DNA from: Umezawaea endophytica
Lineage (GTDB): Bacteria > Actinomycetota > Actinomycetes > Mycobacteriales > Pseudonocardiaceae
Direction of reading: 5' to 3'
Assembly: GCF_025061645.1 (NCBI RefSeq)
Contig: NZ_JANYMP010000014.1
Location: 1-64,000, forward strand
Length of the DNA: 64,000 bases
Shown here: positions 1 through 64,000 of the stretch, in pieces
Layout: each line of letters begins with the position of its first letter
Position numbering within the stretch: the first letter of the stretch is position 1
The notes under the pieces: model-generated
Told to the model about the DNA's origin: nothing
Seen by the model: only the letters and a program-made list of their open reading frames with translations
Databases searched by the model: none
Translations under genes and position numbers: made by a program

Positions 1-8
1 CGAGCGCG

Positions 9-40
9 CCGCCCGTCGAGGACCTCTCCCCGACGGGCGG
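9..40 (-). terminator. Stem-loop after the alpha/beta hydrolase
   Basis: A perfect 10-bp inverted repeat (CCGCCCGTCG / CGACGGGCGG) with a 12-nt loop lies 18 bp beyond the stop codon of the minus-strand hydrolase. There is no U-tract, which is common in GC-rich actinomycetes. The terminator role is inferred from position and stem strength. Confidence 0.6.
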
Positions 41-57
41 CCCCTACCCGCCCGGCC

Positions 58-783
58 TCACCTCAGGTGTCGCGCGAAGAACCGGTTCGCGTCGTCGCCC
101 TCGAACGCCGGGACGCCGGTGTGCCCGCCCGTGTTGGCGTGCAGCGTCTTCTCCTTCGAGCCGAAGGCGTCGAACAGGTCCAGTGCCATCTGCCGGTCGT
201 TGCCCTCGTCGTCCCACTGCAACAGGACCAGCAGCGGGATGGTGACCGCCCTGGCCTCCTCGATGATGCTGCGGGGCACGAAGCTGCCTGCGAACAGGCC
301 AGCGGCCGCGATGCGCGGCTCGACCACCGCCAGCCGGACGCCGATGGAGATCACCCCTCCCGAGAACCCGACCGGGCCGCGGATCCCCGGCAGCGCCAGG
401 AGCGCGTCCAGCGCGGTCCGCCACTCCGGGACCGCCTGGTCGACCAGCGGGAGGACGAGCCGGTCGACGATCTCGTCGCTGACCGGCTCGCCCGCCTCCA
501 GCGCCCGGCGCAGGTCGGCGCGGGCCTGCTCGGCGACGGCGGACCGGGGCCGGTCACCGGCTCCCGGCAGTTCGATGGTGGCCGCGGCGTAGCCCGCCGC
601 GGCGGCGTGCCGGGCGCGGGCCGCCAGGCGGGGGTACATCCTGTCCAGTCCGCCGGGGTGGCCCATCAGGATCAGCGGGGCGGGCGCGGAGGCGGGCGTC
701 CACAGGACGCCGGGGATCTCGCCGAGGGTGAACCGGCGTTCGAGGACGCCGTCGTCGAAGCGCTGTTCGGAGGTGAAGCGCAT
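58..783 (-). CDS. Alpha/beta hydrolase, dienelactone-hydrolase-like
   Basis: This 241-residue cytoplasmic protein has the alpha/beta hydrolase pattern: a GHPGG turn near residues 41-45, a nucleophile elbow G-F-S-G-G with Ser141, an acidic residue near 191-192 and a candidate catalytic His at 221 (GGHTG). No signal peptide is seen. The ATG start has a GAAAGG-type ribosome site about 10 bases upstream. The substrate cannot be deduced; small esters, lactones or acyl groups are typical of the family. It stands alone, ending in a terminator-like hairpin and facing away from the AraC regulator region. Confidence 0.75.
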   Translation of the reverse strand: MRFTSEQRFDDGVLERRFTLGEIPGVLWTPASAPAPLILMGHPGGLDRMYPRLAARARHAAAAGYAAATIELPGAGDRPRSAVAEQARADLRRALEAGEPVSDEIVDRLVLPLVDQAVPEWRTALDALLALPGIRGPVGFSGGVISIGVRLAVVEPRIAAAGLFAGSFVPRSIIEEARAVTIPLLVLLQWDDEGNDRQMALDLFDAFGSKEKTLHANTGGHTGVPAFEGDDANRFFARHLR

Positions 784-956
784 GGTCGTGCCTTTCGGGA
801 GTGCTCGTGTGCGGCGCTCCCGGACGACCTATCGCCCGACCATGACCCCTGAGGGGAGCACCCTTGTCGCAACGGCGTTCACGGGTACCACCTCCTCGAT
901 CTCTCGCACGGTCGCCGGAAAAGTAGCAGTGGTCATCCCGGTCCGCCACCGGGTTT

Positions 957-1901
957 TCACCCCGGCTCCGCCACGACCGCGGTGCGCCGGAACTCGCTCG
1001 GGTTGGCGCCCCGGACCCGTTTGAACGCCGCGCTGAACCCGAACGGGTCGGAGTAGCCCACGGTGCGGGCGATGTCCGCGACGGTCGCGGTCTCCCGTTC
1101 GACCAGCAGGTCCGCCGCGAGGGTCATGCGCCAGCGGGTGAGGTAGGTCAGGGGTGGTTCGCCGACCAGGTCGGCGAACCGCTTGGCCAGCGTCGACCGG
1201 GAGACCCCGCTGTGCTCGGCCAATGAGGCGACCGTCCAGGCCGCCGCCGGTTCGGCGTGCAGCAGGCGCAGCGCGTGCCCGACCACCGGGTCCCGCTGGG
1301 CGGCCCACCAGGCCGGGGGTTGGCCGCCGGGCCGGTCGAACCACTCGCGCAGCGTGCACACGAGCATCCAGTCCAGCAGCCGGTCGAGCACCACCTGCTG
1401 GCCCGGCGTGTCGGCGGCGACCTCGGCGGCGAGGTGGTCCAGCACCGGGTCCGCCAGGCCCCCGGCGTCCACGCGCAGCACGACGGGCAGCGCGTCGAGC
1501 AGTCGGCGGCTGATCTCGCCGCGCACGGGGTAGGCACCGACGATCAGGGTCGTGGCGTCGCGCCCGCGCGCGGCGTTGTCGTTCCAGCCGCGCCGGTACC
1601 GGGTGCCGCCCTCCTCGGGCGTCGCGCAGTGCTCGCCGCAGGCGACCGGCTCGGCCGCGGTGCCGACCTCGTCGACGAAGGTGAACGTCGCGGGTCCGCG
1701 CACGACGATCGCCTCGCGGGCGCGGAGCGGCTCGGGGCGACCGTGCTCCGGCACGATCCAGCCCGCGCCGGTCAGGACGGTGCACAGGGTCAGCGGCGCG
1801 CCGTCGACGAAGTGCAGCGCCCAGGGCGGGGACAGGGTCGAGCTGCTGAACAACGAGCCGTGGGCCCGTACCCCGCGGAGCAGGTCACTGAACGCGTCCA
1901 C
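957..1901 (-). CDS. AraC-family regulator with N-terminal cupin-like domain
   Basis: This 314-residue regulator has an N-terminal cupin-type sensing region (about residues 20-190) and a C-terminal double helix-turn-helix (about 215-305, including the VASLAEHSGVSRSTLAKRF helix pair and a second HTH around VADIARTVGYSD). Length and order match the AraC/cupin_6 class. Translation starts at a GTG; the only purine-rich stretch, AGGGG, lies very close to it, so the start is moderately certain. The gene is divergent from the PPOX-like gene at 1984, which is a plausible target along with itself. Confidence 0.8.
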   Translation of the reverse strand: MDAFSDLLRGVRAHGSLFSSSTLSPPWALHFVDGAPLTLCTVLTGAGWIVPEHGRPEPLRAREAIVVRGPATFTFVDEVGTAAEPVACGEHCATPEEGGTRYRRGWNDNAARGRDATTLIVGAYPVRGEISRRLLDALPVVLRVDAGGLADPVLDHLAAEVAADTPGQQVVLDRLLDWMLVCTLREWFDRPGGQPPAWWAAQRDPVVGHALRLLHAEPAAAWTVASLAEHSGVSRSTLAKRFADLVGEPPLTYLTRWRMTLAADLLVERETATVADIARTVGYSDPFGFSAAFKRVRGANPSEFRRTAVVAEPG

Positions 1902-1983
1902 CCCTCGAGGTTAGACGATCGCACAGGAATTCCGGCTTCTCACCCATGGGCACGTCCGATCCGGCCGTGGTCCACTGGACGGC

Positions 1984-2412
1984 ATGAGCACCGACGACGG
2001 TTCGCTGACCGCACTCGACCTGGAGTTCCTCGCGCGTCCCCTGATCGGCTTCCTGTCCATCGCCGGGGGCCCGGTCCCGCCGCAGCCCCGGCCGGTCTGG
2101 TTCGAGGCCACGGCCGAGGGGACGGTCCAGTTGTTCACCGCCCCGGACTCGCTCAAGGTCAAGCACCTGCGCCGCGACCCCCGCACGTCGATCGTCGTCG
2201 CCGCCCCGGTGGGTGAGCGCGAGCGCTGGGTGTCGGTCGCGGGCCGCACCACCGTGGAACCCGACGGGGCGCACGACCTGGCCGCCCGCCTGGCCGCGCG
2301 GTACTGGGACCTCGACGACCCGACCCGAGCCGACGACCTCGCCGCGATCCTGGCCGAGGACCAGGTCCGCCTCGTCATCCACCCGGACGCGGTGCGGCGC
2401 TTCGCGTACTGA
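1984..2412 (+). CDS. Pyridoxamine 5'-phosphate oxidase-like FMN/F420-binding protein
   Basis: This 142-residue split-barrel protein resembles actinobacterial PPOX/F420-dependent reductases. Features are a hydrophobic first strand (GFLSIAGG), a central basic LKVKHLRRDPRTSIVV stretch typical of the dimeric flavin-binding fold, and a C-terminal aromatic end. Such proteins bind FMN, F420 or haem and reduce small molecules; the cofactor cannot be fixed from sequence. It starts at ATG 82 bp from the divergent AraC gene and may be under its control. Confidence 0.7.
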   Translation: MSTDDGSLTALDLEFLARPLIGFLSIAGGPVPPQPRPVWFEATAEGTVQLFTAPDSLKVKHLRRDPRTSIVVAAPVGERERWVSVAGRTTVEPDGAHDLAARLAARYWDLDDPTRADDLAAILAEDQVRLVIHPDAVRRFAY

Positions 2413-2503
2413 CCCGCGAGGTCGGTGCTCCGCCCGTGGACGGGCCGCCGGTCGATGGTCCAGGCTTGACCGCCAGTGGCGGTGGTCGAGGCAGGAGATC
2501 CGC

Positions 2504-3217
2504 ATGCTCGTCGTGACCGGTGGTCTGGGCCGAGTGGCAACCGTGCTGAGCCCCGTCCTGCCCCCGGACACCCGCCTGGTGGACCTGAGACCGGGCGGGG
2601 AACGCCTGGACCTGTCCGACCCCGGTCAGGCCGCCGAGGCGGTGCGCGACGCCGACGCGGTCCTCCACCTCGCCGCGAACCCCAGTCCGGGGCAGGACTG
2701 GGACACCGCGTACCGCCGGAACGTGGTCGCCACCGAGATCTTGCTGCGCGCGTGCGGGGACCGGGTCCCGCGGGTCGTGCTGGCCAGTTCGGTGCACGCC
2801 ATGGGGCTCTACCACCGCCCCGACCGGGAGTTGATCAGTCCTGAGTGGACTCCCCGGCCGTGCTGCGCCTACGGCAGGAGCAAGGTCGACGTCGAGGAGC
2901 TCGGCAGGCGGCACGCCGAGCGGCACGGCGTGTCCGTGGTCTGCCTCCGGCTCGGGTCGACCGGCTACCCGCTCCTGGAACAGCGGTACGCCGACATGCA
3001 GTTGTTCGACGACGACGCCCGGCAGCTCGTCCTGGCCGCGCTGACCGCCGACGTGCGGTTCGGCGTCTACTTCGGTGTCTCGGCCAACACCCCGGCCCGC
3101 TGGGACATCGCCAACGCCCGCACCGAACTCGGCTATCGGCCCGTCCACGACAGCGCGGTGCTCGACATCCCCGAGGACCAGCCGTACGAGTTCCCGGACT
3201 GCCACATGTTCGCGTAA
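2504..3217 (+). CDS. NAD(P)-dependent epimerase/dehydratase, extended SDR
   Basis: This 237-residue Rossmann protein has the N-terminal nucleotide motif TGGLGRV, an aspartate-rich turn after strand 2 (VDLRPGG) and the Y-x3-K catalytic pair in YGRSK. The ATG is chosen because AGGAG sits about 7 bases upstream and the protein begins directly with the first Rossmann strand. It is short for a full epimerase (usually over 300), closer to uronate-dehydrogenase-like or regulatory members. The substrate is unknown. Confidence 0.75.
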   Translation: MLVVTGGLGRVATVLSPVLPPDTRLVDLRPGGERLDLSDPGQAAEAVRDADAVLHLAANPSPGQDWDTAYRRNVVATEILLRACGDRVPRVVLASSVHAMGLYHRPDRELISPEWTPRPCCAYGRSKVDVEELGRRHAERHGVSVVCLRLGSTGYPLLEQRYADMQLFDDDARQLVLAALTADVRFGVYFGVSANTPARWDIANARTELGYRPVHDSAVLDIPEDQPYEFPDCHMFA

Positions 3218-3282
3218 ACCGCACGCGTCCGGGGGGTCCGGCTCGGTAGGGTGATCATCCCCCTGGATCCACGGAGGCCGGA

Positions 3283-4188
3283 GTGCGCGACCGTCCCGAC
3301 TCGGGAACCCGCCGCCCGTACCGGATGCGGCCCCGGCCGCCCGCCGCACCGCGCACCGCGCCCGCGTGGAAGCGCGCGCTGGGCAAGCCCGCCGTCTGGT
3401 TGGTGACGCTGCTGCTCGCGGCCACGGCGGCCTACTTCTCCGACTACCTCAAGACGTTCTTCGGCTCGCTGTTCCCGGTGGACAAGGCCGAGGAGGCGTC
3501 CGGACGTCCGCCGTTCGAGGTGCTCGACGTCCACTACCTGCACCTGAACGAAGCGTACTTCCTGAGCAGGCCGCCGTCGGAGCAGGACCTGGCGGGGTGG
3601 GACCGGCGGTCCGGCCCGCCGCCCGCCGAGTGGCTCGACCGGCAGGGCGCGGTCCCGCTGGGCGTCGCCAGGTGGGAGATCACCCTGGAGGGCAGGCGCA
3701 CGGCGGAGGTCGTCGTGACGGACATGAAGCCGAAGCTGGTCGGCCCGTGCGAGCCCGCGCTGGAGGGGAGCCTGGTCGAGACGCCGAGCCAGGGCGGGGG
3801 CGACAAGTTCCGCTTCGGCGTCGCCGTCGACAAGCCGAACCCGGTCATGATGACCATCAGCGCGGGCACGGCCCCGTACCCGTACTTCGAGCAGAAGACC
3901 ATCAAGCTGCCCAAGGGGGAGAAGAACGTCATCGTCGTCGAGGCCTCCACCTCCGGGCCCCACTGCCGGTGGACGATCGAGGTCGACTACCTCGCCGACG
4001 GCAAGCGCGGGCAGACGTCCGTCACCGCGCCGGGCGGCAAGCCGTTCGCGGTGACCGGGCGCCTCGACCCGGCGCGGTACTCGTCGGTGTTCCTCGCCGC
4101 GCTGCGCAAGTGCCCTGAGCCGTACCGCCGCGTGTCCGGGGCCGAGTACGCCGAGATCCAGGCGGGCACCAAGCCCGAGTGCGGGTGA
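3283..4188 (+). CDS. Membrane-anchored protein of unknown function
   Basis: I do not recognise this 301-residue protein. An Arg/Pro-rich N-terminus (about 30 residues) precedes one transmembrane segment (VWLVTLLLAATAAYF, about 38-52). The rest looks like an extracytoplasmic beta-rich domain with four scattered Cys residues, two in the last 40 residues. The topology suggests an N-in, C-out anchored protein. The start is GTG with ACGGAGG upstream. It converges with the membrane protein gene at 4198, with only 9 bp between the stops. Confidence 0.7.
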   Translation: MRDRPDSGTRRPYRMRPRPPAAPRTAPAWKRALGKPAVWLVTLLLAATAAYFSDYLKTFFGSLFPVDKAEEASGRPPFEVLDVHYLHLNEAYFLSRPPSEQDLAGWDRRSGPPPAEWLDRQGAVPLGVARWEITLEGRRTAEVVVTDMKPKLVGPCEPALEGSLVETPSQGGGDKFRFGVAVDKPNPVMMTISAGTAPYPYFEQKTIKLPKGEKNVIVVEASTSGPHCRWTIEVDYLADGKRGQTSVTAPGGKPFAVTGRLDPARYSSVFLAALRKCPEPYRRVSGAEYAEIQAGTKPECG

Positions 4189-4197
4189 GGACGCGGG

Positions 4198-5253
4198 TCA
4201 CGCCGCCCTCCTCCTGAGCCCGATCACCGCGATCACGGCGGGCAGCCAGCCCCAGAGGACGCCGAACCTCGTCGCGTGCGGGACGGCGAAGCTGGAGAGC
4301 GGGAACGCCAGCGCGTCGACGACCCCGCCGACCGTGCTCGCGACCACCACGACACCCCAGACCGCGATCAGCACCGCGGCGGGTCCGGCGGTCGTCCGGA
4401 CCCCGGCGAGCACCCAGCGCAGCAACACCCACAGGACCACCAGCGACAGGACCGCCACCAGCGATCCCGGCACCCACCGGTCGGCACCGACCACCTCGCC
4501 GAACCCGGCCTCGGGGTCGTCCTGCGGCCGGAGCTGCAACCGCGGGTGGAGCACGACGCCCGCGACCTCGTCGGCGAGCCGGACCTCCTGCTCGGACTTG
4601 CCCGAGTAGGAGGAGGCGCCGCCCAGCAGCGCCAGCGCCACGACCGGGAGCACGCAGGCCAGCGCCAGGTTGCCGGTCCGGCCAGGGCCGCCGCCGGTCT
4701 CCGGCGCGAGCGCGTCCGACCGCCGCCCGGTGGCGGTCCACGACAGCCGGAGCAGGCAGGCCCCGACCACCACGGTCGCGGCGCACAGGAACCCGAAGAA
4801 CAGCGCGTCGTAGGTCCAGAAGATCCCCGACCGCGCCAGGTCCACCGCGAGGTCGCCCACCGCGTCCGACCGGACGAGCACGACCGCCAGCCCGACGAGG
4901 TCGGCCACCCCCGCGGCCAGCAGCACGGCTCCCGCCTGCACCACCACGACCCGCGGCCAGTCGACCGCGCGGGTGGCCAGGTACGTCGCGAAGACCAGCG
5001 CCACCAGGAGGACGAGGCGCGGCAACCACTCCCACCCGTGCGACTCCCGGAAGTAGGCCTCGCGCGCCGTCAGGTCGACGAAGTAGACGAGCAGGTGCAG
5101 CAGGACGAACGGCGGGTCGCCCCGCTGGTCGAACCGGGCGGCCGACGCGCCCGCCCAGATCGGCAGCGGCACCAGCGCCGCCACGTACAGGCACGCGTAC
5201 GTCGACGCCGCGAGCAGCGCGGCCGACACCGCCCAGGTACGTCCCATCCCCAC
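4198..5253 (-). CDS. Polytopic membrane protein of unknown function
   Basis: This 351-residue integral membrane protein has about eight hydrophobic segments: one at the N-terminus (AVSAALLAASTYACLYVAALV), several between residues 80 and 200, and three near the C-terminus. A soluble loop around residues 225-265 contains charged residues. No transporter or enzyme signature was recognised. The ATG start is followed by an immediate signal-anchor-like helix. Upstream is a 350-bp region without an intact gene. Confidence 0.65.
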   Translation of the reverse strand: MGMGRTWAVSAALLAASTYACLYVAALVPLPIWAGASAARFDQRGDPPFVLLHLLVYFVDLTAREAYFRESHGWEWLPRLVLLVALVFATYLATRAVDWPRVVVVQAGAVLLAAGVADLVGLAVVLVRSDAVGDLAVDLARSGIFWTYDALFFGFLCAATVVVGACLLRLSWTATGRRSDALAPETGGGPGRTGNLALACVLPVVALALLGGASSYSGKSEQEVRLADEVAGVVLHPRLQLRPQDDPEAGFGEVVGADRWVPGSLVAVLSLVVLWVLLRWVLAGVRTTAGPAAVLIAVWGVVVVASTVGGVVDALAFPLSSFAVPHATRFGVLWGWLPAVIAVIGLRRRAA

Positions 5254-5603
5254 CCCAGTCCGCGAAAGCGCTCATTCTGGCCGACCGGAAAGCCTTGCGG
5301 GGGTGGATTTTCGAAGATCGACCGCGACACGGGTCACCCGACCAACGCCGTGCGGGAGGACCCGCCGCGGTCATGAACGGGACGCTTCGGGAACGTCCTG
5401 GTAGCGGTCGGTCAGCACCTCGATCAGGTGACCGTCCGGGCCGCGGAAGTACAGCCTGCGCCCGGTTCCGTCGCTACGGGCCCTAGCCCCTCGAGGGTCG
5501 ACAGGCAAGCCTCGACGAGCCGAAAGCCTTGGGAATTCCGACATGTGGACCTGATTGGTTGATCTTGTCGCAATTCGGATGATGTTCACACCTATCCGAC
5601 GGA
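5254..5603. other. Intergenic region with only a gene remnant
   Basis: No intact gene is visible. The left part (5254-5370) is plain spacer with the promoter region of the minus-strand membrane protein. The middle holds the glyoxalase-like fragment. The right part (about 5510-5603) is less GC-rich and must carry the promoter of the TauE-like gene. No known riboswitch consensus was recognised. Confidence 0.5.
5371..5466 (-). pseudogene. C-terminal remnant of a glyoxalase/VOC-family protein
   Basis: The minus strand reads G-R-R-L-Y-F-R-G-P-D-G-H-L-I-E-V-L-T and then stops. That is the hallmark last strand of vicinal-oxygen-chelate proteins (YFRDPDGHLIE, with the metal-binding Glu). The N-terminal 80-90 residues of such a protein are absent: the same frame continues upstream only as about 40 unrelated residues. 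This looks like the 3' end of a deleted gene left at a rearrangement junction, not an active enzyme. Confidence 0.6.
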
Positions 5604-5615
5604 TTGGACGTGGAC

Positions 5616-6536
5616 ATGCGACAACTGATCCTCCTCGCGCTCGTGGGCCTGGGTGCCCAGTTGGTCGACGGCAGCCTCGGCATGGCGTACGGCGTCACGT
5701 CCACCTCCCTGCTGCTGGCGATCGGCACGAGCCCCGCGGCGGCGTCCGCGACCGTGCACCTGGCCGAGATCGGCACCACGCTCGCCTCGGGGTTCTCGCA
5801 CTGGCGGTTCGGCAACGTGGACTGGAAGGTCGTCGCGAAGATCGGCATCCCCGGCGCGGTGGGCGCGTTCGCGGGCGCCACGTTCCTGTCCAGCCTGTCC
5901 ACCGAGGTGGCGGCACCGGTGATGTCGCTGCTGCTGCTCGTGCTCGGTGTGTACGTGCTGGTCCGGTTCACCACGTTCGGCCTGCCGCGGCACAACCTCG
6001 GCAAGCCGCTGCGCAAGCGGTTCCTCGCACCGCTCGGCCTCGTCGCCGGGTTCGTGGACTCGACCGGTGGCGGTGGCTGGGGTCCGGTCGGCACCCCAGC
6101 CATCCTCGCCAGCGGCAGGCTCGAACCGCGCAAGACCATCGGGTCGATCGACACCAGCGAGTTCCTCGTCGCCGTCGCGGCCAGCGTCGGCTTCATCGTC
6201 GGGATCGGCTCGGAGGGCGTCGACTACTCGTGGGTGCTCGCGCTGCTCGCGGGCGGTCTCGTCGCGGCGCCCATCGCGGCCTGGCTGGTCCGACACATCC
6301 CGCCGCGCGTGCTCGGCTCCGCGGTCGGCGGCGTCATCATCCTCACCAACACCCGGACCCTGCTGCGCAGCGACTGGATCGACGCGAGCGACGCGGTGAA
6401 GTGGCCGATCTACGGAGCCGTCTACCTGATCTGGGCCGCCGCGTTGGCGTACTCGATCCGGCAGTACCGCGCCAACCGCGAGGAGGAGCGGAAGATCGTG
6501 GAGGACAGCGAGAAGAACCAGCGGGCGACCGCCTGA
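5616..6536 (+). CDS. TauE/SafE-family sulfite exporter-like membrane protein
   Basis: This protein of about 306 residues has the TauE/SafE (DUF81) pattern: two homologous halves, the first opening with GLGAQLVDGSLGMAYG and the second with GLVAGFVDSTGGGGWGP. There are about eight membrane segments and a charged C-terminal tail. Family members export sulfite, sulfoacetate or related organosulfur anions; the substrate here is unknown. I prefer ATG 5616 to the in-frame TTG 5604 and GTG 5610, but no clear ribosome site decides it. It stands alone, next to the glyoxalase remnant. Confidence 0.85.
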   Translation: MRQLILLALVGLGAQLVDGSLGMAYGVTSTSLLLAIGTSPAAASATVHLAEIGTTLASGFSHWRFGNVDWKVVAKIGIPGAVGAFAGATFLSSLSTEVAAPVMSLLLLVLGVYVLVRFTTFGLPRHNLGKPLRKRFLAPLGLVAGFVDSTGGGGWGPVGTPAILASGRLEPRKTIGSIDTSEFLVAVAASVGFIVGIGSEGVDYSWVLALLAGGLVAAPIAAWLVRHIPPRVLGSAVGGVIILTNTRTLLRSDWIDASDAVKWPIYGAVYLIWAAALAYSIRQYRANREEERKIVEDSEKNQRATA

Positions 6537-6588
6537 GCGGCCGACCTCACGTTCGGCGCCGAGGACCTGCGGGACCGAGCGGCCGGGC

Positions 6589-7512
6589 TCAGACGGTCAG
6601 GACGACCTTGCCCCGGAGGTGGCCGCCGTCGAGCACCCGGTGGGCGTCGGCGACGCGCTCGAACGGGAACGTCTCCTGCACGTGGACCCGGAGCCGGCCC
6701 TGCTCGACGAGGTCGACGAGCCGTCGCAGCGCGACCGGGTCCGGGTCGACGGCGATGCCGCTGAAGCGCAGGCCCGCCGCCTCGCACCTGGCGATGAGGT
6801 CCAGGTCCTCCTCCGCGACCGCCGTCACCAGGTGCCCTCCGGGGCGGAGCACCCCGATCGACCGCTCGACGGTGTCGCCGCCGATCGTGTCGAGCACGAC
6901 GTCGACGTCGCGGACCACCTCGGTGAAGTCGACCGCCGTGTAGTCGATCACCTCGTCGGCGCCGAAACCCTCGACGAACTCCCGATCGCTCGCGGTCGTG
7001 ATCACGTGCGCGCCGAGCGCCTTCGCGATCTGGATCGCGACGTGGCCGACCCCACCGCCGCCGCCGTGGACCAGGACGCGGTCGCCCGCGGTCACGCCTG
7101 CGAGGTCCACGAGGCCCTGCCACGCCGTCAGCCCGACGACCGGCAGCGCCGCGGCCTCGACGTGCGAGAGCGACGCGGGCTTGCGCGCCAGGTGCAGCGC
7201 CGGGGCGAGGACGAGTTCGGCGTAGCCGTTGGCGGGCTTCGGGAACAGCGGCATCCCGAACACCTCGTCACCGGGCCGGAACCGCCACGTTCCCGGCGCC
7301 TCGTCGACCACGCCGCTGATGTCCCAGCCGAGGGTGAACGGCGGCTCGCCGAGCAGCGGGAACTCGCCCGAGCGCAGTCGCGCCTCCACCGGGTTCAACC
7401 CGATCGCCTCGACTCGGACGAGGACCTCGGTCGGCATCGGCCGGGGCGTCGGCGCGTCCACGACGGTGAGCACGTCGGGACCGCCGAACTCCTGCTGGGT
7501 GATGATTCGCAT
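6589..7512 (-). CDS. NADP-dependent zinc-independent MDR oxidoreductase (quinone-oxidoreductase-like)
   Basis: This 307-residue medium-chain dehydrogenase begins with the GroES-like domain (MRIITQQEFGGPDVL) and carries the Rossmann motif VHGGGGGVGHVAIQIAKALGA near residues 145-165. The structural and catalytic zinc Cys residues are absent, as in quinone oxidoreductases and enoyl reductases. The C-terminus RGKVVLTV is typical. It is divergent from the HxlR regulator at 7585, with a 72-bp shared promoter region. This arrangement usually means HxlR controls the oxidoreductase in response to electrophiles or quinones (inference). Confidence 0.85.
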   Translation of the reverse strand: MRIITQQEFGGPDVLTVVDAPTPRPMPTEVLVRVEAIGLNPVEARLRSGEFPLLGEPPFTLGWDISGVVDEAPGTWRFRPGDEVFGMPLFPKPANGYAELVLAPALHLARKPASLSHVEAAALPVVGLTAWQGLVDLAGVTAGDRVLVHGGGGGVGHVAIQIAKALGAHVITTASDREFVEGFGADEVIDYTAVDFTEVVRDVDVVLDTIGGDTVERSIGVLRPGGHLVTAVAEEDLDLIARCEAAGLRFSGIAVDPDPVALRRLVDLVEQGRLRVHVQETFPFERVADAHRVLDGGHLRGKVVLTV

Positions 7513-7584
7513 GACACTCCTGGCTCTCGGTGGGAGAACACCAGGCTAGGAATCCGACGGGAACCTCCGGGTACCTTTGGCGCC

Positions 7585-7965
7585 ATGAGCGGTTTCGCCC
7601 CCGGCGAGTGCTTCCTGGCCGACTGCCCCGGACGGCTGACGGTCGAGCTGATCGCCGACAAGTGGACGGCGGTCGTGCTCTACGGCCTCAGCCGGGGCCC
7701 GGTGCGGCACGGCGACCTGGTCGACCTGATCGGCGGCATCTCCCGCAAGGTGCTCACCCAGACGCTCCGACGGCTCGAATCGCACGGACTCGTCCGCCGC
7801 CACGCCTATGCCGAGGTGCCGCCCCGCGTCGAGTACGAGCTCACCCCGCTCGGGGCGACGCTGATCGATCCGATCCACGTGCTGACCGAGTGGGCGAGGG
7901 AGAACGGCGACGCGGTCCTCGACGCGCTCGACGCCGATCCCGAGTCGGTCGCCCGACACCGCTGA
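7585..7965 (+). CDS. HxlR-family winged-helix regulator
   Basis: This 126-residue protein carries the HxlR signature: an N-terminal Cys pair region (CFLADC), IADKWTAVVLYGL for helix 1, and the wing GISRKVLTQTLRRLESHGLVRR. Cys near residue 9 could sense electrophiles as in YodB/QorR relatives. It is transcribed divergently from the quinone-oxidoreductase-like gene. The shared 72-bp region includes CCTGG...CCAGG half sites as a weak operator candidate. The start is ATG. Confidence 0.85.
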   Translation: MSGFAPGECFLADCPGRLTVELIADKWTAVVLYGLSRGPVRHGDLVDLIGGISRKVLTQTLRRLESHGLVRRHAYAEVPPRVEYELTPLGATLIDPIHVLTEWARENGDAVLDALDADPESVARHR

Positions 7966-7969
7966 ACAC

Positions 7970-7997
7970 GTCGGTGTCCACCCCGTTCGGCACCGAC
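7970..7997. terminator. Hairpin between convergent genes
   Basis: A 7-bp perfect inverted repeat (GTCGGTG / CACCGAC) with a 14-nt loop lies in the 45-bp space between the converging HxlR gene and the beta-hydroxyacid dehydrogenase gene. It is a candidate bidirectional terminator. Confidence 0.45.
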
Positions 7998-8010
7998 CGA
8001 CCTCCGCCGG

Positions 8011-8928
8011 TCAGGTCCCGTCCGATCGGCGCGGCAGCACCTCGATGACCGCGGAGAAGTCCTTGCGTCCCAGGTCCGCCGGGCCCAGGCGGGCGTACAG
8101 CTCGCGCGCGGCGGCGGCCAGCGGCAGGGTCAGCCCGACCCCGTCGGCCGCGCTCAGCGCGAGGTCGAGGTCCTTGCGCATGAGGTCGCCCGTGAACCCC
8201 GGTCGGAAGTCGTGGTCGGCCGGGCTGTCCGCCAGCACACCCGGTACCGGTGGTCGGGTCCGCAGCGACCAGCTATCGCCGGAACCGGACGTGCTCACGT
8301 CGTACAGCAGCCGCGGATCCACGCCGAGTGCCCGTGTGAGCCGGAAACCCTCCGCCGTGGCCACCATCGAGATCCCCGCCATGACCTGGTTGGCCAGTTT
8401 GACCGTGGCGCCCATGCCCGACGCCCCGCAGTGGACGATCTTCGTGCCGAGCACGTCCAGCAGCGGGCGGGCGCGGTCCAGCACGTCGGCGTCGCCGCCG
8501 ACCATGATGGTGAGGGAGCCGTCGGCGGCTCCGGCGCTGGAACCGCTGACCGGGGCGTCGAGCATCGCCACTCCCCTGCGTTCCGCTTCGCGTGCGACGT
8601 CCCGGCTCGTCGCCGGGTCGATCGTGCTCAGGTCGACGAGGACGCTCCCGCGTGGTGCGCCGAGCAGCGCGCCGACCGGGCCGGTGGTGGCTTCCCGGAC
8701 GTGACGGCTGTTCGGCAACGCGGTGACCACGAAGTCGGCCTGCCGGGCCGCGTCGAGCGGTGAGTCCGCGCCGTGCGCCCCGGCGTCCAGCAGCGGGCGC
8801 ACGGCGGCGGGCGCGATGTCGAACACCGCGAGGTCCCAGCCCGCCGCGAGCAGCCTGCTGGCCATCGGTCGCCCCATGGTGCCCAGACCGATGAACGCCG
8901 CGCGCCGACGGCCGGTGTCAGCGGCCAT
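8011..8928 (-). CDS. Beta-hydroxyacid dehydrogenase (3-hydroxyisobutyrate / tartronate-semialdehyde family)
   Basis: This 305-residue NAD(P)-dependent dehydrogenase has the Rossmann motif GLGTMGRPMASRL near the N-terminus, the substrate-binding DAPVSGSSAGA segment and the catalytic-lysine motif G-A-T-V-K-L-A-N-Q. The family oxidises 3-hydroxyacids such as 3-hydroxyisobutyrate or glycerate. It is the last gene of the FkbH/FkbM/cupin operon and overlaps the cupin gene by 11 bp. This suggests that its substrate could be a glyceryl-derived unit made by FkbH (inference), analogous to the dehydrogenase step of hydroxymalonyl-carrier formation. Confidence 0.85.
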   Translation of the reverse strand: MAADTGRRRAAFIGLGTMGRPMASRLLAAGWDLAVFDIAPAAVRPLLDAGAHGADSPLDAARQADFVVTALPNSRHVREATTGPVGALLGAPRGSVLVDLSTIDPATSRDVAREAERRGVAMLDAPVSGSSAGAADGSLTIMVGGDADVLDRARPLLDVLGTKIVHCGASGMGATVKLANQVMAGISMVATAEGFRLTRALGVDPRLLYDVSTSGSGDSWSLRTRPPVPGVLADSPADHDFRPGFTGDLMRKDLDLALSAADGVGLTLPLAAAARELYARLGPADLGRKDFSAVIEVLPRRSDGT

Positions 8929-9313
8929 CGTCGTCGACCTGCCCGTCCAACCAGACGATCTTCCCGTAGGTGACCGCGAGGTGGGTCATGCCCGGCCCCT
9001 CCGGGGTCGCGCCGTGCCAGTGCTCCTCGTCCGGCGGGCAGGACACCGCGTCGCCCGCGCGGACGAGGACCGGGGCCTCGCCACGCGCTTGGACGTACCC
9101 CTCCCCCTCGGTCACGAACAGCAGTTGCCCGCCGGTGTGCAGGTGCCAGCCGTTGCGCGCGCCCGGTTCGAAGCGCACGAGCAGCACGCCCGCGTCGTCC
9201 GGCGAGGAGCCCGCGGGCAGCTCCCGCAGGGCGGTCGTGCCGGTGAAGTGCGCGTGGTACCGGTCCGGCAGCGGCGGGATCTCCCGCAGGTCGTCCGAGC
9301 TGATGAATTCCAC
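8918..9313 (-). CDS. Single-domain cupin protein
   Basis: This 131-residue cupin has both motifs: G-W-H-L-H-T-G-G-Q-L-L-F-V-T-E-G-E-G in motif 1, with His, His, Gln and Glu in metal-ligand positions, and C-P-P-D-E-E-H-W-H-G in motif 2. A divalent-metal oxygenase, isomerase or small-molecule binding role is possible. It sits 27 bp downstream of the FkbM-carrier gene and overlaps the dehydrogenase gene, so it belongs to the same transcript. The precise reaction is unknown. Confidence 0.8.
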   Translation of the reverse strand: MEFISSDDLREIPPLPDRYHAHFTGTTALRELPAGSSPDDAGVLLVRFEPGARNGWHLHTGGQLLFVTEGEGYVQARGEAPVLVRAGDAVSCPPDEEHWHGATPEGPGMTHLAVTYGKIVWLDGQVDDDGR

Positions 9314-9340
9314 TGTGGACTCTCCTGGTTCTGTTCGGTT

Positions 9341-10702
9341 CTAAGGGGTTCGGGTGCAGAGCGCCGCCAGCGCCGCGGCGGTCGGCGACCGGAGGAAGTC
9401 CTCCAGCCCGAGCACGTAGCCGTGCTCGTGGCGCAGGTACGAGAGCAGGCGCACGGCCAGCAGCGAGGTGCCGCCGTGCTCGAAGAAGTCCGCGGCGCCC
9501 ACGGGCGGGGCTCCCAGGGTGCGGTGCCACGCGTCCACGACCCCCGGCACCGACTCCGGCGCGACCCGCTCGGCGGGTCCGACCGGCGCTTCGGGTGGAG
9601 GTCCTGGACGGACCTCGAGGTCGACGTCCCCGGCACCGGGGAAGCGGTCCAGCGCTTGGCGGAGTCGTTGCCGCGCGGTCAGCGGGGGGATCGGCGCCGG
9701 TGCTCGTGGTCCACGTCGGACGGTCGTCCGGGGCGTCGCCGGTCGGGTGGCGTGGAGGTTGGCGAAACCCGTGCCCTCCAACGCTTCGACGTGGGTCACG
9801 TCGCAGGTGAACCCGGCGTCCTCCAGCAGTGCCACGAGAACCCGCCGGTCGCCGGTGCTGTGCACCTCCACGACGACGTTGTCGATCCGCGCCCAGTCCT
9901 CGGGGCGCAGGTGGAGCAGGATGTCCAGTTCGGCCCCCTCCGCGTCCAGCTTGACCAGGTCGACCCGGTCGACGTCGAGCAGGTCGAGCACGTCGGACAG
10001 TCGGCGGACCTCGACCGGCACGTCGATCGCGCCGCCGACCCGGTCCGCGGCGACCTGCTCGACGACGTCGGCGGTGCTGTCGTCGCCGACCGCCGCGCCG
10101 ATCGCGGCCCGGATCGCCGACCGGTCCGCGTCCGGGTCCGCCTTGAGGCCGGAGAACACGGACGCGTTCGGGTAGACGGTCATGCTGGTGCGCCCCGACT
10201 CGGCCCCGAGCGCCCAGGGCAGGCACACCACGGGGAGCGCGAGCGCGTCGACGTTGGCGACCAACGCGGCGTACGCGTCCGGCGCGGGTTCGAAGGCCAC
10301 CAGCCTGCACCCCGGCAGCCGGCGCGCCAGGAAGAGCGAGAACAGGCCGATGTTCGCGCCGACGTCCAGCACGACGGCGTCCGGCGGCAGGTCGAGGGCA
10401 CTGGGCAGGTACACCTGGTCCACCATGATCTCCTGGTGGAGGTAGGTCGTCTCGTAGCGGTTCAGCTCGGTGACGACGGTCCCGTCGGGCAGTTCGCCCG
10501 TCGCCAGTCCGCTCGGCGTCGGCGCCACCCACACGACCGCCCGCAGCCGACCGGAGGACTCGACCCGCACCTCAACGTGCTCCACGCCCTTGTTCAGAGC
10601 CAGGAACCGGCGCACCCGCGTCGCCCGGTCGGCGGACGCCGCTCGACGCCGCTCCACCGCGGCGACCAGCGCGGCGGGACCCACCTCGTGCCACCCGGTC
10701 AT
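9341..10702 (-). CDS. FkbM-family methyltransferase fused to a C-terminal carrier protein
   Basis: This 453-residue protein has an FkbM SAM-dependent methyltransferase domain (about residues 80-305, with motif I V-L-D-V-G-A-N-I-G near 111-119). A Pro/Arg-rich linker follows, then a carrier domain (about 370-453) with phosphopantetheine motif F-F-E-H-G-G-T-S-L-L, Ser near 413. The ATG overlaps the FkbH stop codon (ATGA), so the two are translationally coupled. FkbM enzymes O-methylate natural products. Here the fused carrier suggests methylation of a tethered acyl unit, plausibly the one loaded by FkbH (inference). Confidence 0.85.
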   Translation of the reverse strand: MTGWHEVGPAALVAAVERRRAASADRATRVRRFLALNKGVEHVEVRVESSGRLRAVVWVAPTPSGLATGELPDGTVVTELNRYETTYLHQEIMVDQVYLPSALDLPPDAVVLDVGANIGLFSLFLARRLPGCRLVAFEPAPDAYAALVANVDALALPVVCLPWALGAESGRTSMTVYPNASVFSGLKADPDADRSAIRAAIGAAVGDDSTADVVEQVAADRVGGAIDVPVEVRRLSDVLDLLDVDRVDLVKLDAEGAELDILLHLRPEDWARIDNVVVEVHSTGDRRVLVALLEDAGFTCDVTHVEALEGTGFANLHATRPATPRTTVRRGPRAPAPIPPLTARQRLRQALDRFPGAGDVDLEVRPGPPPEAPVGPAERVAPESVPGVVDAWHRTLGAPPVGAADFFEHGGTSLLAVRLLSYLRHEHGYVLGLEDFLRSPTAAALAALCTRTP

Positions 10703-12285
10703 CCGCCCGCTCCTTCCGCTTCCGCCTCCGCGATGGTCATGAGGAGGTGGCCGTCCGCCTGCGTGGTGATGTCGGTGGCCCGTCGCGCGAAGAAGTCGAC
10801 CGCGAGCCCGTTGCGACCGGTGGGTCGGACCAGGACCCGCGTCCGGGGATATCCGCCGCCCGCTCGGACCACGGTGGCCAGCAGCGCTTCCGCGACTCCC
10901 CGGTCGAGTGCCCGGCAGCTCATCACCAGTGCGTCGACGTGCCAGCAGCCGTCGCTCTCCGCGGCCATCGCCGCGCCCACCACGCCGTAGTCGCCGAACC
11001 GGTCGCGCAGCGAGACGACCCATCCGGCCCCGCCGTCGCGCAGCGCCGCGGTCGCCCGTGCCGGCGTCATCGTGGCGCAGGTGAACTGGTTGGTGCGGGC
11101 GGTGAGCTGTGCGATCCGCCGCCAGTGCGCGGGCTCCGCCGGGACCACCTCGATGACGGTGCCCAGTCGGGCGTTGAGCTCCTCGGGGCTGCTGGTGGCG
11201 CCGACCTCCTGCCGCCGCAACGCGTTGCCGCGGTAGCTCCGATTGCGCAGCCGGTCCTCCCTGGTGACGAAGAACCGGTCGAAGTGGGGACTGCGCCGCA
11301 AGCGCGCGAGCGAGTCCTCGCCCACCGGCAGTCGCACCACGCCGACCGAGGGCAGCGCCTCGGCGGTCTGGGCACAGGTCAGCGGGTCGTCGTCGACGAG
11401 GACGAAGCTGTCCACGCCGACGTCGAGCTCGGCGGCGAGGGAGCCCAGGTTCCGCCACTTGGGGTCCCAGTTGATCCGACGGCCGACGAAGTGCTCCGGC
11501 GTCAGCAGCAGGTCGCGGGCCCGTTCGGCGAAGACGCGGTCCACGCTCGCGGGATCGTTGCGGCTGCACAGCACCAGCAGGAACCCGGCGTCGTGCTGCT
11601 CGCGCAGGAACCGCTGCACCTGCCGGTACCCCTCGTCGATCGTCAGGTCGGCCGGGTCGAGGTCACCGCAGGCGCCGCCCCACAGGGTGTGGTCGCAGTC
11701 GACGGCGATCACCTTGCGCGGCTTTCCGCGCAGCGCGGCCACCACGCGTTCGATCCCCAGCGCGACCGCCGCGAACGCGTCGTCGGTGAACGGCACGTCG
11801 GCGAGCGCCGCCGCGTGGGGGTCGTGGGGGTCGTCGACCCCGTAGGCGCGGAACCAGTCCGCGGCCCTGACGACCGCGATCCCCTCCACCCCGGTCAGGT
11901 GGTCGACCACCTCGTCCTCCATGCCGTCGACCACGTCACCCGGCGGTTCCGGGAACACGCACACCAGCAGGTGGTTCGAGTGGCGTGCGACGAGGTCGGC
12001 GGCCGCCGCGGTCATCCACCGCAGCGCGTCCAGGGCGTCGTCGGGCGAGGAGCCCTTCGGGACCCAGTCGCCCGGTCTGGTCAGGCACGCGTTCAGGCCG
12101 GACGCGTTGTGCGCGAAGGCGCTCGTGGGGCCCAGCAGTTGCTCCGCGACCTGGCCGTAGGGCGCCGCGGTGATGGTCGACGAGAAGCCGCCCCGGTCGT
12201 TCAGGTGCTCCAGGAAGGTGATGACGGGCGTGCTCGTGAAGGTGGAGGCCACCACGACGTCGAGTCGGTCCGAGGTCTCGGCCAC
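10699..12285 (-). CDS. FkbH-like HAD-IIIC glyceryl transferase/phosphatase
   Basis: This 528-residue protein has the FkbH layout: an N-terminal segment of about 185 residues, a HAD-IIIC domain with the nucleophile motif D-C-D-H-T-L-W-G-G (residues 196-204; Asp196 and Asp198), V-D-D-D-P around 310, and a C-terminal GNAT-like domain. Characterised FkbH proteins take 1,3-bisphosphoglycerate, remove phosphate and load a glyceryl group onto a carrier protein. The next gene encodes a carrier domain, overlapping by 4 bp. The GTG start has GGGGA upstream. The usual second residue of the motif (often Leu) is Cys here. Confidence 0.85.
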   Translation of the reverse strand: MAETSDRLDVVVASTFTSTPVITFLEHLNDRGGFSSTITAAPYGQVAEQLLGPTSAFAHNASGLNACLTRPGDWVPKGSSPDDALDALRWMTAAAADLVARHSNHLLVCVFPEPPGDVVDGMEDEVVDHLTGVEGIAVVRAADWFRAYGVDDPHDPHAAALADVPFTDDAFAAVALGIERVVAALRGKPRKVIAVDCDHTLWGGACGDLDPADLTIDEGYRQVQRFLREQHDAGFLLVLCSRNDPASVDRVFAERARDLLLTPEHFVGRRINWDPKWRNLGSLAAELDVGVDSFVLVDDDPLTCAQTAEALPSVGVVRLPVGEDSLARLRRSPHFDRFFVTREDRLRNRSYRGNALRRQEVGATSSPEELNARLGTVIEVVPAEPAHWRRIAQLTARTNQFTCATMTPARATAALRDGGAGWVVSLRDRFGDYGVVGAAMAAESDGCWHVDALVMSCRALDRGVAEALLATVVRAGGGYPRTRVLVRPTGRNGLAVDFFARRATDITTQADGHLLMTIAEAEAEGAGG

Positions 12286-12362
12286 GGTTCGTCCCCTCTC
12301 TCGCGATCGGTGGCCGCGCGGGTCGACCCGGCCGCACCGGGTCGACCCGCCGACCGCGGCGG

Positions 12363-12908
12363 TCAGTGGCCGATGGTCGTGTCGATCGCGGGAAAGTCGA
12401 GCTGGGTCTCGCCGACGGAGTTGAAGTAGTTGGTGAAGGTGTTGAGGGCGACCGCGGCGACGATCTCGCCGATCTCGCCGTCGTCGTACCCGGCGGCGCG
12501 GACGGCGGCGAGGTCGTCGTCGCTGACGAAGCCCTTGGTGGAGATGACGGCGAGGGTGAACCGCAGCGCGGCCTCGACCTTCGGGTCGGTGGCGCGAGCG
12601 TGGCGGCCCGAGACGAGGTCCTCCTCGCTGAGCCCCGCCCTGGCGCCCAGGACGGTGTGGGCCGCGAGGCAGTAGCCGCACTCGTTGGCCACGGCGGTGA
12701 CGAGCGCGATCTGCTCCTGGACCGCGGCGGGCAGCCGTCCCTTGGACAGCGCGCCGCTGAAGGACAGGTAGGCGTCGAGCACGGCGGGCGAGCTGGCCAT
12801 CGCCTTCATCATGTTCGGGGTCACGCCGAGGGCGCGCTCGACCTTGCCGAGCAGCGCGCGGGCCTGGGGCTCGGCGGTGGCGGGGTCGACGACGGTGAGG
12901 CGGGGCAT
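12363..12908 (-). CDS. AhpD-like carboxymuconolactone-decarboxylase-family protein
   Basis: This 181-residue protein has the alkylhydroperoxidase signature E-C-G-Y-C-L-A-A-H, with Cys77, Cys80 and His84 as redox and proton-relay residues. Homologues reduce peroxides using a dithiol partner. The ATG is chosen because AAGGAC lies about 7 bases upstream. A perfect 13-bp palindrome sits 30 bp upstream, and the MarR regulator is divergent, so peroxide-responsive control is likely. The downstream FkbH gene begins 77 bp later, so read-through into that operon is possible. Confidence 0.85.
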   Translation of the reverse strand: MPRLTVVDPATAEPQARALLGKVERALGVTPNMMKAMASSPAVLDAYLSFSGALSKGRLPAAVQEQIALVTAVANECGYCLAAHTVLGARAGLSEEDLVSGRHARATDPKVEAALRFTLAVISTKGFVSDDDLAAVRAAGYDDGEIGEIVAAVALNTFTNYFNSVGETQLDFPAIDTTIGH

Positions 12909-12937
12909 GGGGTGTCCTTCCGGTGTTCCAATTTTGT

Positions 12938-12950
12938 TTGGCAGTGCCAA
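12938..12950. promoter_or_regulatory. Palindromic operator candidate for the AhpD-like gene
   Basis: TTGGCA-G-TGCCAA is a perfect 13-bp palindrome 30 bp upstream of the AhpD-like start codon in the divergent region shared with the MarR gene. Its sequence is unlike the AGGA/TCCT operator near catalase, so a different regulator may bind it. It is a candidate only. Confidence 0.45.
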
Positions 12951-13108
12951 CTATAAGGGTCGGAGCCGGGCCCGCAAGGGCTCGTGCGTCACGTCACAGG
13001 GACTGGTCGGGAGTGTGTTCTCCTTTGGGCACAACGACTACACGCACCACGATCAGGTGATTCCCTTGCCGGAGGCCGAGATTCGAGCCGTGGTGCGTAC
13101 CATAGAAG

Positions 13109-13127
13109 TAATGAGGAGTCCTACCTG
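13109..13127. promoter_or_regulatory. Degenerate copy of the catalase operator, upstream of marR
   Basis: TAATGAGGA-G-TCCTACCTG lies 10 bp before the MarR start codon. It matches the perfect palindrome at 15235 in 6 of 9 left-arm and 8 of 9 right-arm positions. This is consistent with autorepression by the MarR protein (inference). Confidence 0.6.
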
Positions 13128-13136
13128 AGGGGTTCG

Positions 13137-13745
13137 ATGACGGGCGACACCACCGGCGAGGCCGACCTGGATCGGCGGTTGGCGGACGCCGTCGAGCGGC
13201 TGGGGCACGGTCTGCGCTCGCTGGCCCAGCGCAGCGCCCGCGCGCAGGGCCTGTCCCCGTTGCAGCAGCAGGTGGTGCTGGCGCTGTCCTGGCAGCCCGC
13301 GGCCCGCCGTGAGGTCAACGCGCTGGCCGCGGAGTTCGACGTCACCACGCCCACCCTGTCCGACGCGGTCAGGTCGTTGGAGCACAAGGAACTGCTGACG
13401 CGGTCGCCCAGTTCCGACGGGCGCCGCAGGCTGCTCACGCTGACCGGGCGCGGGGAGGAGGTCGCCGGTGAACTGTCGACGTGGGACGAGCCCTTGCTGA
13501 CGGCGCTGGCGAAGCTGCCGGTGGCGGACCGGGCGACCACGTTGGGCAGCCTCCTGCACCTCATCGGGGACCTGCACCGCCGTGGCGTGGTGAGCGTCGT
13601 GCGGATGTGCACCACGTGCCGCTTCTTCCGGCCCGACGCGCACGAGGACCCGGCCGCGCCGCACCACTGCGACCTGCTCAGGACGCCGCTGCCGCTCGTG
13701 GAGCTGCGGACCGAGTGCCCCGAGCACGAACAGGCCGCCGTCTGA
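13137..13745 (+). CDS. MarR-family regulator with C-terminal four-Cys tail
   Basis: This 202-residue winged-helix regulator has a MarR core (about residues 10-150; recognition helix TTPTLSDAVRSLEHK, wing SSDGRRRLL). About 45 extra residues follow, holding Cys158-x2-Cys161, H-H-C178 and C194-P-E-H. Ordinary MarR proteins end near 150, so this tail is an added metal or redox module. The ATG has a GAGGGG-type ribosome site. It lies between an AhpD-like gene and catalase, and matching palindromes precede both itself and catalase. A role in peroxide or thiol stress is therefore likely. Confidence 0.8.
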   Translation: MTGDTTGEADLDRRLADAVERLGHGLRSLAQRSARAQGLSPLQQQVVLALSWQPAARREVNALAAEFDVTTPTLSDAVRSLEHKELLTRSPSSDGRRRLLTLTGRGEEVAGELSTWDEPLLTALAKLPVADRATTLGSLLHLIGDLHRRGVVSVVRMCTTCRFFRPDAHEDPAAPHHCDLLRTPLPLVELRTECPEHEQAAV

Positions 13746-13752
13746 CGGGCGG

Positions 13753-15219
13753 TCAGAGCGCCCCGATCGCCTCGCACGCCTTGCGCACGCCCGCTCCGTA
13801 GGCGGGGTCGGCCTGGCCGCAGTGCGCGATGTGCCGTTCGACGGTCTCGGCCCGCGCGCCGTTGATGGACCGCGCGGTGTTGTCGAACAGGACCTGCCGC
13901 TGCTGCTCGGTCATGAGCCGGAACAGGTCGCCGGGCTGCTCGAAGTAGTTGTCGTCGTCCTGGCGGAAGTCGAACCGGTCGGCGGTGCCGCCGACGGCTT
14001 GGGCCGGGTCGGCGAAGGCGGGCTGGTCGGCCCAGCGGCCGAAGTTGTTGGGCTGCACACCGGGAACCCCGCCCTGGTTGCCGTCCACGCGCATCGCCCC
14101 GTCGCGGTGGTAGGTGTTGACCAGCGCCGCGGCGTGCGGGTGGTTGACCGGGATCTGGTGGTGGTTGACGCCCAACCGGTAGCGGGCGGCGTCGCCGTAG
14201 GAGAACAGCCTGCCCTGCAACATCTTGTCCGGGCTGACGGAGATGCCGGGGACGAGGTTGGCCGGGGTGAACGCGGCCTGCTCGACGTCGGCGAAGTAGT
14301 TCTCCGGGTTGCGGTTCAACTCCAGCACGCCGACCTCGATCAGCGGGTAGTCGGCCTTGCTCCACACCTTCGTCAGGTCGAACGGGTGGAAGCGGTAGTG
14401 CTCGGCGTCGGCCTCGGGCATGACCTGGACGTGCAGCGTCCACTTCGGGTGGTCGCCGCGTTCGATGGCGTCGTAGAGGTCGCGCTGGTGGGATTCGCGG
14501 TCCCGGCCGATGAGTTCGCCGGACTGCTCGTCGGTGAGGGTCTCGATCCCTTGCTGACTGCGGAAGTGGAACTTCACCCAGTGCCGCTGCCCCTCGGCGT
14601 TGATCAGGCTGAAGGTGTGCGACCCGAAGCCGTGCATGTGGCGGTAGGAGCGGGGGATCCCGCGGTCGCTCATCACGATGGTCACCTGGTGCAGCGCTTC
14701 GGGCAGGTTCGTCCAGAAGCCCCAGTTGTTCTCCGGGTCGCGCAGGTTCGTCCTGGGGTCGCGCTTCACGGCGCGGGCCAGGTCGGGGAACTTGAGCGGG
14801 TCGCGGAAGAAGAAGATCGGGGTGTTGTTGCCGACCAGGTCCCAGTTGCCCTGCTCGGTGTAGAAGCGCACGGCGAAGCCGCGGATGTCGCGTTCGGCGT
14901 CGGCCGCGCCCCGTTCACCGGCCACGGTGGAGAAGCGCACGAAGGTCTCGCTCCGCTTGCCGATCTCGCCGAGGAGGGCGGCCTTGGTGTAGCGGGTGAT
15001 GTCGCCGGTGACGGTGAAGGTGCCGAAGGCGCCGGAGCCCTTGGCGTGCATCCGGCGTTCCGGGACGACCTCGCGGTCGAAGTGGGCGAGTTTCTCCAGC
15101 AGCCACAGGTCTTGCAGCAGGACGGGGCCGCGCGGTCCGGCGGTGAGGCTGTTCTGGTTGTCCGCGACCGGGGCTCCGGCGGCCGTGGTCAACGGGTCGG
15201 TGTTGTCGTCGAAGGTCAT
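13753..15219 (-). CDS. katA: Monofunctional haem catalase
   Basis: This small-subunit (clade 3 size, about 488 residues) catalase destroys hydrogen peroxide in the cytoplasm. It shows the conserved entry [15 protein letters not shown] with the distal His, the R-F-S-T-V core, an Asn in the G-N-N-T-P region, and the proximal haem motif [11 protein letters not shown] with the Tyr ligand. The ATG at 15219 with GGAAGAG upstream is preferred over a GTG two codons earlier. Its start lies 16 bp from the perfect 19-bp palindrome. It converges on the MarR gene (7 bp apart). Confidence 0.95.
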
Positions 15220-15234
15220 GACCACTCTTCCAAG

Positions 15235-15253
15235 TAGGTAGGACTCCTACCTA
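15235..15253. promoter_or_regulatory. Perfect 19-bp operator between catalase and the amidotransferase operon
   Basis: TAGGTAGGA-C-TCCTACCTA is a perfect palindrome with 9-bp arms. It lies 16 bp upstream of the catalase ATG and 66 bp upstream of the divergent amidotransferase GTG. A degenerate copy precedes the MarR gene. The size and position suit a MarR dimer controlling both directions. Confidence 0.75.
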
Positions 15254-15318
15254 GATTGTGGCATGCTGGCGATGGCGGGCACAACGAGCCCGCCTCGACA
15301 CCGGAGGAGGAGGGTCCC

Positions 15319-15996
15319 GTGCGAGCAGTGGTGGTCCAGCACGTCCCGTTCGAAGGTCCCGGCCTGATCGGCCCGGCGCTGTCGGCCGTCGGCGCCGACG
15401 TGCGGGTGGTCCGGGTCTACGCGGGGGAACCCCTGCCCGACGCGGAGAAGCTCGACGCGCTCGTCGTCCTGGGTGGTCCCATGGGGGCGTTCGACGACCA
15501 CGCGCACCCGCACCTCGCGCGGGAACGGGACCTCATCGCCGAGTGCGTCCGCCGCGGCACCCCGGTCCTGGGCGTGTGCCTGGGCTCGCAACTGCTCGCC
15601 GCGGCGCTGGGCGCGCAGGTGTGGCGAGGTCCGGACGTGGAGAGCGGCGCGGGCACCGTCACCCTCACGCCCGCGGGCTCCGCCGACCCGGTCCTCGGCC
15701 CCTCCGGCCCCCGGCTGCCGGTGGTGCACTGGCACCACGACACGTTCGACCTGCCGGAGCACGGCGTGCAGCTCGCGACCTCGGAGCGGTACGCGCAGCA
15801 GGCGTTCCGGGTCGGTGACTCCTACGGCCTCCAGTTCCACGTCGAGTTCGACGCCGTCGCGCTCGACCAGGCCGCACCCCACCTGCCGCCGGACACCACC
15901 ATCACCCCGGACGAGATCCACGCGGTGGCGGCGGAGGGCGAACGCGTGCTCAAGCGCTGGGCCGAGCACGTCGTGACCGTGGCGGGTGACCGGTGA
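15319..15996 (+). CDS. Class-I glutamine amidotransferase
   Basis: This 225-residue stand-alone GATase-1 domain has the oxyanion segment L-G-G-P-M-G, the nucleophile motif G-V-C-L-G-S-Q-L and the catalytic His-x-Glu pair in Q-F-H-V-E-F. It resembles GMP-synthase-like amidotransferases that release ammonia from glutamine or hydrolyse gamma-glutamyl bonds; no partner synthetase is present. The GTG start follows a GGAGGAGG ribosome site. It leads an operon with MOSC, protoglobin and redoxin genes (the MOSC start overlaps its stop), divergent from catalase. Confidence 0.85.
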   Translation: MRAVVVQHVPFEGPGLIGPALSAVGADVRVVRVYAGEPLPDAEKLDALVVLGGPMGAFDDHAHPHLARERDLIAECVRRGTPVLGVCLGSQLLAAALGAQVWRGPDVESGAGTVTLTPAGSADPVLGPSGPRLPVVHWHHDTFDLPEHGVQLATSERYAQQAFRVGDSYGLQFHVEFDAVALDQAAPHLPPDTTITPDEIHAVAAEGERVLKRWAEHVVTVAGDR

Positions 15997-16673
15997 GCCC
16001 TCGCGCACGGGTCCTGGTCGTGTCCACGGGTGCCGTGCGGCCACTGCCCTGGCGTGGGCGCACCGTGGCGACGGGCATCGGGAAGACCCCCGTCCACGGC
16101 CCGGTCGACGTCGGCGCCTCCGGTCTGACCGGGGACGAGCAGGCCGACCGGGAGCACCACGGCGGGCCGGGCAAGGCGGTCCTCGTCTACCCCGTCGAGC
16201 ACTACCGGACGTGGGCCGAGGAGATCGGCGACCTCGTACCGCCCGCGTTCGGCGAGAACCTCACCACCAGCGGTCTCCTGGAGACCGACACCGCGATCGG
16301 CTCGGTGTACGCCGCGGGCACCGCCGTGCTCCAGGTCACGTGGCCCCGCCGTCCCTGCTACAAGCTCTCCGCGCACCACGGGATCGCCGACCTGGCCGTC
16401 CGCACCCAGCGCACCGGCAGGACCGGTTTCTACTGCCGCGTGCTGCTGCCGGGCCGCCTGGGCGCCGGAAGCGACGTGGAACTCCTGCACCGGCCGGACC
16501 ACGGGATCACCGTCGCCGAGGTGCACCGGGTGGTCAACGTCGACCGCGCCGACCACGCCGCCGCCCGCCACCTGCTCGACCACCCCGAACTGCTGCCGTC
16601 CTCGTGGGTCGGTCTGTTGACCAAGCGCCTGACCGGTCGCCTCGACGACCAGGGCGCACGCCTGCACGGCTGA
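15993..16673 (+). CDS. MOSC-domain protein, YiiM-like
   Basis: This 226-residue protein has a MOSC fold: the E-H-H-G-G-P-G-K-A-V region, A-F-G-E-N-L-T-T and the conserved Cys in R-P-C-Y-K-L-S that could bind a molybdenum cofactor. A C-terminal helical extension (about residues 165-226) follows, as in YiiM. YiiM-type proteins reduce N-hydroxylated compounds. Its GTG overlaps the amidotransferase stop (GTGA), so the pair is coupled. Co-location with a globin and a redoxin suggests a redox or reactive-nitrogen function (inference). Confidence 0.85.
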   Translation: MSPRARVLVVSTGAVRPLPWRGRTVATGIGKTPVHGPVDVGASGLTGDEQADREHHGGPGKAVLVYPVEHYRTWAEEIGDLVPPAFGENLTTSGLLETDTAIGSVYAAGTAVLQVTWPRRPCYKLSAHHGIADLAVRTQRTGRTGFYCRVLLPGRLGAGSDVELLHRPDHGITVAEVHRVVNVDRADHAAARHLLDHPELLPSSWVGLLTKRLTGRLDDQGARLHG

Positions 16674-16698
16674 GTCCCACCACACGAAGGAGCCCGAC

Positions 16699-17289
16699 AT
16701 GACCACGCCCACCACCACGCCCGGCTACGACCACGACGACCCGGCCCTCGCCCCGTCACCGATCACCCCGGTCGACCTCGACCTGCTCAAGGCCACCGTC
16801 CTGTTCGGACCCGACGACGAGGCCGCGCTGCGCACCGCCGCCGAGGTCCTCGACGGACGGATCGAGCAGGTCCTCGACGTCTGGTACGGCTTCGTCGGGT
16901 CGCACCCGCACCTGCTGGCCTACTTCTCCACGCCCGACGGCGAACCGATCGGCGACTACCTGGACCGCGTGCGGGCGCGCTTCGCGTTGTGGATCGTGGA
17001 CACCTGCACCAGGCCCTACGACGAGCGGTGGCTGGCCTACCAGAACGAGATGGCCCTGCGGCACACCGCCGAGAAGAAGAACAAGACCGACGGCGTCGAC
17101 TCGGTCCCCCACATCCCGTTGCGCTACCTGGTCGCGTTCATCTACCCGATCACCGCGACCATCCGCCCGTTCCTGGCCGCGGGCGGGCACGACGACGAGC
17201 AGGTGGAGGCCATGTTCCAGGCCTGGTTCAAGTCGGTCACCATGCAGGTCACGCTGTGGTCGCAGCCCTACGCCGGAACCGCGTGGTGA
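16699..17289 (+). CDS. Protoglobin-family haem protein
   Basis: This 196-residue protein matches the protoglobin/globin-sensor family. It has a long N-terminal extension, a W-Y-G-F-V-G-S-H-P-H-L helix, and the diagnostic block R-H-T-A-E-K-K-N-K-T-D, with the proximal His candidate, followed by V-P-H-I-P-L-R-Y. No signalling domain is attached, so it is a stand-alone gas-binding (O2, NO, CO) haem protein. It lies 25 bp after the MOSC gene and 25 bp before the redoxin gene, in the operon divergent from catalase. Confidence 0.85.
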   Translation: MTTPTTTPGYDHDDPALAPSPITPVDLDLLKATVLFGPDDEAALRTAAEVLDGRIEQVLDVWYGFVGSHPHLLAYFSTPDGEPIGDYLDRVRARFALWIVDTCTRPYDERWLAYQNEMALRHTAEKKNKTDGVDSVPHIPLRYLVAFIYPITATIRPFLAAGGHDDEQVEAMFQAWFKSVTMQVTLWSQPYAGTAW

Positions 17290-17314
17290 CCGTCCACTGC
17301 CGACAGGAGCGACC

Positions 17315-17842
17315 ATGACGACCACCGCGACCACCGCACCCCCGTGGACGACCACCCGCTGGTTCAACGGCGATCCCCTGGAACTGGCCGACCTGCGCGG
17401 CCGGGTGGTCGTCCTGGAGGCCTTCCAAATGCTGTGCCCCGGCTGTGTCAGCACCGCCCTGCCCCAGGCCACCCGACTGGCCAGGACCTTCGGCGACGAC
17501 CTCGCCGTCATCGGGCTGCACAGCGTGTTCGAACACCACGCGGCCATGACGCCGACCAGCCTCGAGGCGTTCCTGCACGAGTACGGGATCGGCTTCCCGG
17601 TCGGGGTCGACGCCCACCGGGGTGACGACCCCACGCCCGTCACCTTCGCCCGCTACGGGATGCGGGGCACCCCGACCACGGTGCTGATCGACCGCGACGG
17701 CGTCCTGCGCGGCCACCACCTCGGCGCGGCCGACGACATGGCGCTCGCCGCTGCCGTGGCCCGGTTGATCGAGGCGGGCCCCGTCGACTGGCACGCCGAG
17801 CGGCCGTCGCCCGTGTGCACCGTGGACGGGAAGTGCGCCTGA
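17315..17842 (+). CDS. Thioredoxin-fold redoxin (TlpA/AhpC-like) with extra C-terminal Cys pair
   Basis: This 175-residue cytoplasmic protein has a thioredoxin fold: Cys41-P-G-Cys44 after V-V-V-L-E-A-F, the cis-proline region R-G-T-P-T-T-V-L-I-D, and a C-terminal C-T-V-D-G-K-C-A that adds two more Cys. No signal peptide is visible, unlike periplasmic TlpA. It ends the amidotransferase-MOSC-protoglobin operon. A disulfide reductase or peroxidase partner role is likely. The terminal Cys pair might shuttle electrons to the CPGC site (inference). Confidence 0.8.
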   Translation: MTTTATTAPPWTTTRWFNGDPLELADLRGRVVVLEAFQMLCPGCVSTALPQATRLARTFGDDLAVIGLHSVFEHHAAMTPTSLEAFLHEYGIGFPVGVDAHRGDDPTPVTFARYGMRGTPTTVLIDRDGVLRGHHLGAADDMALAAAVARLIEAGPVDWHAERPSPVCTVDGKCA

Positions 17843-17888
17843 GCGTCGGCGACACTGGGGGCTGATCATCGTCGGGGACGGGAGTCGC

Positions 17889-19127
17889 GTGGTGCGTGGA
17901 GTCGAACGGCGATCGGCCTCGGTCTTCCGGAGTCCGGACTTCCTCCGGCTCTGGACGAGCACGACCGCCTCCGGCCTGGCGACGTGGGCGCTGCCGTTCA
18001 TCCTCGGTCTGGCGGTGCTCGACCGGTCCATGACCGCGGTGGCGCTGGGTGTGGTCCTGGCCGCGCGCACGGTGGGGTTCCTCGTCGCGGTGCCGGTGGC
18101 CGGGGTGCTGGCCGACCGGTACCCGCGACGTCGGATCGTGCTGTGGGCGGGACTGCTCGCCGCGGGTGCGTCACCCCTGATCGCGCTGGGCCTCGGGCGG
18201 TCGACGGTGGTGATGGCGGTGGCCGCCGCCGTGGCCGGAGCGGGTCAGGGGGCGTGCAGGCCCGCGTTCCAGGCGTTGACGGCCGAGGTCGTCGCGGACG
18301 ACCGGCGGCAGGAGGCGAACGCGGCCATGACGTTGGCCGTGCGGGTGACCACGCTGGTGGCGCCCGGACTCACCGCCGTGCTCGCGGTCGTCGTCGACAC
18401 CCCGGCCCTGCTGGTCGCCACCGGCGTCCTCTGGCTGGCCGCCGCGCTCCTCCCGCCGCGCGGCACGGCACGGGTGGCGGTCACGACGGCCCGGCCCCGG
18501 TTCGTCGCCGACTTCGTCGCGGGTCTCCGCGAGGCCCGCAGGCACCCCTGGTTCCTGGCCGGTCTCGGCGCGCTGACCGCGGTGATCGCCACCGGCTACT
18601 CCGCGACCGGTGTGGCGCTGCCGCTGGTGAGCCGCGACCGCTACGGCACCGAAGCCGTGCTCGCCGCCGCACTGACCGCGTACACCCTGGGCGCGCTCGT
18701 CGGAGCGGTCCTCATGGCCCGCTGGCGACCACGCGCCCAGGGGTGGGTGGCGCTCGCGGGTCTCGGCGCCTACGGGGTCGCGCCGGTGAGCCTGCTGCTC
18801 TCCGTGCCCGCGCCGGTCGTGGTCGGCGCGTACGTCGTGGCGGGCTTGGGGATCGAGCTGTTCAACGTGCCGTGGTTCACCGGGACCCAGCGGGAGGTCG
18901 AGCCGACGATGCTGGCGCGGGTGTCCTCGTTGGACTTCCTGCTGTCCTACGGCCTGGCGCCGGTCGGTCTGGCGCTGATCGCCCCGGCGATCGACCATTT
19001 CGGAGCGCGGCCGGTGCTGGCGGTGTGCGCGGTCGTCTGCTTCGCCGCCCCCGCGGCGGCCGCGCTCGTGCCGTCCACTCGCGAGTTCCGGGCGCCTAGT
19101 CCCGGTCCTGGTGGTCCGGGCAGGTGA
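17889..19127 (+). CDS. Major facilitator superfamily transporter
   Basis: This 412-residue protein has about 12 membrane segments in two halves. The MFS loop motif between helices 2 and 3 reads L-A-D-R-Y-P-R-R-R. It resembles actinobacterial drug/metabolite exporters (EntS/MefA-like group); no substrate is predictable. Either of two consecutive GTG codons (17889 or 17892) may start it. Its 3' end overlaps the convergent MarR gene by 32 bp. That MarR is a candidate regulator. Confidence 0.85.
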   Translation: MVRGVERRSASVFRSPDFLRLWTSTTASGLATWALPFILGLAVLDRSMTAVALGVVLAARTVGFLVAVPVAGVLADRYPRRRIVLWAGLLAAGASPLIALGLGRSTVVMAVAAAVAGAGQGACRPAFQALTAEVVADDRRQEANAAMTLAVRVTTLVAPGLTAVLAVVVDTPALLVATGVLWLAAALLPPRGTARVAVTTARPRFVADFVAGLREARRHPWFLAGLGALTAVIATGYSATGVALPLVSRDRYGTEAVLAAALTAYTLGALVGAVLMARWRPRAQGWVALAGLGAYGVAPVSLLLSVPAPVVVGAYVVAGLGIELFNVPWFTGTQREVEPTMLARVSSLDFLLSYGLAPVGLALIAPAIDHFGARPVLAVCAVVCFAAPAAAALVPSTREFRAPSPGPGGPGR

Positions 19128-19698
19128 CCCGCAGTTCGGCGTCGCCGAAGGGCGCGTCGACGAAGGCGCAGTGGTGGGGGCGGGCCGCGTCGTGCGGATG
19201 GGCGTTCGGCCGGAAGAACCGGCAGGTCAGGCACATGCGGGACACCGGGATCGCCTGGCGGTCCTGGAGTCCTTTCATGATCGTGGCGGTGCCGCGGAGC
19301 ATCGCGGCGAGGTCGGCCTCCGACAGGACCGAGAAGGCCTCGCTCATCACCTGCGACACGTCACCCAGCCTGCGGGCCTCCGCGTCGCCCTCGGGGGTCA
19401 GGCGCACGACGGTCGCCCTGCCGTCCTGCGGGTCCCGCACGCTCTCCAGGAGTCCCTTGGCGCGCAACGCCTTCACCGCGTCGGAAACGGTGGGCGGCGT
19501 GGACGCAAGCGCTCCCACGACGTCGCCCTGACGGCGTGGACCGGTCTGCTCGGCGAGGAAGGTGACGATGTCGGCCTGCAAGGGCGAGAGGTTGTGCGGC
19601 CCGTTGTTGCGCCACGCGTCGATGCGCACGGCCTGACCGAGCCGCGCGAGCCCGACCAGGAGCTGCTGCGCGGGCGGCACCCCCGGTACCTCCGGCAT
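19096..19698 (-). CDS. Second MarR-family regulator with C-terminal four-Cys tail
   Basis: This 200-residue protein combines a MarR winged helix (about residues 10-150, wing Q-D-G-R-A-T-V-V-R) with the same extra tail as the regulator at 13137: Cys156-x2-Cys159, H-H-C177 and C193-P-D-H. The two tails share R-M-C-x-T-C-R-F-F-R-P-x-A-H and nearly identical Cys spacing. The ATG follows a strong GGAGGAG. It converges with, and overlaps, the MFS gene. A metal- or thiol-sensing tail is inferred. Confidence 0.8.
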   Translation of the reverse strand: MPEVPGVPPAQQLLVGLARLGQAVRIDAWRNNGPHNLSPLQADIVTFLAEQTGPRRQGDVVGALASTPPTVSDAVKALRAKGLLESVRDPQDGRATVVRLTPEGDAEARRLGDVSQVMSEAFSVLSEADLAAMLRGTATIMKGLQDRQAIPVSRMCLTCRFFRPNAHPHDAARPHHCAFVDAPFGDAELRVTCPDHQDRD

Positions 19699-19754
19699 GT
19701 GACTCCTCCACCGCGACTCCGCACCCGACGCGCGGCAGTCCCATCGTACTGGGG

Positions 19755-20303
19755 TCACCCGCGGTCGAGCGTGCCGAGGAAGTGGGCGAACGCCGTGTCG
19801 GCGCGGGCGTGGTCGGCGGTGGCGTCGAGGTCGAGGAGGAGACCGCGGATGACCGCCAGGACGAGGGTGGCGAGTTCCGGTCGACCGATGCCGCGCAGGC
19901 CCTCTTCGAGCGGGCCGAGCCAGTCGGTCGTCGCGACCCGGCGGAAGTCGGGCAGCAGCCGGTGCGCCGCGCTGTCCCGCGTCTGCCCGAACATCCGCAG
20001 GTAGGGCTGTCCTTCCGGGCCGGTGATGGAGGTCCAGGCGTTCGCCAGCGTGACGGTGTAGCGCTCGTCGGGTCGCACGCGGAGCAGGTCGCCGAACGCG
20101 GTGAGCTGGCGTTGCCGCGCTCGCTGGAGGACGGCGCGCAGCAGGGCGTCGCGGGTACCGAAGTGGTAGATCAGCATGCGGGTCGAGGTGCCGGTGGCGC
20201 GGGCGAGCGGTTCGAGCTTGTCGGGCAGGCCGTGGTGCAGCGCGTGGTCGGTGCAGGCGTCGAGCAGCCGGTCCTTGATCTCGGGTCGGGGGTGTCGTCC
20301 CAT
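19755..20303 (-). CDS. TetR-family regulator
   Basis: This 182-residue protein has an N-terminal TetR HTH (about residues 8-50, with L-A-R-A-T-G-T-S-T-R-M-L-I-Y-H-F-G in the recognition helix) and a helical ligand-binding domain. The start is ATG. It is divergent from the frameshifted hydrolase. The 74-bp space holds an ACGTA-N8-TACGT dyad suitable as its operator. The ligand is unknown. Confidence 0.85.
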   Translation of the reverse strand: MGRHPRPEIKDRLLDACTDHALHHGLPDKLEPLARATGTSTRMLIYHFGTRDALLRAVLQRARQRQLTAFGDLLRVRPDERYTVTLANAWTSITGPEGQPYLRMFGQTRDSAAHRLLPDFRRVATTDWLGPLEEGLRGIGRPELATLVLAVIRGLLLDLDATADHARADTAFAHFLGTLDRG

Positions 20304-20317
20304 CGGCGCACTTTTTC

Positions 20318-20335
20318 ACGTAATTGCCGCTACGT
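20318..20335. promoter_or_regulatory. Candidate TetR operator
   Basis: ACGTA and TACGT half sites, separated by 8 bp, lie in the divergent region between the TetR start (20303) and the hydrolase start (20378). The short arms make this a tentative operator. Confidence 0.35.
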
Positions 20336-20377
20336 CTACCGTTGGTCGGACAGCGGACGGTGGACGTGGAGGTGGCG

Positions 20378-21054
20378 GTGAGGGTCGTGTTCGTGCACGG
20401 GGCGTGCGTGCGGGACGGGTCGTGGTGGTGGCACCGGATGGCCGGGCTCCTGGAGGAGCGGGGGGGGTGTCGAGCGTGGCTCCGGAGCTGCCGAGTTGCG
20501 GGCCGGGAGGGTGGGGGCTGGGCGAGGACGTCGCCGCGGTGCGCCGGGTGCTGGAGGTCGGCGACGAGCCGACCGTGGTGGTGGCCCACAGCTATGGCGG
20601 CATCGTGACGGCGGAGGCCGCCGCGGGTGTGGCCTCGGTGCGGCACCTGCTGCTGATCTCGAGCTACCTGCCCGAGGTCGGGCAGGGCCTGTCGGACTTC
20701 GGTGGCGAGTCCCCCGCCCCGTTCCTCGACGTCGACCTCGACGCCGGGACGTTCGGGGTTCGCCCCGAGTTGCTGGTGGACACGTTCCTGCACGATTGCG
20801 ACGTCGACGTCCGGGCCGAGGCGGTGGACCACCTCGTCCGGCAGAGCGTGCGGGTCATCGGTCAGCCGGTCGGTGCGGCGGCCTGGCAGGACGTCCCGTC
20901 GACGTACCTCGTGTGCTCGCGGGACAGGGGCACGCCCGCCCGGTCGCAGCAGGAGTTCGCCCGCAAGGCGGGTCGTGTCGTCGAACTCGACGCGGGTCAC
21001 CACCCGTTCCTGTCGCGGCCCGTCGAGGTCCGCGACCTGCTGCTGGACCTGTAG
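20378..21054 (+). pseudogene. Alpha/beta hydrolase with frameshift at a run of eight G
   Basis: The N-terminus (GTG start after GGAGG; V-R-V-V-F-V-H-G-A-C-V) reads in one frame to about 20460. The remaining three quarters, with the nucleophile elbow A-H-S-Y-G-G and the late H-H-P-F-L motif, read in another frame. The break falls at a run of eight G (20460-20467). Six or nine G would restore one 224-226-residue hydrolase reading E-R-G then V-S-S-V-A-P-E-L. It may be a sequencing error, a real mutation or a slippery site. The TetR next door is its likely regulator. Confidence 0.75.
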
Positions 21055-21129
21055 GACGTCGCCCCCCGAGTCGTCGAATCGCGCCCGCGCGCCGGTAGGC
21101 CGGCGCTACGGTGTGGTCGGGGGGTAGGC

Positions 21130-21972
21130 GTGGTGGAAACAGAGGGTGACTGGGGTCTGGGCACGGCGACGCACCGGGAAGCCGTGGCGGCTCGCGAGTG
21201 GCTGGTGAGACGGGGTGCCCTGGTCCACATCCCGAGGCCGTTGCTGACGGTCCGGCTGGGCCAGCGGAACCGACGGCGCGTCTGGTTCGGGTACTACGCG
21301 GTGTTCGTGGTGCTGGCCTTCGCCTGCTACGCGTTCGTCCACTGGCTGGTGCCGGACCTGCCGGACGTGCGCGACGAGGACATGACCGAAGGCCTCGTCC
21401 TCACCTCCGTCTACTGCGCGCTCCAGCTCGCGACGTGGCGCACGTGGTCGCGCGTCGACCGCGGGCTCGCCTCCCACGAGGCCCTGAACGACCCGAGCCT
21501 GCCCCGCCCGCCGTGGCGGACGGTGCTCGGCGGCTGGTTCACCGCCTCGACGGCGGTCACCTTCGTCGGTGGGGCGGGGCTGGGCGTCGCCATGGTCGTG
21601 ACGACGCCCGCCCGGACCTACGCGTCGAGCTGGCTGGGGTTGCTCGCGATCGGTGCCCTGTCCACCGCGGTCGTCCTGACCGGCGTGCTGCGCGCGCCGG
21701 TCATCGCGGACGACGAGGCCACCCGCGCCGTGGACGACCTGGTCCGCACCGAGAACGCGAACCACGCCCTGCCCGCGATGTTCGCCGTTCCGGTGGTGTT
21801 CGACCTGTTCGAGGGCAAGCAGCCGTCGGCGTTCACCGGGGTGCTGATCGGCTACGTGGTGCTGTCCGTCGGGCTCCAGCTAGTCGCCGTGGTCGTCCAC
21901 TCGCGCCAGGTGCTGCCACCGGGTGACTACGGTCCTCCCTCCGCGGAGCCCGTGGGCTCCGCGGAGGCCTGA
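21130..21972 (+). CDS. Polytopic membrane protein of unknown function
   Basis: This 280-residue protein has about 5-6 hydrophobic segments (for example Y-A-V-F-V-V-L-A-F-A-C-Y-A-F-V near residue 57, and further pairs around 140-200 and 225-255). A cytoplasmic N-terminus of about 50 basic residues comes first. No family was recognised. GTG is the first in-frame start; the purine run GGGGGTAGGC just upstream may serve as ribosome site. It converges with the secreted DUF4832 protein gene with no spacing. Confidence 0.65.
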   Translation: MVETEGDWGLGTATHREAVAAREWLVRRGALVHIPRPLLTVRLGQRNRRRVWFGYYAVFVVLAFACYAFVHWLVPDLPDVRDEDMTEGLVLTSVYCALQLATWRTWSRVDRGLASHEALNDPSLPRPPWRTVLGGWFTASTAVTFVGGAGLGVAMVVTTPARTYASSWLGLLAIGALSTAVVLTGVLRAPVIADDEATRAVDDLVRTENANHALPAMFAVPVVFDLFEGKQPSAFTGVLIGYVVLSVGLQLVAVVVHSRQVLPPGDYGPPSAEPVGSAEA

Positions 21973-23652
21973 CTACGACACGGTCACCGAGTGCCGGAGG
22001 TCGTTGAGCCCGGTGGCCGCCTCCCACAGGCCGGTGTTGGCGGTCCGCACGGAGTACTCGGGCCTGCCGGGCAGCAGCGGATCGGCCAGTTCCAGCAGCA
22101 GCGCGTACGTGCCGGGGGTGAGCGAGGACGGCACGGTCACGGTCTGCGCCACGGTGTGCGCGCCCGGCAGCCACGCGCGGGGGTCGGCGGCGAGCGGGAG
22201 TCGCGTCTCCGCGCGGGTCGTGGTGTTGCGCAGCACCAGCGCCACCGTGCGCGGGTTGATCGTCGCGGCGTAGCCGTCGTTGGTGAGCCCGATCCGGACG
22301 GCGAGGCCCGAGCCGCGCGCGGCCGTGGCCGGGAAGGTGCCGTCGCGCAGCGTGAACCGGTAGCCGAGGCGGTTGGTCACGTCCGCCAGGCAGCCCCCGG
22401 CGGCCCACGACTGGAGGACGCCCTGGTGGTAGTCGGTGTTCAGGTACGTCCAGTGGAACCGCGACAGCTCACCGGTGGCCGTGGGGCAGTCCGAGCGGGG
22501 CGGGTTCGGCGCGCACGTCTCGCCGCCCATCGGCACCGTGCGGGTCTCGGCCTCCAGGTACGGGTACTCCACCGCGGTGTTCTCGTAGGTGCCGAAGTCG
22601 TCCGGGCTGGCCAGGAAGCAGTCGTTGTGGTGCCCGAGCCTGCCGCCGGCCGCGTACAGGGTGCGCTTGATCTTCGGCGTCCGGAGCTGCACGGCCCGCG
22701 TGGCGGGCAGGACGCTCAACAGCTTGTCCACCACCGCTTTGCGGTTCGCCCAGTCCGCCGAGGTGACCGTGCCCGCGTTGCCGAAGTTGCGGGTGTAGTA
22801 CCACTCGCCCCACGCGCCGACGAAGCCCGCCTGCACCACGGCGATCACGTCCGCGTTGGCCGTGAAGTACGGAGCGAGCTGGTCCAGGTGCCCCAGCACC
22901 CGGTCCTTCGGGGCGTCGTCACCGGCGTCGGACGCCGTGTAGGCGAAGCGCAGCACCAGTTTCACGCCCGCCGCGCGGGCCGCGGCGAACTGGCGGCCCA
23001 ACCGGTCCAGCGCGGTCTGGGCGATCGGCGAGGCCTTGTACTCCGCGAGGTAGAACACGCACATCACCAGCGTGACGCCCTGCGACGTCCGGTACTGGCG
23101 CAGCGCGTCGGCGGAGAAGTCGGCCTTGTCGCAGTCCTGGGTGTGGTGGTAGAGCCCGCGTTCCGGGTTGGCGATCACCTCGGTCGACGGCGGGTAGACC
23201 GGGCCGCTCGCGCCGCCGGCGTAGGTGTGGGTGACCTTGGCGGAGGTCTCGACCGGTGCCTCCACCTGGAACACCACGTCGGCGTCGTTCGGGCTGGCCG
23301 ACTCCCCGATGTCGGCCCGCTCGACCGTCCACCGGGCCGTCCCGCCCGAGGAGGTGAACGGGACCGCCTTGACCGCCGTCCACGCCCAGCCGCCGCCACC
23401 GTGCCGGTACAGGGTTCCGTTCTCCAGCAGGAAGTCCGCGCCGACCGCGCCCTGGGCGAACCCCGTGGCCGCGGCGCGGTCGACGTCCAGGTAGACCCGC
23501 GCGAACGCGGGTGTTCCCGTGTACCCGACCTGGTAGGTGACGGTCGTGGCGGTGCTGCTCACCGTCGGCCCGGTGATGGCGGCGCCCGCGGGTGTGGCGA
23601 CGACGCTGGTGAGGGCGAGCGCCATCACCAGGACTCGCACGATCTTCGGCAC
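21973..23652 (-). CDS. Secreted DUF4832/DUF4874 protein, glycosidase-like
   Basis: This 559-residue protein starts with a Sec signal peptide (cleavage near T-P-A-G-A-A, about residue 25). Next come a beta-rich domain (about 28-150), a DUF4874 TIM-barrel-like part opening N-P-E-R-G-L-Y-H-H, and a C-terminal DUF4832 beta-sandwich. Family members look like carbohydrate-active enzymes, but I know of no firm activity. The GTG has GGAGGAA upstream. It lies 62 bp downstream of the SurE gene on the same strand and may be the secreted end of the sugar-phosphate operon (inference). Confidence 0.75.
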   Translation of the reverse strand: MPKIVRVLVMALALTSVVATPAGAAITGPTVSSTATTVTYQVGYTGTPAFARVYLDVDRAAATGFAQGAVGADFLLENGTLYRHGGGGWAWTAVKAVPFTSSGGTARWTVERADIGESASPNDADVVFQVEAPVETSAKVTHTYAGGASGPVYPPSTEVIANPERGLYHHTQDCDKADFSADALRQYRTSQGVTLVMCVFYLAEYKASPIAQTALDRLGRQFAAARAAGVKLVLRFAYTASDAGDDAPKDRVLGHLDQLAPYFTANADVIAVVQAGFVGAWGEWYYTRNFGNAGTVTSADWANRKAVVDKLLSVLPATRAVQLRTPKIKRTLYAAGGRLGHHNDCFLASPDDFGTYENTAVEYPYLEAETRTVPMGGETCAPNPPRSDCPTATGELSRFHWTYLNTDYHQGVLQSWAAGGCLADVTNRLGYRFTLRDGTFPATAARGSGLAVRIGLTNDGYAATINPRTVALVLRNTTTRAETRLPLAADPRAWLPGAHTVAQTVTVPSSLTPGTYALLLELADPLLPGRPEYSVRTANTGLWEAATGLNDLRHSVTVS

Positions 23653-23714
23653 GCGATTCCTCCGTTTCCCCGCGGCGCTGCCATTAACCCACAGGGCGGA
23701 TCACCGTCGCGGCC

Positions 23715-24455
23715 TCAGACCTCCACGTCGGGGTCTTCCGACACCGACCGCAGCGGCGTGAGCGTCGGGTGGCCCTCGGCCAGCAGGGCGGCGTCGCTGC
23801 CGGGGCGCGGCTCCTCGTCCACCGACACCGCGGCGAGGCTGATCGTGCCGTCGTCGGTGTCGTGCAGTTTGCTGCGCACGGCGCCGAAGTCGGCCAGGCC
23901 CGCTCTCCGGGGCGGGCCCACCTCGGGGCGGTTGGGCACGTTGAGGTTGAGGACGCTGCCCGGTGGCAGCGCGGCGAGCCGGTCGAACAGCCCGGACGCC
24001 ACTGCGGCGGCCGTGGCCCAGTGGTGCTCGACGTCGGGGTCCAGTCCGACGTCCAGGGACACCGCCATGGCGCGCGCGCCGTTGATGGACGCCGTCAGCG
24101 CCGCGCCGACGGTGCCGGAGTGCAGGACGGCGCGGCCGACGTTCGCGCCGCGGTTGATCCCCGACAGCACGACCTCCGGCGGGTCGCCGAACGCTCCCTG
24201 GGACGCCACCAGCGCGATGAGGCCGGGGTGGGCGGCGACCGCGAAGCAGGGCACGTCCGGCAGGTCGGGCAGGTCCCGCCGGGCGACCTCGATCCGCCGG
24301 TCGTCCTGGGCGGCGGTCAGGCCCGCGCTGGTGCCGCTGGCCTCCGCGGCGGGCGCGGCGACCACCGCGGTCCACCCGTGCCGGACCGCCGCGCGCGCCA
24401 ACGCCGCCAGCCCCGGTGAGTCGATGCCGTCGTCGTTGGTGATCAGCACCCTCAC
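23715..24455 (-). CDS. surE: SurE-like 5'/3'-nucleotidase
   Basis: This protein of about 246 residues has the SurE metal site T-N-D-D-G-I-D-S-P-G-L at the N-terminus and the S-G-I-N-R-G-A-N-V-G loop, so it should be a divalent-metal phosphatase acting on nucleoside monophosphates or other phosphoesters. The GTG start overlaps the stop of the PfkB kinase gene (GTGA), so it is preferred over an in-frame GTG five codons upstream. Coupling to a sugar kinase suggests that it dephosphorylates a related sugar or nucleotide phosphate (inference). Confidence 0.85.
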   Translation of the reverse strand: MRVLITNDDGIDSPGLAALARAAVRHGWTAVVAAPAAEASGTSAGLTAAQDDRRIEVARRDLPDLPDVPCFAVAAHPGLIALVASQGAFGDPPEVVLSGINRGANVGRAVLHSGTVGAALTASINGARAMAVSLDVGLDPDVEHHWATAAAVASGLFDRLAALPPGSVLNLNVPNRPEVGPPRRAGLADFGAVRSKLHDTDDGTISLAAVSVDEEPRPGSDAALLAEGHPTLTPLRSVSEDPDVEV

Positions 24456-25378
24456 GCGGCCTCCTCCCACGGCGTGAGGACGACCCGGTCGACCATCTCG
24501 CGCACCACGTCGCCGCTGCCGGACCCGAGTCCGTGCCGGGTGACGTTGAGCGCGCCCGCCGCGGCGCCCAGCCTGAGCGACTCCTCCAGCGACAGCCCCT
24601 GCGCGAGCCCCGCGGCCAGGCCGGCGGTCATCGAGTCACCGCCGCCACGGGTGTCCACCGGGCTCAGCGCGGGTGACTCCACCAGGTACAGCCGGTCCTC
24701 GACCAGCGCCAACGTGGCCTCGGCCGCGCGTGACACGACGACGGCGCTCGCGCCGCAGGTGGCCACCTCGCGGCACCCGGCCACCAGGTCGGGCAGCGAA
24801 TCGGACTTCGCCAGCCCGTCGGACACCAGTTCCTCGTGGCTGACCTTCACCACGTGGGGGCCGCCCGCGAGCGCCGCCGCGAGCCGGTCGCCGGACAGGT
24901 CCACCACGACGCGGCAGCCGTGGGCGCCGAGGTCCTTCGCGAGCCGCTCGTACACCGAGTCGGGCACCGGCTCGTCCTCCTCCGCAGGGCCGCTGAGCAC
25001 CGCCACGCCCGCGCCGAGCGCTTCGACCAGGGTCAGCTCGTACAGGTCGTCCAGTTCGTGGCGCGACAGCACGTCCGCGGGCATCCGGATCACCTGGTCG
25101 CGGTTCCCGTCGCGCCGGTCGTGCACGTACGCGCCGTTGCGCGCCGCGACCTCCCGCACCCGCAGTTCCACCCCGATCAGGTGCCGCAGCACCTGCCCAG
25201 TCTCGCCGCCCAGCGCCGAGCACAGCACCACCTCGACGCCCAGCGACTCGATCATCCGCGACTGCCACACCCCCTGGCCGCCCGCGTGCACGTGGACGTC
25301 CGGCGTCCCGTCCAGGTCTTCCACCGTCACCGTCAGCAGCGGGGACGGCGCGAACACAGCTACTCGACCGTTCGTCAT
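24452..25378 (-). CDS. PfkB-family carbohydrate kinase
   Basis: This 308-residue ribokinase-fold kinase has a glycine-pair substrate motif early (H-A-G-G-Q-G-V-W) and the ATP/anion-hole motif D-T-R-G-G-G-D-S-M-T-A-G with the catalytic Asp. It is closest in style to 1-phosphofructokinase/tagatose-6-phosphate kinases of the FruK/LacC group. It lies in the DeoR-SRPBCC-PfkB-SurE order on the minus strand, next to an AgaS-like isomerase operon. A ketohexose- or tagatose-6-phosphate substrate is plausible (inference). Confidence 0.85.
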   Translation of the reverse strand: MTNGRVAVFAPSPLLTVTVEDLDGTPDVHVHAGGQGVWQSRMIESLGVEVVLCSALGGETGQVLRHLIGVELRVREVAARNGAYVHDRRDGNRDQVIRMPADVLSRHELDDLYELTLVEALGAGVAVLSGPAEEDEPVPDSVYERLAKDLGAHGCRVVVDLSGDRLAAALAGGPHVVKVSHEELVSDGLAKSDSLPDLVAGCREVATCGASAVVVSRAAEATLALVEDRLYLVESPALSPVDTRGGGDSMTAGLAAGLAQGLSLEESLRLGAAAGALNVTRHGLGSGSGDVVREMVDRVVLTPWEEAA

Positions 25379-25406
25379 ACCGGGCTATTACCCGTTTTGT
25401 CCGAAT

Positions 25407-25835
25407 TCAACCCGTGGAGGGGTGATCGCTCTCGATGTAGGACTTGAACCCCTTGAGGTAGCTCTGCAAGCGCGCGCCGACGACGCCGAGCGCCGACCCG
25501 ACCGCCTCCAGCGCGCCGTCCGGCTCGTAGTCCATGTGCAGGCTGACGCGCGAACGCCCCTCCCCCACCTCGGCGAACGTCACCGAACCGCTGTGCCGCG
25601 CCCCGGAGGTCGCCCGCCAGGTGATGCGCTCGTCCGGCAGCCGTTCGACGATCTCCACGTCGAACTCGCGCTGGACACCGGCGAACCCGGTCATCCAGTG
25701 GCTGTGGTCGTGGTCGCGCTCCGTCACGTGCTCCACACCGGACATGAACCGCGAGAACGACTCGGGGGTGTCCCACTGGCGGTAGGCGACGGACGCCGGG
25801 ACGGCGACCTCGATCGCCTTGTCGTAGATCGGCAC
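25407..25835 (-). CDS. SRPBCC-family (START/polyketide-cyclase-like) protein
   Basis: This protein of about 142 residues has the helix-grip fold: V-P-I-Y-D-K-A-I-E-V at strand 1, Y-R-Q-W-D-T-P-E-S-F-S-R-F helices, and a C-terminal long helix. It resembles actinobacterial cyclase/dehydrase proteins that bind hydrophobic ligands. The GTG at 25835 follows an AGGAGG, so the longer GTG at 25877 is rejected. It lies between the DeoR regulator and the PfkB kinase; its role in a sugar operon is unclear. Confidence 0.8.
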   Translation of the reverse strand: MPIYDKAIEVAVPASVAYRQWDTPESFSRFMSGVEHVTERDHDHSHWMTGFAGVQREFDVEIVERLPDERITWRATSGARHSGSVTFAEVGEGRSRVSLHMDYEPDGALEAVGSALGVVGARLQSYLKGFKSYIESDHPSTG

Positions 25836-25929
25836 GGCGACCTCCTGATCGATGGCGTGGTCGGTCCAACGTCCCACGCGCCACGCCGGGGCGCTGGACG
25901 AAACCGGCCGGGGTCGACCGCGTGCGAGG

Positions 25930-26766
25930 TCAGTCCTTCGTGGACTTCGGTTCGACGACGGTGACCCGGACCCCGGCGGCGCGGATGGCCGACACGACCG
26001 CGGTGTCGGCGGACCGGTCGGTGATCACCTCGTGGACCTCGTGGACGTCGGCGATGCGGGCCAGCGCGACCTGGCCGAGCTTGCTGCCGTCGGCCACGAC
26101 GATGACCCGCTGGGCGCGGCCGATCATGGCGCGGTTGGTGCGGGCCTCGTTCTCGTCGTGGGTGGTGAGGCCAGCGGTCACGTCCAGGCCGTCCACGCCG
26201 ACCAGCGCGGTGCCGATGCTGATCGACGCCAGGACGTGCTCCGCCCACGGGCCGACCAGTTCGTAGGAGCGCGGTCGGGCCACCCCGCCGACGACGACGA
26301 GTTTCAGCCGGGGTCGCGGTGCGAGGTCCGCCGCGATGTTCAGCGCGTTCGTGACCACCGTCAGGTCGGGGCGGCCGGGGAGTTCCTTCGCGATCTCGCT
26401 GGTGGTGGAGCCGCCGGTCAGGGCGATCACGTGCGGTCCGACCGGGAGCCTGCGGACGGCCTCGCGGGCGATGGCGCGCTTGGCGTCGCGCGAGCGGTTC
26501 TCCCGGTAGCGCACCGGCAGCTCGGTGGCCAGGCCCTGGGGCAGCGCGCCGCCGTGGGTCCTGGTCAGCAGCCGCTGCTCCTCCAGCAGGGCGAGGTCGC
26601 GCCGCAGGGTGGCGGCGGAGGCACCGAAGCGCGCGGACAGGTCGCCGACGTCGAGCGATCCGGTTTCCGCCAGCACCTGGAGTATCTCGGGCAAACGTTC
26701 CGAACGGGGCGTGCGCCTTTTCCGCGGGCGGTGTTCGGAAACACCGGAATCCGTCGAGTCGACCAT
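25930..26766 (-). CDS. DeoR/GlpR-family sugar-phosphate-responsive regulator
   Basis: This 278-residue repressor has an N-terminal DeoR HTH (about residues 22-80: S-L-D-V-G-D-L-S-A-R-F-G-A-S-A-A-T-L-R-R-D-L) and a C-terminal sugar-phosphate sensor with A-L-T-G-G-S-T-T-S-E-I-A. A basic 20-residue N-terminal tail precedes the HTH. It is divergent from the AgaS-BadF-DMT operon and leads the SRPBCC-PfkB-SurE genes, so it probably represses both, released by a sugar phosphate. Confidence 0.85.
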   Translation of the reverse strand: MVDSTDSGVSEHRPRKRRTPRSERLPEILQVLAETGSLDVGDLSARFGASAATLRRDLALLEEQRLLTRTHGGALPQGLATELPVRYRENRSRDAKRAIAREAVRRLPVGPHVIALTGGSTTSEIAKELPGRPDLTVVTNALNIAADLAPRPRLKLVVVGGVARPRSYELVGPWAEHVLASISIGTALVGVDGLDVTAGLTTHDENEARTNRAMIGRAQRVIVVADGSKLGQVALARIADVHEVHEVITDRSADTAVVSAIRAAGVRVTVVEPKSTKD

Positions 26767-26945
26767 GGCGCGCAAGCCTACGGCAGCTTTCCGCGACCCC
26801 GCCCCGCCAAGCCGAACACCGGCCTCCCGTACCCCATGGCCAGGGGAAACCACGGCAAACGCGCATCCCGGATGTTCACTTGGCCACCGAACCTTGCGAC
26901 TCGCGCACCGGCGGACGTAGGAATGCCGAACCCGGCGAAAAGGCG

Positions 26946-26997
26946 TTGACACGGGTCCGACGGAGCACCACCCCATTCGGGGGAAACGACCTGGTGC
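26946..26997 (+). promoter_or_regulatory. Promoter/operator region of the AgaS operon
   Basis: A consensus -35 TTGACA (26946-26951) is followed by a nested dyad: GCACCA (26965-26970) pairs with TGGTGC (26992-26997), enclosing CCCC-ATTC-GGGG. No good -10 hexamer was found at 17 bp. The dyad is a candidate DeoR operator or leader hairpin 41 bp before the start codon. Confidence 0.4.
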
Positions 26998-27037
26998 CGA
27001 TTCGAACGCGTCCCGGAAAAGGCGAAGGGCAACACGC

Positions 27038-28171
27038 ATGACCGTGAGCGAACAGCGTCTCGGCGCAGGCTGGACCGCGCGGGAGATCCGCCAGCAACCG
27101 GCCACCTGGCCACTGGTGGCCGACGCGGTGGCACGGGCCCGCACGGACGTCGAGGCTCTACTGCGGGACGCGCTCGCCGAACCGCGGACCCGGATCGTGC
27201 TGACCGGCGCGGGGACGTCGGCGTTCGTCGGCGAGCTGGTGTCCCGCGACCTGGCGCACCACCTCGGCAGGCCGGTGGAGGCCATCCCCACCACGGAGAT
27301 CGTCGCCGATCCGCGCGGGTCGGTGGTGGACGACCGGCCGGTGCTGCTGGTGTCCTTCGCCCGCAGCGGGAACAGCCCGGAGTCCGTGGCCGCGGCCGAC
27401 CTGCTGCGGCGCCTGACGCCGCGCCTGCGCCACCTGGTGATCACCTGCGACCCGGCGGGCGCGCTGGCGCGGCGGTGGTCCGGTGACGAGGACGCCGTCG
27501 TGGTCGCGCTGCCCGACGAGGTGAACGACCGCGGGTTCGCCATGACGTCGTCGTTCACCGGCATGGCGCTGGCGGCGCTGCTCGCGTTCGGGATCGACGT
27601 CGACGTGCGGGAGTTGGCGCGGGCGGGGTCGTCGGTGCTCGACGACGTCGAGCGGCGGGCGTTCGGGATCGCCGACGCCGCGCCCGCCCGGCTGGTGTTC
27701 CTGGGGTCCGGTCCGCTGCTGGGGCTGGCGCGCGAAGCGGCCCTCAAGTGCCTGGAGCTGACCGGGGGCGAGGTGGTGGGGGTCGCCGAGTCGTCGCTGG
27801 CGTTCCGGCACGGCCCCAAGTCGGTGGTGCGCGACGGGACGGTCGTCGTCGTCTTCCTGTCCCCCGACGCGCACACCCGCCGCTACGACGAGGACATCGT
27901 CCGCGAACTGGTGGCGGATCTGGGCCCGGACCGGGTGGTCGTGGTGGGACCGGCCGACGGCGGCGCGCGGTCGTGGCCCGTTCCGTGCGCGCCCGGCTGG
28001 TCGCCCGCGGTGTGGTCGCTGGTCGCGGTGATCACCGCGCAGGCCACCGCGCTCGCGTGCTCGCTCGCGCTGGGGCTGGAGCCGGACGACCCGTTCCCCG
28101 GCGGCGAGGTGAACCGCGTGGTGCGGGGCGTGGTCGTCCACGAGTTCGACGAGTTCGACGGGAAGGGGTGA
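27038..28171 (+). CDS. AgaS-like SIS-domain ketose/aldose-phosphate isomerase or deaminase
   Basis: This 377-residue protein has two SIS domains (about 45-190 and 215-350). The first contains T-G-A-G-T-S-A-F-V-G and S-F-A-R-S-G-N-S-P-E-S, which bind a phosphosugar; the second contains R-E-A-A-L-K-C-L-E-L-T-G-G and the F-R-H-G-P-K-S loop. This matches AgaS, which isomerises or deaminates galactosamine- or tagatose-type 6-phosphates. It is the first gene of an operon with a BadF-type kinase whose GTG overlaps its stop, and a DMT transporter. Confidence 0.85.
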   Translation: MTVSEQRLGAGWTAREIRQQPATWPLVADAVARARTDVEALLRDALAEPRTRIVLTGAGTSAFVGELVSRDLAHHLGRPVEAIPTTEIVADPRGSVVDDRPVLLVSFARSGNSPESVAAADLLRRLTPRLRHLVITCDPAGALARRWSGDEDAVVVALPDEVNDRGFAMTSSFTGMALAALLAFGIDVDVRELARAGSSVLDDVERRAFGIADAAPARLVFLGSGPLLGLAREAALKCLELTGGEVVGVAESSLAFRHGPKSVVRDGTVVVVFLSPDAHTRRYDEDIVRELVADLGPDRVVVVGPADGGARSWPVPCAPGWSPAVWSLVAVITAQATALACSLALGLEPDDPFPGGEVNRVVRGVVVHEFDEFDGKG

Positions 28172-29127
28172 GCCCGGTGTTCCTCGGAGTCGACGGTGGT
28201 GGCACCAAGACGGCGTTCTGCCTGGTGGACGTGGACGGGCGGATCGCCGCGGAGGCCAGGACCGAGAGCGTGTACTACCTGGGCGAGGGCCTGCGGATCG
28301 TGGAACCGCTGCTGCGCGCCGGGATCGCGGAGGTCTGCCGGATCGCGGGCGTCACGGTCGCGGACATCGCCTACTCGTTCTTCGGCCTGCCGTCCTACGG
28401 CGAGATCAGCGCGGACGTGCCGCTGCTCGACGCGCTGCCCGCGACGATCCTCGGGTCCTCGAACTACCGGTGCGGCAACGACATGGTGTGCGGGTGGGCG
28501 GCGTCGCTGGGGGGCGTCGACGGCATCAACGTCGTCGCGGGCACCGGCTCCATCGCCTACGGCGAGCACCTCGGCGCGCAGTGGCGCGGCGGCGGCTGGA
28601 GCGAGCTGTTCGGCGACGAGGGGTCCGGGTACTGGATCGCGATCAGGGGCCTCAACGCGTTCAGCCGCATGGTCGACGGGCGGCTGCCGGTCGGCGCGCT
28701 GGTCGCGGAGATGAGGCGCGCGCTCGACCTGTCCGCGGACTTCGACGCCATCGACGTCGTGATCAACCGGTGGCAGGGCGACCGCGGCAGGATCGCGACC
28801 CTCGCCAAGGTCGTCGTCGTGGCCGCGCAGGCAGGCGACGCCGCCGCCGTCGACATCCTGCGGGAGGCGGGGCGGGAGTTGGCCCTGCTCGTGGAGGTCG
28901 GTCGCGGCGCGCTCGGCTTCGACCCCTCCCAGCGGGTGCCGGTGTCCTACTCCGGTGGCGTGTTCGGCTCGGAGCACGTGCTGGCGTCGTTCCGGGAGTC
29001 GCTCACCCACGAGATCGACCTGCGGGACCCGTTGCTGGAACCGCACATCGGTGCCGCCGTCTACGCGGCACGCCTGCACGGACACCCGTTGCGGGCGCAG
29101 GACATCCACGCAGTTGCCGCCCGTTGA
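28168..29127 (+). CDS. BadF/BadG-family ATPase, N-acetylglucosamine-kinase-like
   Basis: This 319-residue ASKHA kinase has phosphate-1 loop G-V-D-G-G-G-T-K-T-A-F, the central G-T-G-S-I-A-Y-G loop, and W-S-E-L-F-G-D-E-G-S-G-Y-W-I-A typical of N-acetylglucosamine kinases. It phosphorylates an amino sugar or similar hexose. The GTG overlaps the AgaS stop (GTGA). Together with AgaS this points to import and phosphorylation of an amino sugar, followed by isomerisation/deamination. Confidence 0.85.
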   Translation: MSPVFLGVDGGGTKTAFCLVDVDGRIAAEARTESVYYLGEGLRIVEPLLRAGIAEVCRIAGVTVADIAYSFFGLPSYGEISADVPLLDALPATILGSSNYRCGNDMVCGWAASLGGVDGINVVAGTGSIAYGEHLGAQWRGGGWSELFGDEGSGYWIAIRGLNAFSRMVDGRLPVGALVAEMRRALDLSADFDAIDVVINRWQGDRGRIATLAKVVVVAAQAGDAAAVDILREAGRELALLVEVGRGALGFDPSQRVPVSYSGGVFGSEHVLASFRESLTHEIDLRDPLLEPHIGAAVYAARLHGHPLRAQDIHAVAAR

Positions 29128-29136
29128 GGAGTCGAC

Positions 29137-30075
29137 ATGGCCACGTCGAACGCGCCCGCCCCGCTGTCCCGGATGACCGGCTGGATCCCCTACGCCGGTC
29201 TGCTCGTGCTGTTCTGGGGCGTGTGGGGGGCCTTCTCCAGCCTGCCCACCAAGTGGTACGGCTACCCGGACCCGATGGTCTACGTCGTGTGGGCGTTGAC
29301 CATGATCCTGCCCGCCTGGATCTCGTTGCGGGGCAAGAGGTTCGACCGCGGTCGGGTCGCCGCGGGCTACGGCCTGCTGATCGGCCTGACCGGCGCGGGC
29401 GGGCAGCTCCTGCTGTTCAAGGCCCTCACGATCGGCCCGGCGTACATCATCTTCCCGATCATCGCGCTGTCCCCGGCGATCACGGTGCTGCTGGCGTTCG
29501 GCGCGCTGCGTGAACGGCTGGGCGCGCTGTCGTGGACCGGTGTGGTGCTGGCGCTGGCCGCCGTGGTGCTGTTTTCGGTCTCCCCCGGTGACGGGGGCGA
29601 CGCCGGGTGGCTCTACCTGGTGCTCGCGGTGCTGGTGTGCGTGGCGTGGGGTGTGCAGGCGTTCTTCATGCGCAAGGCCGCCGTCGCGGGGGTGGCGGAC
29701 GAGACGACGTTCGGCTGGATGACGATCAGCGGCCTGCTGCTCATCCCGGTCGCGATCGTGATGATGGGCGGCCTGCCGCTGGACTTCCCGTGGCAGGCGC
29801 CCGCGCTCACCGCGGTCACGCAGCTCCTCAACGCGGTCGGCGCGCTGTTCCTGGTGATGGCGATGAGCCGCGGGAAGGCGTCGATCGTGGCGCCGGTGAC
29901 CAACGCCCTGGCGCCGGTGCTGACGATCGTGCTGTCCCTGGTCGTGTTCGGCGCCTCCCCCACCGGGTTCCAGCTCGCGGGCATCGTGCTGGCGCTGGTC
30001 GGTTCGACGCTCATGGTCTACCGCAGCGAGAAGAGCGCGGAGGCGGAGGGGGTCGACGTGGCCAGGGCGGACTGA
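29137..30075 (+). CDS. DMT-superfamily (EamA-like) transporter
   Basis: This 312-residue protein has ten predicted membrane helices in two EamA repeats. It starts with L-L-V-L-F-W-G-V-W-G-A-F and carries the second-half N-A-V-G-A-L-F-L-V-M-A-M-S-R-G segment. It resembles GRP/RhaT-like sugar permeases of the DMT superfamily. It is 9 bp after the kinase gene, so it is probably the uptake or efflux route for the sugar handled by AgaS and the kinase. The C-terminal tail is acidic. Confidence 0.8.
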   Translation: MATSNAPAPLSRMTGWIPYAGLLVLFWGVWGAFSSLPTKWYGYPDPMVYVVWALTMILPAWISLRGKRFDRGRVAAGYGLLIGLTGAGGQLLLFKALTIGPAYIIFPIIALSPAITVLLAFGALRERLGALSWTGVVLALAAVVLFSVSPGDGGDAGWLYLVLAVLVCVAWGVQAFFMRKAAVAGVADETTFGWMTISGLLLIPVAIVMMGGLPLDFPWQAPALTAVTQLLNAVGALFLVMAMSRGKASIVAPVTNALAPVLTIVLSLVVFGASPTGFQLAGIVLALVGSTLMVYRSEKSAEAEGVDVARAD

Positions 30076-30084
30076 CGCGCGGGA

Positions 30085-30636
30085 TCACCCGCTCTGGCCC
30101 TGGTGGGTGCGGGACGCGGCGTAGTAGGCGTCGACGGTGTCGCCGTCGACGCCGACGAAGCCCTCCACCCGTGCCGCGGCCGCGCGGATGAGGACGATGA
30201 GGATGTCCAGTCCGTGCGGGCCGCCCAGTGCGTGCAGGACGGGGGTGGCCAGTTCGTCGTCGCCTGAGGCGATGGCGGTGATCAGGTCGGTGGCGTGGTG
30301 CGCGGCGCGCAGGCTTTGCGTGTCACCCGGTGGGGTGGAGATTCCGAGGGGGACGCGCGCGCCGCGGCGGAGGCTTCCCTGGGGGATGCCGGTGAGCAGG
30401 ATTCCGCTGAGGACCTCGACCGCGGCCATGGTGGAGTCCTGGTCGGTCAGGACGCGTTGGGCCGCGGCGACGGCGAAGCGCAGGTCGCGGCGGTTGAGGG
30501 CGCCGACCGCGGCCATCACCCAGTGCCGGGGGCCGTCGGGAGGGGCGAACGGCGTGGTGGGGGCGTCGTCGGGCGCGGCGGGGGTGGTGGGGCGGCCGTC
30601 GTCCTCGGCCGTGCTGCTCATGGAGAACGTGCTCAC
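30085..30636 (-). CDS. Small helical protein of unknown function
   Basis: This protein of up to 183 residues has an acidic, Pro-rich first 35 residues followed by a predicted helical region (A-V-G-A-L-N-R-R-D-L-R-F-A-V-A-A-A-Q-R-V-L onward). No family was recognised. GTG 30636 and ATG 30621 are both plausible starts. The gene converges on the DMT transporter (9 bp). The 230-bp region upstream is relatively AT-rich and should contain its promoter. Confidence 0.6.
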   Translation of the reverse strand: MSTFSMSSTAEDDGRPTTPAAPDDAPTTPFAPPDGPRHWVMAAVGALNRRDLRFAVAAAQRVLTDQDSTMAAVEVLSGILLTGIPQGSLRRGARVPLGISTPPGDTQSLRAAHHATDLITAIASGDDELATPVLHALGGPHGLDILIVLIRAAAARVEGFVGVDGDTVDAYYAASRTHQGQSG

Positions 30637-30869
30637 TCTCGCCGGTTTTCACGGTGTCTTTCGCGCTGGTTCACGGAAAATACCGGCGCCCCGACGCGGC
30701 CGCATGATGAAATTGGGGAAAGCAACACTATTGTGAATACCCCGATAAATGCGGAAAGATCGAATGCCGTTATCCCTCGTGGCGGGTGCTAGCGCATTCC
30801 CGGCGCGGCGGAAAGGGGCCATCCGGGGAGAGACCGGCTTTTCGGGCGACGACGGGACGTCGGACTCGT

Positions 30870-33671
<2,802 letters not shown>

Positions 33672-33672
<1 letters not shown>

Positions 33673-34592
33673 CAGTGCGCTCCGAAGACCAGCGGCGCGG
33701 TGGCGAGCAGGGCGTCGAGCAGGGCGGACCGGCCGCAGAGGGTCTCGGCGCGCAGGCGGGCGAGGTCGGTGGGGCTCGCGTCGGCGGGGGTGGGCACGGC
33801 GGCGCGCAGGGCGGTGGGGGTGGTGGCCGCGATCCGGGCTTGCAGGGACGCCGAGACGGGGGTGAGCGCGTCGAGTTCGGCCAGCATGGCGAGTTCCTCG
33901 GCCCAGTGCCGGTCGCCGAGGACCTTGAGGAGGTCCCGGTGCAGGTCCGGCGGGTCGTCCACGACCGGGGTCGGCGGTCGTCTGCGGCGGTAGCCGTCGG
34001 CGAGGTCCTCGGGCAGGCGCAGCAGGTCGGCCTTGCCGAGGGTGCGGACGATGCGGAACGCGTTGCGCGTGAAGCAGCGCTCGACCTCGGCCCAGTGCAC
34101 GATCCGCGGTGACCGGTCGCGCCACGCCCGGTAGCCGTCGTGGGGGTCCAGCACCGCGCACGGGGTGCGCGGCCGGGCGTTGTCGACGTCGAGCAGGATC
34201 GTGTCGACGTCGAACAGGCCGTTGAGGGCCAGGTCGGCGGCGTGGTGCAGGACGCCGACGCTGAGGATGGGCCTGCCGCGGCGGTACACGTGGACCCCGG
34301 CGCCGACCACGCGGACCCCCGACGGTCCGGCTCGCAGCTTCTCGCGCGGCGGGCCGACCTCTCCCAGCGCGCGCAGGTCGGCGCGCAGCGCGTGGACGTC
34401 CGCCGCGCGCACGGTGGCGTGCTTGAGGACGTACAGGTCCACGTCGCGCGGCGACAGGGCGGTGCCGAAGCGGAGGTGGTCGAGGATCTCGCGCGCGCCG
34501 CTGCCGCCGAGGTAGGACCGCCGGTACCCGTGGCGCAGCAGGACCTCCCGCAGCGGGGCGAGCCACCGCGAGAGTTCCCGCGCCTCGTGCAC
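33672..34592 (-). CDS. Nucleotidyltransferase-fold protein (poly(A)-polymerase/CCA-enzyme-like head)
   Basis: This 306-residue protein has, near residues 28-58, Y-L-G-G-S-G-A-R-E-I-L-D followed by R-D-V-D-L-Y-V-L. This is the GG...R...D-x-D pattern of the polymerase-beta nucleotidyltransferase fold seen in tRNA CCA-adding enzymes. A D-V-D-T-I-L-L-D-V-D segment near 128 may supply another acidic cluster. The rest is helical and unrecognised. It is a GTG start with a weak ribosome site, translationally coupled to the glycosidase-like gene. The substrate is unknown; the assignment rests on motif shape. Confidence 0.5.
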
Positions 34593-34620
34593 CGCGCCCG
34601 CTACCGGCAGGCCGCGGCGG

Positions 34621-34962
34621 TCACACCACGAACCAGACGCGTTCGATCTTCTCCTTGCCCACCTCGTACATCGCGACCGCGGCCCTCGACTCGCCCGCCC
34701 CGATGCCGGTCACCAGCTCGTGGTCGATCACGATGCGGCCGTGCACGACCCGCGTGACGAGCTTGGCGTGCAGCGCGGGGTAGGAGTCGAACAGCTCCTG
34801 GTAGCGCCGGCGGAACAGCGGCCCGGAGCGGTCCTCCAGCACCTCCCCGGCGGGGAACGTCGCCACCGGCACGTCCTCGACGTAGAAACCGAGGAACCGT
34901 TCGAGGTCGCGGGCGTTGTAGGCGGCCAGTTGGCCGGCGACGATCTCCTCAGGAGACAACAA
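34621..34962 (-). CDS. SnoaL/NTF2-like protein
   Basis: This 113-residue single-domain protein has the cone-shaped NTF2 pattern: N-terminal helix E-I-V-A-G-Q-L-A-A-Y-N-A-R-D-L-E-R-F, then F-Y-V-E-D-V, and four C-terminal beta strands ending E-R-V-W-F-V-V. It may be a ligand-binding protein or an isomerase; no catalytic residues are assigned. TTG is the start, with GAGGAG about 9 bases upstream. It lies 28 bp before the nucleotidyltransferase-like gene. Confidence 0.75.
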   Translation of the reverse strand: MLSPEEIVAGQLAAYNARDLERFLGFYVEDVPVATFPAGEVLEDRSGPLFRRRYQELFDSYPALHAKLVTRVVHGRIVIDHELVTGIGAGESRAAVAMYEVGKEKIERVWFVV

Positions 34963-35131
34963 GGACCCCTCTCCTCGAAGCCCGCGGGCACGGGACCTCC
35001 GAAATTTTCCCCGTGATCATGCCGGCGCGGGGGCCTGTTTCGGGCGCCTGGTGGCACCGGGTTGCCGGGGCTTCGGAGGTGACGCTGCGATCCGATGTCG
35101 ATCGCGCTGGGTGATGTGCGATCTTGACGAC

Positions 35132-35455
35132 ATGAGCAGTACTCCGGCCAGACCGTCCGCACGGCACTCCCCCGACCCGACGAGGCAGGTGGAGGCCCCG
35201 CAGCACGGCGGCGAACCGTACCGGGCCGGTGCGACCGGGTGGGTGGTGCACGCCGTCCAGGCGATGGGCGGTCCGTCGTTCTGGTGCGGCCCCGACTACG
35301 GGGACGGCACCGCGGCGGGCCCGTTGGAGAGCGCGCTGTACTGGCCCGACCGCCGGTCGACCTACCGGGCGCTGATGCTGGCGTTCGGGTCGGTCGCGGT
35401 GGCCAGTTCCAAGGGCTTCTCCCCCATCGAGCTGCCCGACCAGTCCGGCCGCTGA
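35132..35455 (+). CDS. Small hypothetical protein
   Basis: This 107-residue protein has a polar, Pro/His-rich first 35 residues followed by a more ordered part containing W-V-V-H-A-V-Q-A-M-G-G-P-S-F-W-C-G-P-D-Y-G. No family was recognised. It is divergent from the SnoaL-like gene with about 170 bp between starts. The ATG is the most natural start, though no strong ribosome site is seen. Confidence 0.5.
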   Translation: MSSTPARPSARHSPDPTRQVEAPQHGGEPYRAGATGWVVHAVQAMGGPSFWCGPDYGDGTAAGPLESALYWPDRRSTYRALMLAFGSVAVASSKGFSPIELPDQSGR

Positions 35456-35540
35456 TCCCGGCGGTCCGCCCGCCCCGCCCGCCGCGGTGTCGTCGCGCCT
35501 CGACGGCGTGGCGGGCGGGGGCGTGCCGTCGGTGGCGGGG

Positions 35541-35687
35541 CTAGCGGATGAACCGGCCGTCGACGACCGCGTCCACGCCGGGTGGGTCGGCGACGGCGGC
35601 GCGGGGGTCCAACGCGCCGAGCAGGTGCAGGAGCACGACGAGCGCCGCCGCGGCGGCGGTGCCCGCGATGGCGCGGTGGGGCTGCAT
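35541..35687 (-). CDS. Possible 48-residue membrane/secreted peptide
   Basis: The short frame starts at ATG, has one hydrophobic segment (A-I-A-G-T-A-A-A-A-A-L-V-V-L-L-H-L-L) followed by a short polar tail. It could be a small exported or membrane peptide, but short frames occur by chance in GC-rich DNA. No ribosome site is obvious, and it lies in a gap between a hypothetical gene and the next membrane-anchored gene. Confidence 0.3.
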   Translation of the reverse strand: MQPHRAIAGTAAAAALVVLLHLLGALDPRAAVADPPGVDAVVDGRFIR

Positions 35688-35757
35688 GGTGGTGACGGTA
35701 GAGGGGCGGCCGTGGGCGCGGTGTGTCCGCCGTGGACTTCCGGGGCCCCTGTTCCCG

Positions 35758-36381
35758 TTATAGGGGCCCGTTGTAGAGGACGGTGCCCGCGGCGTCGGTG
35801 ACCCTGGTGGTGAGGCCGGTGATCTTGTCGCGGGCCAGCGGGACGAAGTAGGCGAAGGTCTCGGAGCCCGCGTCGGCGAGGACGGGTTTGCCGCCGGGGA
35901 GGAAGATCTCGACCTTGGCGACCTGCGGGAGGGTGCGGCCGTAGCCGAGGAAGCCGGTGTCGGCGTCGATCCCACCCGCCTTGGCCAGGGCGCGGTTGGC
36001 GTTGCGGAGGCTGGACTCGGTCATGGGGCCGACACCGGAGCCGCTGCCGAGCGGGTGCACGCCGCACATGGCGATGGTGCGGGGGGTGCTGCCGACGACG
36101 ATCTTGTGGCCCTGGCCGTCGTCGATGAGGGCGCCGAGGGTGAAGTTGGCGGGGTCGAGTTCGGCGTTGCCGCAGGAGCGCAGGAGTTCGGCCTTGACCG
36201 CCTGGAGGTCCTTGGGCTTCTGCTCCTTCTGGGGTTCGCTGGTGGGCGCCGCGGGTGCCGAGGGGGTCTCGGCGGCGGCGGGCTGGTCCCGTGGTTCCCA
36301 CAGGGCATTGCTGATCACCGCGAGCAGCAGCGCGACAGCGGCGGCCACAACAGCGGTGGCACGCATGGATCCGATCGGCAC
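35758..36381 (-). CDS. Exported or membrane-anchored protein of unknown function
   Basis: This 207-residue protein starts at GTG (GAAGGGAAG upstream) with an uncleaved or signal-type hydrophobic segment (A-T-A-V-V-A-A-A-V-A-L-L-L-A-V-I, about residues 8-23). A Pro/Glu/Lys-rich linker (about 30-60) and a globular extracytoplasmic domain with two Cys (near 70 and 105) follow. No family was recognised. A hairpin with TTCAC/GTGAA arms lies just upstream of the start and may be regulatory. Confidence 0.65.
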   Translation of the reverse strand: MPIGSMRATAVVAAAVALLLAVISNALWEPRDQPAAAETPSAPAAPTSEPQKEQKPKDLQAVKAELLRSCGNAELDPANFTLGALIDDGQGHKIVVGSTPRTIAMCGVHPLGSGSGVGPMTESSLRNANRALAKAGGIDADTGFLGYGRTLPQVAKVEIFLPGGKPVLADAGSETFAYFVPLARDKITGLTTRVTDAAGTVLYNGPL

Positions 36382-36444
36382 CGTCTTCCCTTCACTCTCG
36401 GGTGAAAGTGTGGCACGAACGGGTGAGGAAGATCGACACCAGCC

Positions 36445-37068
36445 TCACTTTGGGCGCAGGACGGTGGTGCGTTTGACTTCCGCGCTCTCCAACGCGCCGT
36501 GCACGGGCACGGCGTAGGAGGCGAGCACGGTGAACTCCGCGTGCGGCAGGTGCGCCCGCTGCGGGTCCCCCACCAGCACCGCGGCGCCCCGGTCGGCGGC
36601 GGCGCGCAGGAACGGCAGCACGCGCTCGGCCATGCCCCGGTCGTAGAACACGTCCCCGGCGAGCACGACGTCGTACCCATCGGGGGCGCCGCCGAGCAGG
36701 TCGCCGCCCTCCACGGTGACCGCGACGCCGTTGAGGTCGGCGTTGACGGCGATGGCGGCGGTCGACAGCGCGTCGACGTCGTTCGCCGTCACGTCGGCCG
36801 CGCCCGCCAGCCGCGCGGCGATGGCGACGAGCCCGGACCCGGCGGCGAGGTCGAGGACGCGGCGGCCGGTGACGACCTCGGGGTGGTCGAGCACGTAGCG
36901 GGCCAGCGCTTGGCCGCCGGCCCACGGGAACGCCCAGAACGGCGGCGAGTCCTCCTCCGTGGCCTCCCACAGGGCGATGACGTCGTCGGCTCCGCGCAGG
37001 ACCACCTCCGGTACCAGCGGCACGAGGTGGGGGCGGGTGTTGGCCAGCACGAACGCGGTGCGGTCCAC
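36445..37068 (-). CDS. Class-I SAM methyltransferase, ETFB-lysine/PrmA-like
   Basis: This 207-residue protein has motif I V-L-D-L-A-A-G-S-G-L-V-A-I-A-A near residue 70, A-N-D-V-D at motif II, and the post-II region V-V-L-A-G-D-V-F-Y-D-R-G-M. It resembles small protein-lysine methyltransferases related to METTL20/PrmA, with conserved P-P-F-W-A-F-P-W-A-G-G. The target is unknown. The GTG start directly follows an in-frame TAG, so it cannot be longer. Confidence 0.8.
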   Translation of the reverse strand: MDRTAFVLANTRPHLVPLVPEVVLRGADDVIALWEATEEDSPPFWAFPWAGGQALARYVLDHPEVVTGRRVLDLAAGSGLVAIAARLAGAADVTANDVDALSTAAIAVNADLNGVAVTVEGGDLLGGAPDGYDVVLAGDVFYDRGMAERVLPFLRAAADRGAAVLVGDPQRAHLPHAEFTVLASYAVPVHGALESAEVKRTTVLRPK

Positions 37069-37255
37069 CTACGCGGTGCGGGGTTCGCCGGCGCGAGCCG
37101 TCGGGGTGGGGGCGGCGTGGTCGATCGCGCGCGGGTTCTCGGTGCGGGCACGGCGCTCGGGCCGGGTGAGCGGACGGACCATGCGGTGATGGTAGTACCG
37201 GCCGACAGGCCCGTGATCCGCCGCCGGGGCGGTTCTCGCGTTCAAGCACGCGGGT

Positions 37256-37483
37256 CACGCGGTGCGCGTGGTTGAAGCGGCGCGGGTCGGGGCGGCCGAT
37301 CGCGCGGGACGAGTCGGGACGCTTGGTCGGGACGCGGGTCGGGGGGCGCGCAGGCGAGCGGAGCGGCGCGGGGTGGGACGTGCGGTCGGCCGCGCCGGCA
37401 CGCGGTGCGCGTGGTCGGACGCGTGGTCGAGGCGGTGCGGGTCGGGTCGATCGCACGGGTCGGGACGCGGGTCGGGGGCGCGC
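37256..37483 (+). repeat. Imperfect direct duplication of about 90 bp
   Basis: CACGCGGTGCGCGTGGT occurs at 37256-37272 and 37399-37415, each followed about 45-55 bp later by nearly the same block GTCGGGACGCGGGTCGGGGG. The intervening bases are only partly conserved. The low-complexity composition makes its age hard to judge. Confidence 0.55.
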
Positions 37484-37659
37484 GGTCGGGTCGGTCGACG
37501 ACGCGGGGTGGTCGGCGGCAGCGTGAGTCGAGGTCGCGACGGTGCGGTCAAGGTCGGGGCGGTCGGCGGCAGCGCGGGGCGGGGGTGCTCCGGTGTGGTG
37601 GCTCCCCCGAGATCAGACGGTACCGGTGGGGTACGACAATCGCGGTCGCGCCCTATGCG

Positions 37660-37700
37660 GAGCGCCCTCCGGTTCTGCTACGGTGAAACGGAGGGCACTC
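37660..37700. promoter_or_regulatory. 12-bp inverted repeat upstream of the aldo/keto reductase
   Basis: GAGCGCCCTCCG (37660-37671) and CGGAGGGCACTC (37689-37700) are complementary at 11 of 12 positions with a 17-bp centre that includes CTACGG. The element ends 24 bp before the GTG start. It could be an operator over the promoter or a leader hairpin. Confidence 0.55.
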
Positions 37701-37724
37701 CACCTAGGCGGAAGGGGTTTTCGC

Positions 37725-38600
37725 GTGGCTGACGAGGCACCTGGCGGGGTCGTTCGGTTCGGCGGACGGGACGTGGCCCGGATCGGGTTCGGGGCGATGC
37801 AGCTCGTGGAGGGGGCGGTCGAGCGGCGGGTCGCGGTCGACGTGCTGCGGCGGGCGGTCGAGGTGGGTGTGGGACACGTGGACACGGCCGGGTTCTACGG
37901 GGCCGGGGCGTGCAACGCGTTGATCCGCGAGGCGCTGTCGCCCTACCCGGACGGGCTGGTGCTGGTGAGCAAGGTCGGGGCCGAGCACGCCGGGGAGGCG
38001 GGGCTGGTGCCCGCGCAGCGGCCGGAGCAGTTGCGGGCCGGGGTGGAGGCCGATCTGGTGAGCCTGGGCGTGGAGCGGGTGGACGTGGTGAACCTGCGGC
38101 GGCTCGACGCGCCGCCCGGTCTGCTGGCGGAGGGCGCGCAGCGGGTCGACCTGGACAGCCAGGTGGCGGAGCTGGTGGCGTTGCGACAGGAGGGCAAGAT
38201 CGGCGCGATCGGGTTGAGCAACGTCGACGCCGAGCAGGTCCGTCGCGCGGCGCCCGCGGGAGTGGAGTGCGTGCAGAACGGCTACAACCTGCTCGACCGG
38301 TCCCACGAGGCGACGCTGGGGGTGTGCCGGGAGCACGGGATCGCGTGGGTGCCGTTCTTCCCGCTCGGGTCGGCGTTTCCCGGACTTCCCAGGGTGACGG
38401 GCAATCCCGAGGTCGTCGCGGTCGCGCGGGCGCTGGGGGTGACGCCCGCGCAGGTCGGGCTGGCGTGGCTGCTGACCCGCTCGCCGCGCACGCTGCTCAT
38501 CCCCGGCACGGCCGACCGCGCGCACCTGGAGCAGAACGTCGGCGCCGGGGCCGTGCGCCTGGACGCCGACGCGCTCGCCGTCCTGGACGCCGTGGCCTAG
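37725..38600 (+). CDS. Aldo/keto reductase
   Basis: This 291-residue TIM-barrel oxidoreductase has the AKR front R-I-G-F-G-A-M-Q-L and H-V-D-T-A-G-F-Y-G with catalytic Asp and Tyr. It also has V-L-V-S-K-V-G with the catalytic Lys, and Q-N-G-Y-N-L-L-D-R and I-P-G-T further on. The usual catalytic His segment (L-H-x-x-D) reads V-N-L-R-R-L-D, so the His is replaced. This is seen in some actinobacterial AKR groups. The GTG has GAAGGGG upstream. Its last codons are repeated in tandem downstream. Confidence 0.85.
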   Translation: MADEAPGGVVRFGGRDVARIGFGAMQLVEGAVERRVAVDVLRRAVEVGVGHVDTAGFYGAGACNALIREALSPYPDGLVLVSKVGAEHAGEAGLVPAQRPEQLRAGVEADLVSLGVERVDVVNLRRLDAPPGLLAEGAQRVDLDSQVAELVALRQEGKIGAIGLSNVDAEQVRRAAPAGVECVQNGYNLLDRSHEATLGVCREHGIAWVPFFPLGSAFPGLPRVTGNPEVVAVARALGVTPAQVGLAWLLTRSPRTLLIPGTADRAHLEQNVGAGAVRLDADALAVLDAVA

Positions 38601-38705
38601 CCGCCCGCTCGGGACCACCTGGGCCAGCGGAGGTTCGTGGACGCCGTGGCTTAGCCGCCTGCTCGGGACCACCCGCACGGCGACGGTTTCGTGGACGCCG
38701 TGCCC
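38584..38705 (+). repeat. 54-bp tandem repeat at the 3' end of the aldo/keto reductase gene
   Basis: The segment beginning TGGACGCCGTGG recurs at 38584, 38638 and 38692, a 54-bp period with two near-complete copies and a partial third. Copies share the stop region and GCTCGGGACCACC; their second halves have diverged. The third copy runs into the stop codon of the convergent SDR gene. Confidence 0.75.
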
Positions 38706-39436
38706 TAGAGGCCCCCGGCGACGCGCAGGACGGCGCCGGTGGTGAACGCGGCCTCCGGGCCGAGCAGCCACGCGATGGCCGAGGCGATGTCGTCGACCTC
38801 GCCCGCCCGCCGCAGCGGGATGATCTCGGCCATGCGGTCGGGGCGGTCGGGGTTGCCCGAGACGGCGTGGATGTCGGTGCGGATGGTGCCCGGCGCGACG
38901 CAGTTGACGCGGATGCCGCGCGGGCCCAGTTCCTTGGCCAGGCCGACGGTGAGGGCGTCGACGCCGGCTTTCGCGGCGGCGTAGTGGACGTACTCGCCGG
39001 GGCTGCCCAGGGTCGCCGCGGCCGAGGACACGTTGACGATGGCGCCGCCCTCGGTGAGGTCGCGGGCGGCGCGGCGCGCGCACAGCAGCGCGCCGAGGAG
39101 GTTGACGTCCAGGACGTGGCGCAGGTCCTCGACGCGCAGGTCGGCCAGCGGCCCGGCGGGGCTGGTGACGCCCGCGTTGTTGACCAGGCCGGTGATCGGG
39201 CCCAGGACGCTCGCGGCGGTGTCGAACAGCTCGTCGACGTCGCTCGGCGAGGTGGTGTCGACCCGGACGGCGACGGCCTGGCCGCCGTCGGCGCGGATGT
39301 CGCGGGCCAGCGCGTCGGCCTCGTGCAGGGCGCGGCGGTAGCCGATGGCGACGTGGTGGCCGCGGGCGGCGAGGGCGCGGACGGTGGCGGCGCCGATGCC
39401 GCGGCTGCCGCCGGTCACCACGGTGACGGGACTCAT
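38705..39436 (-). CDS. Short-chain dehydrogenase/reductase (FabG-like)
   Basis: This 243-residue classical SDR has T-G-G-S-R-G-I-G near residue 8, N-N-A-G-V around 87, the catalytic Ser in V-S-S-A-A-A and Y-A-A-A-K with Tyr and Lys near 150-155. A G-Y-R-R turn after strand 2 favours NADPH. The substrate is unknown. It converges on the aldo/keto reductase gene, with a 54-bp tandem repeat between them. The C-terminus V-A-G-G-L is typical. Confidence 0.85.
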   Translation of the reverse strand: MSPVTVVTGGSRGIGAATVRALAARGHHVAIGYRRALHEADALARDIRADGGQAVAVRVDTTSPSDVDELFDTAASVLGPITGLVNNAGVTSPAGPLADLRVEDLRHVLDVNLLGALLCARRAARDLTEGGAIVNVSSAAATLGSPGEYVHYAAAKAGVDALTVGLAKELGPRGIRVNCVAPGTIRTDIHAVSGNPDRPDRMAEIIPLRRAGEVDDIASAIAWLLGPEAAFTTGAVLRVAGGL

Positions 39437-39556
39437 GCGACGAGCCTAGAGATCGGCGGCGTGGAATCGCACGGGAGTGGGGTACCCGCAGCGCATGCGG
39501 CACCCCAGTGGAGATCCGGACCCGGCTTCACCCGTTCAGCCCTGTTGGGGCAGTCT

Positions 39557-40471
39557 GTGGCCGTGATCGAGCCGCGCTGCTCCGCGTTCTCCGCGGCCCT
39601 CGCCGAGCCCCAGTCCGGGACGGCCGCGACCGCGAGGGCGTGGGTGTGCCTGGAGCAGCCCGGCCCGTGGGGTCGCGACGCGCTGCTGGAGAGCCACCTC
39701 GACCCGGAGCTGGGCGCGGAGCTGGTCCGCCGCTCGTCCGGGACCGGGGTGCGGGTGCTGCTGATCCGCCGTCCGGGGACGCACCCCGACCGGCACGTCC
39801 CGCAACGCCGCCGCGTCTACCTGGCGAGCTGCGCGCCCGGCGCCTCGTGGCTGGAACGGGCGGACCTCACCGATCCCGAGGAGCTGCTCGAACTGGACTT
39901 CACCGCGCTCGGCCAGGGCCGGTCGACGGGCTTCGGCACGCCGGAGACCGGTCCGCTGCTGCTGGTGTGCACCAACGGCAAGCGCGACGTGTGCTGCGCG
40001 CTGGCCGGGCGGCCGATCGTCGCGGACCTGGCCGCGCGGCACGGCGACGCGGTGTGGGAGTGCACCCACACCGGCGGGCACCGGTTCTCCCCCACCGGGG
40101 TGCTGCTGCCCTCCGGGTACCTCTACGGGCGGCTGGACACCGGGTTCGCCGAGGAGCTGCTGGCGGCCCGCGCCGTGGTCGTGGACCGCTGCCGGGGCCG
40201 CTCGTACTGGTCGAAGGCGGGTCAGGTCGCGGAGGTCGCGGTGCGGGCCCGGCTGGGGGAACGCGGTGACGCGCTGGTGGTGGAGCCGGAACGGCGGCAC
40301 GACGCGACCACGTGGACGGTGCTGGTGCGCCACGCCGACGGCCGGGAGTGGCAGGTGTCGGTGACCGAGCGGGCCCTGCCGCCCGCGCGGCCGACCGGGT
40401 GCGGCAAGGAGCCCGCCATCCCGACCGCGCTGGTCGTGACGGCGGTGGATCAGCTCGTGCCGGTGGCCTGA
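39557..40471 (+). CDS. Sucrase/ferredoxin-like thioredoxin-fold Fe-S protein
   Basis: This protein of about 304 residues matches the Suc_Fer-like family: C-T-N-G-K-R-D-V-C-C around residue 140, then W-E-C-T-H-T-G-G-H-R-F-S-P-T with further Cys and His ligands for a probable [2Fe-2S] cluster. Its electron-transfer partner is unknown. GTG 39557 or 39563 may start it. The 3' end overlaps the convergent TetR gene by 22 bp. Confidence 0.8.
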   Translation: MAVIEPRCSAFSAALAEPQSGTAATARAWVCLEQPGPWGRDALLESHLDPELGAELVRRSSGTGVRVLLIRRPGTHPDRHVPQRRRVYLASCAPGASWLERADLTDPEELLELDFTALGQGRSTGFGTPETGPLLLVCTNGKRDVCCALAGRPIVADLAARHGDAVWECTHTGGHRFSPTGVLLPSGYLYGRLDTGFAEELLAARAVVVDRCRGRSYWSKAGQVAEVAVRARLGERGDALVVEPERRHDATTWTVLVRHADGREWQVSVTERALPPARPTGCGKEPAIPTALVVTAVDQLVPVA

Positions 40472-41070
40472 ACGTCCGACCGGCCGGGGACCGCGCGCGG
40501 CACGGCGGCGGAGAACAGGCCCAGGCCCAGCGCGTACGGGTCGTCCAGGCCGACCTCGCGCAGCGCGTCACCCGGCAGCGCGAGCAGCGAGATCGCGACC
40601 CCGAGGAAGTAGGCGTCGAGCAGGCCCGCGTCACGGGCCGTGCTCGGCAGCCCGGCGGTGCGGTGCAGCTCCGCGCCCGCCTCGGCGTTGGCCACGGCCA
40701 TCCGGCTCAGCGCCTCCCGCACACCGGGCCTGCGCACGGCCTCCAGGTACAGCTCCAGCATCGCGAGCACGTGCGTCGGGTCGTCGGCGACCGCGCGCCG
40801 CAGCAGCGCCGGGTACAGCTCGGCGACGTCGGTGGCGGTCACGTCGGCGGGGGTGGTGTCGCGCAGCCTGCGCACGGCGGCGACGTGCAGCTCGGTCATC
40901 CGGTTCGCGGCGGCCTGGAGCAGCGTTTCCCTGGTGGGGAAGTAGTTCTTGGTCGTGCCCAGCGGCACCTCGGCGCGGCGGTCGACCGCTCGGTGGGTGA
41001 GGCCCCGGCCGCCGTCGGTGGCCAGCACCGAGATGGCCGTATCGCACAGCAGTTCACGACGGAGCGTCAC
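40450..41070 (-). CDS. TetR-family regulator
   Basis: This 206-residue protein has a TetR HTH near residues 8-50 (G-R-G-L-T-H-R-A-V-D-R-R-A-E-V-P-L-G-T-T-K-N-Y-F) and a helical C-terminal domain. It overlaps the sucrase/ferredoxin-like gene at its 3' end and the zinc-ribbon gene at its 5' end (17 bp). The latter suggests co-transcription with the zinc-ribbon protein. The ligand is unknown. Confidence 0.8.
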   Translation of the reverse strand: MTLRRELLCDTAISVLATDGGRGLTHRAVDRRAEVPLGTTKNYFPTRETLLQAAANRMTELHVAAVRRLRDTTPADVTATDVAELYPALLRRAVADDPTHVLAMLELYLEAVRRPGVREALSRMAVANAEAGAELHRTAGLPSTARDAGLLDAYFLGVAISLLALPGDALREVGLDDPYALGLGLFSAAVPRAVPGRSDVQATGTS

Positions 41071-41284
41071 AATTTCGGACGATACTGGTTCCTTCGGGTG
41101 AGCGCAGCGCCGGGGTGGATCTTGACGCGCCCACGGCGGTCACCAACCGCCCCCCTTGCAGCACGAGCCAGCCGCCGCACACGCACCGCTGGTAGCGCAC
41201 CTGCCCCGCGCCGCTGCGGTGCGCGGAGGCGGGGGTGGTGGGGTCGTCGACGGGCCAGCCGCAGGAGGGGCAGTTGGTGTTCAC
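41054..41284 (-). CDS. Small zinc-ribbon-like protein
   Basis: This 76-residue protein carries C-P-S-C-G near the N-terminus and C-V-C-G-G about 28 residues later, a zinc-ribbon-type four-Cys arrangement, with a disordered C-terminus. The GTG start lies only 25 bp from the divergent CGNR gene start, and no clear ribosome site is present. Its transcript would have almost no leader. The function is unknown. Confidence 0.5.
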   Translation of the reverse strand: MNTNCPSCGWPVDDPTTPASAHRSGAGQVRYQRCVCGGWLVLQGGRLVTAVGASRSTPALRSPEGTSIVRNCDAPS

Positions 41285-41309
41285 GCCCCCAGCGTGCTGT
41301 CATGGTTCA

Positions 41310-41828
41310 GTGCACTTCAACCCTTACGGCGGGCTGGCGGCGGAACTCGCCGTGATGCTCGTCAACGCCGGACCCGACCTGACCCCGGACCGGCTGCTCG
41401 ACCTGCTGCGCGACCGCGACTACCGGCCCGCCGGGACGTGCAGCGACGCGGAACTGGCCGAGCTCACGGCGTGGGCGCGCCGGTTGGAGGAGGTGTTCGC
41501 CGGGACCGTGGACCGGGTGCCCGCGCTCAACGCCCTGCTGGCGGAGTCCGCGACGCAGCCCTACATCTCCGAGCACCACGGGCGCGCGCCGCACCTGCAC
41601 TTCGCCCGCGAGGACGGCCCGATGGTGGCCCGGCTCAAGGCCTACACCGCCTCCGGGCTCGCGCACGCGTTCTGCCAGGACCCCGACCGGGTCGGCCGCT
41701 GCGACCGCGAGGGCTGCGGGGTCGTCTACGTCGACACCTCCCGCAACGGCCGCCGCCGCTTCTGCTCCACCCGCTGCTCCAACCGCGTGCACGTGGCCGA
41801 GCACCGGCGGACCCGCGCGCTCGTGTGA
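41310..41828 (+). CDS. CGNR zinc-finger/ABATE-domain protein
   Basis: This 172-residue protein has an ABATE-like helical domain (about residues 1-115). A CGNR zinc finger near 130-165 follows: C-D-R-E-G-C-G-V-V-Y-V-D-T-S-R-N-G-R-R-R-F-C-S-T-R-C-x-N-R. The pattern indicates a DNA-binding stress-type regulator of actinobacteria. The start GTG lacks a Shine-Dalgarno sequence, and the divergent neighbour starts 25 bp away, so a leaderless transcript is likely. Confidence 0.85.
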   Translation: MHFNPYGGLAAELAVMLVNAGPDLTPDRLLDLLRDRDYRPAGTCSDAELAELTAWARRLEEVFAGTVDRVPALNALLAESATQPYISEHHGRAPHLHFAREDGPMVARLKAYTASGLAHAFCQDPDRVGRCDREGCGVVYVDTSRNGRRRFCSTRCSNRVHVAEHRRTRALV

Positions 41829-41831
41829 GCC

Positions 41832-42449
41832 TCAGCCCTTCGCGCGCAGTTCGGTGAGCAGCCCGTACACCGTGGAGCGCGACACCCGCAGCGCTTGGGC
41901 GACGACGGGGGCGGCGCGGCGGACGGCGAACACCCGCGCCTCGTCCAGCGCGCGCAGGACGGCGAGCCGGTCCTGGCGGGTCATCCGGTCCACCGACCGT
42001 CCGGTGGACCGCACGTGGGTGCCGATCACGTGGTCGACGCGCTGCGACCAGTCGGCCTCGAACAGCGGCTCGGGCGGCGGGGTGGTGGGGGCGCCGAACG
42101 CGGACAGGACGGCGGCGGCCCGTTCCAGGGGGGTGCGGTCGAGGTTGACGCACAGCACCACCGACGGCGTGCCGTCGTCGTCGCGCAGCACGGCGCTGAC
42201 CGAGGACAGGCGGCGGCCGTCGGCGAGCAGCTTCTCGTAGGGGCCGTAGACGTCGCGGTCGGTCGGGTCGAGCCGGTCCAGGTCGCCCAGCGCCGACGGG
42301 TCGCCGGGGCCGCGCGCGGTCAGCGGGTTCCAGACCTCCAGCACCCGGTCGGTGGCCGGGTCGTGCAGGACGACCTCGGCGTACGGGCCGAGCAGCAGGG
42401 TCACGGCCCGGCACACCGGTTCCCACCTGAGCACACGCGGATCTCGCAT
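41832..42449 (-). CDS. YheO-like PAS/HTH regulator
   Basis: This 205-residue regulator has an N-terminal YheO-like PAS domain (about 10-115; L-L-G-P-Y-A-E-V-V-L-H-D opening) and a C-terminal HTH (about 160-205; V-V-A-Q-A-L-R-V-S-R-S-T-V-Y-G-L-L). Homologues sense small ligands and often control amino-acid or nucleobase genes. A 31-bp inverted repeat ends 5 bp before its ATG and is probably its own operator. It converges on the CGNR gene, 3 bp apart. Confidence 0.85.
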   Translation of the reverse strand: MRDPRVLRWEPVCRAVTLLLGPYAEVVLHDPATDRVLEVWNPLTARGPGDPSALGDLDRLDPTDRDVYGPYEKLLADGRRLSSVSAVLRDDDGTPSVVLCVNLDRTPLERAAAVLSAFGAPTTPPPEPLFEADWSQRVDHVIGTHVRSTGRSVDRMTRQDRLAVLRALDEARVFAVRRAAPVVAQALRVSRSTVYGLLTELRAKG

Positions 42450-42453
42450 GCCC

Positions 42454-42484
42454 GGACTTTACGTCCAGGCTGGACGAAAAGTCC
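42454..42484. promoter_or_regulatory. 31-bp inverted repeat abutting the YheO-like start codon
   Basis: Two 14-bp arms, GGACTTTACGTCCA and TGGACGAAAAGTCC, are complementary at 13 positions around a 3-bp centre. The element lies between the pentapeptide-repeat gene stop and the regulator ATG (5 bp away). It may be an autoregulatory operator, a translation-blocking hairpin or a terminator. Confidence 0.65.
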
Positions 42485-43398
42485 TAGGCGGGGCCGGGTT
42501 CGGCCGCCAGCGGCGGCACCCGGCGGCCGAACAGGGTGCCGTCGAAGCTGGCGTCGTCGGCGTACAGGGCGTCGTTGACGTCGGTGCGGCCCCGGAACCA
42601 GGTGTGGTCGAAGTGGGCGTCCTTGCCGAACACCGTGCCGGTGAAGTAGGCGCGGCCACCGAAGCGGACCCGGCGGAACCCGGCGCTGTCGGCGAACTCC
42701 GCCCGGCTGAACACCGCCCGCCCGGAGAACCGGGAGTGGCTGAACGTGGCCTCGGCGGTCACGCGCATCCCGTCGAAGGTGGCGTTGCCGGTGAAGCGGG
42801 CGCCGCGGAAGGACGCGGACCGGGCGAACAGGGCGTCGTCGAAGCGGACCAGCCGCCCGAAGCGGGCCCCGTCGAACTCGGCGTCGCCGGTGACCGTGAC
42901 GGCGTCGAACCGGCTCGTGCCGAGCAGTTCGGCGCGCGCGAACCCCGCCGCGCGCACCCGGCAGCCGCGCAGGTCGAGGTCGACCAGGGTCGCGTCGTCG
43001 AACCGCAGGCTCATCCCGGCCCAGAAGTCCGGGCCCGGCCGCAGGTGCCGCACGAGCGCGTCCTGGAGGGTGTGCCGCCACTGCTCGTCCACGCCGAGCT
43101 CCACCCCGCCGCGCAGGCCAGCGCAGATGGAGGTCACGATGTCCTGCCGCAGCCGCGACTTCTCCTGGCCCATCGCCTCCAGCGCCCGCAGCCCCTCCAC
43201 GTCGCCGTCGCGGAGCCTGCGGTGCGCCTCCCGCCACGCCGACAGGTGCCGGTCGGCCTCGCCGCCGGTGCGCCTGCGGGCGTGGTCGTCGAGCAGGGTG
43301 TCGGCCTTGCCCTGGCGGTAGTGGCGGACGGCGATCACGAGCGCCACCACGCCGAAGAACAGCGCGGTGAGCCAGGTCGAGGACATGCCTCGCATCAT
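42484..43398 (-). CDS. Membrane-anchored pentapeptide-repeat-like protein
   Basis: This 304-residue protein has an N-terminal membrane helix (W-L-T-A-L-F-F-G-V-V-A-L-V-I-A-V). A charged helical region (about 30-110) and about 150 residues of A-x-F-type pentapeptide/right-handed beta-helix repeats follow (for example A-R-F-T-G-N-A-T-F-D-G-M-R). Such repeats make protein- or DNA-mimic surfaces; the partner is unknown. Starts at 43398 or 43386 (second Met) are both possible. Confidence 0.75.
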   Translation of the reverse strand: MMRGMSSTWLTALFFGVVALVIAVRHYRQGKADTLLDDHARRRTGGEADRHLSAWREAHRRLRDGDVEGLRALEAMGQEKSRLRQDIVTSICAGLRGGVELGVDEQWRHTLQDALVRHLRPGPDFWAGMSLRFDDATLVDLDLRGCRVRAAGFARAELLGTSRFDAVTVTGDAEFDGARFGRLVRFDDALFARSASFRGARFTGNATFDGMRVTAEATFSHSRFSGRAVFSRAEFADSAGFRRVRFGGRAYFTGTVFGKDAHFDHTWFRGRTDVNDALYADDASFDGTLFGRRVPPLAAEPGPA

Positions 43399-43519
43399 CC
43401 ACGATCCGCGGCCCTACGTCGTGGGGTGTACCCGTGATCACCGCTTCCCGCCCGACGCGGCGGACGCCCGCCGCGGTGAGGATGGAGCGGGTACACGCCG
43501 GTCGTCGCGGGAGGAAGCC

Positions 43520-43891
43520 ATGGGTGTCGAACCGAGTCCGGTGCGGGCGTCGGACGCCGACCGGGAGGCGGTGGTCGCGCGGCTGACGGCGGCCGTGGGC
43601 GAGGGCACGCTCACGCTGGCCGAGGTCGAGGAGCGGCAGGTGACCGCCTACGCCGCCCGGTTCCGCCACGAACTGCCGCCGCTGACCGCGGACCTGCCCG
43701 CCCCGCCCGCGCCGGTCGCCCGCCGGGAGCGGGCCCCGGTGCGGGCGTTCGTGCCCGCCGCGGCGCTGCTGCTGGTGGTGCTGTGGATCATCTCCCCGGT
43801 CCCGTTCTTCTGGCCGGTGTTCCCGCTGGCGTTCATCGCGGTGCGGGTGTCCGCAGCGAGCCGACACCGGAGATGGCGCACGGGCACCTAG
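43520..43891 (+). CDS. DUF1707 membrane protein
   Basis: This 123-residue actinobacterial protein opens with the DUF1707 segment (V-R-A-S-D-A-D-R-E-A-V-V-A-R-L...E-G-T-L-T-L-A-E-V-E-E-R), a helical SHOCT-like domain. A hydrophobic hairpin of two membrane helices (about 77-110) follows. ATG with GGGAGGAAG upstream is clear. The role is unknown. It is 10 bp upstream of the amidase gene and may be co-transcribed. Confidence 0.8.
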   Translation: MGVEPSPVRASDADREAVVARLTAAVGEGTLTLAEVEERQVTAYAARFRHELPPLTADLPAPPAPVARRERAPVRAFVPAAALLLVVLWIISPVPFFWPVFPLAFIAVRVSAASRHRRWRTGT

Positions 43892-43901
43892 GGTTCGGGG
43901 C

Positions 43902-45305
43902 ATGGACCTGACCGAGGTGTGCTTCGCCGGGGCGGCGCGCCAAGCCGAACTGCTGCGTTCGGGCGAGCTGACCTCCCGCGAGCTCGTCGCCGAGTGCCTG
44001 CGCCGCATCCACCGGCACGACCGGGAGGTCAACGCGTTCCGGGCGGTGTTCGACACCGCCGCGCTCGCCGAGGCCGACGCCGCCGACGCGCGCCGCGCCG
44101 CGGGCGGGGACGCGGCGCTGCTGGGGGTGCCGATCGCGGTCAAGGAGGAGTTCGCCATCGCCGGGGTCCCCACCACGAAGGGCACCGACGCCGTCGACAC
44201 CCCCGCCGCGCGCGACAGCGAGGTCGTGGCCCGGCTGCGCGCGGCGGGCGCGGTGATCGTGGGCAGCACCCGCATGCCGGAACTGGGGTTGTGGCCGTAC
44301 ACGGAGAGCTCGTGGGCCGGGGTGACCCGCAACCCGTGGTCGCACGACCACTCCCCCGGCGGCTCCAGCGGCGGGTCGGCCGCCGCGGTGGCGGCCGGGT
44401 TCGTCGGCGGCGCCATCGCCTCTGACGGCGCCGGGTCCATCCGCATCCCGGCCGCGTGCACGGGCCTCTACGGCCTCAAACCGCAACGCGGCCGCGTCTC
44501 GCTCGCCCCGGAGGACCAGGTGTGGACGGGTCTGGTCGCCGCGGGCCCGATCACCCGGCACGTGCGCGACTGGGCGTTGATCGCCGACCAGATCAGCGAC
44601 TCCAACGGCCCCGCCCACCCGCCGCGCAGCAGCTTCACCGCCGCGGCCGCCGCCGATCCCGGCAGGCTGCGGATCGCGGTGTCGCTGCGCCCCTGGGGGC
44701 CGGGCATCCCCCTGACCCAGGAGGTCCGCGACGTCGTCCTGGACACCGCCAGCCTGCTCGGCGACCTCGGCCACGACGTGGTGCGGATGGACCCGGAGTT
44801 CAACGACGTCGCCGGGTCGACCGCGTTCGCCGCCCGCTACCTGCACTGCGCCGCGATCAGCCGCGCCGGCGTGGAACACCCCTCGCGCCTGGACCACCGC
44901 ACCCGGCAGGTCGCCGCGCTCGGCCGCAGGCTCCCGGCGGGGCTGGTGCGCAAGGTCATCGACCAGGGCGAACGGCTCACCACCCACGCCAACCGGATCT
45001 TCACCGGCTGCGACCTGCTCCTGACCCCGGCGCTGACCCGCCCGCCGCTGCGGATCGGCGAGTGGTCGCGCTGGTCCACCATCCGCGCGCTGCTCGCGGC
45101 CTCGCGGATGACGACGTTCCTGCCGCTGTGGAACATCACCGGCAACCCGGCCGCCGCCGTCCCCGCGGGCCACACCCGCGACGGGCTGCCGCTGGCCGTG
45201 CAGCTCGTCGGCCGCCCCCACGACGAGTGCACCGTGCTGTCGGTGTCGGGCCAACTGGAACGCGCCCGCCCGTGGGCCGACCGCAGACCACCCGCGTTCG
45301 CCTGA
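43902..45305 (+). CDS. Amidase-signature-family hydrolase
   Basis: This 467-residue enzyme carries the amidase Ser-cisSer-Lys triad: Lys in P-I-A-V-K-E-E-F, the glycine/serine loop S-P-G-G-S-S-G-G-S-A-A-A-V-A, and the nucleophile region S-D-G-A-G-S-I-R-I-P-A-A. It hydrolyses an amide or ester bond; the substrate is not predictable. No signal peptide is visible, so it should be cytoplasmic. It follows the DUF1707 gene closely. Confidence 0.9.
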   Translation: MDLTEVCFAGAARQAELLRSGELTSRELVAECLRRIHRHDREVNAFRAVFDTAALAEADAADARRAAGGDAALLGVPIAVKEEFAIAGVPTTKGTDAVDTPAARDSEVVARLRAAGAVIVGSTRMPELGLWPYTESSWAGVTRNPWSHDHSPGGSSGGSAAAVAAGFVGGAIASDGAGSIRIPAACTGLYGLKPQRGRVSLAPEDQVWTGLVAAGPITRHVRDWALIADQISDSNGPAHPPRSSFTAAAAADPGRLRIAVSLRPWGPGIPLTQEVRDVVLDTASLLGDLGHDVVRMDPEFNDVAGSTAFAARYLHCAAISRAGVEHPSRLDHRTRQVAALGRRLPAGLVRKVIDQGERLTTHANRIFTGCDLLLTPALTRPPLRIGEWSRWSTIRALLAASRMTTFLPLWNITGNPAAAVPAGHTRDGLPLAVQLVGRPHDECTVLSVSGQLERARPWADRRPPAFA

Positions 45306-45455
45306 CACCCGGTCGCCGCCGGCCGAGCAAACCCGGCACGTGATCGATCAAGTTGCTTCTCGCCACACCACGACCGAGTGCCGTTGACGAGCAACGCGTG
45401 ATCCTCGGGCGCGTCCTGGGTAACAGGGGGGAAGAACCCAGAGGGAGGGTCCAGG

Positions 45456-46094
45456 ATGCGCACACTGATCACCACCGCCGTCACAGCCTGTGCCGGGGTC
45501 GCGCTGCTCGCCGCGTGCGGCTCCGCACCGGAGTCCTCGGCGGGGGCCCCGACGCCGTCCAACGCCGCCATCACCCCGTCGACCGGCGCGAGCACACCCG
45601 CTGCCACCGGCACGAGCACCAGCGGCACGGCACCGAGCACCCAGGGCGCGGAGAAGGACGCCGGCGCGTGCACGTCGGCCGAACTCGCCGTGACCCTCGG
45701 CCCCAGCCAGGGCCAGAACGGCATGCAGAAGGCCGACACCACGTTCACGCTCACCAACAAGGGCACCCGCTCCTGCACGCTCGACGGGTTCCCCGGCGTG
45801 TCGTTCGTGACCGGCGACAACGGCACCCAGGTCGGCGAGCCCGCGCGCCGCAACGAAGCGCCCACCCAGCTCGTGACGCTCGCACCCGGCGCGGGCGCCG
45901 CCACGTTCCTGCTGGTCACCAACGCCGGCGCCTACTCCGAGGCCGAGTGCGCGCCGGTCGACGTCCGCGGCCTGCGGATCTACCCGCCCGGCGAGACCGC
46001 CGCGCTGTTCCTGGAGGACGCGACCCGCACGTGCAGCACCGCGCCGCAGGGCAGCAGCCTGCTCACGGTGGGACCGGTCGGCGTCCTGCCGTAA
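45456..46094 (+). CDS. DUF4232-type lipoprotein
   Basis: This 212-residue secreted lipoprotein has a signal peptide ending in the lipobox L-L-A-A-C (Cys20) and a Ser/Thr/Pro-rich linker to about residue 65. A DUF4232 domain follows (A-C-T-S-A-E-L-A-V-T, N-K-G-T-R-S-C-T-L-D-G-F-P-G-V) with paired Cys for disulfides. It should be anchored to the outer face of the membrane; the function is unknown. The 150-bp upstream region contains the palindrome TGATCGATCA. Confidence 0.85.
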   Translation: MRTLITTAVTACAGVALLAACGSAPESSAGAPTPSNAAITPSTGASTPAATGTSTSGTAPSTQGAEKDAGACTSAELAVTLGPSQGQNGMQKADTTFTLTNKGTRSCTLDGFPGVSFVTGDNGTQVGEPARRNEAPTQLVTLAPGAGAATFLLVTNAGAYSEAECAPVDVRGLRIYPPGETAALFLEDATRTCSTAPQGSSLLTVGPVGVLP

Positions 46095-46104
46095 CCCCGG
46101 CCGT

Positions 46105-46146
46105 GGCGAGAGGGGTCTGCCGGAGCGATCCGACGGGCCCCTCGCC
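46105..46146. terminator. Hairpin between convergent genes
   Basis: GGCGAGAGGGG pairs with CCCCTCGCC (one bulged base), enclosing further partial pairing, in the 56-bp space between the converging lipoprotein gene and the TPR-like gene. It is a good bidirectional terminator candidate. Confidence 0.6.
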
Positions 46147-46150
46147 GCGG

Positions 46151-46870
46151 TCAGCGGACCGGGTCGGTCGCCCGCCGCAACTCCGCCGCCTCCGCGGGCC
46201 TGCCGAGCCGCACGTACTCCGCGGCCCCCAGGTCCACCAGCCGCGCCGCCGCGCCCCGCCCACCGGTCGCGGCCAGACCGCGGTGCACCCACTCGATCGC
46301 GTCCTCCGACCGACCCGCCTCCTGCAGGACGGTCGCGACCTGGAGGTAGTGCCACCCCGACGACAGGTCCTTCTCCAGCACCAGCACCTGGAGGTCCACG
46401 TCCTGGGTGAACTCGGCCAACTCCTCCATGATCCGCAGCAGCGCCCACCGCGCCCGGTCGTACCGGCCGGTCTCGCCGAACCCGATCACCGGCAACGCGC
46501 CGAACTTCGCCACCGCCCGCTCCCGGTACAGACCCAGCCCGCGCTCACCCAGCGCCCCGGCGTACACCGCCAGCCGCACCTCCGGAGCCTCCGGGAAGTC
46601 CAACTGCAACCACAACAACCACGCCACCAGCGCGTCCGGGTCCGGCGGCCACGCCGCGCACGCCACCGCGTGCGTACCCAACGCCCCGTCGGCGAGGCTC
46701 GCGTGCGCGGGCGTGGACAACACCTCCACCACCCGAGCCGCCGCACCCACGTGCTCGGCCGTCGGGCACGCGCGGACCTCCCGGTCGAAGTCGGCGACCG
46801 CCGACACCACGTCGTCCCACCGGGAGGGAGCGGTCAGTGCGGACACGACCGCGGCCGGGAGGGAATCCAT
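46151..46870 (-). CDS. TPR-like helical protein of unknown function
   Basis: This 239-residue, all-helical protein has a C-terminal repeat resembling tetratricopeptides (W-H-Y-L-Q-V-A-T-V-L-Q-E-A-G-R-S-E-D-A-I-E-W-V-H-R-G-L). The N-terminal half contains W-D-D-V-V-S-A-V-A-D-F-D-R. No catalytic motif is seen. A protein-interaction role is possible. It lies alone between the lipoprotein gene and the SPFH gene. Confidence 0.65.
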   Translation of the reverse strand: MDSLPAAVVSALTAPSRWDDVVSAVADFDREVRACPTAEHVGAAARVVEVLSTPAHASLADGALGTHAVACAAWPPDPDALVAWLLWLQLDFPEAPEVRLAVYAGALGERGLGLYRERAVAKFGALPVIGFGETGRYDRARWALLRIMEELAEFTQDVDLQVLVLEKDLSSGWHYLQVATVLQEAGRSEDAIEWVHRGLAATGGRGAAARLVDLGAAEYVRLGRPAEAAELRRATDPVR

Positions 46871-46974
46871 CCGGCCATTCTCCCAAACCCCACCGGGCCG
46901 AGCCCCGTGGGCAAGACCACACGGGGCCGCGCCACACCGGTGCTAAGGCGACCCCACGACACCGGCGCGCCCGC

Positions 46975-48198
46975 TCACTCCTGCGGCTGCTGCAACGACC
47001 GCGGCGTCGTCGGCGCCCGCTCGCCACCGATCTCCGCCCGCGGCTCCGACCCCGCCACCGCCGCCGACCGGCTCGTGCTCAACGGACCCGGCACCTCCTG
47101 ACGCGCCACCGCCTCCGCCGCCCGCACTGCCTCCAGCACGTGCGGGTCCGGCGCCGTGTCGAACCACGCCGCGATCGACTCGTCGTTTTCCTCCGGCTTC
47201 GCCGACGGCGCCTCGTCGGCGGGCGGCTCGTACCGGAACACCCCGTCGTCGCCCTGCTTGCCCAACGTCCGCGCGAACCCCTCCAGCGCCTTGCCGAAGT
47301 CCGACGGGATCATCCACACCTTGTTCGCGTCGCCCTGCGCCATCTGCGGCAGCGTCTGCAAGTACTGGTAGGCCAACACCTCCGGCGTCGGCTTCCCGGC
47401 CTTGATCGCGGCGAACACCTTCTCGATCGCCTTCGCCTGGCCCTGCGCCTGCAGGTACCGCGCCGCGCGCTCACCCTGCGCCCGCAGGATCGCCGACTGC
47501 CGCTCCGCCTCCGCGTTGAGGATCGCCGCCTGCTTGCCACCCTCCGCCGACAGGATCGCCGCCTGCTTCTGCCCCTCCGCGGACTTGATCGCCGCTTCCC
47601 GCTGCCCCTCGGCGGTGAGGATCATGGCGCGCTTCTCCCGGTCCGCGCGCATCTGCTTCTCCATCGAGTCCTGGATGGACGGCGGCGGGTCGATCGCCTT
47701 CAACTCCACCCGCGCCACCCGGATCCCCCACCGACCGGTCGCCTCGTCCAGCACACCCCGCAACTGGTTGTTGATCGAGTCACGCGACGTGAGCGTCTCC
47801 TCCAGGCTCATGCCACCGACCACGTTGCGCAGCGTCGTCGTCGCCAACTGCTCCACACCGACGATGTAGTTGGAGATCTCGTAGACCGCGGCGCGCGGCT
47901 CGGTCACCTGGAAGTAGACGACGGTGTCGATGGACACCGTCAGGTTGTCCTGGGTGATCACCGGCTGCGGCGGGAACGACACGACCTGCTCGCGCAGGTC
48001 GATCCGGGCGCGCACCCGGTCGATGAACGGCACCAGGATGTTCAGGCCCGGCGCCGCGGTGTTGCGGTAGCGGCCGAGTCGCTCGATGACCGCCGCGGTC
48101 GCCTGGGGGATCACCAGGACGGACTTCACGGCGACGATCAGCACGAACAGCACGACGACGGCGATGACGATTAGCGTGGTCAACTCTCCAGCCTCCAC
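46975..48198 (-). CDS. SPFH/stomatin-family membrane protein (QmcA-like)
   Basis: This 407-residue protein has one N-terminal membrane helix (about 7-25). The SPFH domain (about 30-190, A-V-I-E-R-L-G-R-Y then A-P-G-L-N) and a coiled coil of A-E-G-x repeats (about 195-265) come next, followed by a charged C-terminal tail of about 90 residues. Stomatins form membrane rings that organise microdomains. The GTG immediately follows the NfeD stop codon (no gap), so the two form the usual NfeD-stomatin pair. Confidence 0.9.
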   Translation of the reverse strand: MEAGELTTLIVIAVVVLFVLIVAVKSVLVIPQATAAVIERLGRYRNTAAPGLNILVPFIDRVRARIDLREQVVSFPPQPVITQDNLTVSIDTVVYFQVTEPRAAVYEISNYIVGVEQLATTTLRNVVGGMSLEETLTSRDSINNQLRGVLDEATGRWGIRVARVELKAIDPPPSIQDSMEKQMRADREKRAMILTAEGQREAAIKSAEGQKQAAILSAEGGKQAAILNAEAERQSAILRAQGERAARYLQAQGQAKAIEKVFAAIKAGKPTPEVLAYQYLQTLPQMAQGDANKVWMIPSDFGKALEGFARTLGKQGDDGVFRYEPPADEAPSAKPEENDESIAAWFDTAPDPHVLEAVRAAEAVARQEVPGPLSTSRSAAVAGSEPRAEIGGERAPTTPRSLQQPQE

Positions 48199-48624
48199 TC
48201 AGGACTCGGCGAGTACCACAGCGGTCGCGCCCGAGATCTCGAAAACCGTGACTTCCGTGCCCGGTTCCAGCACGCGGTGGTCCAGCGACCGCGCGGACCA
48301 GATCTCCCCGTGCAGCTTCACCCGACCACCATGACCGTCGACCCGGTCCACCACGACGGCCCGGATGCCGATCAACGCCTCCACGTTGCTCTTGAGGCCC
48401 TGCCCGATCTCCAACCGCCTCTTGAGCATCGGCCGGGCACCGACGATCAAACCGATCGACGCGACGGCGAACACCACGACACTGATCACCGCACCCGCGC
48501 CCAACGCCGCCGCTCCCGCTCCGCCGAGGGCCGCGAGACCCAGCATGAGCAGCACGAAGTCGCCCGAGAGTACTTCGGCGCCGACCAGCAGAACACCGAT
48601 GATCAGCCAGATGAGGGCGGCCAT
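48199..48624 (-). CDS. NfeD-family membrane protein
   Basis: This protein of about 141 residues has three to four membrane segments in the first 70 residues. A C-terminal OB-fold follows (G-I-R-A-V-V-V-D-R-V-D-G-H-G-G-R-V-K-L-H-G-E-I-W-S-A-R-S) typical of NfeD1b proteins. It partners stomatin-like SPFH proteins, here the abutting downstream gene, probably stabilising membrane microdomains. The ATG at 48624 is preferred to the one two codons earlier; either fits. Confidence 0.85.
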   Translation of the reverse strand: MAALIWLIIGVLLVGAEVLSGDFVLLMLGLAALGGAGAAALGAGAVISVVVFAVASIGLIVGARPMLKRRLEIGQGLKSNVEALIGIRAVVVDRVDGHGGRVKLHGEIWSARSLDHRVLEPGTEVTVFEISGATAVVLAES

Positions 48625-48725
48625 GGCCACATGCTTACACCAAAGAGCGAATGGTGACGGTGATGTCGACGGCGATTCACCGTCCCGCAGCAGCGCGGAT
48701 CACCCCGTCGTGCCACCGACCGGAC

Positions 48726-49538
48726 TCACCCCTCCTCGGAGGTCACGAAGTCGATCAGCCTCTCCACCGCGCCGATCAGCGGCGTCTCCAGGTCCCGGAA
48801 CCCCTTCACCCCGGCGAGCACCCGCGCCCACCCCTCGTAGGACTCGCCCCACCCCAGCGCCGCGCACACCCCCTCCTTCCACGGCACCCCCCTCGGCACC
48901 ACCGGCCACGCCGCGATCCCCACCGACGACGGCTTCACCGCCTGCCACACGTCCACGTACGGATGCCCGGTGACCAGCACGTTCCGATCCCGCACCGCCG
49001 ACACCAGCCGGGTCTCCTTGCTGCCGGGCACCAGGTGGTCCACCAGCACCCCCAACCGCCGGTGCGGGGCGGTCCCGAACTCCGCGATCCGCTCCGACAG
49101 CACGTCCACGCCGTCCAACGGCTCCACCACCACCCCCTCCACCCGCAGGTCGTGCCCCCACACCCGCTCCACCAGCTCCGCGTCGTGCACACCCTCGACC
49201 CAGATCCGGCTGTCACGGGCGGTCCGCGCCCGCAGCCCCTCGACCCTCACCGACCCCGACGCCGACCGCACCGGCGCCTTCGCCGTCGTGGGCGGCAGCG
49301 GCCTGGTCAACGTCACCGGCTTCCCGTCGACGAGGAACCCCGCCGGGCGCAGCGCGAACAGCTTCTCCCGCCCGTGCCGGTCCTCCAGCACCACGTTCCC
49401 GTACTCGAACCGCACCACCGCCCCGCAGAACCCCGTCACGGGATCCTCCACCACCAGACCCGGATCGGCGGTCAGCTCGGGAACGGTCTTCCGCCTGCGG
49501 TTGGCCAGCACGTCACGGCCGTAGTCCTCGGAGCGCAC
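48726..49538 (-). CDS. DUF3097-family protein
   Basis: This 270-residue protein is recognised as the conserved actinobacterial DUF3097 family: Y-G-R-D-V-L-A-N-R-R-R-K-T-V-P near the start, F-C-G-A-V-V-R-F-E, W-V-E-G-V-H-D-A-E-L-V-E-R-V-W-G, and V-L-V-D-H-L-V-P-G-S-K-E. The central part resembles a TOPRIM-like fold (E-G-x-H-D and D-H), suggesting a nucleic-acid enzyme (inference). The GTG start is followed by the kinase-like gene upstream on the same strand, with an 11-bp gap. Confidence 0.85.
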   Translation of the reverse strand: MRSEDYGRDVLANRRRKTVPELTADPGLVVEDPVTGFCGAVVRFEYGNVVLEDRHGREKLFALRPAGFLVDGKPVTLTRPLPPTTAKAPVRSASGSVRVEGLRARTARDSRIWVEGVHDAELVERVWGHDLRVEGVVVEPLDGVDVLSERIAEFGTAPHRRLGVLVDHLVPGSKETRLVSAVRDRNVLVTGHPYVDVWQAVKPSSVGIAAWPVVPRGVPWKEGVCAALGWGESYEGWARVLAGVKGFRDLETPLIGAVERLIDFVTSEEG

Positions 49539-49549
49539 GGCCGACGACG

Positions 49550-50356
49550 CTAGCGCTCACCCGGATGGATGACGCGTTGCCACGCCGGGGAGAACACCGA
49601 CAGCACCCGGCACCACGCCAACACCCGCTCCGGGTCCACCGCCCCCGCCAACTCCCCCACCCGCGCCCGCGGATCACCCCCGTCGAACGCGAAGTCCACC
49701 GCGTCGAACGCCGCATCCCCGACGCACGACCGCGGATCGATCACCACCAACCCGCGCGGCCCCGCGTCCAGCACGTTCTCCGCGTGCAGATCACCGTGCA
49801 GCAACACCGACGGCACCGGGTCCTCCGCCAACGCCAACGCCGCGGCGTGCGCCCGGTCGTAGTAGCCGGGACGACGCCGCCGCAACAACGCGAACATCAG
49901 GTCCACCCGCTCCGCCAACGGCCGGAACCCCTCCGGCGCGGGCCGGTGCAACCCCGCCAACAACTCCACCACCCGCTCACCGCTCACCCCGCGCGCCGCC
50001 GTCCCCGGCACCAGCCCCTCCAGCAGCAGCGCCCCCTCCGCGAGGTCCGCCTCCACCACCCGCACCACCACCGGCGACCCCGCCCACGCCGTCAACGCCG
50101 CCAACTCCTCGGCCACCAACTCCCGCTCAGGCACCAGCTTCAACACCACCGGCACCCCACCCCGCCGATGGCAGTACAGGGTGTGCGAGGTGTTCCCACC
50201 CAACGGCCGCACCACCGTCAACCCCCACCGACGGCACACCCGCTCCACCCGCGCGGGCAGCTCGTCCACCCACGCCAGGACACCCGCGCCGAACCTCGAC
50301 ACCAACCGGTCCGTGCTCAGCGGACCACCCTCACCCCGAACACCGCCGTCCGCCAC
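49550..50356 (-). CDS. Aminoglycoside/hydroxyurea-kinase-like phosphotransferase
   Basis: This APH(6)/hydroxyurea-type kinase has T-S-H-T-L-Y-C and V-V-L-K-L-V for the nucleotide Lys, the catalytic loop L-L-H-G-D-L-H-A-E-N-V-L with Asp and Asn, and the metal motif V-I-D-P-R-S-C-V-G-D. The start is uncertain: GTG at 50356 or 50416, or CTG at 50320 with GAGGGTGG nearby. Homologues phosphorylate streptomycin-like drugs, but many actinobacterial members have unknown substrates. It is upstream of DUF3097 on the same strand. Confidence 0.8.
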   Translation of the reverse strand: MADGGVRGEGGPLSTDRLVSRFGAGVLAWVDELPARVERVCRRWGLTVVRPLGGNTSHTLYCHRRGGVPVVLKLVPERELVAEELAALTAWAGSPVVVRVVEADLAEGALLLEGLVPGTAARGVSGERVVELLAGLHRPAPEGFRPLAERVDLMFALLRRRRPGYYDRAHAAALALAEDPVPSVLLHGDLHAENVLDAGPRGLVVIDPRSCVGDAAFDAVDFAFDGGDPRARVGELAGAVDPERVLAWCRVLSVFSPAWQRVIHPGER

Positions 50357-50467
50357 CACGACAGCGGGACCACCCACGCCCCCGACAGGTCTCCGAGGCC
50401 GATCACGTCGCGCCACCCCAAACCCCCCAGCGATCCCGACACCACCCCACCCAGGATGGCACCCGGC

Positions 50468-50944
50468 TCACTCCAACCGGAGGATGTACTCCTCGACCTC
50501 TTCGCCACGCCCCTCGGCGAACCCCTGATCCTCACCGACCACCACGAACCCGCACTTCTCCAACACCCGCAACGACCCGAAGTTGTCCTTCACCGCCCGC
50601 GCGTACAACGGCCGCGTCAACACCTCGTCGAGGAACAACCGCAACGCCGCCGACGCCAACCCCATCCCCCAGTAGCGCGGGTCGATCCAGTACGACACCT
50701 CCGGCGCCCCGAACTCCACGAACGCCAGCACGTGCCCCACCACGTACCCGTTGAACAGCACCGTCCGCGCCACACTCGTGTCGTCGGTCAGGATCCGCGT
50801 CCACTTCAGCAGGAACGCCACCCTGTCCGTGGGGTCCTCGGCGGTGAACGCGGCCATCCAGGTCGACTCGGGGTCACGTTGGTGCTCGAAGAACGCGAGT
50901 ACATCCGACTCGGTCACCTCGCGCAGCTCGACGACGTCGTTCAC
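50468..50944 (-). CDS. GNAT acetyltransferase
   Basis: This 158-residue RimJ/RimL-like N-acetyltransferase has V-V-G-H-V-L-A-F-V-E, the acetyl-CoA motif region Y-W-G-M-G-L-A-S-A-A-L-R-L-F, and N-F-G-S-L-R-V-L-E-K-C-G-F near the end. The substrate is unknown. GTG start. The 286 bp upstream (50945-51230) have no gene; they show only a repeated CCACGTAA element. Confidence 0.85.
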   Translation of the reverse strand: MNDVVELREVTESDVLAFFEHQRDPESTWMAAFTAEDPTDRVAFLLKWTRILTDDTSVARTVLFNGYVVGHVLAFVEFGAPEVSYWIDPRYWGMGLASAALRLFLDEVLTRPLYARAVKDNFGSLRVLEKCGFVVVGEDQGFAEGRGEEVEEYILRLE

Positions 50945-51230
50945 GGCGCAAGTAGACCGCGAAAAGGGGCGTCAAAGCCACCGGTGATCCGACACGACCA
51001 CGTAAACGCCACGTAAGCCACTCCAGCCACACGAGCCGACAGGAAGACGGTTTCCGCAGGTCGACACGCCGTAACCACAGGTCGCGCCGACACCACCGCG
51101 GAAGTGGACCAGACCTCACACGGCCGGCCGAAGATCAAACGATCGAACGCGGCAGTCGCGCGTGGACGGACACCCACCACCACCGACCACCACGAAAACG
51201 GACGAACCGGCCACCACGGACCGGACAGGC

Positions 51231-52022
51231 TCAGAACGCGGGCCACGGAATCGACGGCCAATCCGACGACGGCGCCGGGTACACACCCGCCACGATCAAC
51301 TTCTCCGTGCGCTCCACCAGAGCCCGCACCTCACCACGCGTCAAGTGCTCGTGCAAACCCTCACCCACCGACCCGTCCAGAGCCGACCTCAACCGCCGCA
51401 ACCCCTCCACCGCCGCCCCCGGCAACGGCTCCCCGGACCAGCCCCACAGGACCGTCCGCAACTTGTCCTCCACGTGCAAGCAGATCCCGTGATCCACCCC
51501 GAACACCGACCCGTCCACCGCGTGCAACACATGACCACCCTTGCGGTCCGCGTTGTTCACCACCACGTCGAACGCCGACATCAACGCCACCCGCTCATGA
51601 TCCGAGTGCACCAACACCGCCGGATCCCCGAAACGATCATGAGCGTGCAACACCGCCCGCCACCCCGACGGCACATCCCCCTCCGCCACGATGTCCACCA
51701 GGTCCTGCTCCGCGGTCTCCACCCACAACTGCACCATGCCACTGCCGAACGGACCCGCCCGCAACACCGTCGGCGGCACCACACCCAACCCCGACGCCTC
51801 CGAGATCAGATAAGCCGACACCTCACGACCCGCGAGCGTCCCATCCGGGAAATCCCACAACGGCCGCTCACCCCGCACCGGCTTGTACACGCACTTCGCC
51901 GACACACCGTCCAACGAGATCCCGCAGAACAACGTCGCGTTCGACGCGTCCACCAACCGACCCTCGACCTCGATCCGACCCCGGACCAACAGGTCCAACA
52001 CCCCGTCGTCACCCGGCAACAC
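51231..52022 (-). CDS. SCO1664-family protein (PI3/PI4-kinase-like fold)
   Basis: This protein of about 263 residues matches the actinobacterial SCO1664 family, distantly related to phosphatidylinositol kinases: K-C-V-Y-K-P-V-R-G-E-R-P-L-W-D-F-P, the catalytic-like D-V-V-V-N-N-A-D-R-K-G-G-H, and G-V-D-H-G-I-C-L-H. The GTG at 52022 starts just after the DUF3090 stop. The pair is usually next to mshC in actinomycetes; no mshC is in this window. The function is unknown. Confidence 0.85.
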   Translation of the reverse strand: MLPGDDGVLDLLVRGRIEVEGRLVDASNATLFCGISLDGVSAKCVYKPVRGERPLWDFPDGTLAGREVSAYLISEASGLGVVPPTVLRAGPFGSGMVQLWVETAEQDLVDIVAEGDVPSGWRAVLHAHDRFGDPAVLVHSDHERVALMSAFDVVVNNADRKGGHVLHAVDGSVFGVDHGICLHVEDKLRTVLWGWSGEPLPGAAVEGLRRLRSALDGSVGEGLHEHLTRGEVRALVERTEKLIVAGVYPAPSSDWPSIPWPAF

Positions 52023-52030
52023 GACGGCGC

Positions 52031-52597
52031 TCAGCTCTCCTCGGTACGCCGGTAGCCGTTCTGCCGCGGACACACGTGCCCGTCCGGGTCCAACGGCTCC
52101 GAACACAACGGACAAGGCTTCCGCCCCGCGTTCACCACCCGATCAGCCCGCTCCGCGAACGCCCGCGCCTCCGACGGCGACAAGAACACCCGAACCGCGT
52201 CCGGGCCCTCCTCCGTGTCATCCAGCACCACGGCCTCGTCGACCTCGTCCTCGGTGATCGCCAACAACTCGATGACGACCGCACTGGACTCCGCGTCCCA
52301 GCCCAACCCCATCGTCCCGACCTTGAACTCCTCCTCCACCGGCGCCGTCAGCGGTTCGGTGTCCCGAAGATCCGGCGGAGTGTCCTCGGGGACGTCCGCG
52401 CCGAACCGGCGGTGCACCTCCTCCAACAACGACGAGATGCGCTCGGCGAGGACCGAGACCTGTTGCTTCTCCAGCGCGACGCTCACCATGCGGGCATCCT
52501 CGGAAGCCTGCAAGTAGAACATGCGGTCGCCTGGCTGCCCGACTGTGCCGGCGACGAACCGGTCGGGCTGACGGAATACGTGAATGACGCGTGCCAT
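52031..52597 (-). CDS. DUF3090-family protein
   Basis: This 188-residue conserved actinobacterial protein has F-R-Q-P-D-R-F-V-A-G-T-V-G-Q-P-G-D-R-M-F-Y near the start, the variable acidic middle, and a C-terminal zinc-ribbon C-P-L-C-x-E-P-L-D-P-D-G-H-V-C-P-R. It always travels with the SCO1664-family gene downstream. The function is unknown. ATG start, divergent from the S9 peptidase (97 bp). Confidence 0.9.
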   Translation of the reverse strand: MARVIHVFRQPDRFVAGTVGQPGDRMFYLQASEDARMVSVALEKQQVSVLAERISSLLEEVHRRFGADVPEDTPPDLRDTEPLTAPVEEEFKVGTMGLGWDAESSAVVIELLAITEDEVDEAVVLDDTEEGPDAVRVFLSPSEARAFAERADRVVNAGRKPCPLCSEPLDPDGHVCPRQNGYRRTEES

Positions 52598-52694
52598 GAC
52601 ATCCCAACCCTAAGCCACACCGACACCACGGGCGCGCCTGACCCGCCGATGTCGTTATCGCTGCGAACGGCCTTCCGCGTATAGGGTCCCAGCC

Positions 52695-54614
52695 GTGGCG
52701 AAGATCGCAGCGTGCGGAACCTGGACGTCCCCCATCAGCTCAGCCCACGTCGCACGAGCAGGCGGCGGCCTCCAATGGGTCGACACCCACCGCGACCAGG
52801 TCTGGTGGGCCACCAACCGCCCCACCGAAGGCGGCCGAACAGGCCTCCACCGCGACGGCGTCGACCTCCTCCCCGCACCCTGGAACCTCCGCAACCGCGT
52901 CCACGAATACGGCGGCCGCCCCTTCGTCGTCCTCACCACCCCCGACGGCGACCGCGTCGCCTTCACCCACTGGGACGACCAACGCGTCTACCTCTTCGAC
53001 CCCGACAACCCCGACCCCCAACCACTCACCCCCGAACCCGAACGCCACCACGGCCTCCGCTACTCCGACCTCACCGCCGGACCCGACGACACCGAAGTCT
53101 GGGCCGTCCGCGAAACCATCACCGGCGACACCCCCACCGACGTCCACCGCGACCTCGTCGCCATCCCCCTCGACGGCACCCCCGTCCGCACCCTCACCGC
53201 CAGCCACCACTTCATGACCGGCCCCCGCCTCAGCCCCGACGGCCGCCACTACGCCTGGATCGGCTGGAACCACCCCGCCATGCCCTGGGACGGCACCGAA
53301 CTCTGCCTCGCCCCCACCGGCACCAGCGACCACGTCGTACTCGCGGGCGGCCCCCACGAAGCCGTCTGCCAAATCGAATGGGACACCGACAACTCCCTCC
53401 TCGCCCTCACCGACCCCGACGGCTGGTGGAACCTCCACCGCATCGGCATCGACGGCACCCGCAAGAACCTCGCCCCCATCACCGACGAACTCGGCGGCCC
53501 CATGTGGCGCCTGGGCCACCGCTACTTCGCCACCATCAACCCCGGCCGCTACGCCGTCCTCCGCGGCACCCACCTCGCCATCCTCGACGAACGCACCGGC
53601 ACCATCACCGACGTCGACACCGACCTCCCCGTCTGGACCTCCCAGCTCAACGTCCACAACGGCGTCGTCCACAACGGCGCCTCCGGCCCCCACGACGAAA
53701 CCACCCTCGTCTCCCTCGACCTCTCCAACGGCACCCTCACCCACCTCACGACCAACAACCACACCATCGACCCCGCCTACCTCCCCACCCCCCACGAACG
53801 CCACTTCACCACCACCGACGGCCACCACATCCCCGCCTACGTCTACCCACCCCACAACCCCGACCACACCATCCCCGACGACGAGAAACCCCCCTACGTC
53901 ATCCACGTCCACGGCGGCCCCACCAGCCGAGCCGTCCCCGACCTCGACCTCGCCTTCGCCTACCTCACCAGCCGCGGCATCGGCGTCGTCTCCGTCAACT
54001 ACGGCGGATCCACCGGCTACGGCCGCGCCTTCCGCGAACGCCTCCGCGAACAATGGGGCGTCGTCGACGTCAACGACTGCGCCACCGTCGCCCGAGCACT
54101 CGCCGACGAAGGCACCGCCGACCCCACGCGCCTCGCCATCCGCGGCGGCAGCGCCGGAGGCTGGACCGCAGCCGCCTCCATGACCACCGTGACCACCTAC
54201 CGGTGCGCCATGATCGCCTTCCCCATCCTCGACCTCCAAGGCTGGACCGACCACGGCGGCGAAACCCACGACTTCGAATCCCGCTACGTCGAAGGCCTCG
54301 TCGGCCAACTCCCCCACGCCACCCAGCGCTACACCGACCGCTCACCCGCCAACCACGTCGACCGCCTCGCCGGACCCGTCCTCCTCCTCCAAGGCCTCGA
54401 AGACGAGATCTGCCCACCCGCACAAGCCGACCGCTTCACCGCCGCACTCGACGGCACCGGCATCCCCCACGCCTACCTCACCTTCGAAGGCGAACAACAC
54501 GGCTTCCGCAAAGCCGAGACCATCACCGCCGCCACCGAAGCCGAACTCTCCTTCTACGGCCAGGTCTTCGGCTTCACACCCCCCGACACCCCCGTCCTGG
54601 ACCTCCGCACGTGA
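52695..54614 (+). CDS. Prolyl-oligopeptidase-family (S9) serine peptidase
   Basis: This 639-residue cytoplasmic peptidase has an N-terminal beta-propeller (about 1-370) and a C-terminal alpha/beta hydrolase. The nucleophile is in R-G-G-S-A-G-G; the Asp lies in G-L-E-D-E-I, and the His in E-G-E-Q-H-G-F. It likely cleaves short peptides. It heads a coupled operon: the LD-carboxypeptidase GTG overlaps its stop. Codons end strikingly in C, with GAA and CAA preferred over GAG and CAG, unlike genes to the left. Confidence 0.9.
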   Translation: MAKIAACGTWTSPISSAHVARAGGGLQWVDTHRDQVWWATNRPTEGGRTGLHRDGVDLLPAPWNLRNRVHEYGGRPFVVLTTPDGDRVAFTHWDDQRVYLFDPDNPDPQPLTPEPERHHGLRYSDLTAGPDDTEVWAVRETITGDTPTDVHRDLVAIPLDGTPVRTLTASHHFMTGPRLSPDGRHYAWIGWNHPAMPWDGTELCLAPTGTSDHVVLAGGPHEAVCQIEWDTDNSLLALTDPDGWWNLHRIGIDGTRKNLAPITDELGGPMWRLGHRYFATINPGRYAVLRGTHLAILDERTGTITDVDTDLPVWTSQLNVHNGVVHNGASGPHDETTLVSLDLSNGTLTHLTTNNHTIDPAYLPTPHERHFTTTDGHHIPAYVYPPHNPDHTIPDDEKPPYVIHVHGGPTSRAVPDLDLAFAYLTSRGIGVVSVNYGGSTGYGRAFRERLREQWGVVDVNDCATVARALADEGTADPTRLAIRGGSAGGWTAAASMTTVTTYRCAMIAFPILDLQGWTDHGGETHDFESRYVEGLVGQLPHATQRYTDRSPANHVDRLAGPVLLLQGLEDEICPPAQADRFTAALDGTGIPHAYLTFEGEQHGFRKAETITAATEAELSFYGQVFGFTPPDTPVLDLRT

Positions 54615-55513
54615 CCCACCCCCGACACCGCCCACCACCACTCCAACCAGGCGACCGGGTCACCGTCATCGCCCCAGCAGCCCCCGTCCACCCAGGACTC
54701 CTCACCGCCGGAACCGCGATCCTCCGCACCTGGGGACTCGACGTCCACACCGCACCCCACGTCCACGACGTCCACCCCACCCTCCCCTACCTCGCCGGAC
54801 ACGACACCCACCGCGCCCAAGACCTCACCGACGCCTGGCACGACCCCGACGTCAAAGCCGTCATCACCGCCCGCGGCGGCTACGGCAGCCAACGCCTCCT
54901 CGACCACGTCGACTGGACCTCACTCCACCAGACCAAGCACTTCACCGGATCCAGCGACACCACCGCACTCCACTCCGCCCTCACCACCCAAGGCATCCCC
55001 ACCCACTTCGCCCCCATGATCGCCACCACCGCCTTCGTCCACGACACCCAAACCCAGGAAAACCTCCGCCGCAGCCTCTTCGACCCACCCACCGTCCTCA
55101 CCGGACCCCACACCACCACCCTCACCCCCGGCACCGCACGCGGCACCACCACCGGCGGCACCCTCACCCTCATCGACCCCACCACACCACGCGGCGGCAT
55201 CGTCCTGCTCGAAGACATCGACGAGGACACCTACCGCCTCGACCGCATGCTCACCGCACTCCTCCGCACCGGCTGGTTCGACACCACCACCGGCATCGCA
55301 CTCGGCTCCTGGCACCACTGCGGCCCCACCGAACACGTCCTCCACGACCGCCTCACCCCACTCGGCATCCCCGTCCTCGCCGACCTCGGCTTCGGCCACT
55401 GCCCCGGCCAACTCACCATCCCACTCGGCGTCGAAGTCGAACTCGACGCCGACCGGGGCACCCTCACCGTCCTGGAAACCCCCGCACCAGCCGTGCCACA
55501 GTCGTCCCCATGA
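54611..55513 (+). CDS. LD-carboxypeptidase (S66 family, MccF-like)
   Basis: This 300-residue S66 peptidase has A-R-G-G-Y-G-S-Q-R-L-L near residue 80, the nucleophile Ser in the G-S-S-D-T-T-A-L-H turn, the catalytic Glu in V-L-L-E-D-I-D-E and the His in G-F-G-H-C-P-G-Q. It trims the terminal D-amino acid of muropeptides or inactivates microcin-type adenylated peptides. The GTG overlaps the S9 peptidase stop; the next gene's ATG overlaps its own stop. A shared role in peptide turnover is likely. Confidence 0.9.
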   Translation: MTHPRHRPPPLQPGDRVTVIAPAAPVHPGLLTAGTAILRTWGLDVHTAPHVHDVHPTLPYLAGHDTHRAQDLTDAWHDPDVKAVITARGGYGSQRLLDHVDWTSLHQTKHFTGSSDTTALHSALTTQGIPTHFAPMIATTAFVHDTQTQENLRRSLFDPPTVLTGPHTTTLTPGTARGTTTGGTLTLIDPTTPRGGIVLLEDIDEDTYRLDRMLTALLRTGWFDTTTGIALGSWHHCGPTEHVLHDRLTPLGIPVLADLGFGHCPGQLTIPLGVEVELDADRGTLTVLETPAPAVPQSSP

Positions 55514-55983
55514 CACCGCAGCGGTTCCGCGCCACCATCACCACCGACCCCCGGAACCGCGCGACCATCACCGCGCCGTTCGACCCCGACCAGGTGTGGG
55601 GCCCCAAGGCCAACCACCCCGTCGGCGGCACCATCGACGGCAAGCACGTCCGCGGACGCCTGACACCCACCGACGACGGATGGGTCCTGACCGTGACACC
55701 GCTGTGGCTCCGCGACACCGGCGTCACGACCGGCGACACCGTCACCGTCGAACTCGCCCCGGAAGGCCCGCAACGCGCCGATCTCGCCGACGACCTGGCC
55801 GAGGCGCTCGCCGCCAACCCCGCCGCGGCCGCGTTCTACGACACGCTGGCCCAGTTCTACCGCAAGGCCTACCTCCGCTGGATCGACGCGACCACCCGCA
55901 GGCCCGACCTCCGCGCTACCCGCATCGCCGAGGTCACCGCACTGCTCGCGGCAGGCGTCAAGCAGCGCCCGGCGCCCGACTAG
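55510..55983 (+). CDS. DUF1905/YdeI-like protein
   Basis: This 157-residue protein has an N-terminal DUF1905 beta domain (R-F-R-A-T-I-T-T onward, V-W-G-P-K-A-N-H-P-V-G-G-T-I-D-G) and a C-terminal YdeI/OmpD-associated helical segment. That segment contains Y-R-K-A-Y-L-R-W-I-D and R-I-A-E-V-T-A-L-L. The ATG overlaps the LD-carboxypeptidase stop (ATGA), so all three genes of the S9 operon are translationally linked. The molecular function is unknown. Confidence 0.85.
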   Translation: MTPQRFRATITTDPRNRATITAPFDPDQVWGPKANHPVGGTIDGKHVRGRLTPTDDGWVLTVTPLWLRDTGVTTGDTVTVELAPEGPQRADLADDLAEALAANPAAAAFYDTLAQFYRKAYLRWIDATTRRPDLRATRIAEVTALLAAGVKQRPAPD

Positions 55984-56072
55984 CCCGAGACCCTGAACCG
56001 CTCGCGCTAGGGCAGTCCGCAGGCCGGTTTTCCCTTGTCCGCTGGTGCGTAACGATGATTGGTGGGATTAGT

Positions 56073-56104
56073 TTCAGTCAACACTGAAGCTATTGAGATT
56101 ACTG
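56073..56104 (+). repeat. Repeat copy A, at the 3' boundary of the DUF4011 helicase gene
   Basis: The 32-bp repeat includes the hairpin TTCAGT-CAAC-ACTGAA followed by GCTATTGAG and then ATTACTG. It overlaps the helicase stop codon. It matches copy B (62010-62041) at 28 of 32 positions and copy C at 24 of the first 25. Confidence 0.8.
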
Positions 56105-59100
56105 CACAACCACGCGACCGTCCGGATCCACTCGCAGACGTCCCGCGCGCACCCCCACCGCCAGTGCGGCGTCCAACCGCTCCGCGGCACTCGCCGTGAC
56201 CCGCTTACCACCGAAAACGGCCAGCACCTCGCGCCGCAGCTCCCCCACCGGCATCCCCGCCGCTCCCCTGGCGACCGCGACCAGCGCGTTGACCACTTCC
56301 CGCACCGGCACGTGCTCGAACGACCGCTCCACCCCCTCCGGGGTGCGCCGGTAGCCGCTCCACTCCCCCGGCCTCACCCCCACCGGCCACACGACGTCGT
56401 CCTCCACCAGCAGCCGCACCTGGGCCAGGATGGCCGTCCTGCGGGCCTCCACGACCCGGCTCAGCCCGAACGCCCCCGCGACCAGCCTGACCAGCCGGTC
56501 CACGTGCACCGGCCCCTCCGCGGCGACCACCTCCGCCACCACGGACGCCACCCGCTCCCCCGTGCCGGGCAGCCCGTCCAGCACCTCGACCGCCCCCACC
56601 GACCGGACGGGCCACGGCGCGTACGCGGGCACCACGACCGGGCCCGTGACACCGACACCGACGGACACCGGGACGGTCGCCGGGACGGTCGCCGGGACCG
56701 GCGGTTCGCGCACCGGCTCCGGCCGCACCGCGCCACCCGCCCGCACGACGGCCGCCAGCCGCTCGACCACGCCCGCCGGGTCGGCCAGCCAGTCCGGCAG
56801 CCACACCCGGCACACCGCGGGCCAGCCGAGCAACCCCTCCAACACCTCCACGGGCAGCCCGTCGCGGTCGCGCACGGTGAGCCGAGACGCCCACCCCGGC
56901 CCGTCCAGCAGCACCGCCGCGACCGGCACGTCGGGCCGCGCCGGATCGGCCAGCACCACGTCCACCTTGAACTCCGACATCCCCACGTCCATGGTCACGG
57001 CCAGCCCGGCCGCCCGCAGCGCGTCGGCGACCGAGTCGCGGTGCCGGTCCACCACGGCCCGCCACCGCGACCCCGACGGCAACGCCCCGCCCCCGGCCAT
57101 GTCCAGGTAGGTCCGCAGGTGCCGGACCCCGACCGACGACGTCTCCTCCGCCCTCAACTGCTCCGGGTCGAAGCTGGAGAACACGACCACCTGACGTCGA
57201 GCGCGCGTCACGGCCACGTTGAGCCTGCGCTCACCGCCGGTGCGGTTGAGCGGCCCGAAGTTCAGCGGCAGCACACCGCGCTCGGTGACGCTGAACGCCG
57301 TCGAGAACAGGATCACGTCGCGCTCGTCGCCCTGGACGTTCTCCAGGTTCTTCACGAACAGGCCCTCGGCGTCGTCGTCCAGCGCCTCCACGATCCGCGG
57401 GTCGTCGGCGTCGCGCAGCAGCCCTTCCACACAGGCGCGCTGCTGCTGGTTGAACGTGACGATCCCCAACGACGGCACGACGTCGGGGGAGGCGGCGAAC
57501 CGGCGGCGGACCTCGTCCACCACGGCCCGCGCCTCGACCGGGTTGGTGCGCAGCAGACCAGCGGCACCGGACCGGTGGAACGTCCCGTCCACCCGCACCA
57601 GCGACACACCGCGGTCCGGACCCGACGCGGCGGGCGCGGGGAACGACGCCAGCGCGCCGTCGTAGTAGTGGTGGTTGCTGAACGCGATCAGCGACTCGTC
57701 CTGGCTGCGGTAGTGCCACGTCAGCCGCTGCCGCTCCACCCGCGCCTGCACGCACTCGCCCAGGATCGACTCCTCGTCCTCGACCACGTCCCCGAGCTCG
57801 TCGGGCTCGGCCGTGCCGAACGCGCTCTCCGCGAACGACGTGGGCGGCATCTGCTTGCTGTCCCCAACCACCACGACCGACCGCGCCCGCCCCATCGCCC
57901 CGACCGCGTCGGCCACCCGGACCTGCGACGCCTCGTCGAACACCACGATGTCGAACAACCCGGCCGTGGCCGGGAAGAACCGCGCCACCGAGTCCGGGCT
58001 GACCAGCACGCACGGCAGGGCACCCGTGACCAGGTCACCGAACTCCGTCATCAGCTCCCGCACCCGCAGCCCGCCGCGCTGCCTGCCGAGCTGCCGCCGC
58101 AGCAGGCCGACCCGACCACCGGTCGCGTCCGGGTCGAACGACCGCGACCGCACCACCTGGGCCGGAACCGCCGTCCTCAGGTGCTCCCGCACCATCCCCG
58201 ACACCCCGACGAACCGGCTGATCGCCCGGTCCTGCGCGGCCTGGTCGAACGACGCCAGCCCCGTCGCGCGCCTCCGCTCCCCCACCGACGCCTCCGCCAG
58301 CCCCAGCTCGAACGCGCGCGACGCGTCGTCCGGGCTCAGCCCGCCCCGCAGCAGCAACGCCCTGGCGTCGTCCAGGTGCTCGTCGCGCAGCGGCTCCACG
58401 TGGGCGAGCAGCGCCACCCACCGCCGCAGCGACCCGTCGTCACCGATCTGCCGCTCCCCCGCGCTCGCCGCCCACGTGGCGACCAGACCCGCCTCCCCGG
58501 CCCAGGCCGCGATCGGCTCGGCCCCCACGCCGCAGGCCTTGGCGAACTCCGCGACCCTCGCCGCCGCCGCGGCGACCGGCACCGGGTCCAGCACGGCGGA
58601 CGACTCCAGGAAGGCCCTCAGCGGCCCCGCGAACCGCGCCCGCGCCCGCTCGGCCGGGTCGACCACGGAACCGGCCCACCGCAGCCACTCCACCCGGCGC
58701 ACCACCACCTCCCGGCCGGCGGGCGCGAACGGGCTCCACCCCGGCGGCAGCACCAGACCGGGCACCTGCCGGACGGCCGCCGCCAGCCGGTCGACGCCGT
58801 CGCGCAGCGCCACCAGCTCACCGGTCAGCTCGACCACCTGCTTCGGCTTCACCCGCGCACCGGGCCGCAGCACCCCCGCCAGCCGCTCGCCCACGGCCGC
58901 CAACCGCCCGCGCCGCCCCCAGAACCCCGACCCCGCCGCCGCACGGGCCGCCGCGTGCAGCTCACCCACCGGCAGGTCCAGCGCCGCGGGCGTGACCACG
59001 TCCAGACCGGGGTGGTCCAGCACCGCGAACTCCGCCACCCGCCGCCGCACCCCGTCCACCGCCGCGGCCCACCGCTCGGTCCGCGTCTCGTCCAGCACCG

Positions 59101-61801
59101 CGAGCGGCACCCGCTCCCCGACCAGCGCCGCCAGCACCCGCAGGTCCTCCGACTCCCGCACCGCCGCCAACACCGCCAGGCGCGGCAACGCCCGCAGCGC
59201 CATGTCCAGCCGACTGGCCGCCACCAGCACGTCCGGCACGACCACCGACCGGTCGTCCACGAACGCCCACGGGTGGTCCGGACCGGGCCGCGCCGGGTAC
59301 GCCACGTCCGGCAGCTCGCCGAACAGCTTCCGCAGCCGCCGCACGGCGTCCGGCGACGCCGTGCTCAGGAACGCGGTCGACACGGGCATCGCGGGCACGT
59401 CCGCACCGACCGCCAGGGCCGCGTCCCGCGCCGAGTACAGCGACAACCCGACCGGGTTCCGGTCGTGCAACTGGTAGGCGTACCTGGTCAGCGCCCGCCG
59501 CGCGGACCTCAGCTCGTCCAACCGCGCCGACAGCCCCTGCTGGTCCGGCACGACCACGTGCTCCAGCGCCCGCGCCACCTGCGCCCGCACCGCCACCGGC
59601 GAACTGGCCCTGTCGTGCAGGTCCAACGTCAACGGCCCCATGCCGACCTCGTCCAACCGCCGCCGCACCACGTCCAGCGCCGCCCGCTTCTCGGCGACGA
59701 ACAGCACCCGTTTCCCCTCGGCCACCGCCCGCACCAGCAGGTTCGTGATCGTCTGCGACTTCCCCGTGCCCGGCGGCCCCTCCAGCACGAACGTCCGCCC
59801 CGCCACGGCCTCCGCGACCGCCCTGAGCTGCGAGGCGTCCGCGGGCACCGGGCACCGCTCGGCCAACTCCTCCAGGTCGTGCACCGCCGACGTCGTCACC
59901 GGGTCCTCGAACACCTCTGCCGGCCGGTGCACCAGGTGCGCCACCAGCGGGTTCTCCGCGAACGTCGCCCAGTTCTCGTCCAGGTCCTTCCACAGCCGGA
60001 ACTTCGCGAACTGCAACACCGCCAGGTCCGCCGTTGGCTCCACCCGGTACGGCAGGCCGCGCTCCGCGATGGCCGACCGGGTCGCCTCGAACGCCGCGTC
60101 CAGGTCGATCCCCGCGTCGTCCGCCGCGGGCTCCGCCAGGCCGGGCACCTCCAGCCCGTGCACCTGCCGCAGCTTCTCCACCAGGCAGTAGTTCGGCGTC
60201 GACGCCCCAGCCTCGTCCAGCGACAGCCGGTACCGACCGCCACGACCGGACGGCGTGAGCACCACGGGCACCAGCACCAGCGGCGACCGCAGCGGCCTGC
60301 CGTCCAGCTCCCACACCAGCGACCCCAGCGCCAGGTACAGGTTGTTCGCCCCGGTCTCCTCCACGATCGTCCGCGCCTTGTGCGCCAGGCCCCGCAACCG
60401 CGACCAGTAGGCCGCCTCCGTCACCTCCGCGTACACCGACCGCCGCGACACCAGCAGCTCCGCGAGCTGCTCCGGCGGCAGCTCCCGACCCGTCCGCACA
60501 CCCCGTTCCCGGTCCACCGCCGCCAGGTCGTCCGCCGCGCGCAGCACCACCGCCGCACCCTGGTGCAGCAGGTCCTCCAGCGTCCCGAGCCGCTCCCCCG
60601 GCACCGCCAGCGACAGCCCCGACCGCGCGGTGAAGTTCACCAGCCGGTTGCGCAGGCTCAGGTCCAGCAGCGCGTTCTTCCACCGCGTCACCCTCGGCGG
60701 CGCCGCCACCGCGTGCCGCGGGCCCGTGCTCGGCCGGGCGACGCTCGCCACCTCCGGCCAGAACCGCGCGGCGGGCGTGTACACGCTGACCACGACGTTC
60801 CCGCCGATGTCCCTGGTGCGCGCGGGCAGCGGCACGATCCGGTCGCGCCGCGCCTGGCGCACGTCGACCACCCCGAGCACCCGCTCCAGACCGCCGGTCA
60901 GGTACTCGTCGTACGGCGGCCGGTGGGTCTCCTCGAACGGCCGGGCCACCACCGCGAACGTCGTCTCCACCAGCCTGATCCGGTCGAGGTCGATCCGGTT
61001 GACCACGTCCGCCACGTCGGTCTGCGCGGTGCCGTCGAGCGACGACTCCTCCCGCCAGTAGCCGAGGAACGCGTGCCCCTCCACCAGCCAGAGCAGCGAG
61101 TTGACGCCCGCCTGCTCCAGCACCGCCGCCATCACCACCACCAGGTCGAGCGGGGTGGCGACCCGGTCCAGCAGCACCTCCCCCGGCGTCCGCACCTCCT
61201 GCCCGACGTCGGCCCAGCTCGCGGGCGGCTCGGCGGACCGGATCCCGCGGGCCCTCAGCACGTCGTAGACCGCCCGCACGATCTCGTCGACCCGTTCCGG
61301 CCCCGCCTGGTAGCCCTGGAGCGCCGGGCTGCCCGTGCTCGCGAGCAGCCGGTCCGCGACGTGCCCCATCAGGTCCACCACCGCCGGGTGGTTCGGCATC
61401 ACGTGCGCCGCCAGCATCTCCAGGCCCAGCGAGAGCGGGCGCGCCAGCCACTGGTGCGCCGCCAGCACCCGCACCCGCGCGGACGCCTCCGCCCGCCGCA
61501 CCCCACCGACCTCGACCCAGACCCGGATCGTGCCCGGCCGCTGCTCCCCGACCAGCAGCATCGCCGCCGGGTCCAGCACCAACCGCAGGTCGGTCACCAC
61601 CGTCGGCCGCCCACCGGCCAGGTCCACCGTCCGGCTGTGCACCTCCGACAACGGCCCGGTCGCGTCCCCGATGTCGAACCGCAGCACCGCACCCTGGACG
61701 TCCCGCGGCACGCCGTCGACGGTGACGGCGCCGATCACCGAGATCCCGTTGTGCGCCATCGCGTAGCTGACCACCGACGCCGCTCCGAGGGTCACGGACA
61801 T
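56099..61801 (-). CDS. DUF4011-SF1 helicase-Vsr-like nuclease-DUF3320 protein (Hhe-like)
   Basis: This protein of about 1,900 residues has an N-terminal region of about 350. The DUF4011 signature W-K-N-A-L-L-D-L-S-L-R-N-R-L-V-N-F follows near 375. A split SF1 helicase comes next: Walker A P-P-G-T-G-K-S-Q-T near 670, F-D-E-A-S-Q near 1280, G-D-S-K-Q-M-P, and V-A-V-T-R-A-R near 1530. A Vsr/MTES_1575-like nuclease (about 1590-1680) and DUF3320 end it. The ATG at 61801 has GAGGA upstream and is preferred over GTG 61864. The architecture resembles the Hhe antiphage protein (recalled). Confidence 0.85.
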   Translation of the reverse strand: MSVTLGAASVVSYAMAHNGISVIGAVTVDGVPRDVQGAVLRFDIGDATGPLSEVHSRTVDLAGGRPTVVTDLRLVLDPAAMLLVGEQRPGTIRVWVEVGGVRRAEASARVRVLAAHQWLARPLSLGLEMLAAHVMPNHPAVVDLMGHVADRLLASTGSPALQGYQAGPERVDEIVRAVYDVLRARGIRSAEPPASWADVGQEVRTPGEVLLDRVATPLDLVVVMAAVLEQAGVNSLLWLVEGHAFLGYWREESSLDGTAQTDVADVVNRIDLDRIRLVETTFAVVARPFEETHRPPYDEYLTGGLERVLGVVDVRQARRDRIVPLPARTRDIGGNVVVSVYTPAARFWPEVASVARPSTGPRHAVAAPPRVTRWKNALLDLSLRNRLVNFTARSGLSLAVPGERLGTLEDLLHQGAAVVLRAADDLAAVDRERGVRTGRELPPEQLAELLVSRRSVYAEVTEAAYWSRLRGLAHKARTIVEETGANNLYLALGSLVWELDGRPLRSPLVLVPVVLTPSGRGGRYRLSLDEAGASTPNYCLVEKLRQVHGLEVPGLAEPAADDAGIDLDAAFEATRSAIAERGLPYRVEPTADLAVLQFAKFRLWKDLDENWATFAENPLVAHLVHRPAEVFEDPVTTSAVHDLEELAERCPVPADASQLRAVAEAVAGRTFVLEGPPGTGKSQTITNLLVRAVAEGKRVLFVAEKRAALDVVRRRLDEVGMGPLTLDLHDRASSPVAVRAQVARALEHVVVPDQQGLSARLDELRSARRALTRYAYQLHDRNPVGLSLYSARDAALAVGADVPAMPVSTAFLSTASPDAVRRLRKLFGELPDVAYPARPGPDHPWAFVDDRSVVVPDVLVAASRLDMALRALPRLAVLAAVRESEDLRVLAALVGERVPLAVLDETRTERWAAAVDGVRRRVAEFAVLDHPGLDVVTPAALDLPVGELHAAARAAAGSGFWGRRGRLAAVGERLAGVLRPGARVKPKQVVELTGELVALRDGVDRLAAAVRQVPGLVLPPGWSPFAPAGREVVVRRVEWLRWAGSVVDPAERARARFAGPLRAFLESSAVLDPVPVAAAAARVAEFAKACGVGAEPIAAWAGEAGLVATWAASAGERQIGDDGSLRRWVALLAHVEPLRDEHLDDARALLLRGGLSPDDASRAFELGLAEASVGERRRATGLASFDQAAQDRAISRFVGVSGMVREHLRTAVPAQVVRSRSFDPDATGGRVGLLRRQLGRQRGGLRVRELMTEFGDLVTGALPCVLVSPDSVARFFPATAGLFDIVVFDEASQVRVADAVGAMGRARSVVVVGDSKQMPPTSFAESAFGTAEPDELGDVVEDEESILGECVQARVERQRLTWHYRSQDESLIAFSNHHYYDGALASFPAPAASGPDRGVSLVRVDGTFHRSGAAGLLRTNPVEARAVVDEVRRRFAASPDVVPSLGIVTFNQQQRACVEGLLRDADDPRIVEALDDDAEGLFVKNLENVQGDERDVILFSTAFSVTERGVLPLNFGPLNRTGGERRLNVAVTRARRQVVVFSSFDPEQLRAEETSSVGVRHLRTYLDMAGGGALPSGSRWRAVVDRHRDSVADALRAAGLAVTMDVGMSEFKVDVVLADPARPDVPVAAVLLDGPGWASRLTVRDRDGLPVEVLEGLLGWPAVCRVWLPDWLADPAGVVERLAAVVRAGGAVRPEPVREPPVPATVPATVPVSVGVGVTGPVVVPAYAPWPVRSVGAVEVLDGLPGTGERVASVVAEVVAAEGPVHVDRLVRLVAGAFGLSRVVEARRTAILAQVRLLVEDDVVWPVGVRPGEWSGYRRTPEGVERSFEHVPVREVVNALVAVARGAAGMPVGELRREVLAVFGGKRVTASAAERLDAALAVGVRAGRLRVDPDGRVVVQ

Positions 61802-62009
61802 GGGCGGATCGTCCTCGGACTGCACGCGCGGCTCCCTGCTCGACTCGGTGCGCCGACCGACCACGCGGCCTGACGAGCCGATCGACTCGGATTCGACCGG
61901 AACGGCGTCAGCGTTACACCGTCGTCGTGGGTGTTCGGTGAGGACGGAGCGCCGGTTCGTCTCCAGCGGGTTTGTGGTCTTTGGTCGCGACCACTCCTGG
62001 ATGGTTTAA

Positions 62010-62041
62010 TTTAGGCAACACTGAAGCTATAGAGATTGCTG
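62010..62041 (+). repeat. Repeat copy B, upstream of the DUF4011 helicase gene
   Basis: Copy B shares CAACACTGAAGCTAT, then AGAGATT and CTG, with copy A. It lacks the full left palindrome arm (TTTAGG in place of TTCAGT). It contains TATAGAG, a possible -10 box reading rightward. With copy A it brackets the helicase gene (about 5.9 kb). Confidence 0.75.
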
Positions 62042-62149
62042 GAACCATGACGAAACCGGACTCCGACTTGGCGAAGGCACCAACGCCACTTCCTCCGGGG
62101 ATACCGCTCCAGCGGCGGATATCGCACCGGTGGCAGCGAAAGGGATCGC

Positions 62150-62560
62150 GGCGCAGGACATCTCGACCGCTGACGACCCCTCCCCCCGCAAGGCTCGACC
62201 AACCGCGCGCTCGAACACTTCCCAGCGAGTCGAACCCACCGCACGCCGCTCCCCCTGCCCCTCCCACCGACACCTCCCGCCAACACCTCCCCTCACTCCC
62301 CTCACTCCCCTCGATCCCTCCCGCCGACGTCTCCCCTCGCCCCCTCGCCCCCTCCCGCCGAGGCCTTCCCGCCGACCGCCCCCTCGACCCCTCCCCTCGA
62401 CGACCTCCCGACGACCCCTCCCCTCGATCCCTCCCACCAACACCCCCGCCGACCCCTCCCGCCGAACCCTCCCCTCGACCCGTCCCACCGACGACCGCTC
62501 CCCGCCCTTCTCCCCGACCCCTCCCTCCTCATTGCCCTCAAAAGCGTGGTTTGACCGCGC
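62150..62560 (+). repeat. Degenerate polypyrimidine repeat
   Basis: The plus strand is dominated by CCCTCCC, CCTCGACCCCTCCC and CTCCCGCCGA words recurring every 12-18 bp with many substitutions. The minus strand is correspondingly rich in G-runs and could form quadruplex structures. There are no precise units or conserved spacers, so it is not a CRISPR array. Confidence 0.6.
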
Positions 62561-62587
62561 CCGACGCCACCACCCAGGCGACCCCAC

Positions 62588-62612
62588 TTCAGTCAACACT
62601 GAAGCTATAGAG
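62588..62612 (+). promoter_or_regulatory. Repeat copy C, probable promoter/operator of the kinase gene
   Basis: TTCAGT-CAAC-ACTGAA is followed by GCTATAGAG, giving a palindrome next to a TATAGA -10-like box 38 bp before the kinase ATG. It is the third copy of the repeat that flanks the helicase gene. It could be a promoter with operator, a recombination site, or both. Confidence 0.6.
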
Positions 62613-62649
62613 CGCAACAGGTTTACCTCTACCCCATCCGGGGGACCTG

Positions 62650-64000
62650 ATGATCGTGATCCTTGATCAGGCGGATCTGCTCGCAGGCAGGTACAGGCTG
62701 CTCGACCGAATCGGGTCGGGCGGTATGGGTGTCGTGTGGGCGGCCGAGGACCGCCTCCTGCGCAGACAGGTGGCCATCAAGGAGGTCCACCCGGACCACG
62801 AGGACCGGATGCGGCGCGAGGCGCAGGTCGGGGCGAAGGTGTGTCACCCGAACGTGGTGACCGTGTACGACCTGGTCTACGAGGGCGACAAGCCGTGGCT
62901 CGTGATGCGGCTCGTGCGGTCGCGGTCGCTGGCGGCGGTGCTGGTCGACGACGGTCCGATGCGTCCCAGCCAGGCCGCGGCGATGGGGCGGCAACTCCTC
63001 GCGGGCCTGGACGCGGTGCACGCCCAGGGCGTGGTCCACTGCGACGTGAAGCCCGGCAACGTCCTCCTCGACGACCGCGACGACGCGTACCTGACCGACT
63101 TCGGGATCGCCGCCGACACCGGCTCGCGGATGATCGGCACCCTGTTCGGGGCGCCCTCCTACATCGCGCCGGAACGGGCTCGCGGTCTGCCGATGGGCCC
63201 CGCCTCCGACCTGTGGTCGCTCGGCGCCACGCTCTACGCCGCCGTCGAGGGCAGGCCGCCGCTCGATCGCGGCGACCCGCTGTCGACCGTCACCGCGATC
63301 GTCTCCGAACAGCCGGAGCCCCCGGCCCACGCGGGCGGGTTGCGCTCGGTGATCGACGGGCTCCTCGAACGTGATCCCGCCGACCGCCCCGAGGCCGCCG
63401 AGGTGGCGCGGCTGCTGCGCCAGGTGTCGGACACCGCGGGCGAGTCCACCCTGGTCAGGCCACCGGTGGTGGCGCTGGGTGACCGGTCGGCCTCGATCCC
63501 GATCCCCCGACGGGTGCCAGAGCTGTCGCTCCCCCGCCACCGGGCGGTGGGCATGGGCAAGGCTTCGACGTCGACGCCCCGGCACAGCGCGGCCACCACC
63601 CCGGAGCCGGACACCGAGAGCTCCGCGCAGGGCGTGCTGCCGGTCCCCGCCCCGCGCGACAACCCGACCACCGCCATCCCGGTGGGCCGTCCGCCGCTGC
63701 TGCACCGGACGCCGCTCGTGCTGCTCGGCCTGACCGCGGGGATCGCGGCGGGGCTGGTGTGGTTCGGCGGCCAGGCCGTCCAGCAGCAGCACCCGGCGGG
63801 CTCCCCCACCACACCCACCTCCCAGGCGCCTGCGGTGGCCCCGGAGGCGGCCGTGCAGCCGTCCGGAGGGCCCACCGCCAAGCCGGTGGCACAAGCACCT
63901 GCACAGGCACCTGCACGAGCACCTGAGGCCCTGAGCAGCCCGGCGGACGTGCCCGACACCACTGCACCGGTCGTGACCAGCACGGAAGCCCAGCCGGAGA
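62650..64000 (+). CDS. Transmembrane Ser/Thr protein kinase (3' end outside window)
   Basis: This kinase starts at ATG 62650 (GGGGGA upstream) and is open at the right edge (450 codons seen). The Hanks-type domain (about 10-270) has G-S-G-G-M-G-V-V, the ATP Lys in V-A-I-K-E-V (44), D-F-G (150-152) and A-P-E. The catalytic loop reads H-C-D-V-K-P-G-N in place of H-R-D, a non-RD kinase. A membrane helix (about 353-375) and a Pro/Ala-rich outer segment follow. Repeat copy C lies directly upstream. Confidence 0.9.
   Translation, partial: MIVILDQADLLAGRYRLLDRIGSGGMGVVWAAEDRLLRRQVAIKEVHPDHEDRMRREAQVGAKVCHPNVVTVYDLVYEGDKPWLVMRLVRSRSLAAVLVDDGPMRPSQAAAMGRQLLAGLDAVHAQGVVHCDVKPGNVLLDDRDDAYLTDFGIAADTGSRMIGTLFGAPSYIAPERARGLPMGPASDLWSLGATLYAAVEGRPPLDRGDPLSTVTAIVSEQPEPPAHAGGLRSVIDGLLERDPADRPEAAEVARLLRQVSDTAGESTLVRPPVVALGDRSASIPIPRRVPELSLPRHRAVGMGKASTSTPRHSAATTPEPDTESSAQGVLPVPAPRDNPTTAIPVGRPPLLHRTPLVLLGLTAGIAAGLVWFGGQAVQQQHPAGSPTTPTSQAPAVAPEAAVQPSGGPTAKPVAQAPAQAPARAPEALSSPADVPDTTAPVVTSTEAQPE

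Follow-up and report, generated by a model that had tools for sequence, protein, structure and literature searches.

A four-gene FkbH, FkbM-carrier, cupin and dehydrogenase cassette in Umezawaea endophytica: a candidate unit for carrier-bound C3 chemistry

In the parts of the literature compared here, glyceryl loading by FkbH proteins is a service step for PKS and NRPS assembly lines. Methoxymalonyl-ACP operons, such as those of bafilomycin (BafAI-AV; PMC3679948) and tetromadurin (mad11-15; PMC7489565), comprise in the sections cited a free ACP, a separate O-methyltransferase, a 3-hydroxyacyl-CoA dehydrogenase and a FAD acyl-CoA dehydrogenase, and feed a PKS, glyceryl-ACP being oxidised at C3 to 2-hydroxy-3-oxopropionyl-ACP (PMC7489565). 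In the tetronate glycerate-utilisation operon (mad7, 8, 16, 17, 18) the same source describes, in the portion cited, FkbH and a carrier as forming a glyceryl-S-carrier. Aeruginosin-type loading modules (varlaxin, suomilide, dysinosin; PMC10143770, PMC8609519, PMC13122637) are presented in the relevant passages as methyltransferase, FkbH, PCP and sulfotransferase domains located inside an NRPS, with sulfation and peptide assembly to follow; the 2-O-methylglyceric acid 3-O-sulfate starter is assigned there to OMT, FkbH, PCP and sulfotransferase domains (PMC10143770, PMC13122637). Cupins appear in the compared parts of the FkbH literature in other settings, as an isomerase involved in the Choi moiety of aeruginosins, and as OocP, a cupin-like protein required for oocydin A, whose cluster also includes an FkbH module. 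The earlier note on this DNA knew of no described pathway with FkbH, an FkbM-carrier protein, a cupin and a dehydrogenase, and none was found in the open-access full-text literature searched. Judging from the predicted protein families, what is new at the present locus is the joining of FkbH and an FkbM-carrier with a dehydrogenase and a cupin, while modules of FkbH, methyltransferase and PCP are known.

The window, i.e., the whole stretch of 64,000 nucleotides of U. endophytica DNA that was analysed, carries the cassette on its minus strand at 12285-8011, in the order FkbH, FkbM-carrier, cupin, dehydrogenase:

12286..12362, minus strand: strong hairpin separating FkbH from its AhpD-like neighbour (folding energy, z-score)
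10699..12285, minus strand: FkbH-type glyceryl transferase/phosphatase, 528 aa (TIGR01686)
9341..10702, minus strand: FkbM methyltransferase with a C-terminal PCP-type carrier, 453 aa (TIGR01444, PF00550)
8918..9313, minus strand: small metal-type cupin, 131 aa (PF07883)
8011..8928, minus strand: beta-hydroxyacid dehydrogenase, 3-hydroxyisobutyrate-dehydrogenase-like, 305 aa (PF03446, PF14833, TIGR01692)

These are the places and families that the earlier note had proposed, and the FkbH, FkbM, carrier, cupin and dehydrogenase assignments are all confirmed by model scores over cut-off. The note had further described a single carrier fused to the methyltransferase, coupled to FkbH by ATGA and tightly followed by the last two genes; the carrier domain is indeed C-terminal in the FkbM protein, the first two genes overlap by ATGA at 10702-10699, and a gap of 27 bases before the cupin gene is followed by an overlap of 11 bases between cupin and dehydrogenase. 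An operon-like unit is supported. All four reading frames are open, with third-position G+C of 0.90-0.95, and the G+C content of the genes (72.7-74.0%) matches the gene mean (72.8%), so composition gives no sign of a recent foreign origin. No Rfam family was detected in 7000-13500, nor was a sigma-70-like promoter by consensus scan.

The FkbH protein (TIGR01686, 211 bits vs. a cut-off of 146.65) comprises an N-terminal alpha/beta domain, a HAD-IIIC phosphatase domain and a C-terminal GNAT-like acyltransferase domain with Cys457, which we take to be the acyl acceptor. As far as the alignment can tell, the catalytic positions inspected are all in place: D196, D198, T200, S241 and K276 are shared by all 36 ungapped rows, D299 by 35 of 36, and Cys457 by 35 of 35. 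The structure model was of modest confidence (pLDDT 67, pTM 0.40, the loop with Cys457 below pLDDT 50) and served for domain type only, its best Foldseek matches being 3slr, an FkbH-like phosphatase, and GNAT acetyltransferases. The second protein combines an FkbM domain (TIGR01444 fkbM_fam, 108.3 bits vs. 37.7; Pfam match at residues 113-298) with a PCP-like carrier (PF00550, 40.4 bits vs. 20.8; residues 388-448), whose phosphopantetheine Ser413, in GGTSLLAV, is invariant in all three cassettes found (see below), as is the SAM motif VVLDVGANIG. The cupin (PF07883, 52.9 bits vs. 27.2) has its best solved relatives in TM1010 (2f4p) and the 4bif/4uxa group, and scored below the cut-off of the (R)-mandelonitrile lyase cupin model (NF049940, 105.3 bits vs. 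140). Its residues H57, H59, Q63 and H98, presumably the metal ligands, align with the 4bif/4uxa group and are invariant in the three cassettes.

The dehydrogenase matches PF03446 and PF14833, passes the HIBADH model (TIGR01692, 305.1 bits vs. 291.6), and keeps the catalytic Lys177. Of the 57 candidates scored, it alone in its genome matches at E <= 1e-50. Its substrate-site motifs are altered, SGS replacing SGG and KLANQ replacing KxxNN, and all three cassette dehydrogenases differ from five of five non-cassette relatives at two substrate-site positions; the seventh residue of motif 2 (DAPVSGG) is Ser in the three cassette copies and Gly in the five relatives. A specialisation away from 3-hydroxyisobutyrate may be read from these residues, but it is suggestive only, because the TIGR01692 cut-off is still passed and motif 3 of the family allows either N or Q after the catalytic Lys (PMC3642240). 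The poor structure model of this protein (pLDDT 65, and below 50 over much of the C-terminal half) was left unused.

The earlier note had compared the locus with methoxymalonyl-carrier pathways. The likeness would lie in loading by FkbH, C3 oxidation and O-methylation on the carrier, all predicted from the genes, whereas the closest precedent, in the cited sections of PMC10143770, PMC8609519 and PMC13122637, is rather the aeruginosin-type O-methylglyceryl starter module. A plain methoxymalonyl-ACP operon was rejected: the dehydrogenase belongs to the PF03446/PF14833 beta-hydroxyacid family and not to the 3-hydroxyacyl-CoA dehydrogenases, the second oxidation enzyme is missing, with no FAD acyl-CoA dehydrogenase in the four genes and the two neighbours scanned, a cupin is present instead, and no PKS is adjacent among the ketosynthase matches listed (about 150 of 205). 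The predicted formation of a glyceryl-S-carrier by FkbH and a carrier also recalls the tetronate operon, but this reading was rejected too, since the FabH-like, acyltransferase and dehydratase genes of that operon are missing among the four. Like the aeruginosin-type modules, the cassette has FkbH, a methyltransferase and a PCP; in those modules the set works on glycerate thought, in the passages cited, to come from 1,3-bisphosphoglycerate. It thus holds the methyltransferase, FkbH and PCP set of an O-methylglyceryl NRPS loading module, but with FkbH as a separate protein, FkbM fused to the carrier, no NRPS nearby, and the dehydrogenase and cupin following.

The phylogeny of the FkbM domain is in line with this precedent. 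The cassette FkbM falls in a clade of FkbH-linked FkbM domains (support 95/94), where three of its clade mates are fused with FkbH and one is adjacent to it. For two members (L047, L050), retrieved on account of FkbH, the link is built into the selection; L012 and L013 came in through FkbM alone and are FkbH-linked too. Outside the clade, FkbH was absent at the five FkbM loci read with wider flanks (L026-L030), while L053, at a locus likewise fetched for FkbH, lies about 3 kb from one. This placement points to an O-methylglyceryl-S-carrier, as proposed for aeruginosin-type starters, rather than to a methoxymalonyl operon. The nearest clade includes the FkbM domains of loading modules in which FkbM stands inside FkbH (G151, G201, G012), between its N-terminal part and the HAD part; there FkbH and carrier share a polypeptide or frame and lie within PKS/NRPS genes.

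The order of the G151 module, PKS_DH-FkbM-FkbH-carrier, matches that of OocJ of oocydin A (DH-MT-FkbH-ACP), a module thought non-functional by its authors in the section cited (PMC4552970). OocJ is, in that portion of the literature, the best-described module with the domain order of the FkbM-FkbH fusions, and as such counts against the pathway proposed below.

The absence of PKS and NRPS genes, claimed in the earlier note, extends beyond the window: the 264-kb contig of the cassette has no condensation domain in the complete list of matches, so that the cassette is neither part of nor beside an NRPS, and no ketosynthase among the matches listed for the three genomes (about 150 of 205). In U. 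tangerina, which holds a second copy, the nearest ketosynthase among the matches listed is about 148 kb away and the nearest condensation domain about 252 kb. Around the third copy, in Actinokineospora sp. NBRC 105648, no called gene exceeds 738 aa in 36 kb, genes outside the operon of the window having been called by a simple script that may miss or misplace some, and contig 13 of that genome shows no ketosynthase among the same listed matches.

This distance bears on whether the cassette is a feeder in trans, handing an (O-methyl)glyceryl or methoxy-semialdehyde unit to a distant PKS or NRPS as starter or extender. The FkbH systems in the compared parts of the literature do serve an assembly line, the carrier is PCP-like, and the genomes are rich in suitable genes, with 73 condensation-domain matches in U. 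endophytica and 55 in U. tangerina, and 71, 72 and 62 ketosynthase matches in U. endophytica, U. tangerina and Actinokineospora, respectively. Moreover, a thioesterase, a reductase, a condensation domain and a ketosynthase are all missing from the four genes, and with no release enzyme of its own the cassette may deliver in trans. On the other hand, U. endophytica has three further FkbH genes, every one of them surrounded by PKS or NRPS genes, whereas the cassette is away from assembly lines within the limits given above, and its four genes are gained or lost together. We consider such a feeder role rather unlikely.

The unit itself recurs in two genera. The conservation of gene order in relatives had been set beforehand as a test, and all three genomes with FkbH at >=50% identity carry the full set in an unchanged order, namely U. 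endophytica (G000), U. tangerina (G001) and Actinokineospora sp. NBRC 105648 (G075), the only ones among the genomes searched; in the last the neighbourhood is unrelated. The third Umezawaea genome (G002) has the left flank and lacks the cassette, which is thus present in two of the three genomes examined in the genus and in one of a second genus. Between the two Umezawaea copies, DNA homology extends 3 bases beyond the dehydrogenase gene (window 8008) and no further, and the four genes therefore look like an inherited unit. The sequences show that the four proteins are present and intact, keep their order and are inherited together. Within the family, 19 of 390 genomes gave FkbH matches at E <= 1e-60; with the threshold at E <= 1e-80, matches came from 8 of 394 genomes in a class sample and 7 of 397 in an order sample. 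These samples overlap, and each includes the genome itself. The other FkbH loci showed no relative of the cupin or dehydrogenase within the flanks read (about 1.5 kb for most, up to about 10 kb for six). A scan of named genomes with two exact peptide patterns, which divergent copies would escape, returned three relatives among 119 stretches: the cassettes of U. tangerina and Actinokineospora, plus a Streptomyces FkbH of 37% identity without the other genes. Among plasmid records, 47 had an FkbM-type match, none spanning 80% of the query.

FkbH and the FkbM-carrier might alone constitute the pathway, with the cupin and dehydrogenase as a detoxification or catabolic pair for reactive aldehyde or glycerate-type acids. 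Besides the curated 3-hydroxyisobutyrate dehydrogenase cut-off passed by the enzyme, this would agree with the lack of any pairing of FkbH with such a dehydrogenase in the literature searched, and with the other settings of the cupins noted above. The two genes nevertheless stand within the conserved block, in the same order in two genera, the Umezawaea homology ends with the dehydrogenase, and identities to the distant copy (60% for both cupin and dehydrogenase, 50% for both FkbH and FkbM-carrier) fit joint inheritance, so that we regard a detoxification pair as improbable. That the cassette is what is left of a degenerating cluster for methoxymalonyl-ACP or methylglyceryl loading, devoid of present function, appears very improbable: its rare and patchy distribution and the lack of a partner assembly line nearby would suit decay, but the frames are open, catalytic positions are kept in copies differing by up to 50% in protein sequence, third-position G+C is that of a coding gene of this genome, and the dehydrogenase and cupin are foreign to the methoxymalonyl set.

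The preferred reading is then that the four genes form a self-contained cassette, inherited together, that performs C3 chemistry on a carrier; we hold it with a confidence slightly short of even. FkbH would take D-1,3-bisphosphoglycerate, its HAD domain stripping the phosphate, and Cys457 would relay the glyceryl to the phosphopantetheine that the FkbM-carrier bears on Ser413. FkbM would then methylate a glyceryl hydroxyl, most likely at C2, to give 2-O-methylglyceryl-S-carrier; were it to act on the 3-OH, the next oxidation would be impossible on the same glyceryl unit. These first two steps, predicted from the named families, are well supported by sequence. The dehydrogenase with NAD+ may in turn oxidise the C3 alcohol, the equivalent of the primary alcohol of 3-hydroxyisobutyrate (CH2OH-CH(R)-CO), to a methoxymalonate-semialdehyde-type thioester, or to the free acid after hydrolysis, a step made plausible solely by fold and context. 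For the last step we can offer a guess: the metal cupin might cleave a C-C bond in the aldehyde or beta-dicarbonyl, catalyse an addition to it or tautomerise it, and any route of release from the carrier is a guess as well.

With more reserve, the cassette could be a stand-alone, horizontally or differentially inherited pathway from 1,3-bisphosphoglycerate through the dedicated FkbM-PCP to a free small methoxy-C3 or -C2 metabolite, without PKS or NRPS. It is, with similar doubt, conceivable that its product is methoxymalonate semialdehyde or a cupin cleavage product, and equally tentative that the dehydrogenase and the cupin act on the carrier-bound or just-released acyl unit. A four-gene unit conserved in two genera away from PKS/NRPS would amount to a minimal C3 pathway tethered to a carrier, and its small size would permit full in vitro reconstitution. 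With it one could test whether a dehydrogenase of the 3-hydroxyisobutyrate type can stand in for the usual enzyme of glyceryl-S-carrier oxidation, and a cupin of the TM1010/4bif group would gain a biosynthetic context.

The AhpD-like neighbour (12363-12908; third-position G+C 0.98) was considered as a fifth member and rejected. It is kept at 92-94% identity in both other Umezawaea genomes, including the cassette-free one, and is not beside the Actinokineospora cassette, the sole match in that genome (28%) being on another contig. A strong hairpin sets it apart from FkbH, with a 15-bp stem and -51.2 kcal/mol for 84 nt (z -3.1), missed by the terminator scan because it has no T-run. No hairpin follows the AhpD-like gene in the cassette-free genome (z +0.7), while U. 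tangerina has a different but strong one at the same place (z -6.1); the element at 12286..12362 is a possible transcription boundary.

The earlier note had read four adjacent genes of the window as an operon, an observation that proved right; family models bear out each assignment. The cassette is real, rare and compact, and it consists of:

12285-10699, minus strand: FkbH, which passes TIGR01686
10702-9341, minus strand: FkbM methyltransferase fused to a carrier domain (FkbM-carrier), confirmed by family models
9313-8918, minus strand: cupin, confirmed by family models
8928-8011, minus strand: 3-hydroxyisobutyrate-dehydrogenase-like enzyme, confirmed by family models

On the minus strand the order runs from FkbH through FkbM-carrier and cupin to the dehydrogenase, with FkbH and FkbM overlapping in ATGA, 27 bases separating FkbM-carrier from the cupin, and an 11-base overlap between the cupin and dehydrogenase genes. 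FkbH gave no Pfam match at E <= 0.001; the carrier domain is NRPS PCP-like, with Ser413 lying within GGTSLLAV.

Copies were found in Umezawaea tangerina DSM 44720 (protein identity to the window 76% for FkbH, 79% for FkbM-carrier, 84% for the cupin and 79% for the dehydrogenase) and in Actinokineospora sp. NBRC 105648 (50, 50, 60 and 60%, respectively), and all three cassettes share identical order, relative strand and tight spacing. A pattern scan of named genomes returned the same two relatives. FkbH orthologues of at least 50% identity occurred in three of the 390 genomes of the family sample, and no additional one was detected among 394 class and 397 order genomes, the three samples overlapping. 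Around the Actinokineospora cassette no further called gene was held in common with the window (E <= 1e-10, 20 kb compared), and the 36 kb fetched there contained no called gene longer than 738 aa.

DNA homology between the window and U. tangerina extends, with small breaks, from 19713 to 8008, through catalase, MarR and AhpD-like genes (the latter at 12363-12908, next to FkbH) into the cassette, and ends three bases past the end of the dehydrogenase gene (8011). A further genome assigned to the genus (G002) matches the left flank as far as 12382, with some interruptions and DNA identities of 79-92%; no FkbH at E <= 1e-60 and no cassette gene beyond AhpD was found there. Because of these two boundaries, the unit gained or lost looks like four genes, not five. 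The right flanks of the three Umezawaea genomes showed no mutual match over the stretch compared, except for 74 bases at 78% identity between the window's genome and U. tangerina, far from the cassette. An HxlR-type regulator (7585-7965, plus strand) is convergent with the cassette end; it probably lies outside the unit, since its region has no DNA match in the right flanks of the other two genomes. Between AhpD and FkbH a strong hairpin, differing in sequence, is present in both cassette-bearing Umezawaea genomes, and none follows AhpD in G002; we infer that it marks a transcription boundary.

Among the matches listed, the cassette lies far from assembly-line domains. None of the 73 condensation-domain matches of U. 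endophytica falls on the window's 264,203-base contig, and the nearest of the 55 in U. tangerina is about 252 kb from the cassette, the list being complete for both genomes. Ketosynthase matches numbered 205 over the three cassette genomes; among the approximately 150 listed, none was on the window's contig or on Actinokineospora contig 13, and the nearest in U. tangerina was about 148 kb away. U. endophytica has three other FkbH genes, on contigs C24 (condensation domain about 3 kb away), C33 (between ketosynthases) and C3 (condensation domain about 7 kb away), so that of the four only the cassette copy is devoid of such neighbours, for ketosynthases among the matches listed.

In an FkbM tree of 24 rows, six of them cassette rows (three distinct proteins), the cassette FkbM formed one clade with four other FkbM domains (support 95/94). 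Three of these partners (from G012, G151 and G201) lie in a single polypeptide with FkbH and a carrier, and in the fourth (G024) the FkbM gene comes after the FkbH gene. Since two of the four FkbH-linked partners had been fetched for FkbH, unbiased evidence of the link comes only from the remaining two. The domains of the G151 protein run PKS_DH, FkbM, FkbH, carrier. PMC4552970 reports this order for the oocydin A protein OocJ, a module that the authors of that paper consider non-functional. PKS/NRPS-type loaders with FkbM between the FkbH N-terminal and HAD parts, or in a gene adjoining FkbH, were seen as a set (loci L056 8932-12495; L057 7729-14565; L031/L042; L100 7645-12052). In each of L053, L054 and L055 a stand-alone FkbH gene (526-562 aa) immediately follows a small gene of 87-114 aa that may encode a carrier. 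A gene of 480-494 aa, with an N-terminus alike in all three loci, lies close by, which makes this another recurrent FkbH arrangement. Locus L028 of G004 encodes a 461-aa FkbM protein (8772-10157) whose match to FkbM-carrier extends into the carrier region, with neighbours that by eye resemble acyl-CoA dehydrogenase and adenylation-carrier protein genes.

The FkbH alignment comprised 37 rows, i.e., the window once and 36 distinct extracts, some of them partial and one a second copy of the window's locus. Among the HAD residues, D196, D198, T200, S241 and K276 were identical in 36/36 ungapped rows, D299 in 35/36 and Cys457 in 35/35. A cysteine of the latter type holds the glyceryl unit in FkbH; in the structure model Cys457 lies in a loop ahead of a helix in a GNAT-like domain, where local confidence is low. 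The corramycin paper (PMC10099666) states that activation of D-3-phosphoglycerate was demonstrated for the FkbH domain of vioprolide, so the exact phosphate donor may vary from system to system.

The pathway would most likely start from O-methylglyceryl-S-carrier. The family of the cassette dehydrogenase oxidises the primary alcohol of 3-hydroxyisobutyrate. Papers on other systems describe glycerate loaded by FkbH, then methylated and sulfated to 2-O-methylglyceric acid 3-O-sulfate (PMC10143770, PMC13122637), and oxidation of the glyceryl-ACP primary alcohol to 2-hydroxy-3-oxopropionyl-ACP (PMC7489565). Docking and an earlier crystal structure, as reported in PMC3642240, place substrate contacts at Ser122, Gly123, Lys171 and Asn175, with the carboxylate at Lys171 and Asn175; that paper gives N or Q as the last residue of motif 3. 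In the cassette, the dehydrogenases keep Ser, Gly and Lys177, with Gln181 for Asn and Ser130 for the next Gly of motif 2, two positions at which 5/5 aligned non-cassette relatives have Asn and Gly, respectively. These changes would fit, without proving, an altered acyl group such as a thioester. The cassette would represent a known glyceryl-carrier type of chemistry in a novel form; the portions of the open-access literature consulted, with subscription papers mostly outside, held no description of this four-gene set, and nothing on FkbH with FkbM and glyceryl or with 3-hydroxyisobutyrate dehydrogenase. FkbH together with FkbM came up in FK506/ascomycin papers and in one Streptomyces genome paper.

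Cupin residues H57, H59, Q63 and H98 align with the proteins of 4bif/4uxa, a Mn cupin from Granulicella tundricola with hydroxynitrile lyase activity. The score against NCBI's model of that activity stays under its cut-off (105.3 of 140 bits). The same residues occur in the four aligned non-cassette cupins, therefore they indicate a metal cupin only. A metal cupin could plausibly act on a beta-oxo acyl unit, the reaction itself being a guess. The cupin-like OocP is required for oocydin A, whose cluster contains an FkbH module (PMC4552970).

Elsewhere in the window, two other proteins were observed:

56102-61864, minus strand: 1921-aa protein with DUF4011, SF1-type helicase (AAA_11, AAA_12), MTES_1575 nuclease and DUF3320
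21976-23652, minus strand: 559-aa protein with DUF4874 and DUF4832

The former matches PADLOC models PDC-S37 (870.6 bits) and Hhe (394.3 bits) and is a candidate anti-phage defence protein; the latter has a putative signal peptide, judged by eye.
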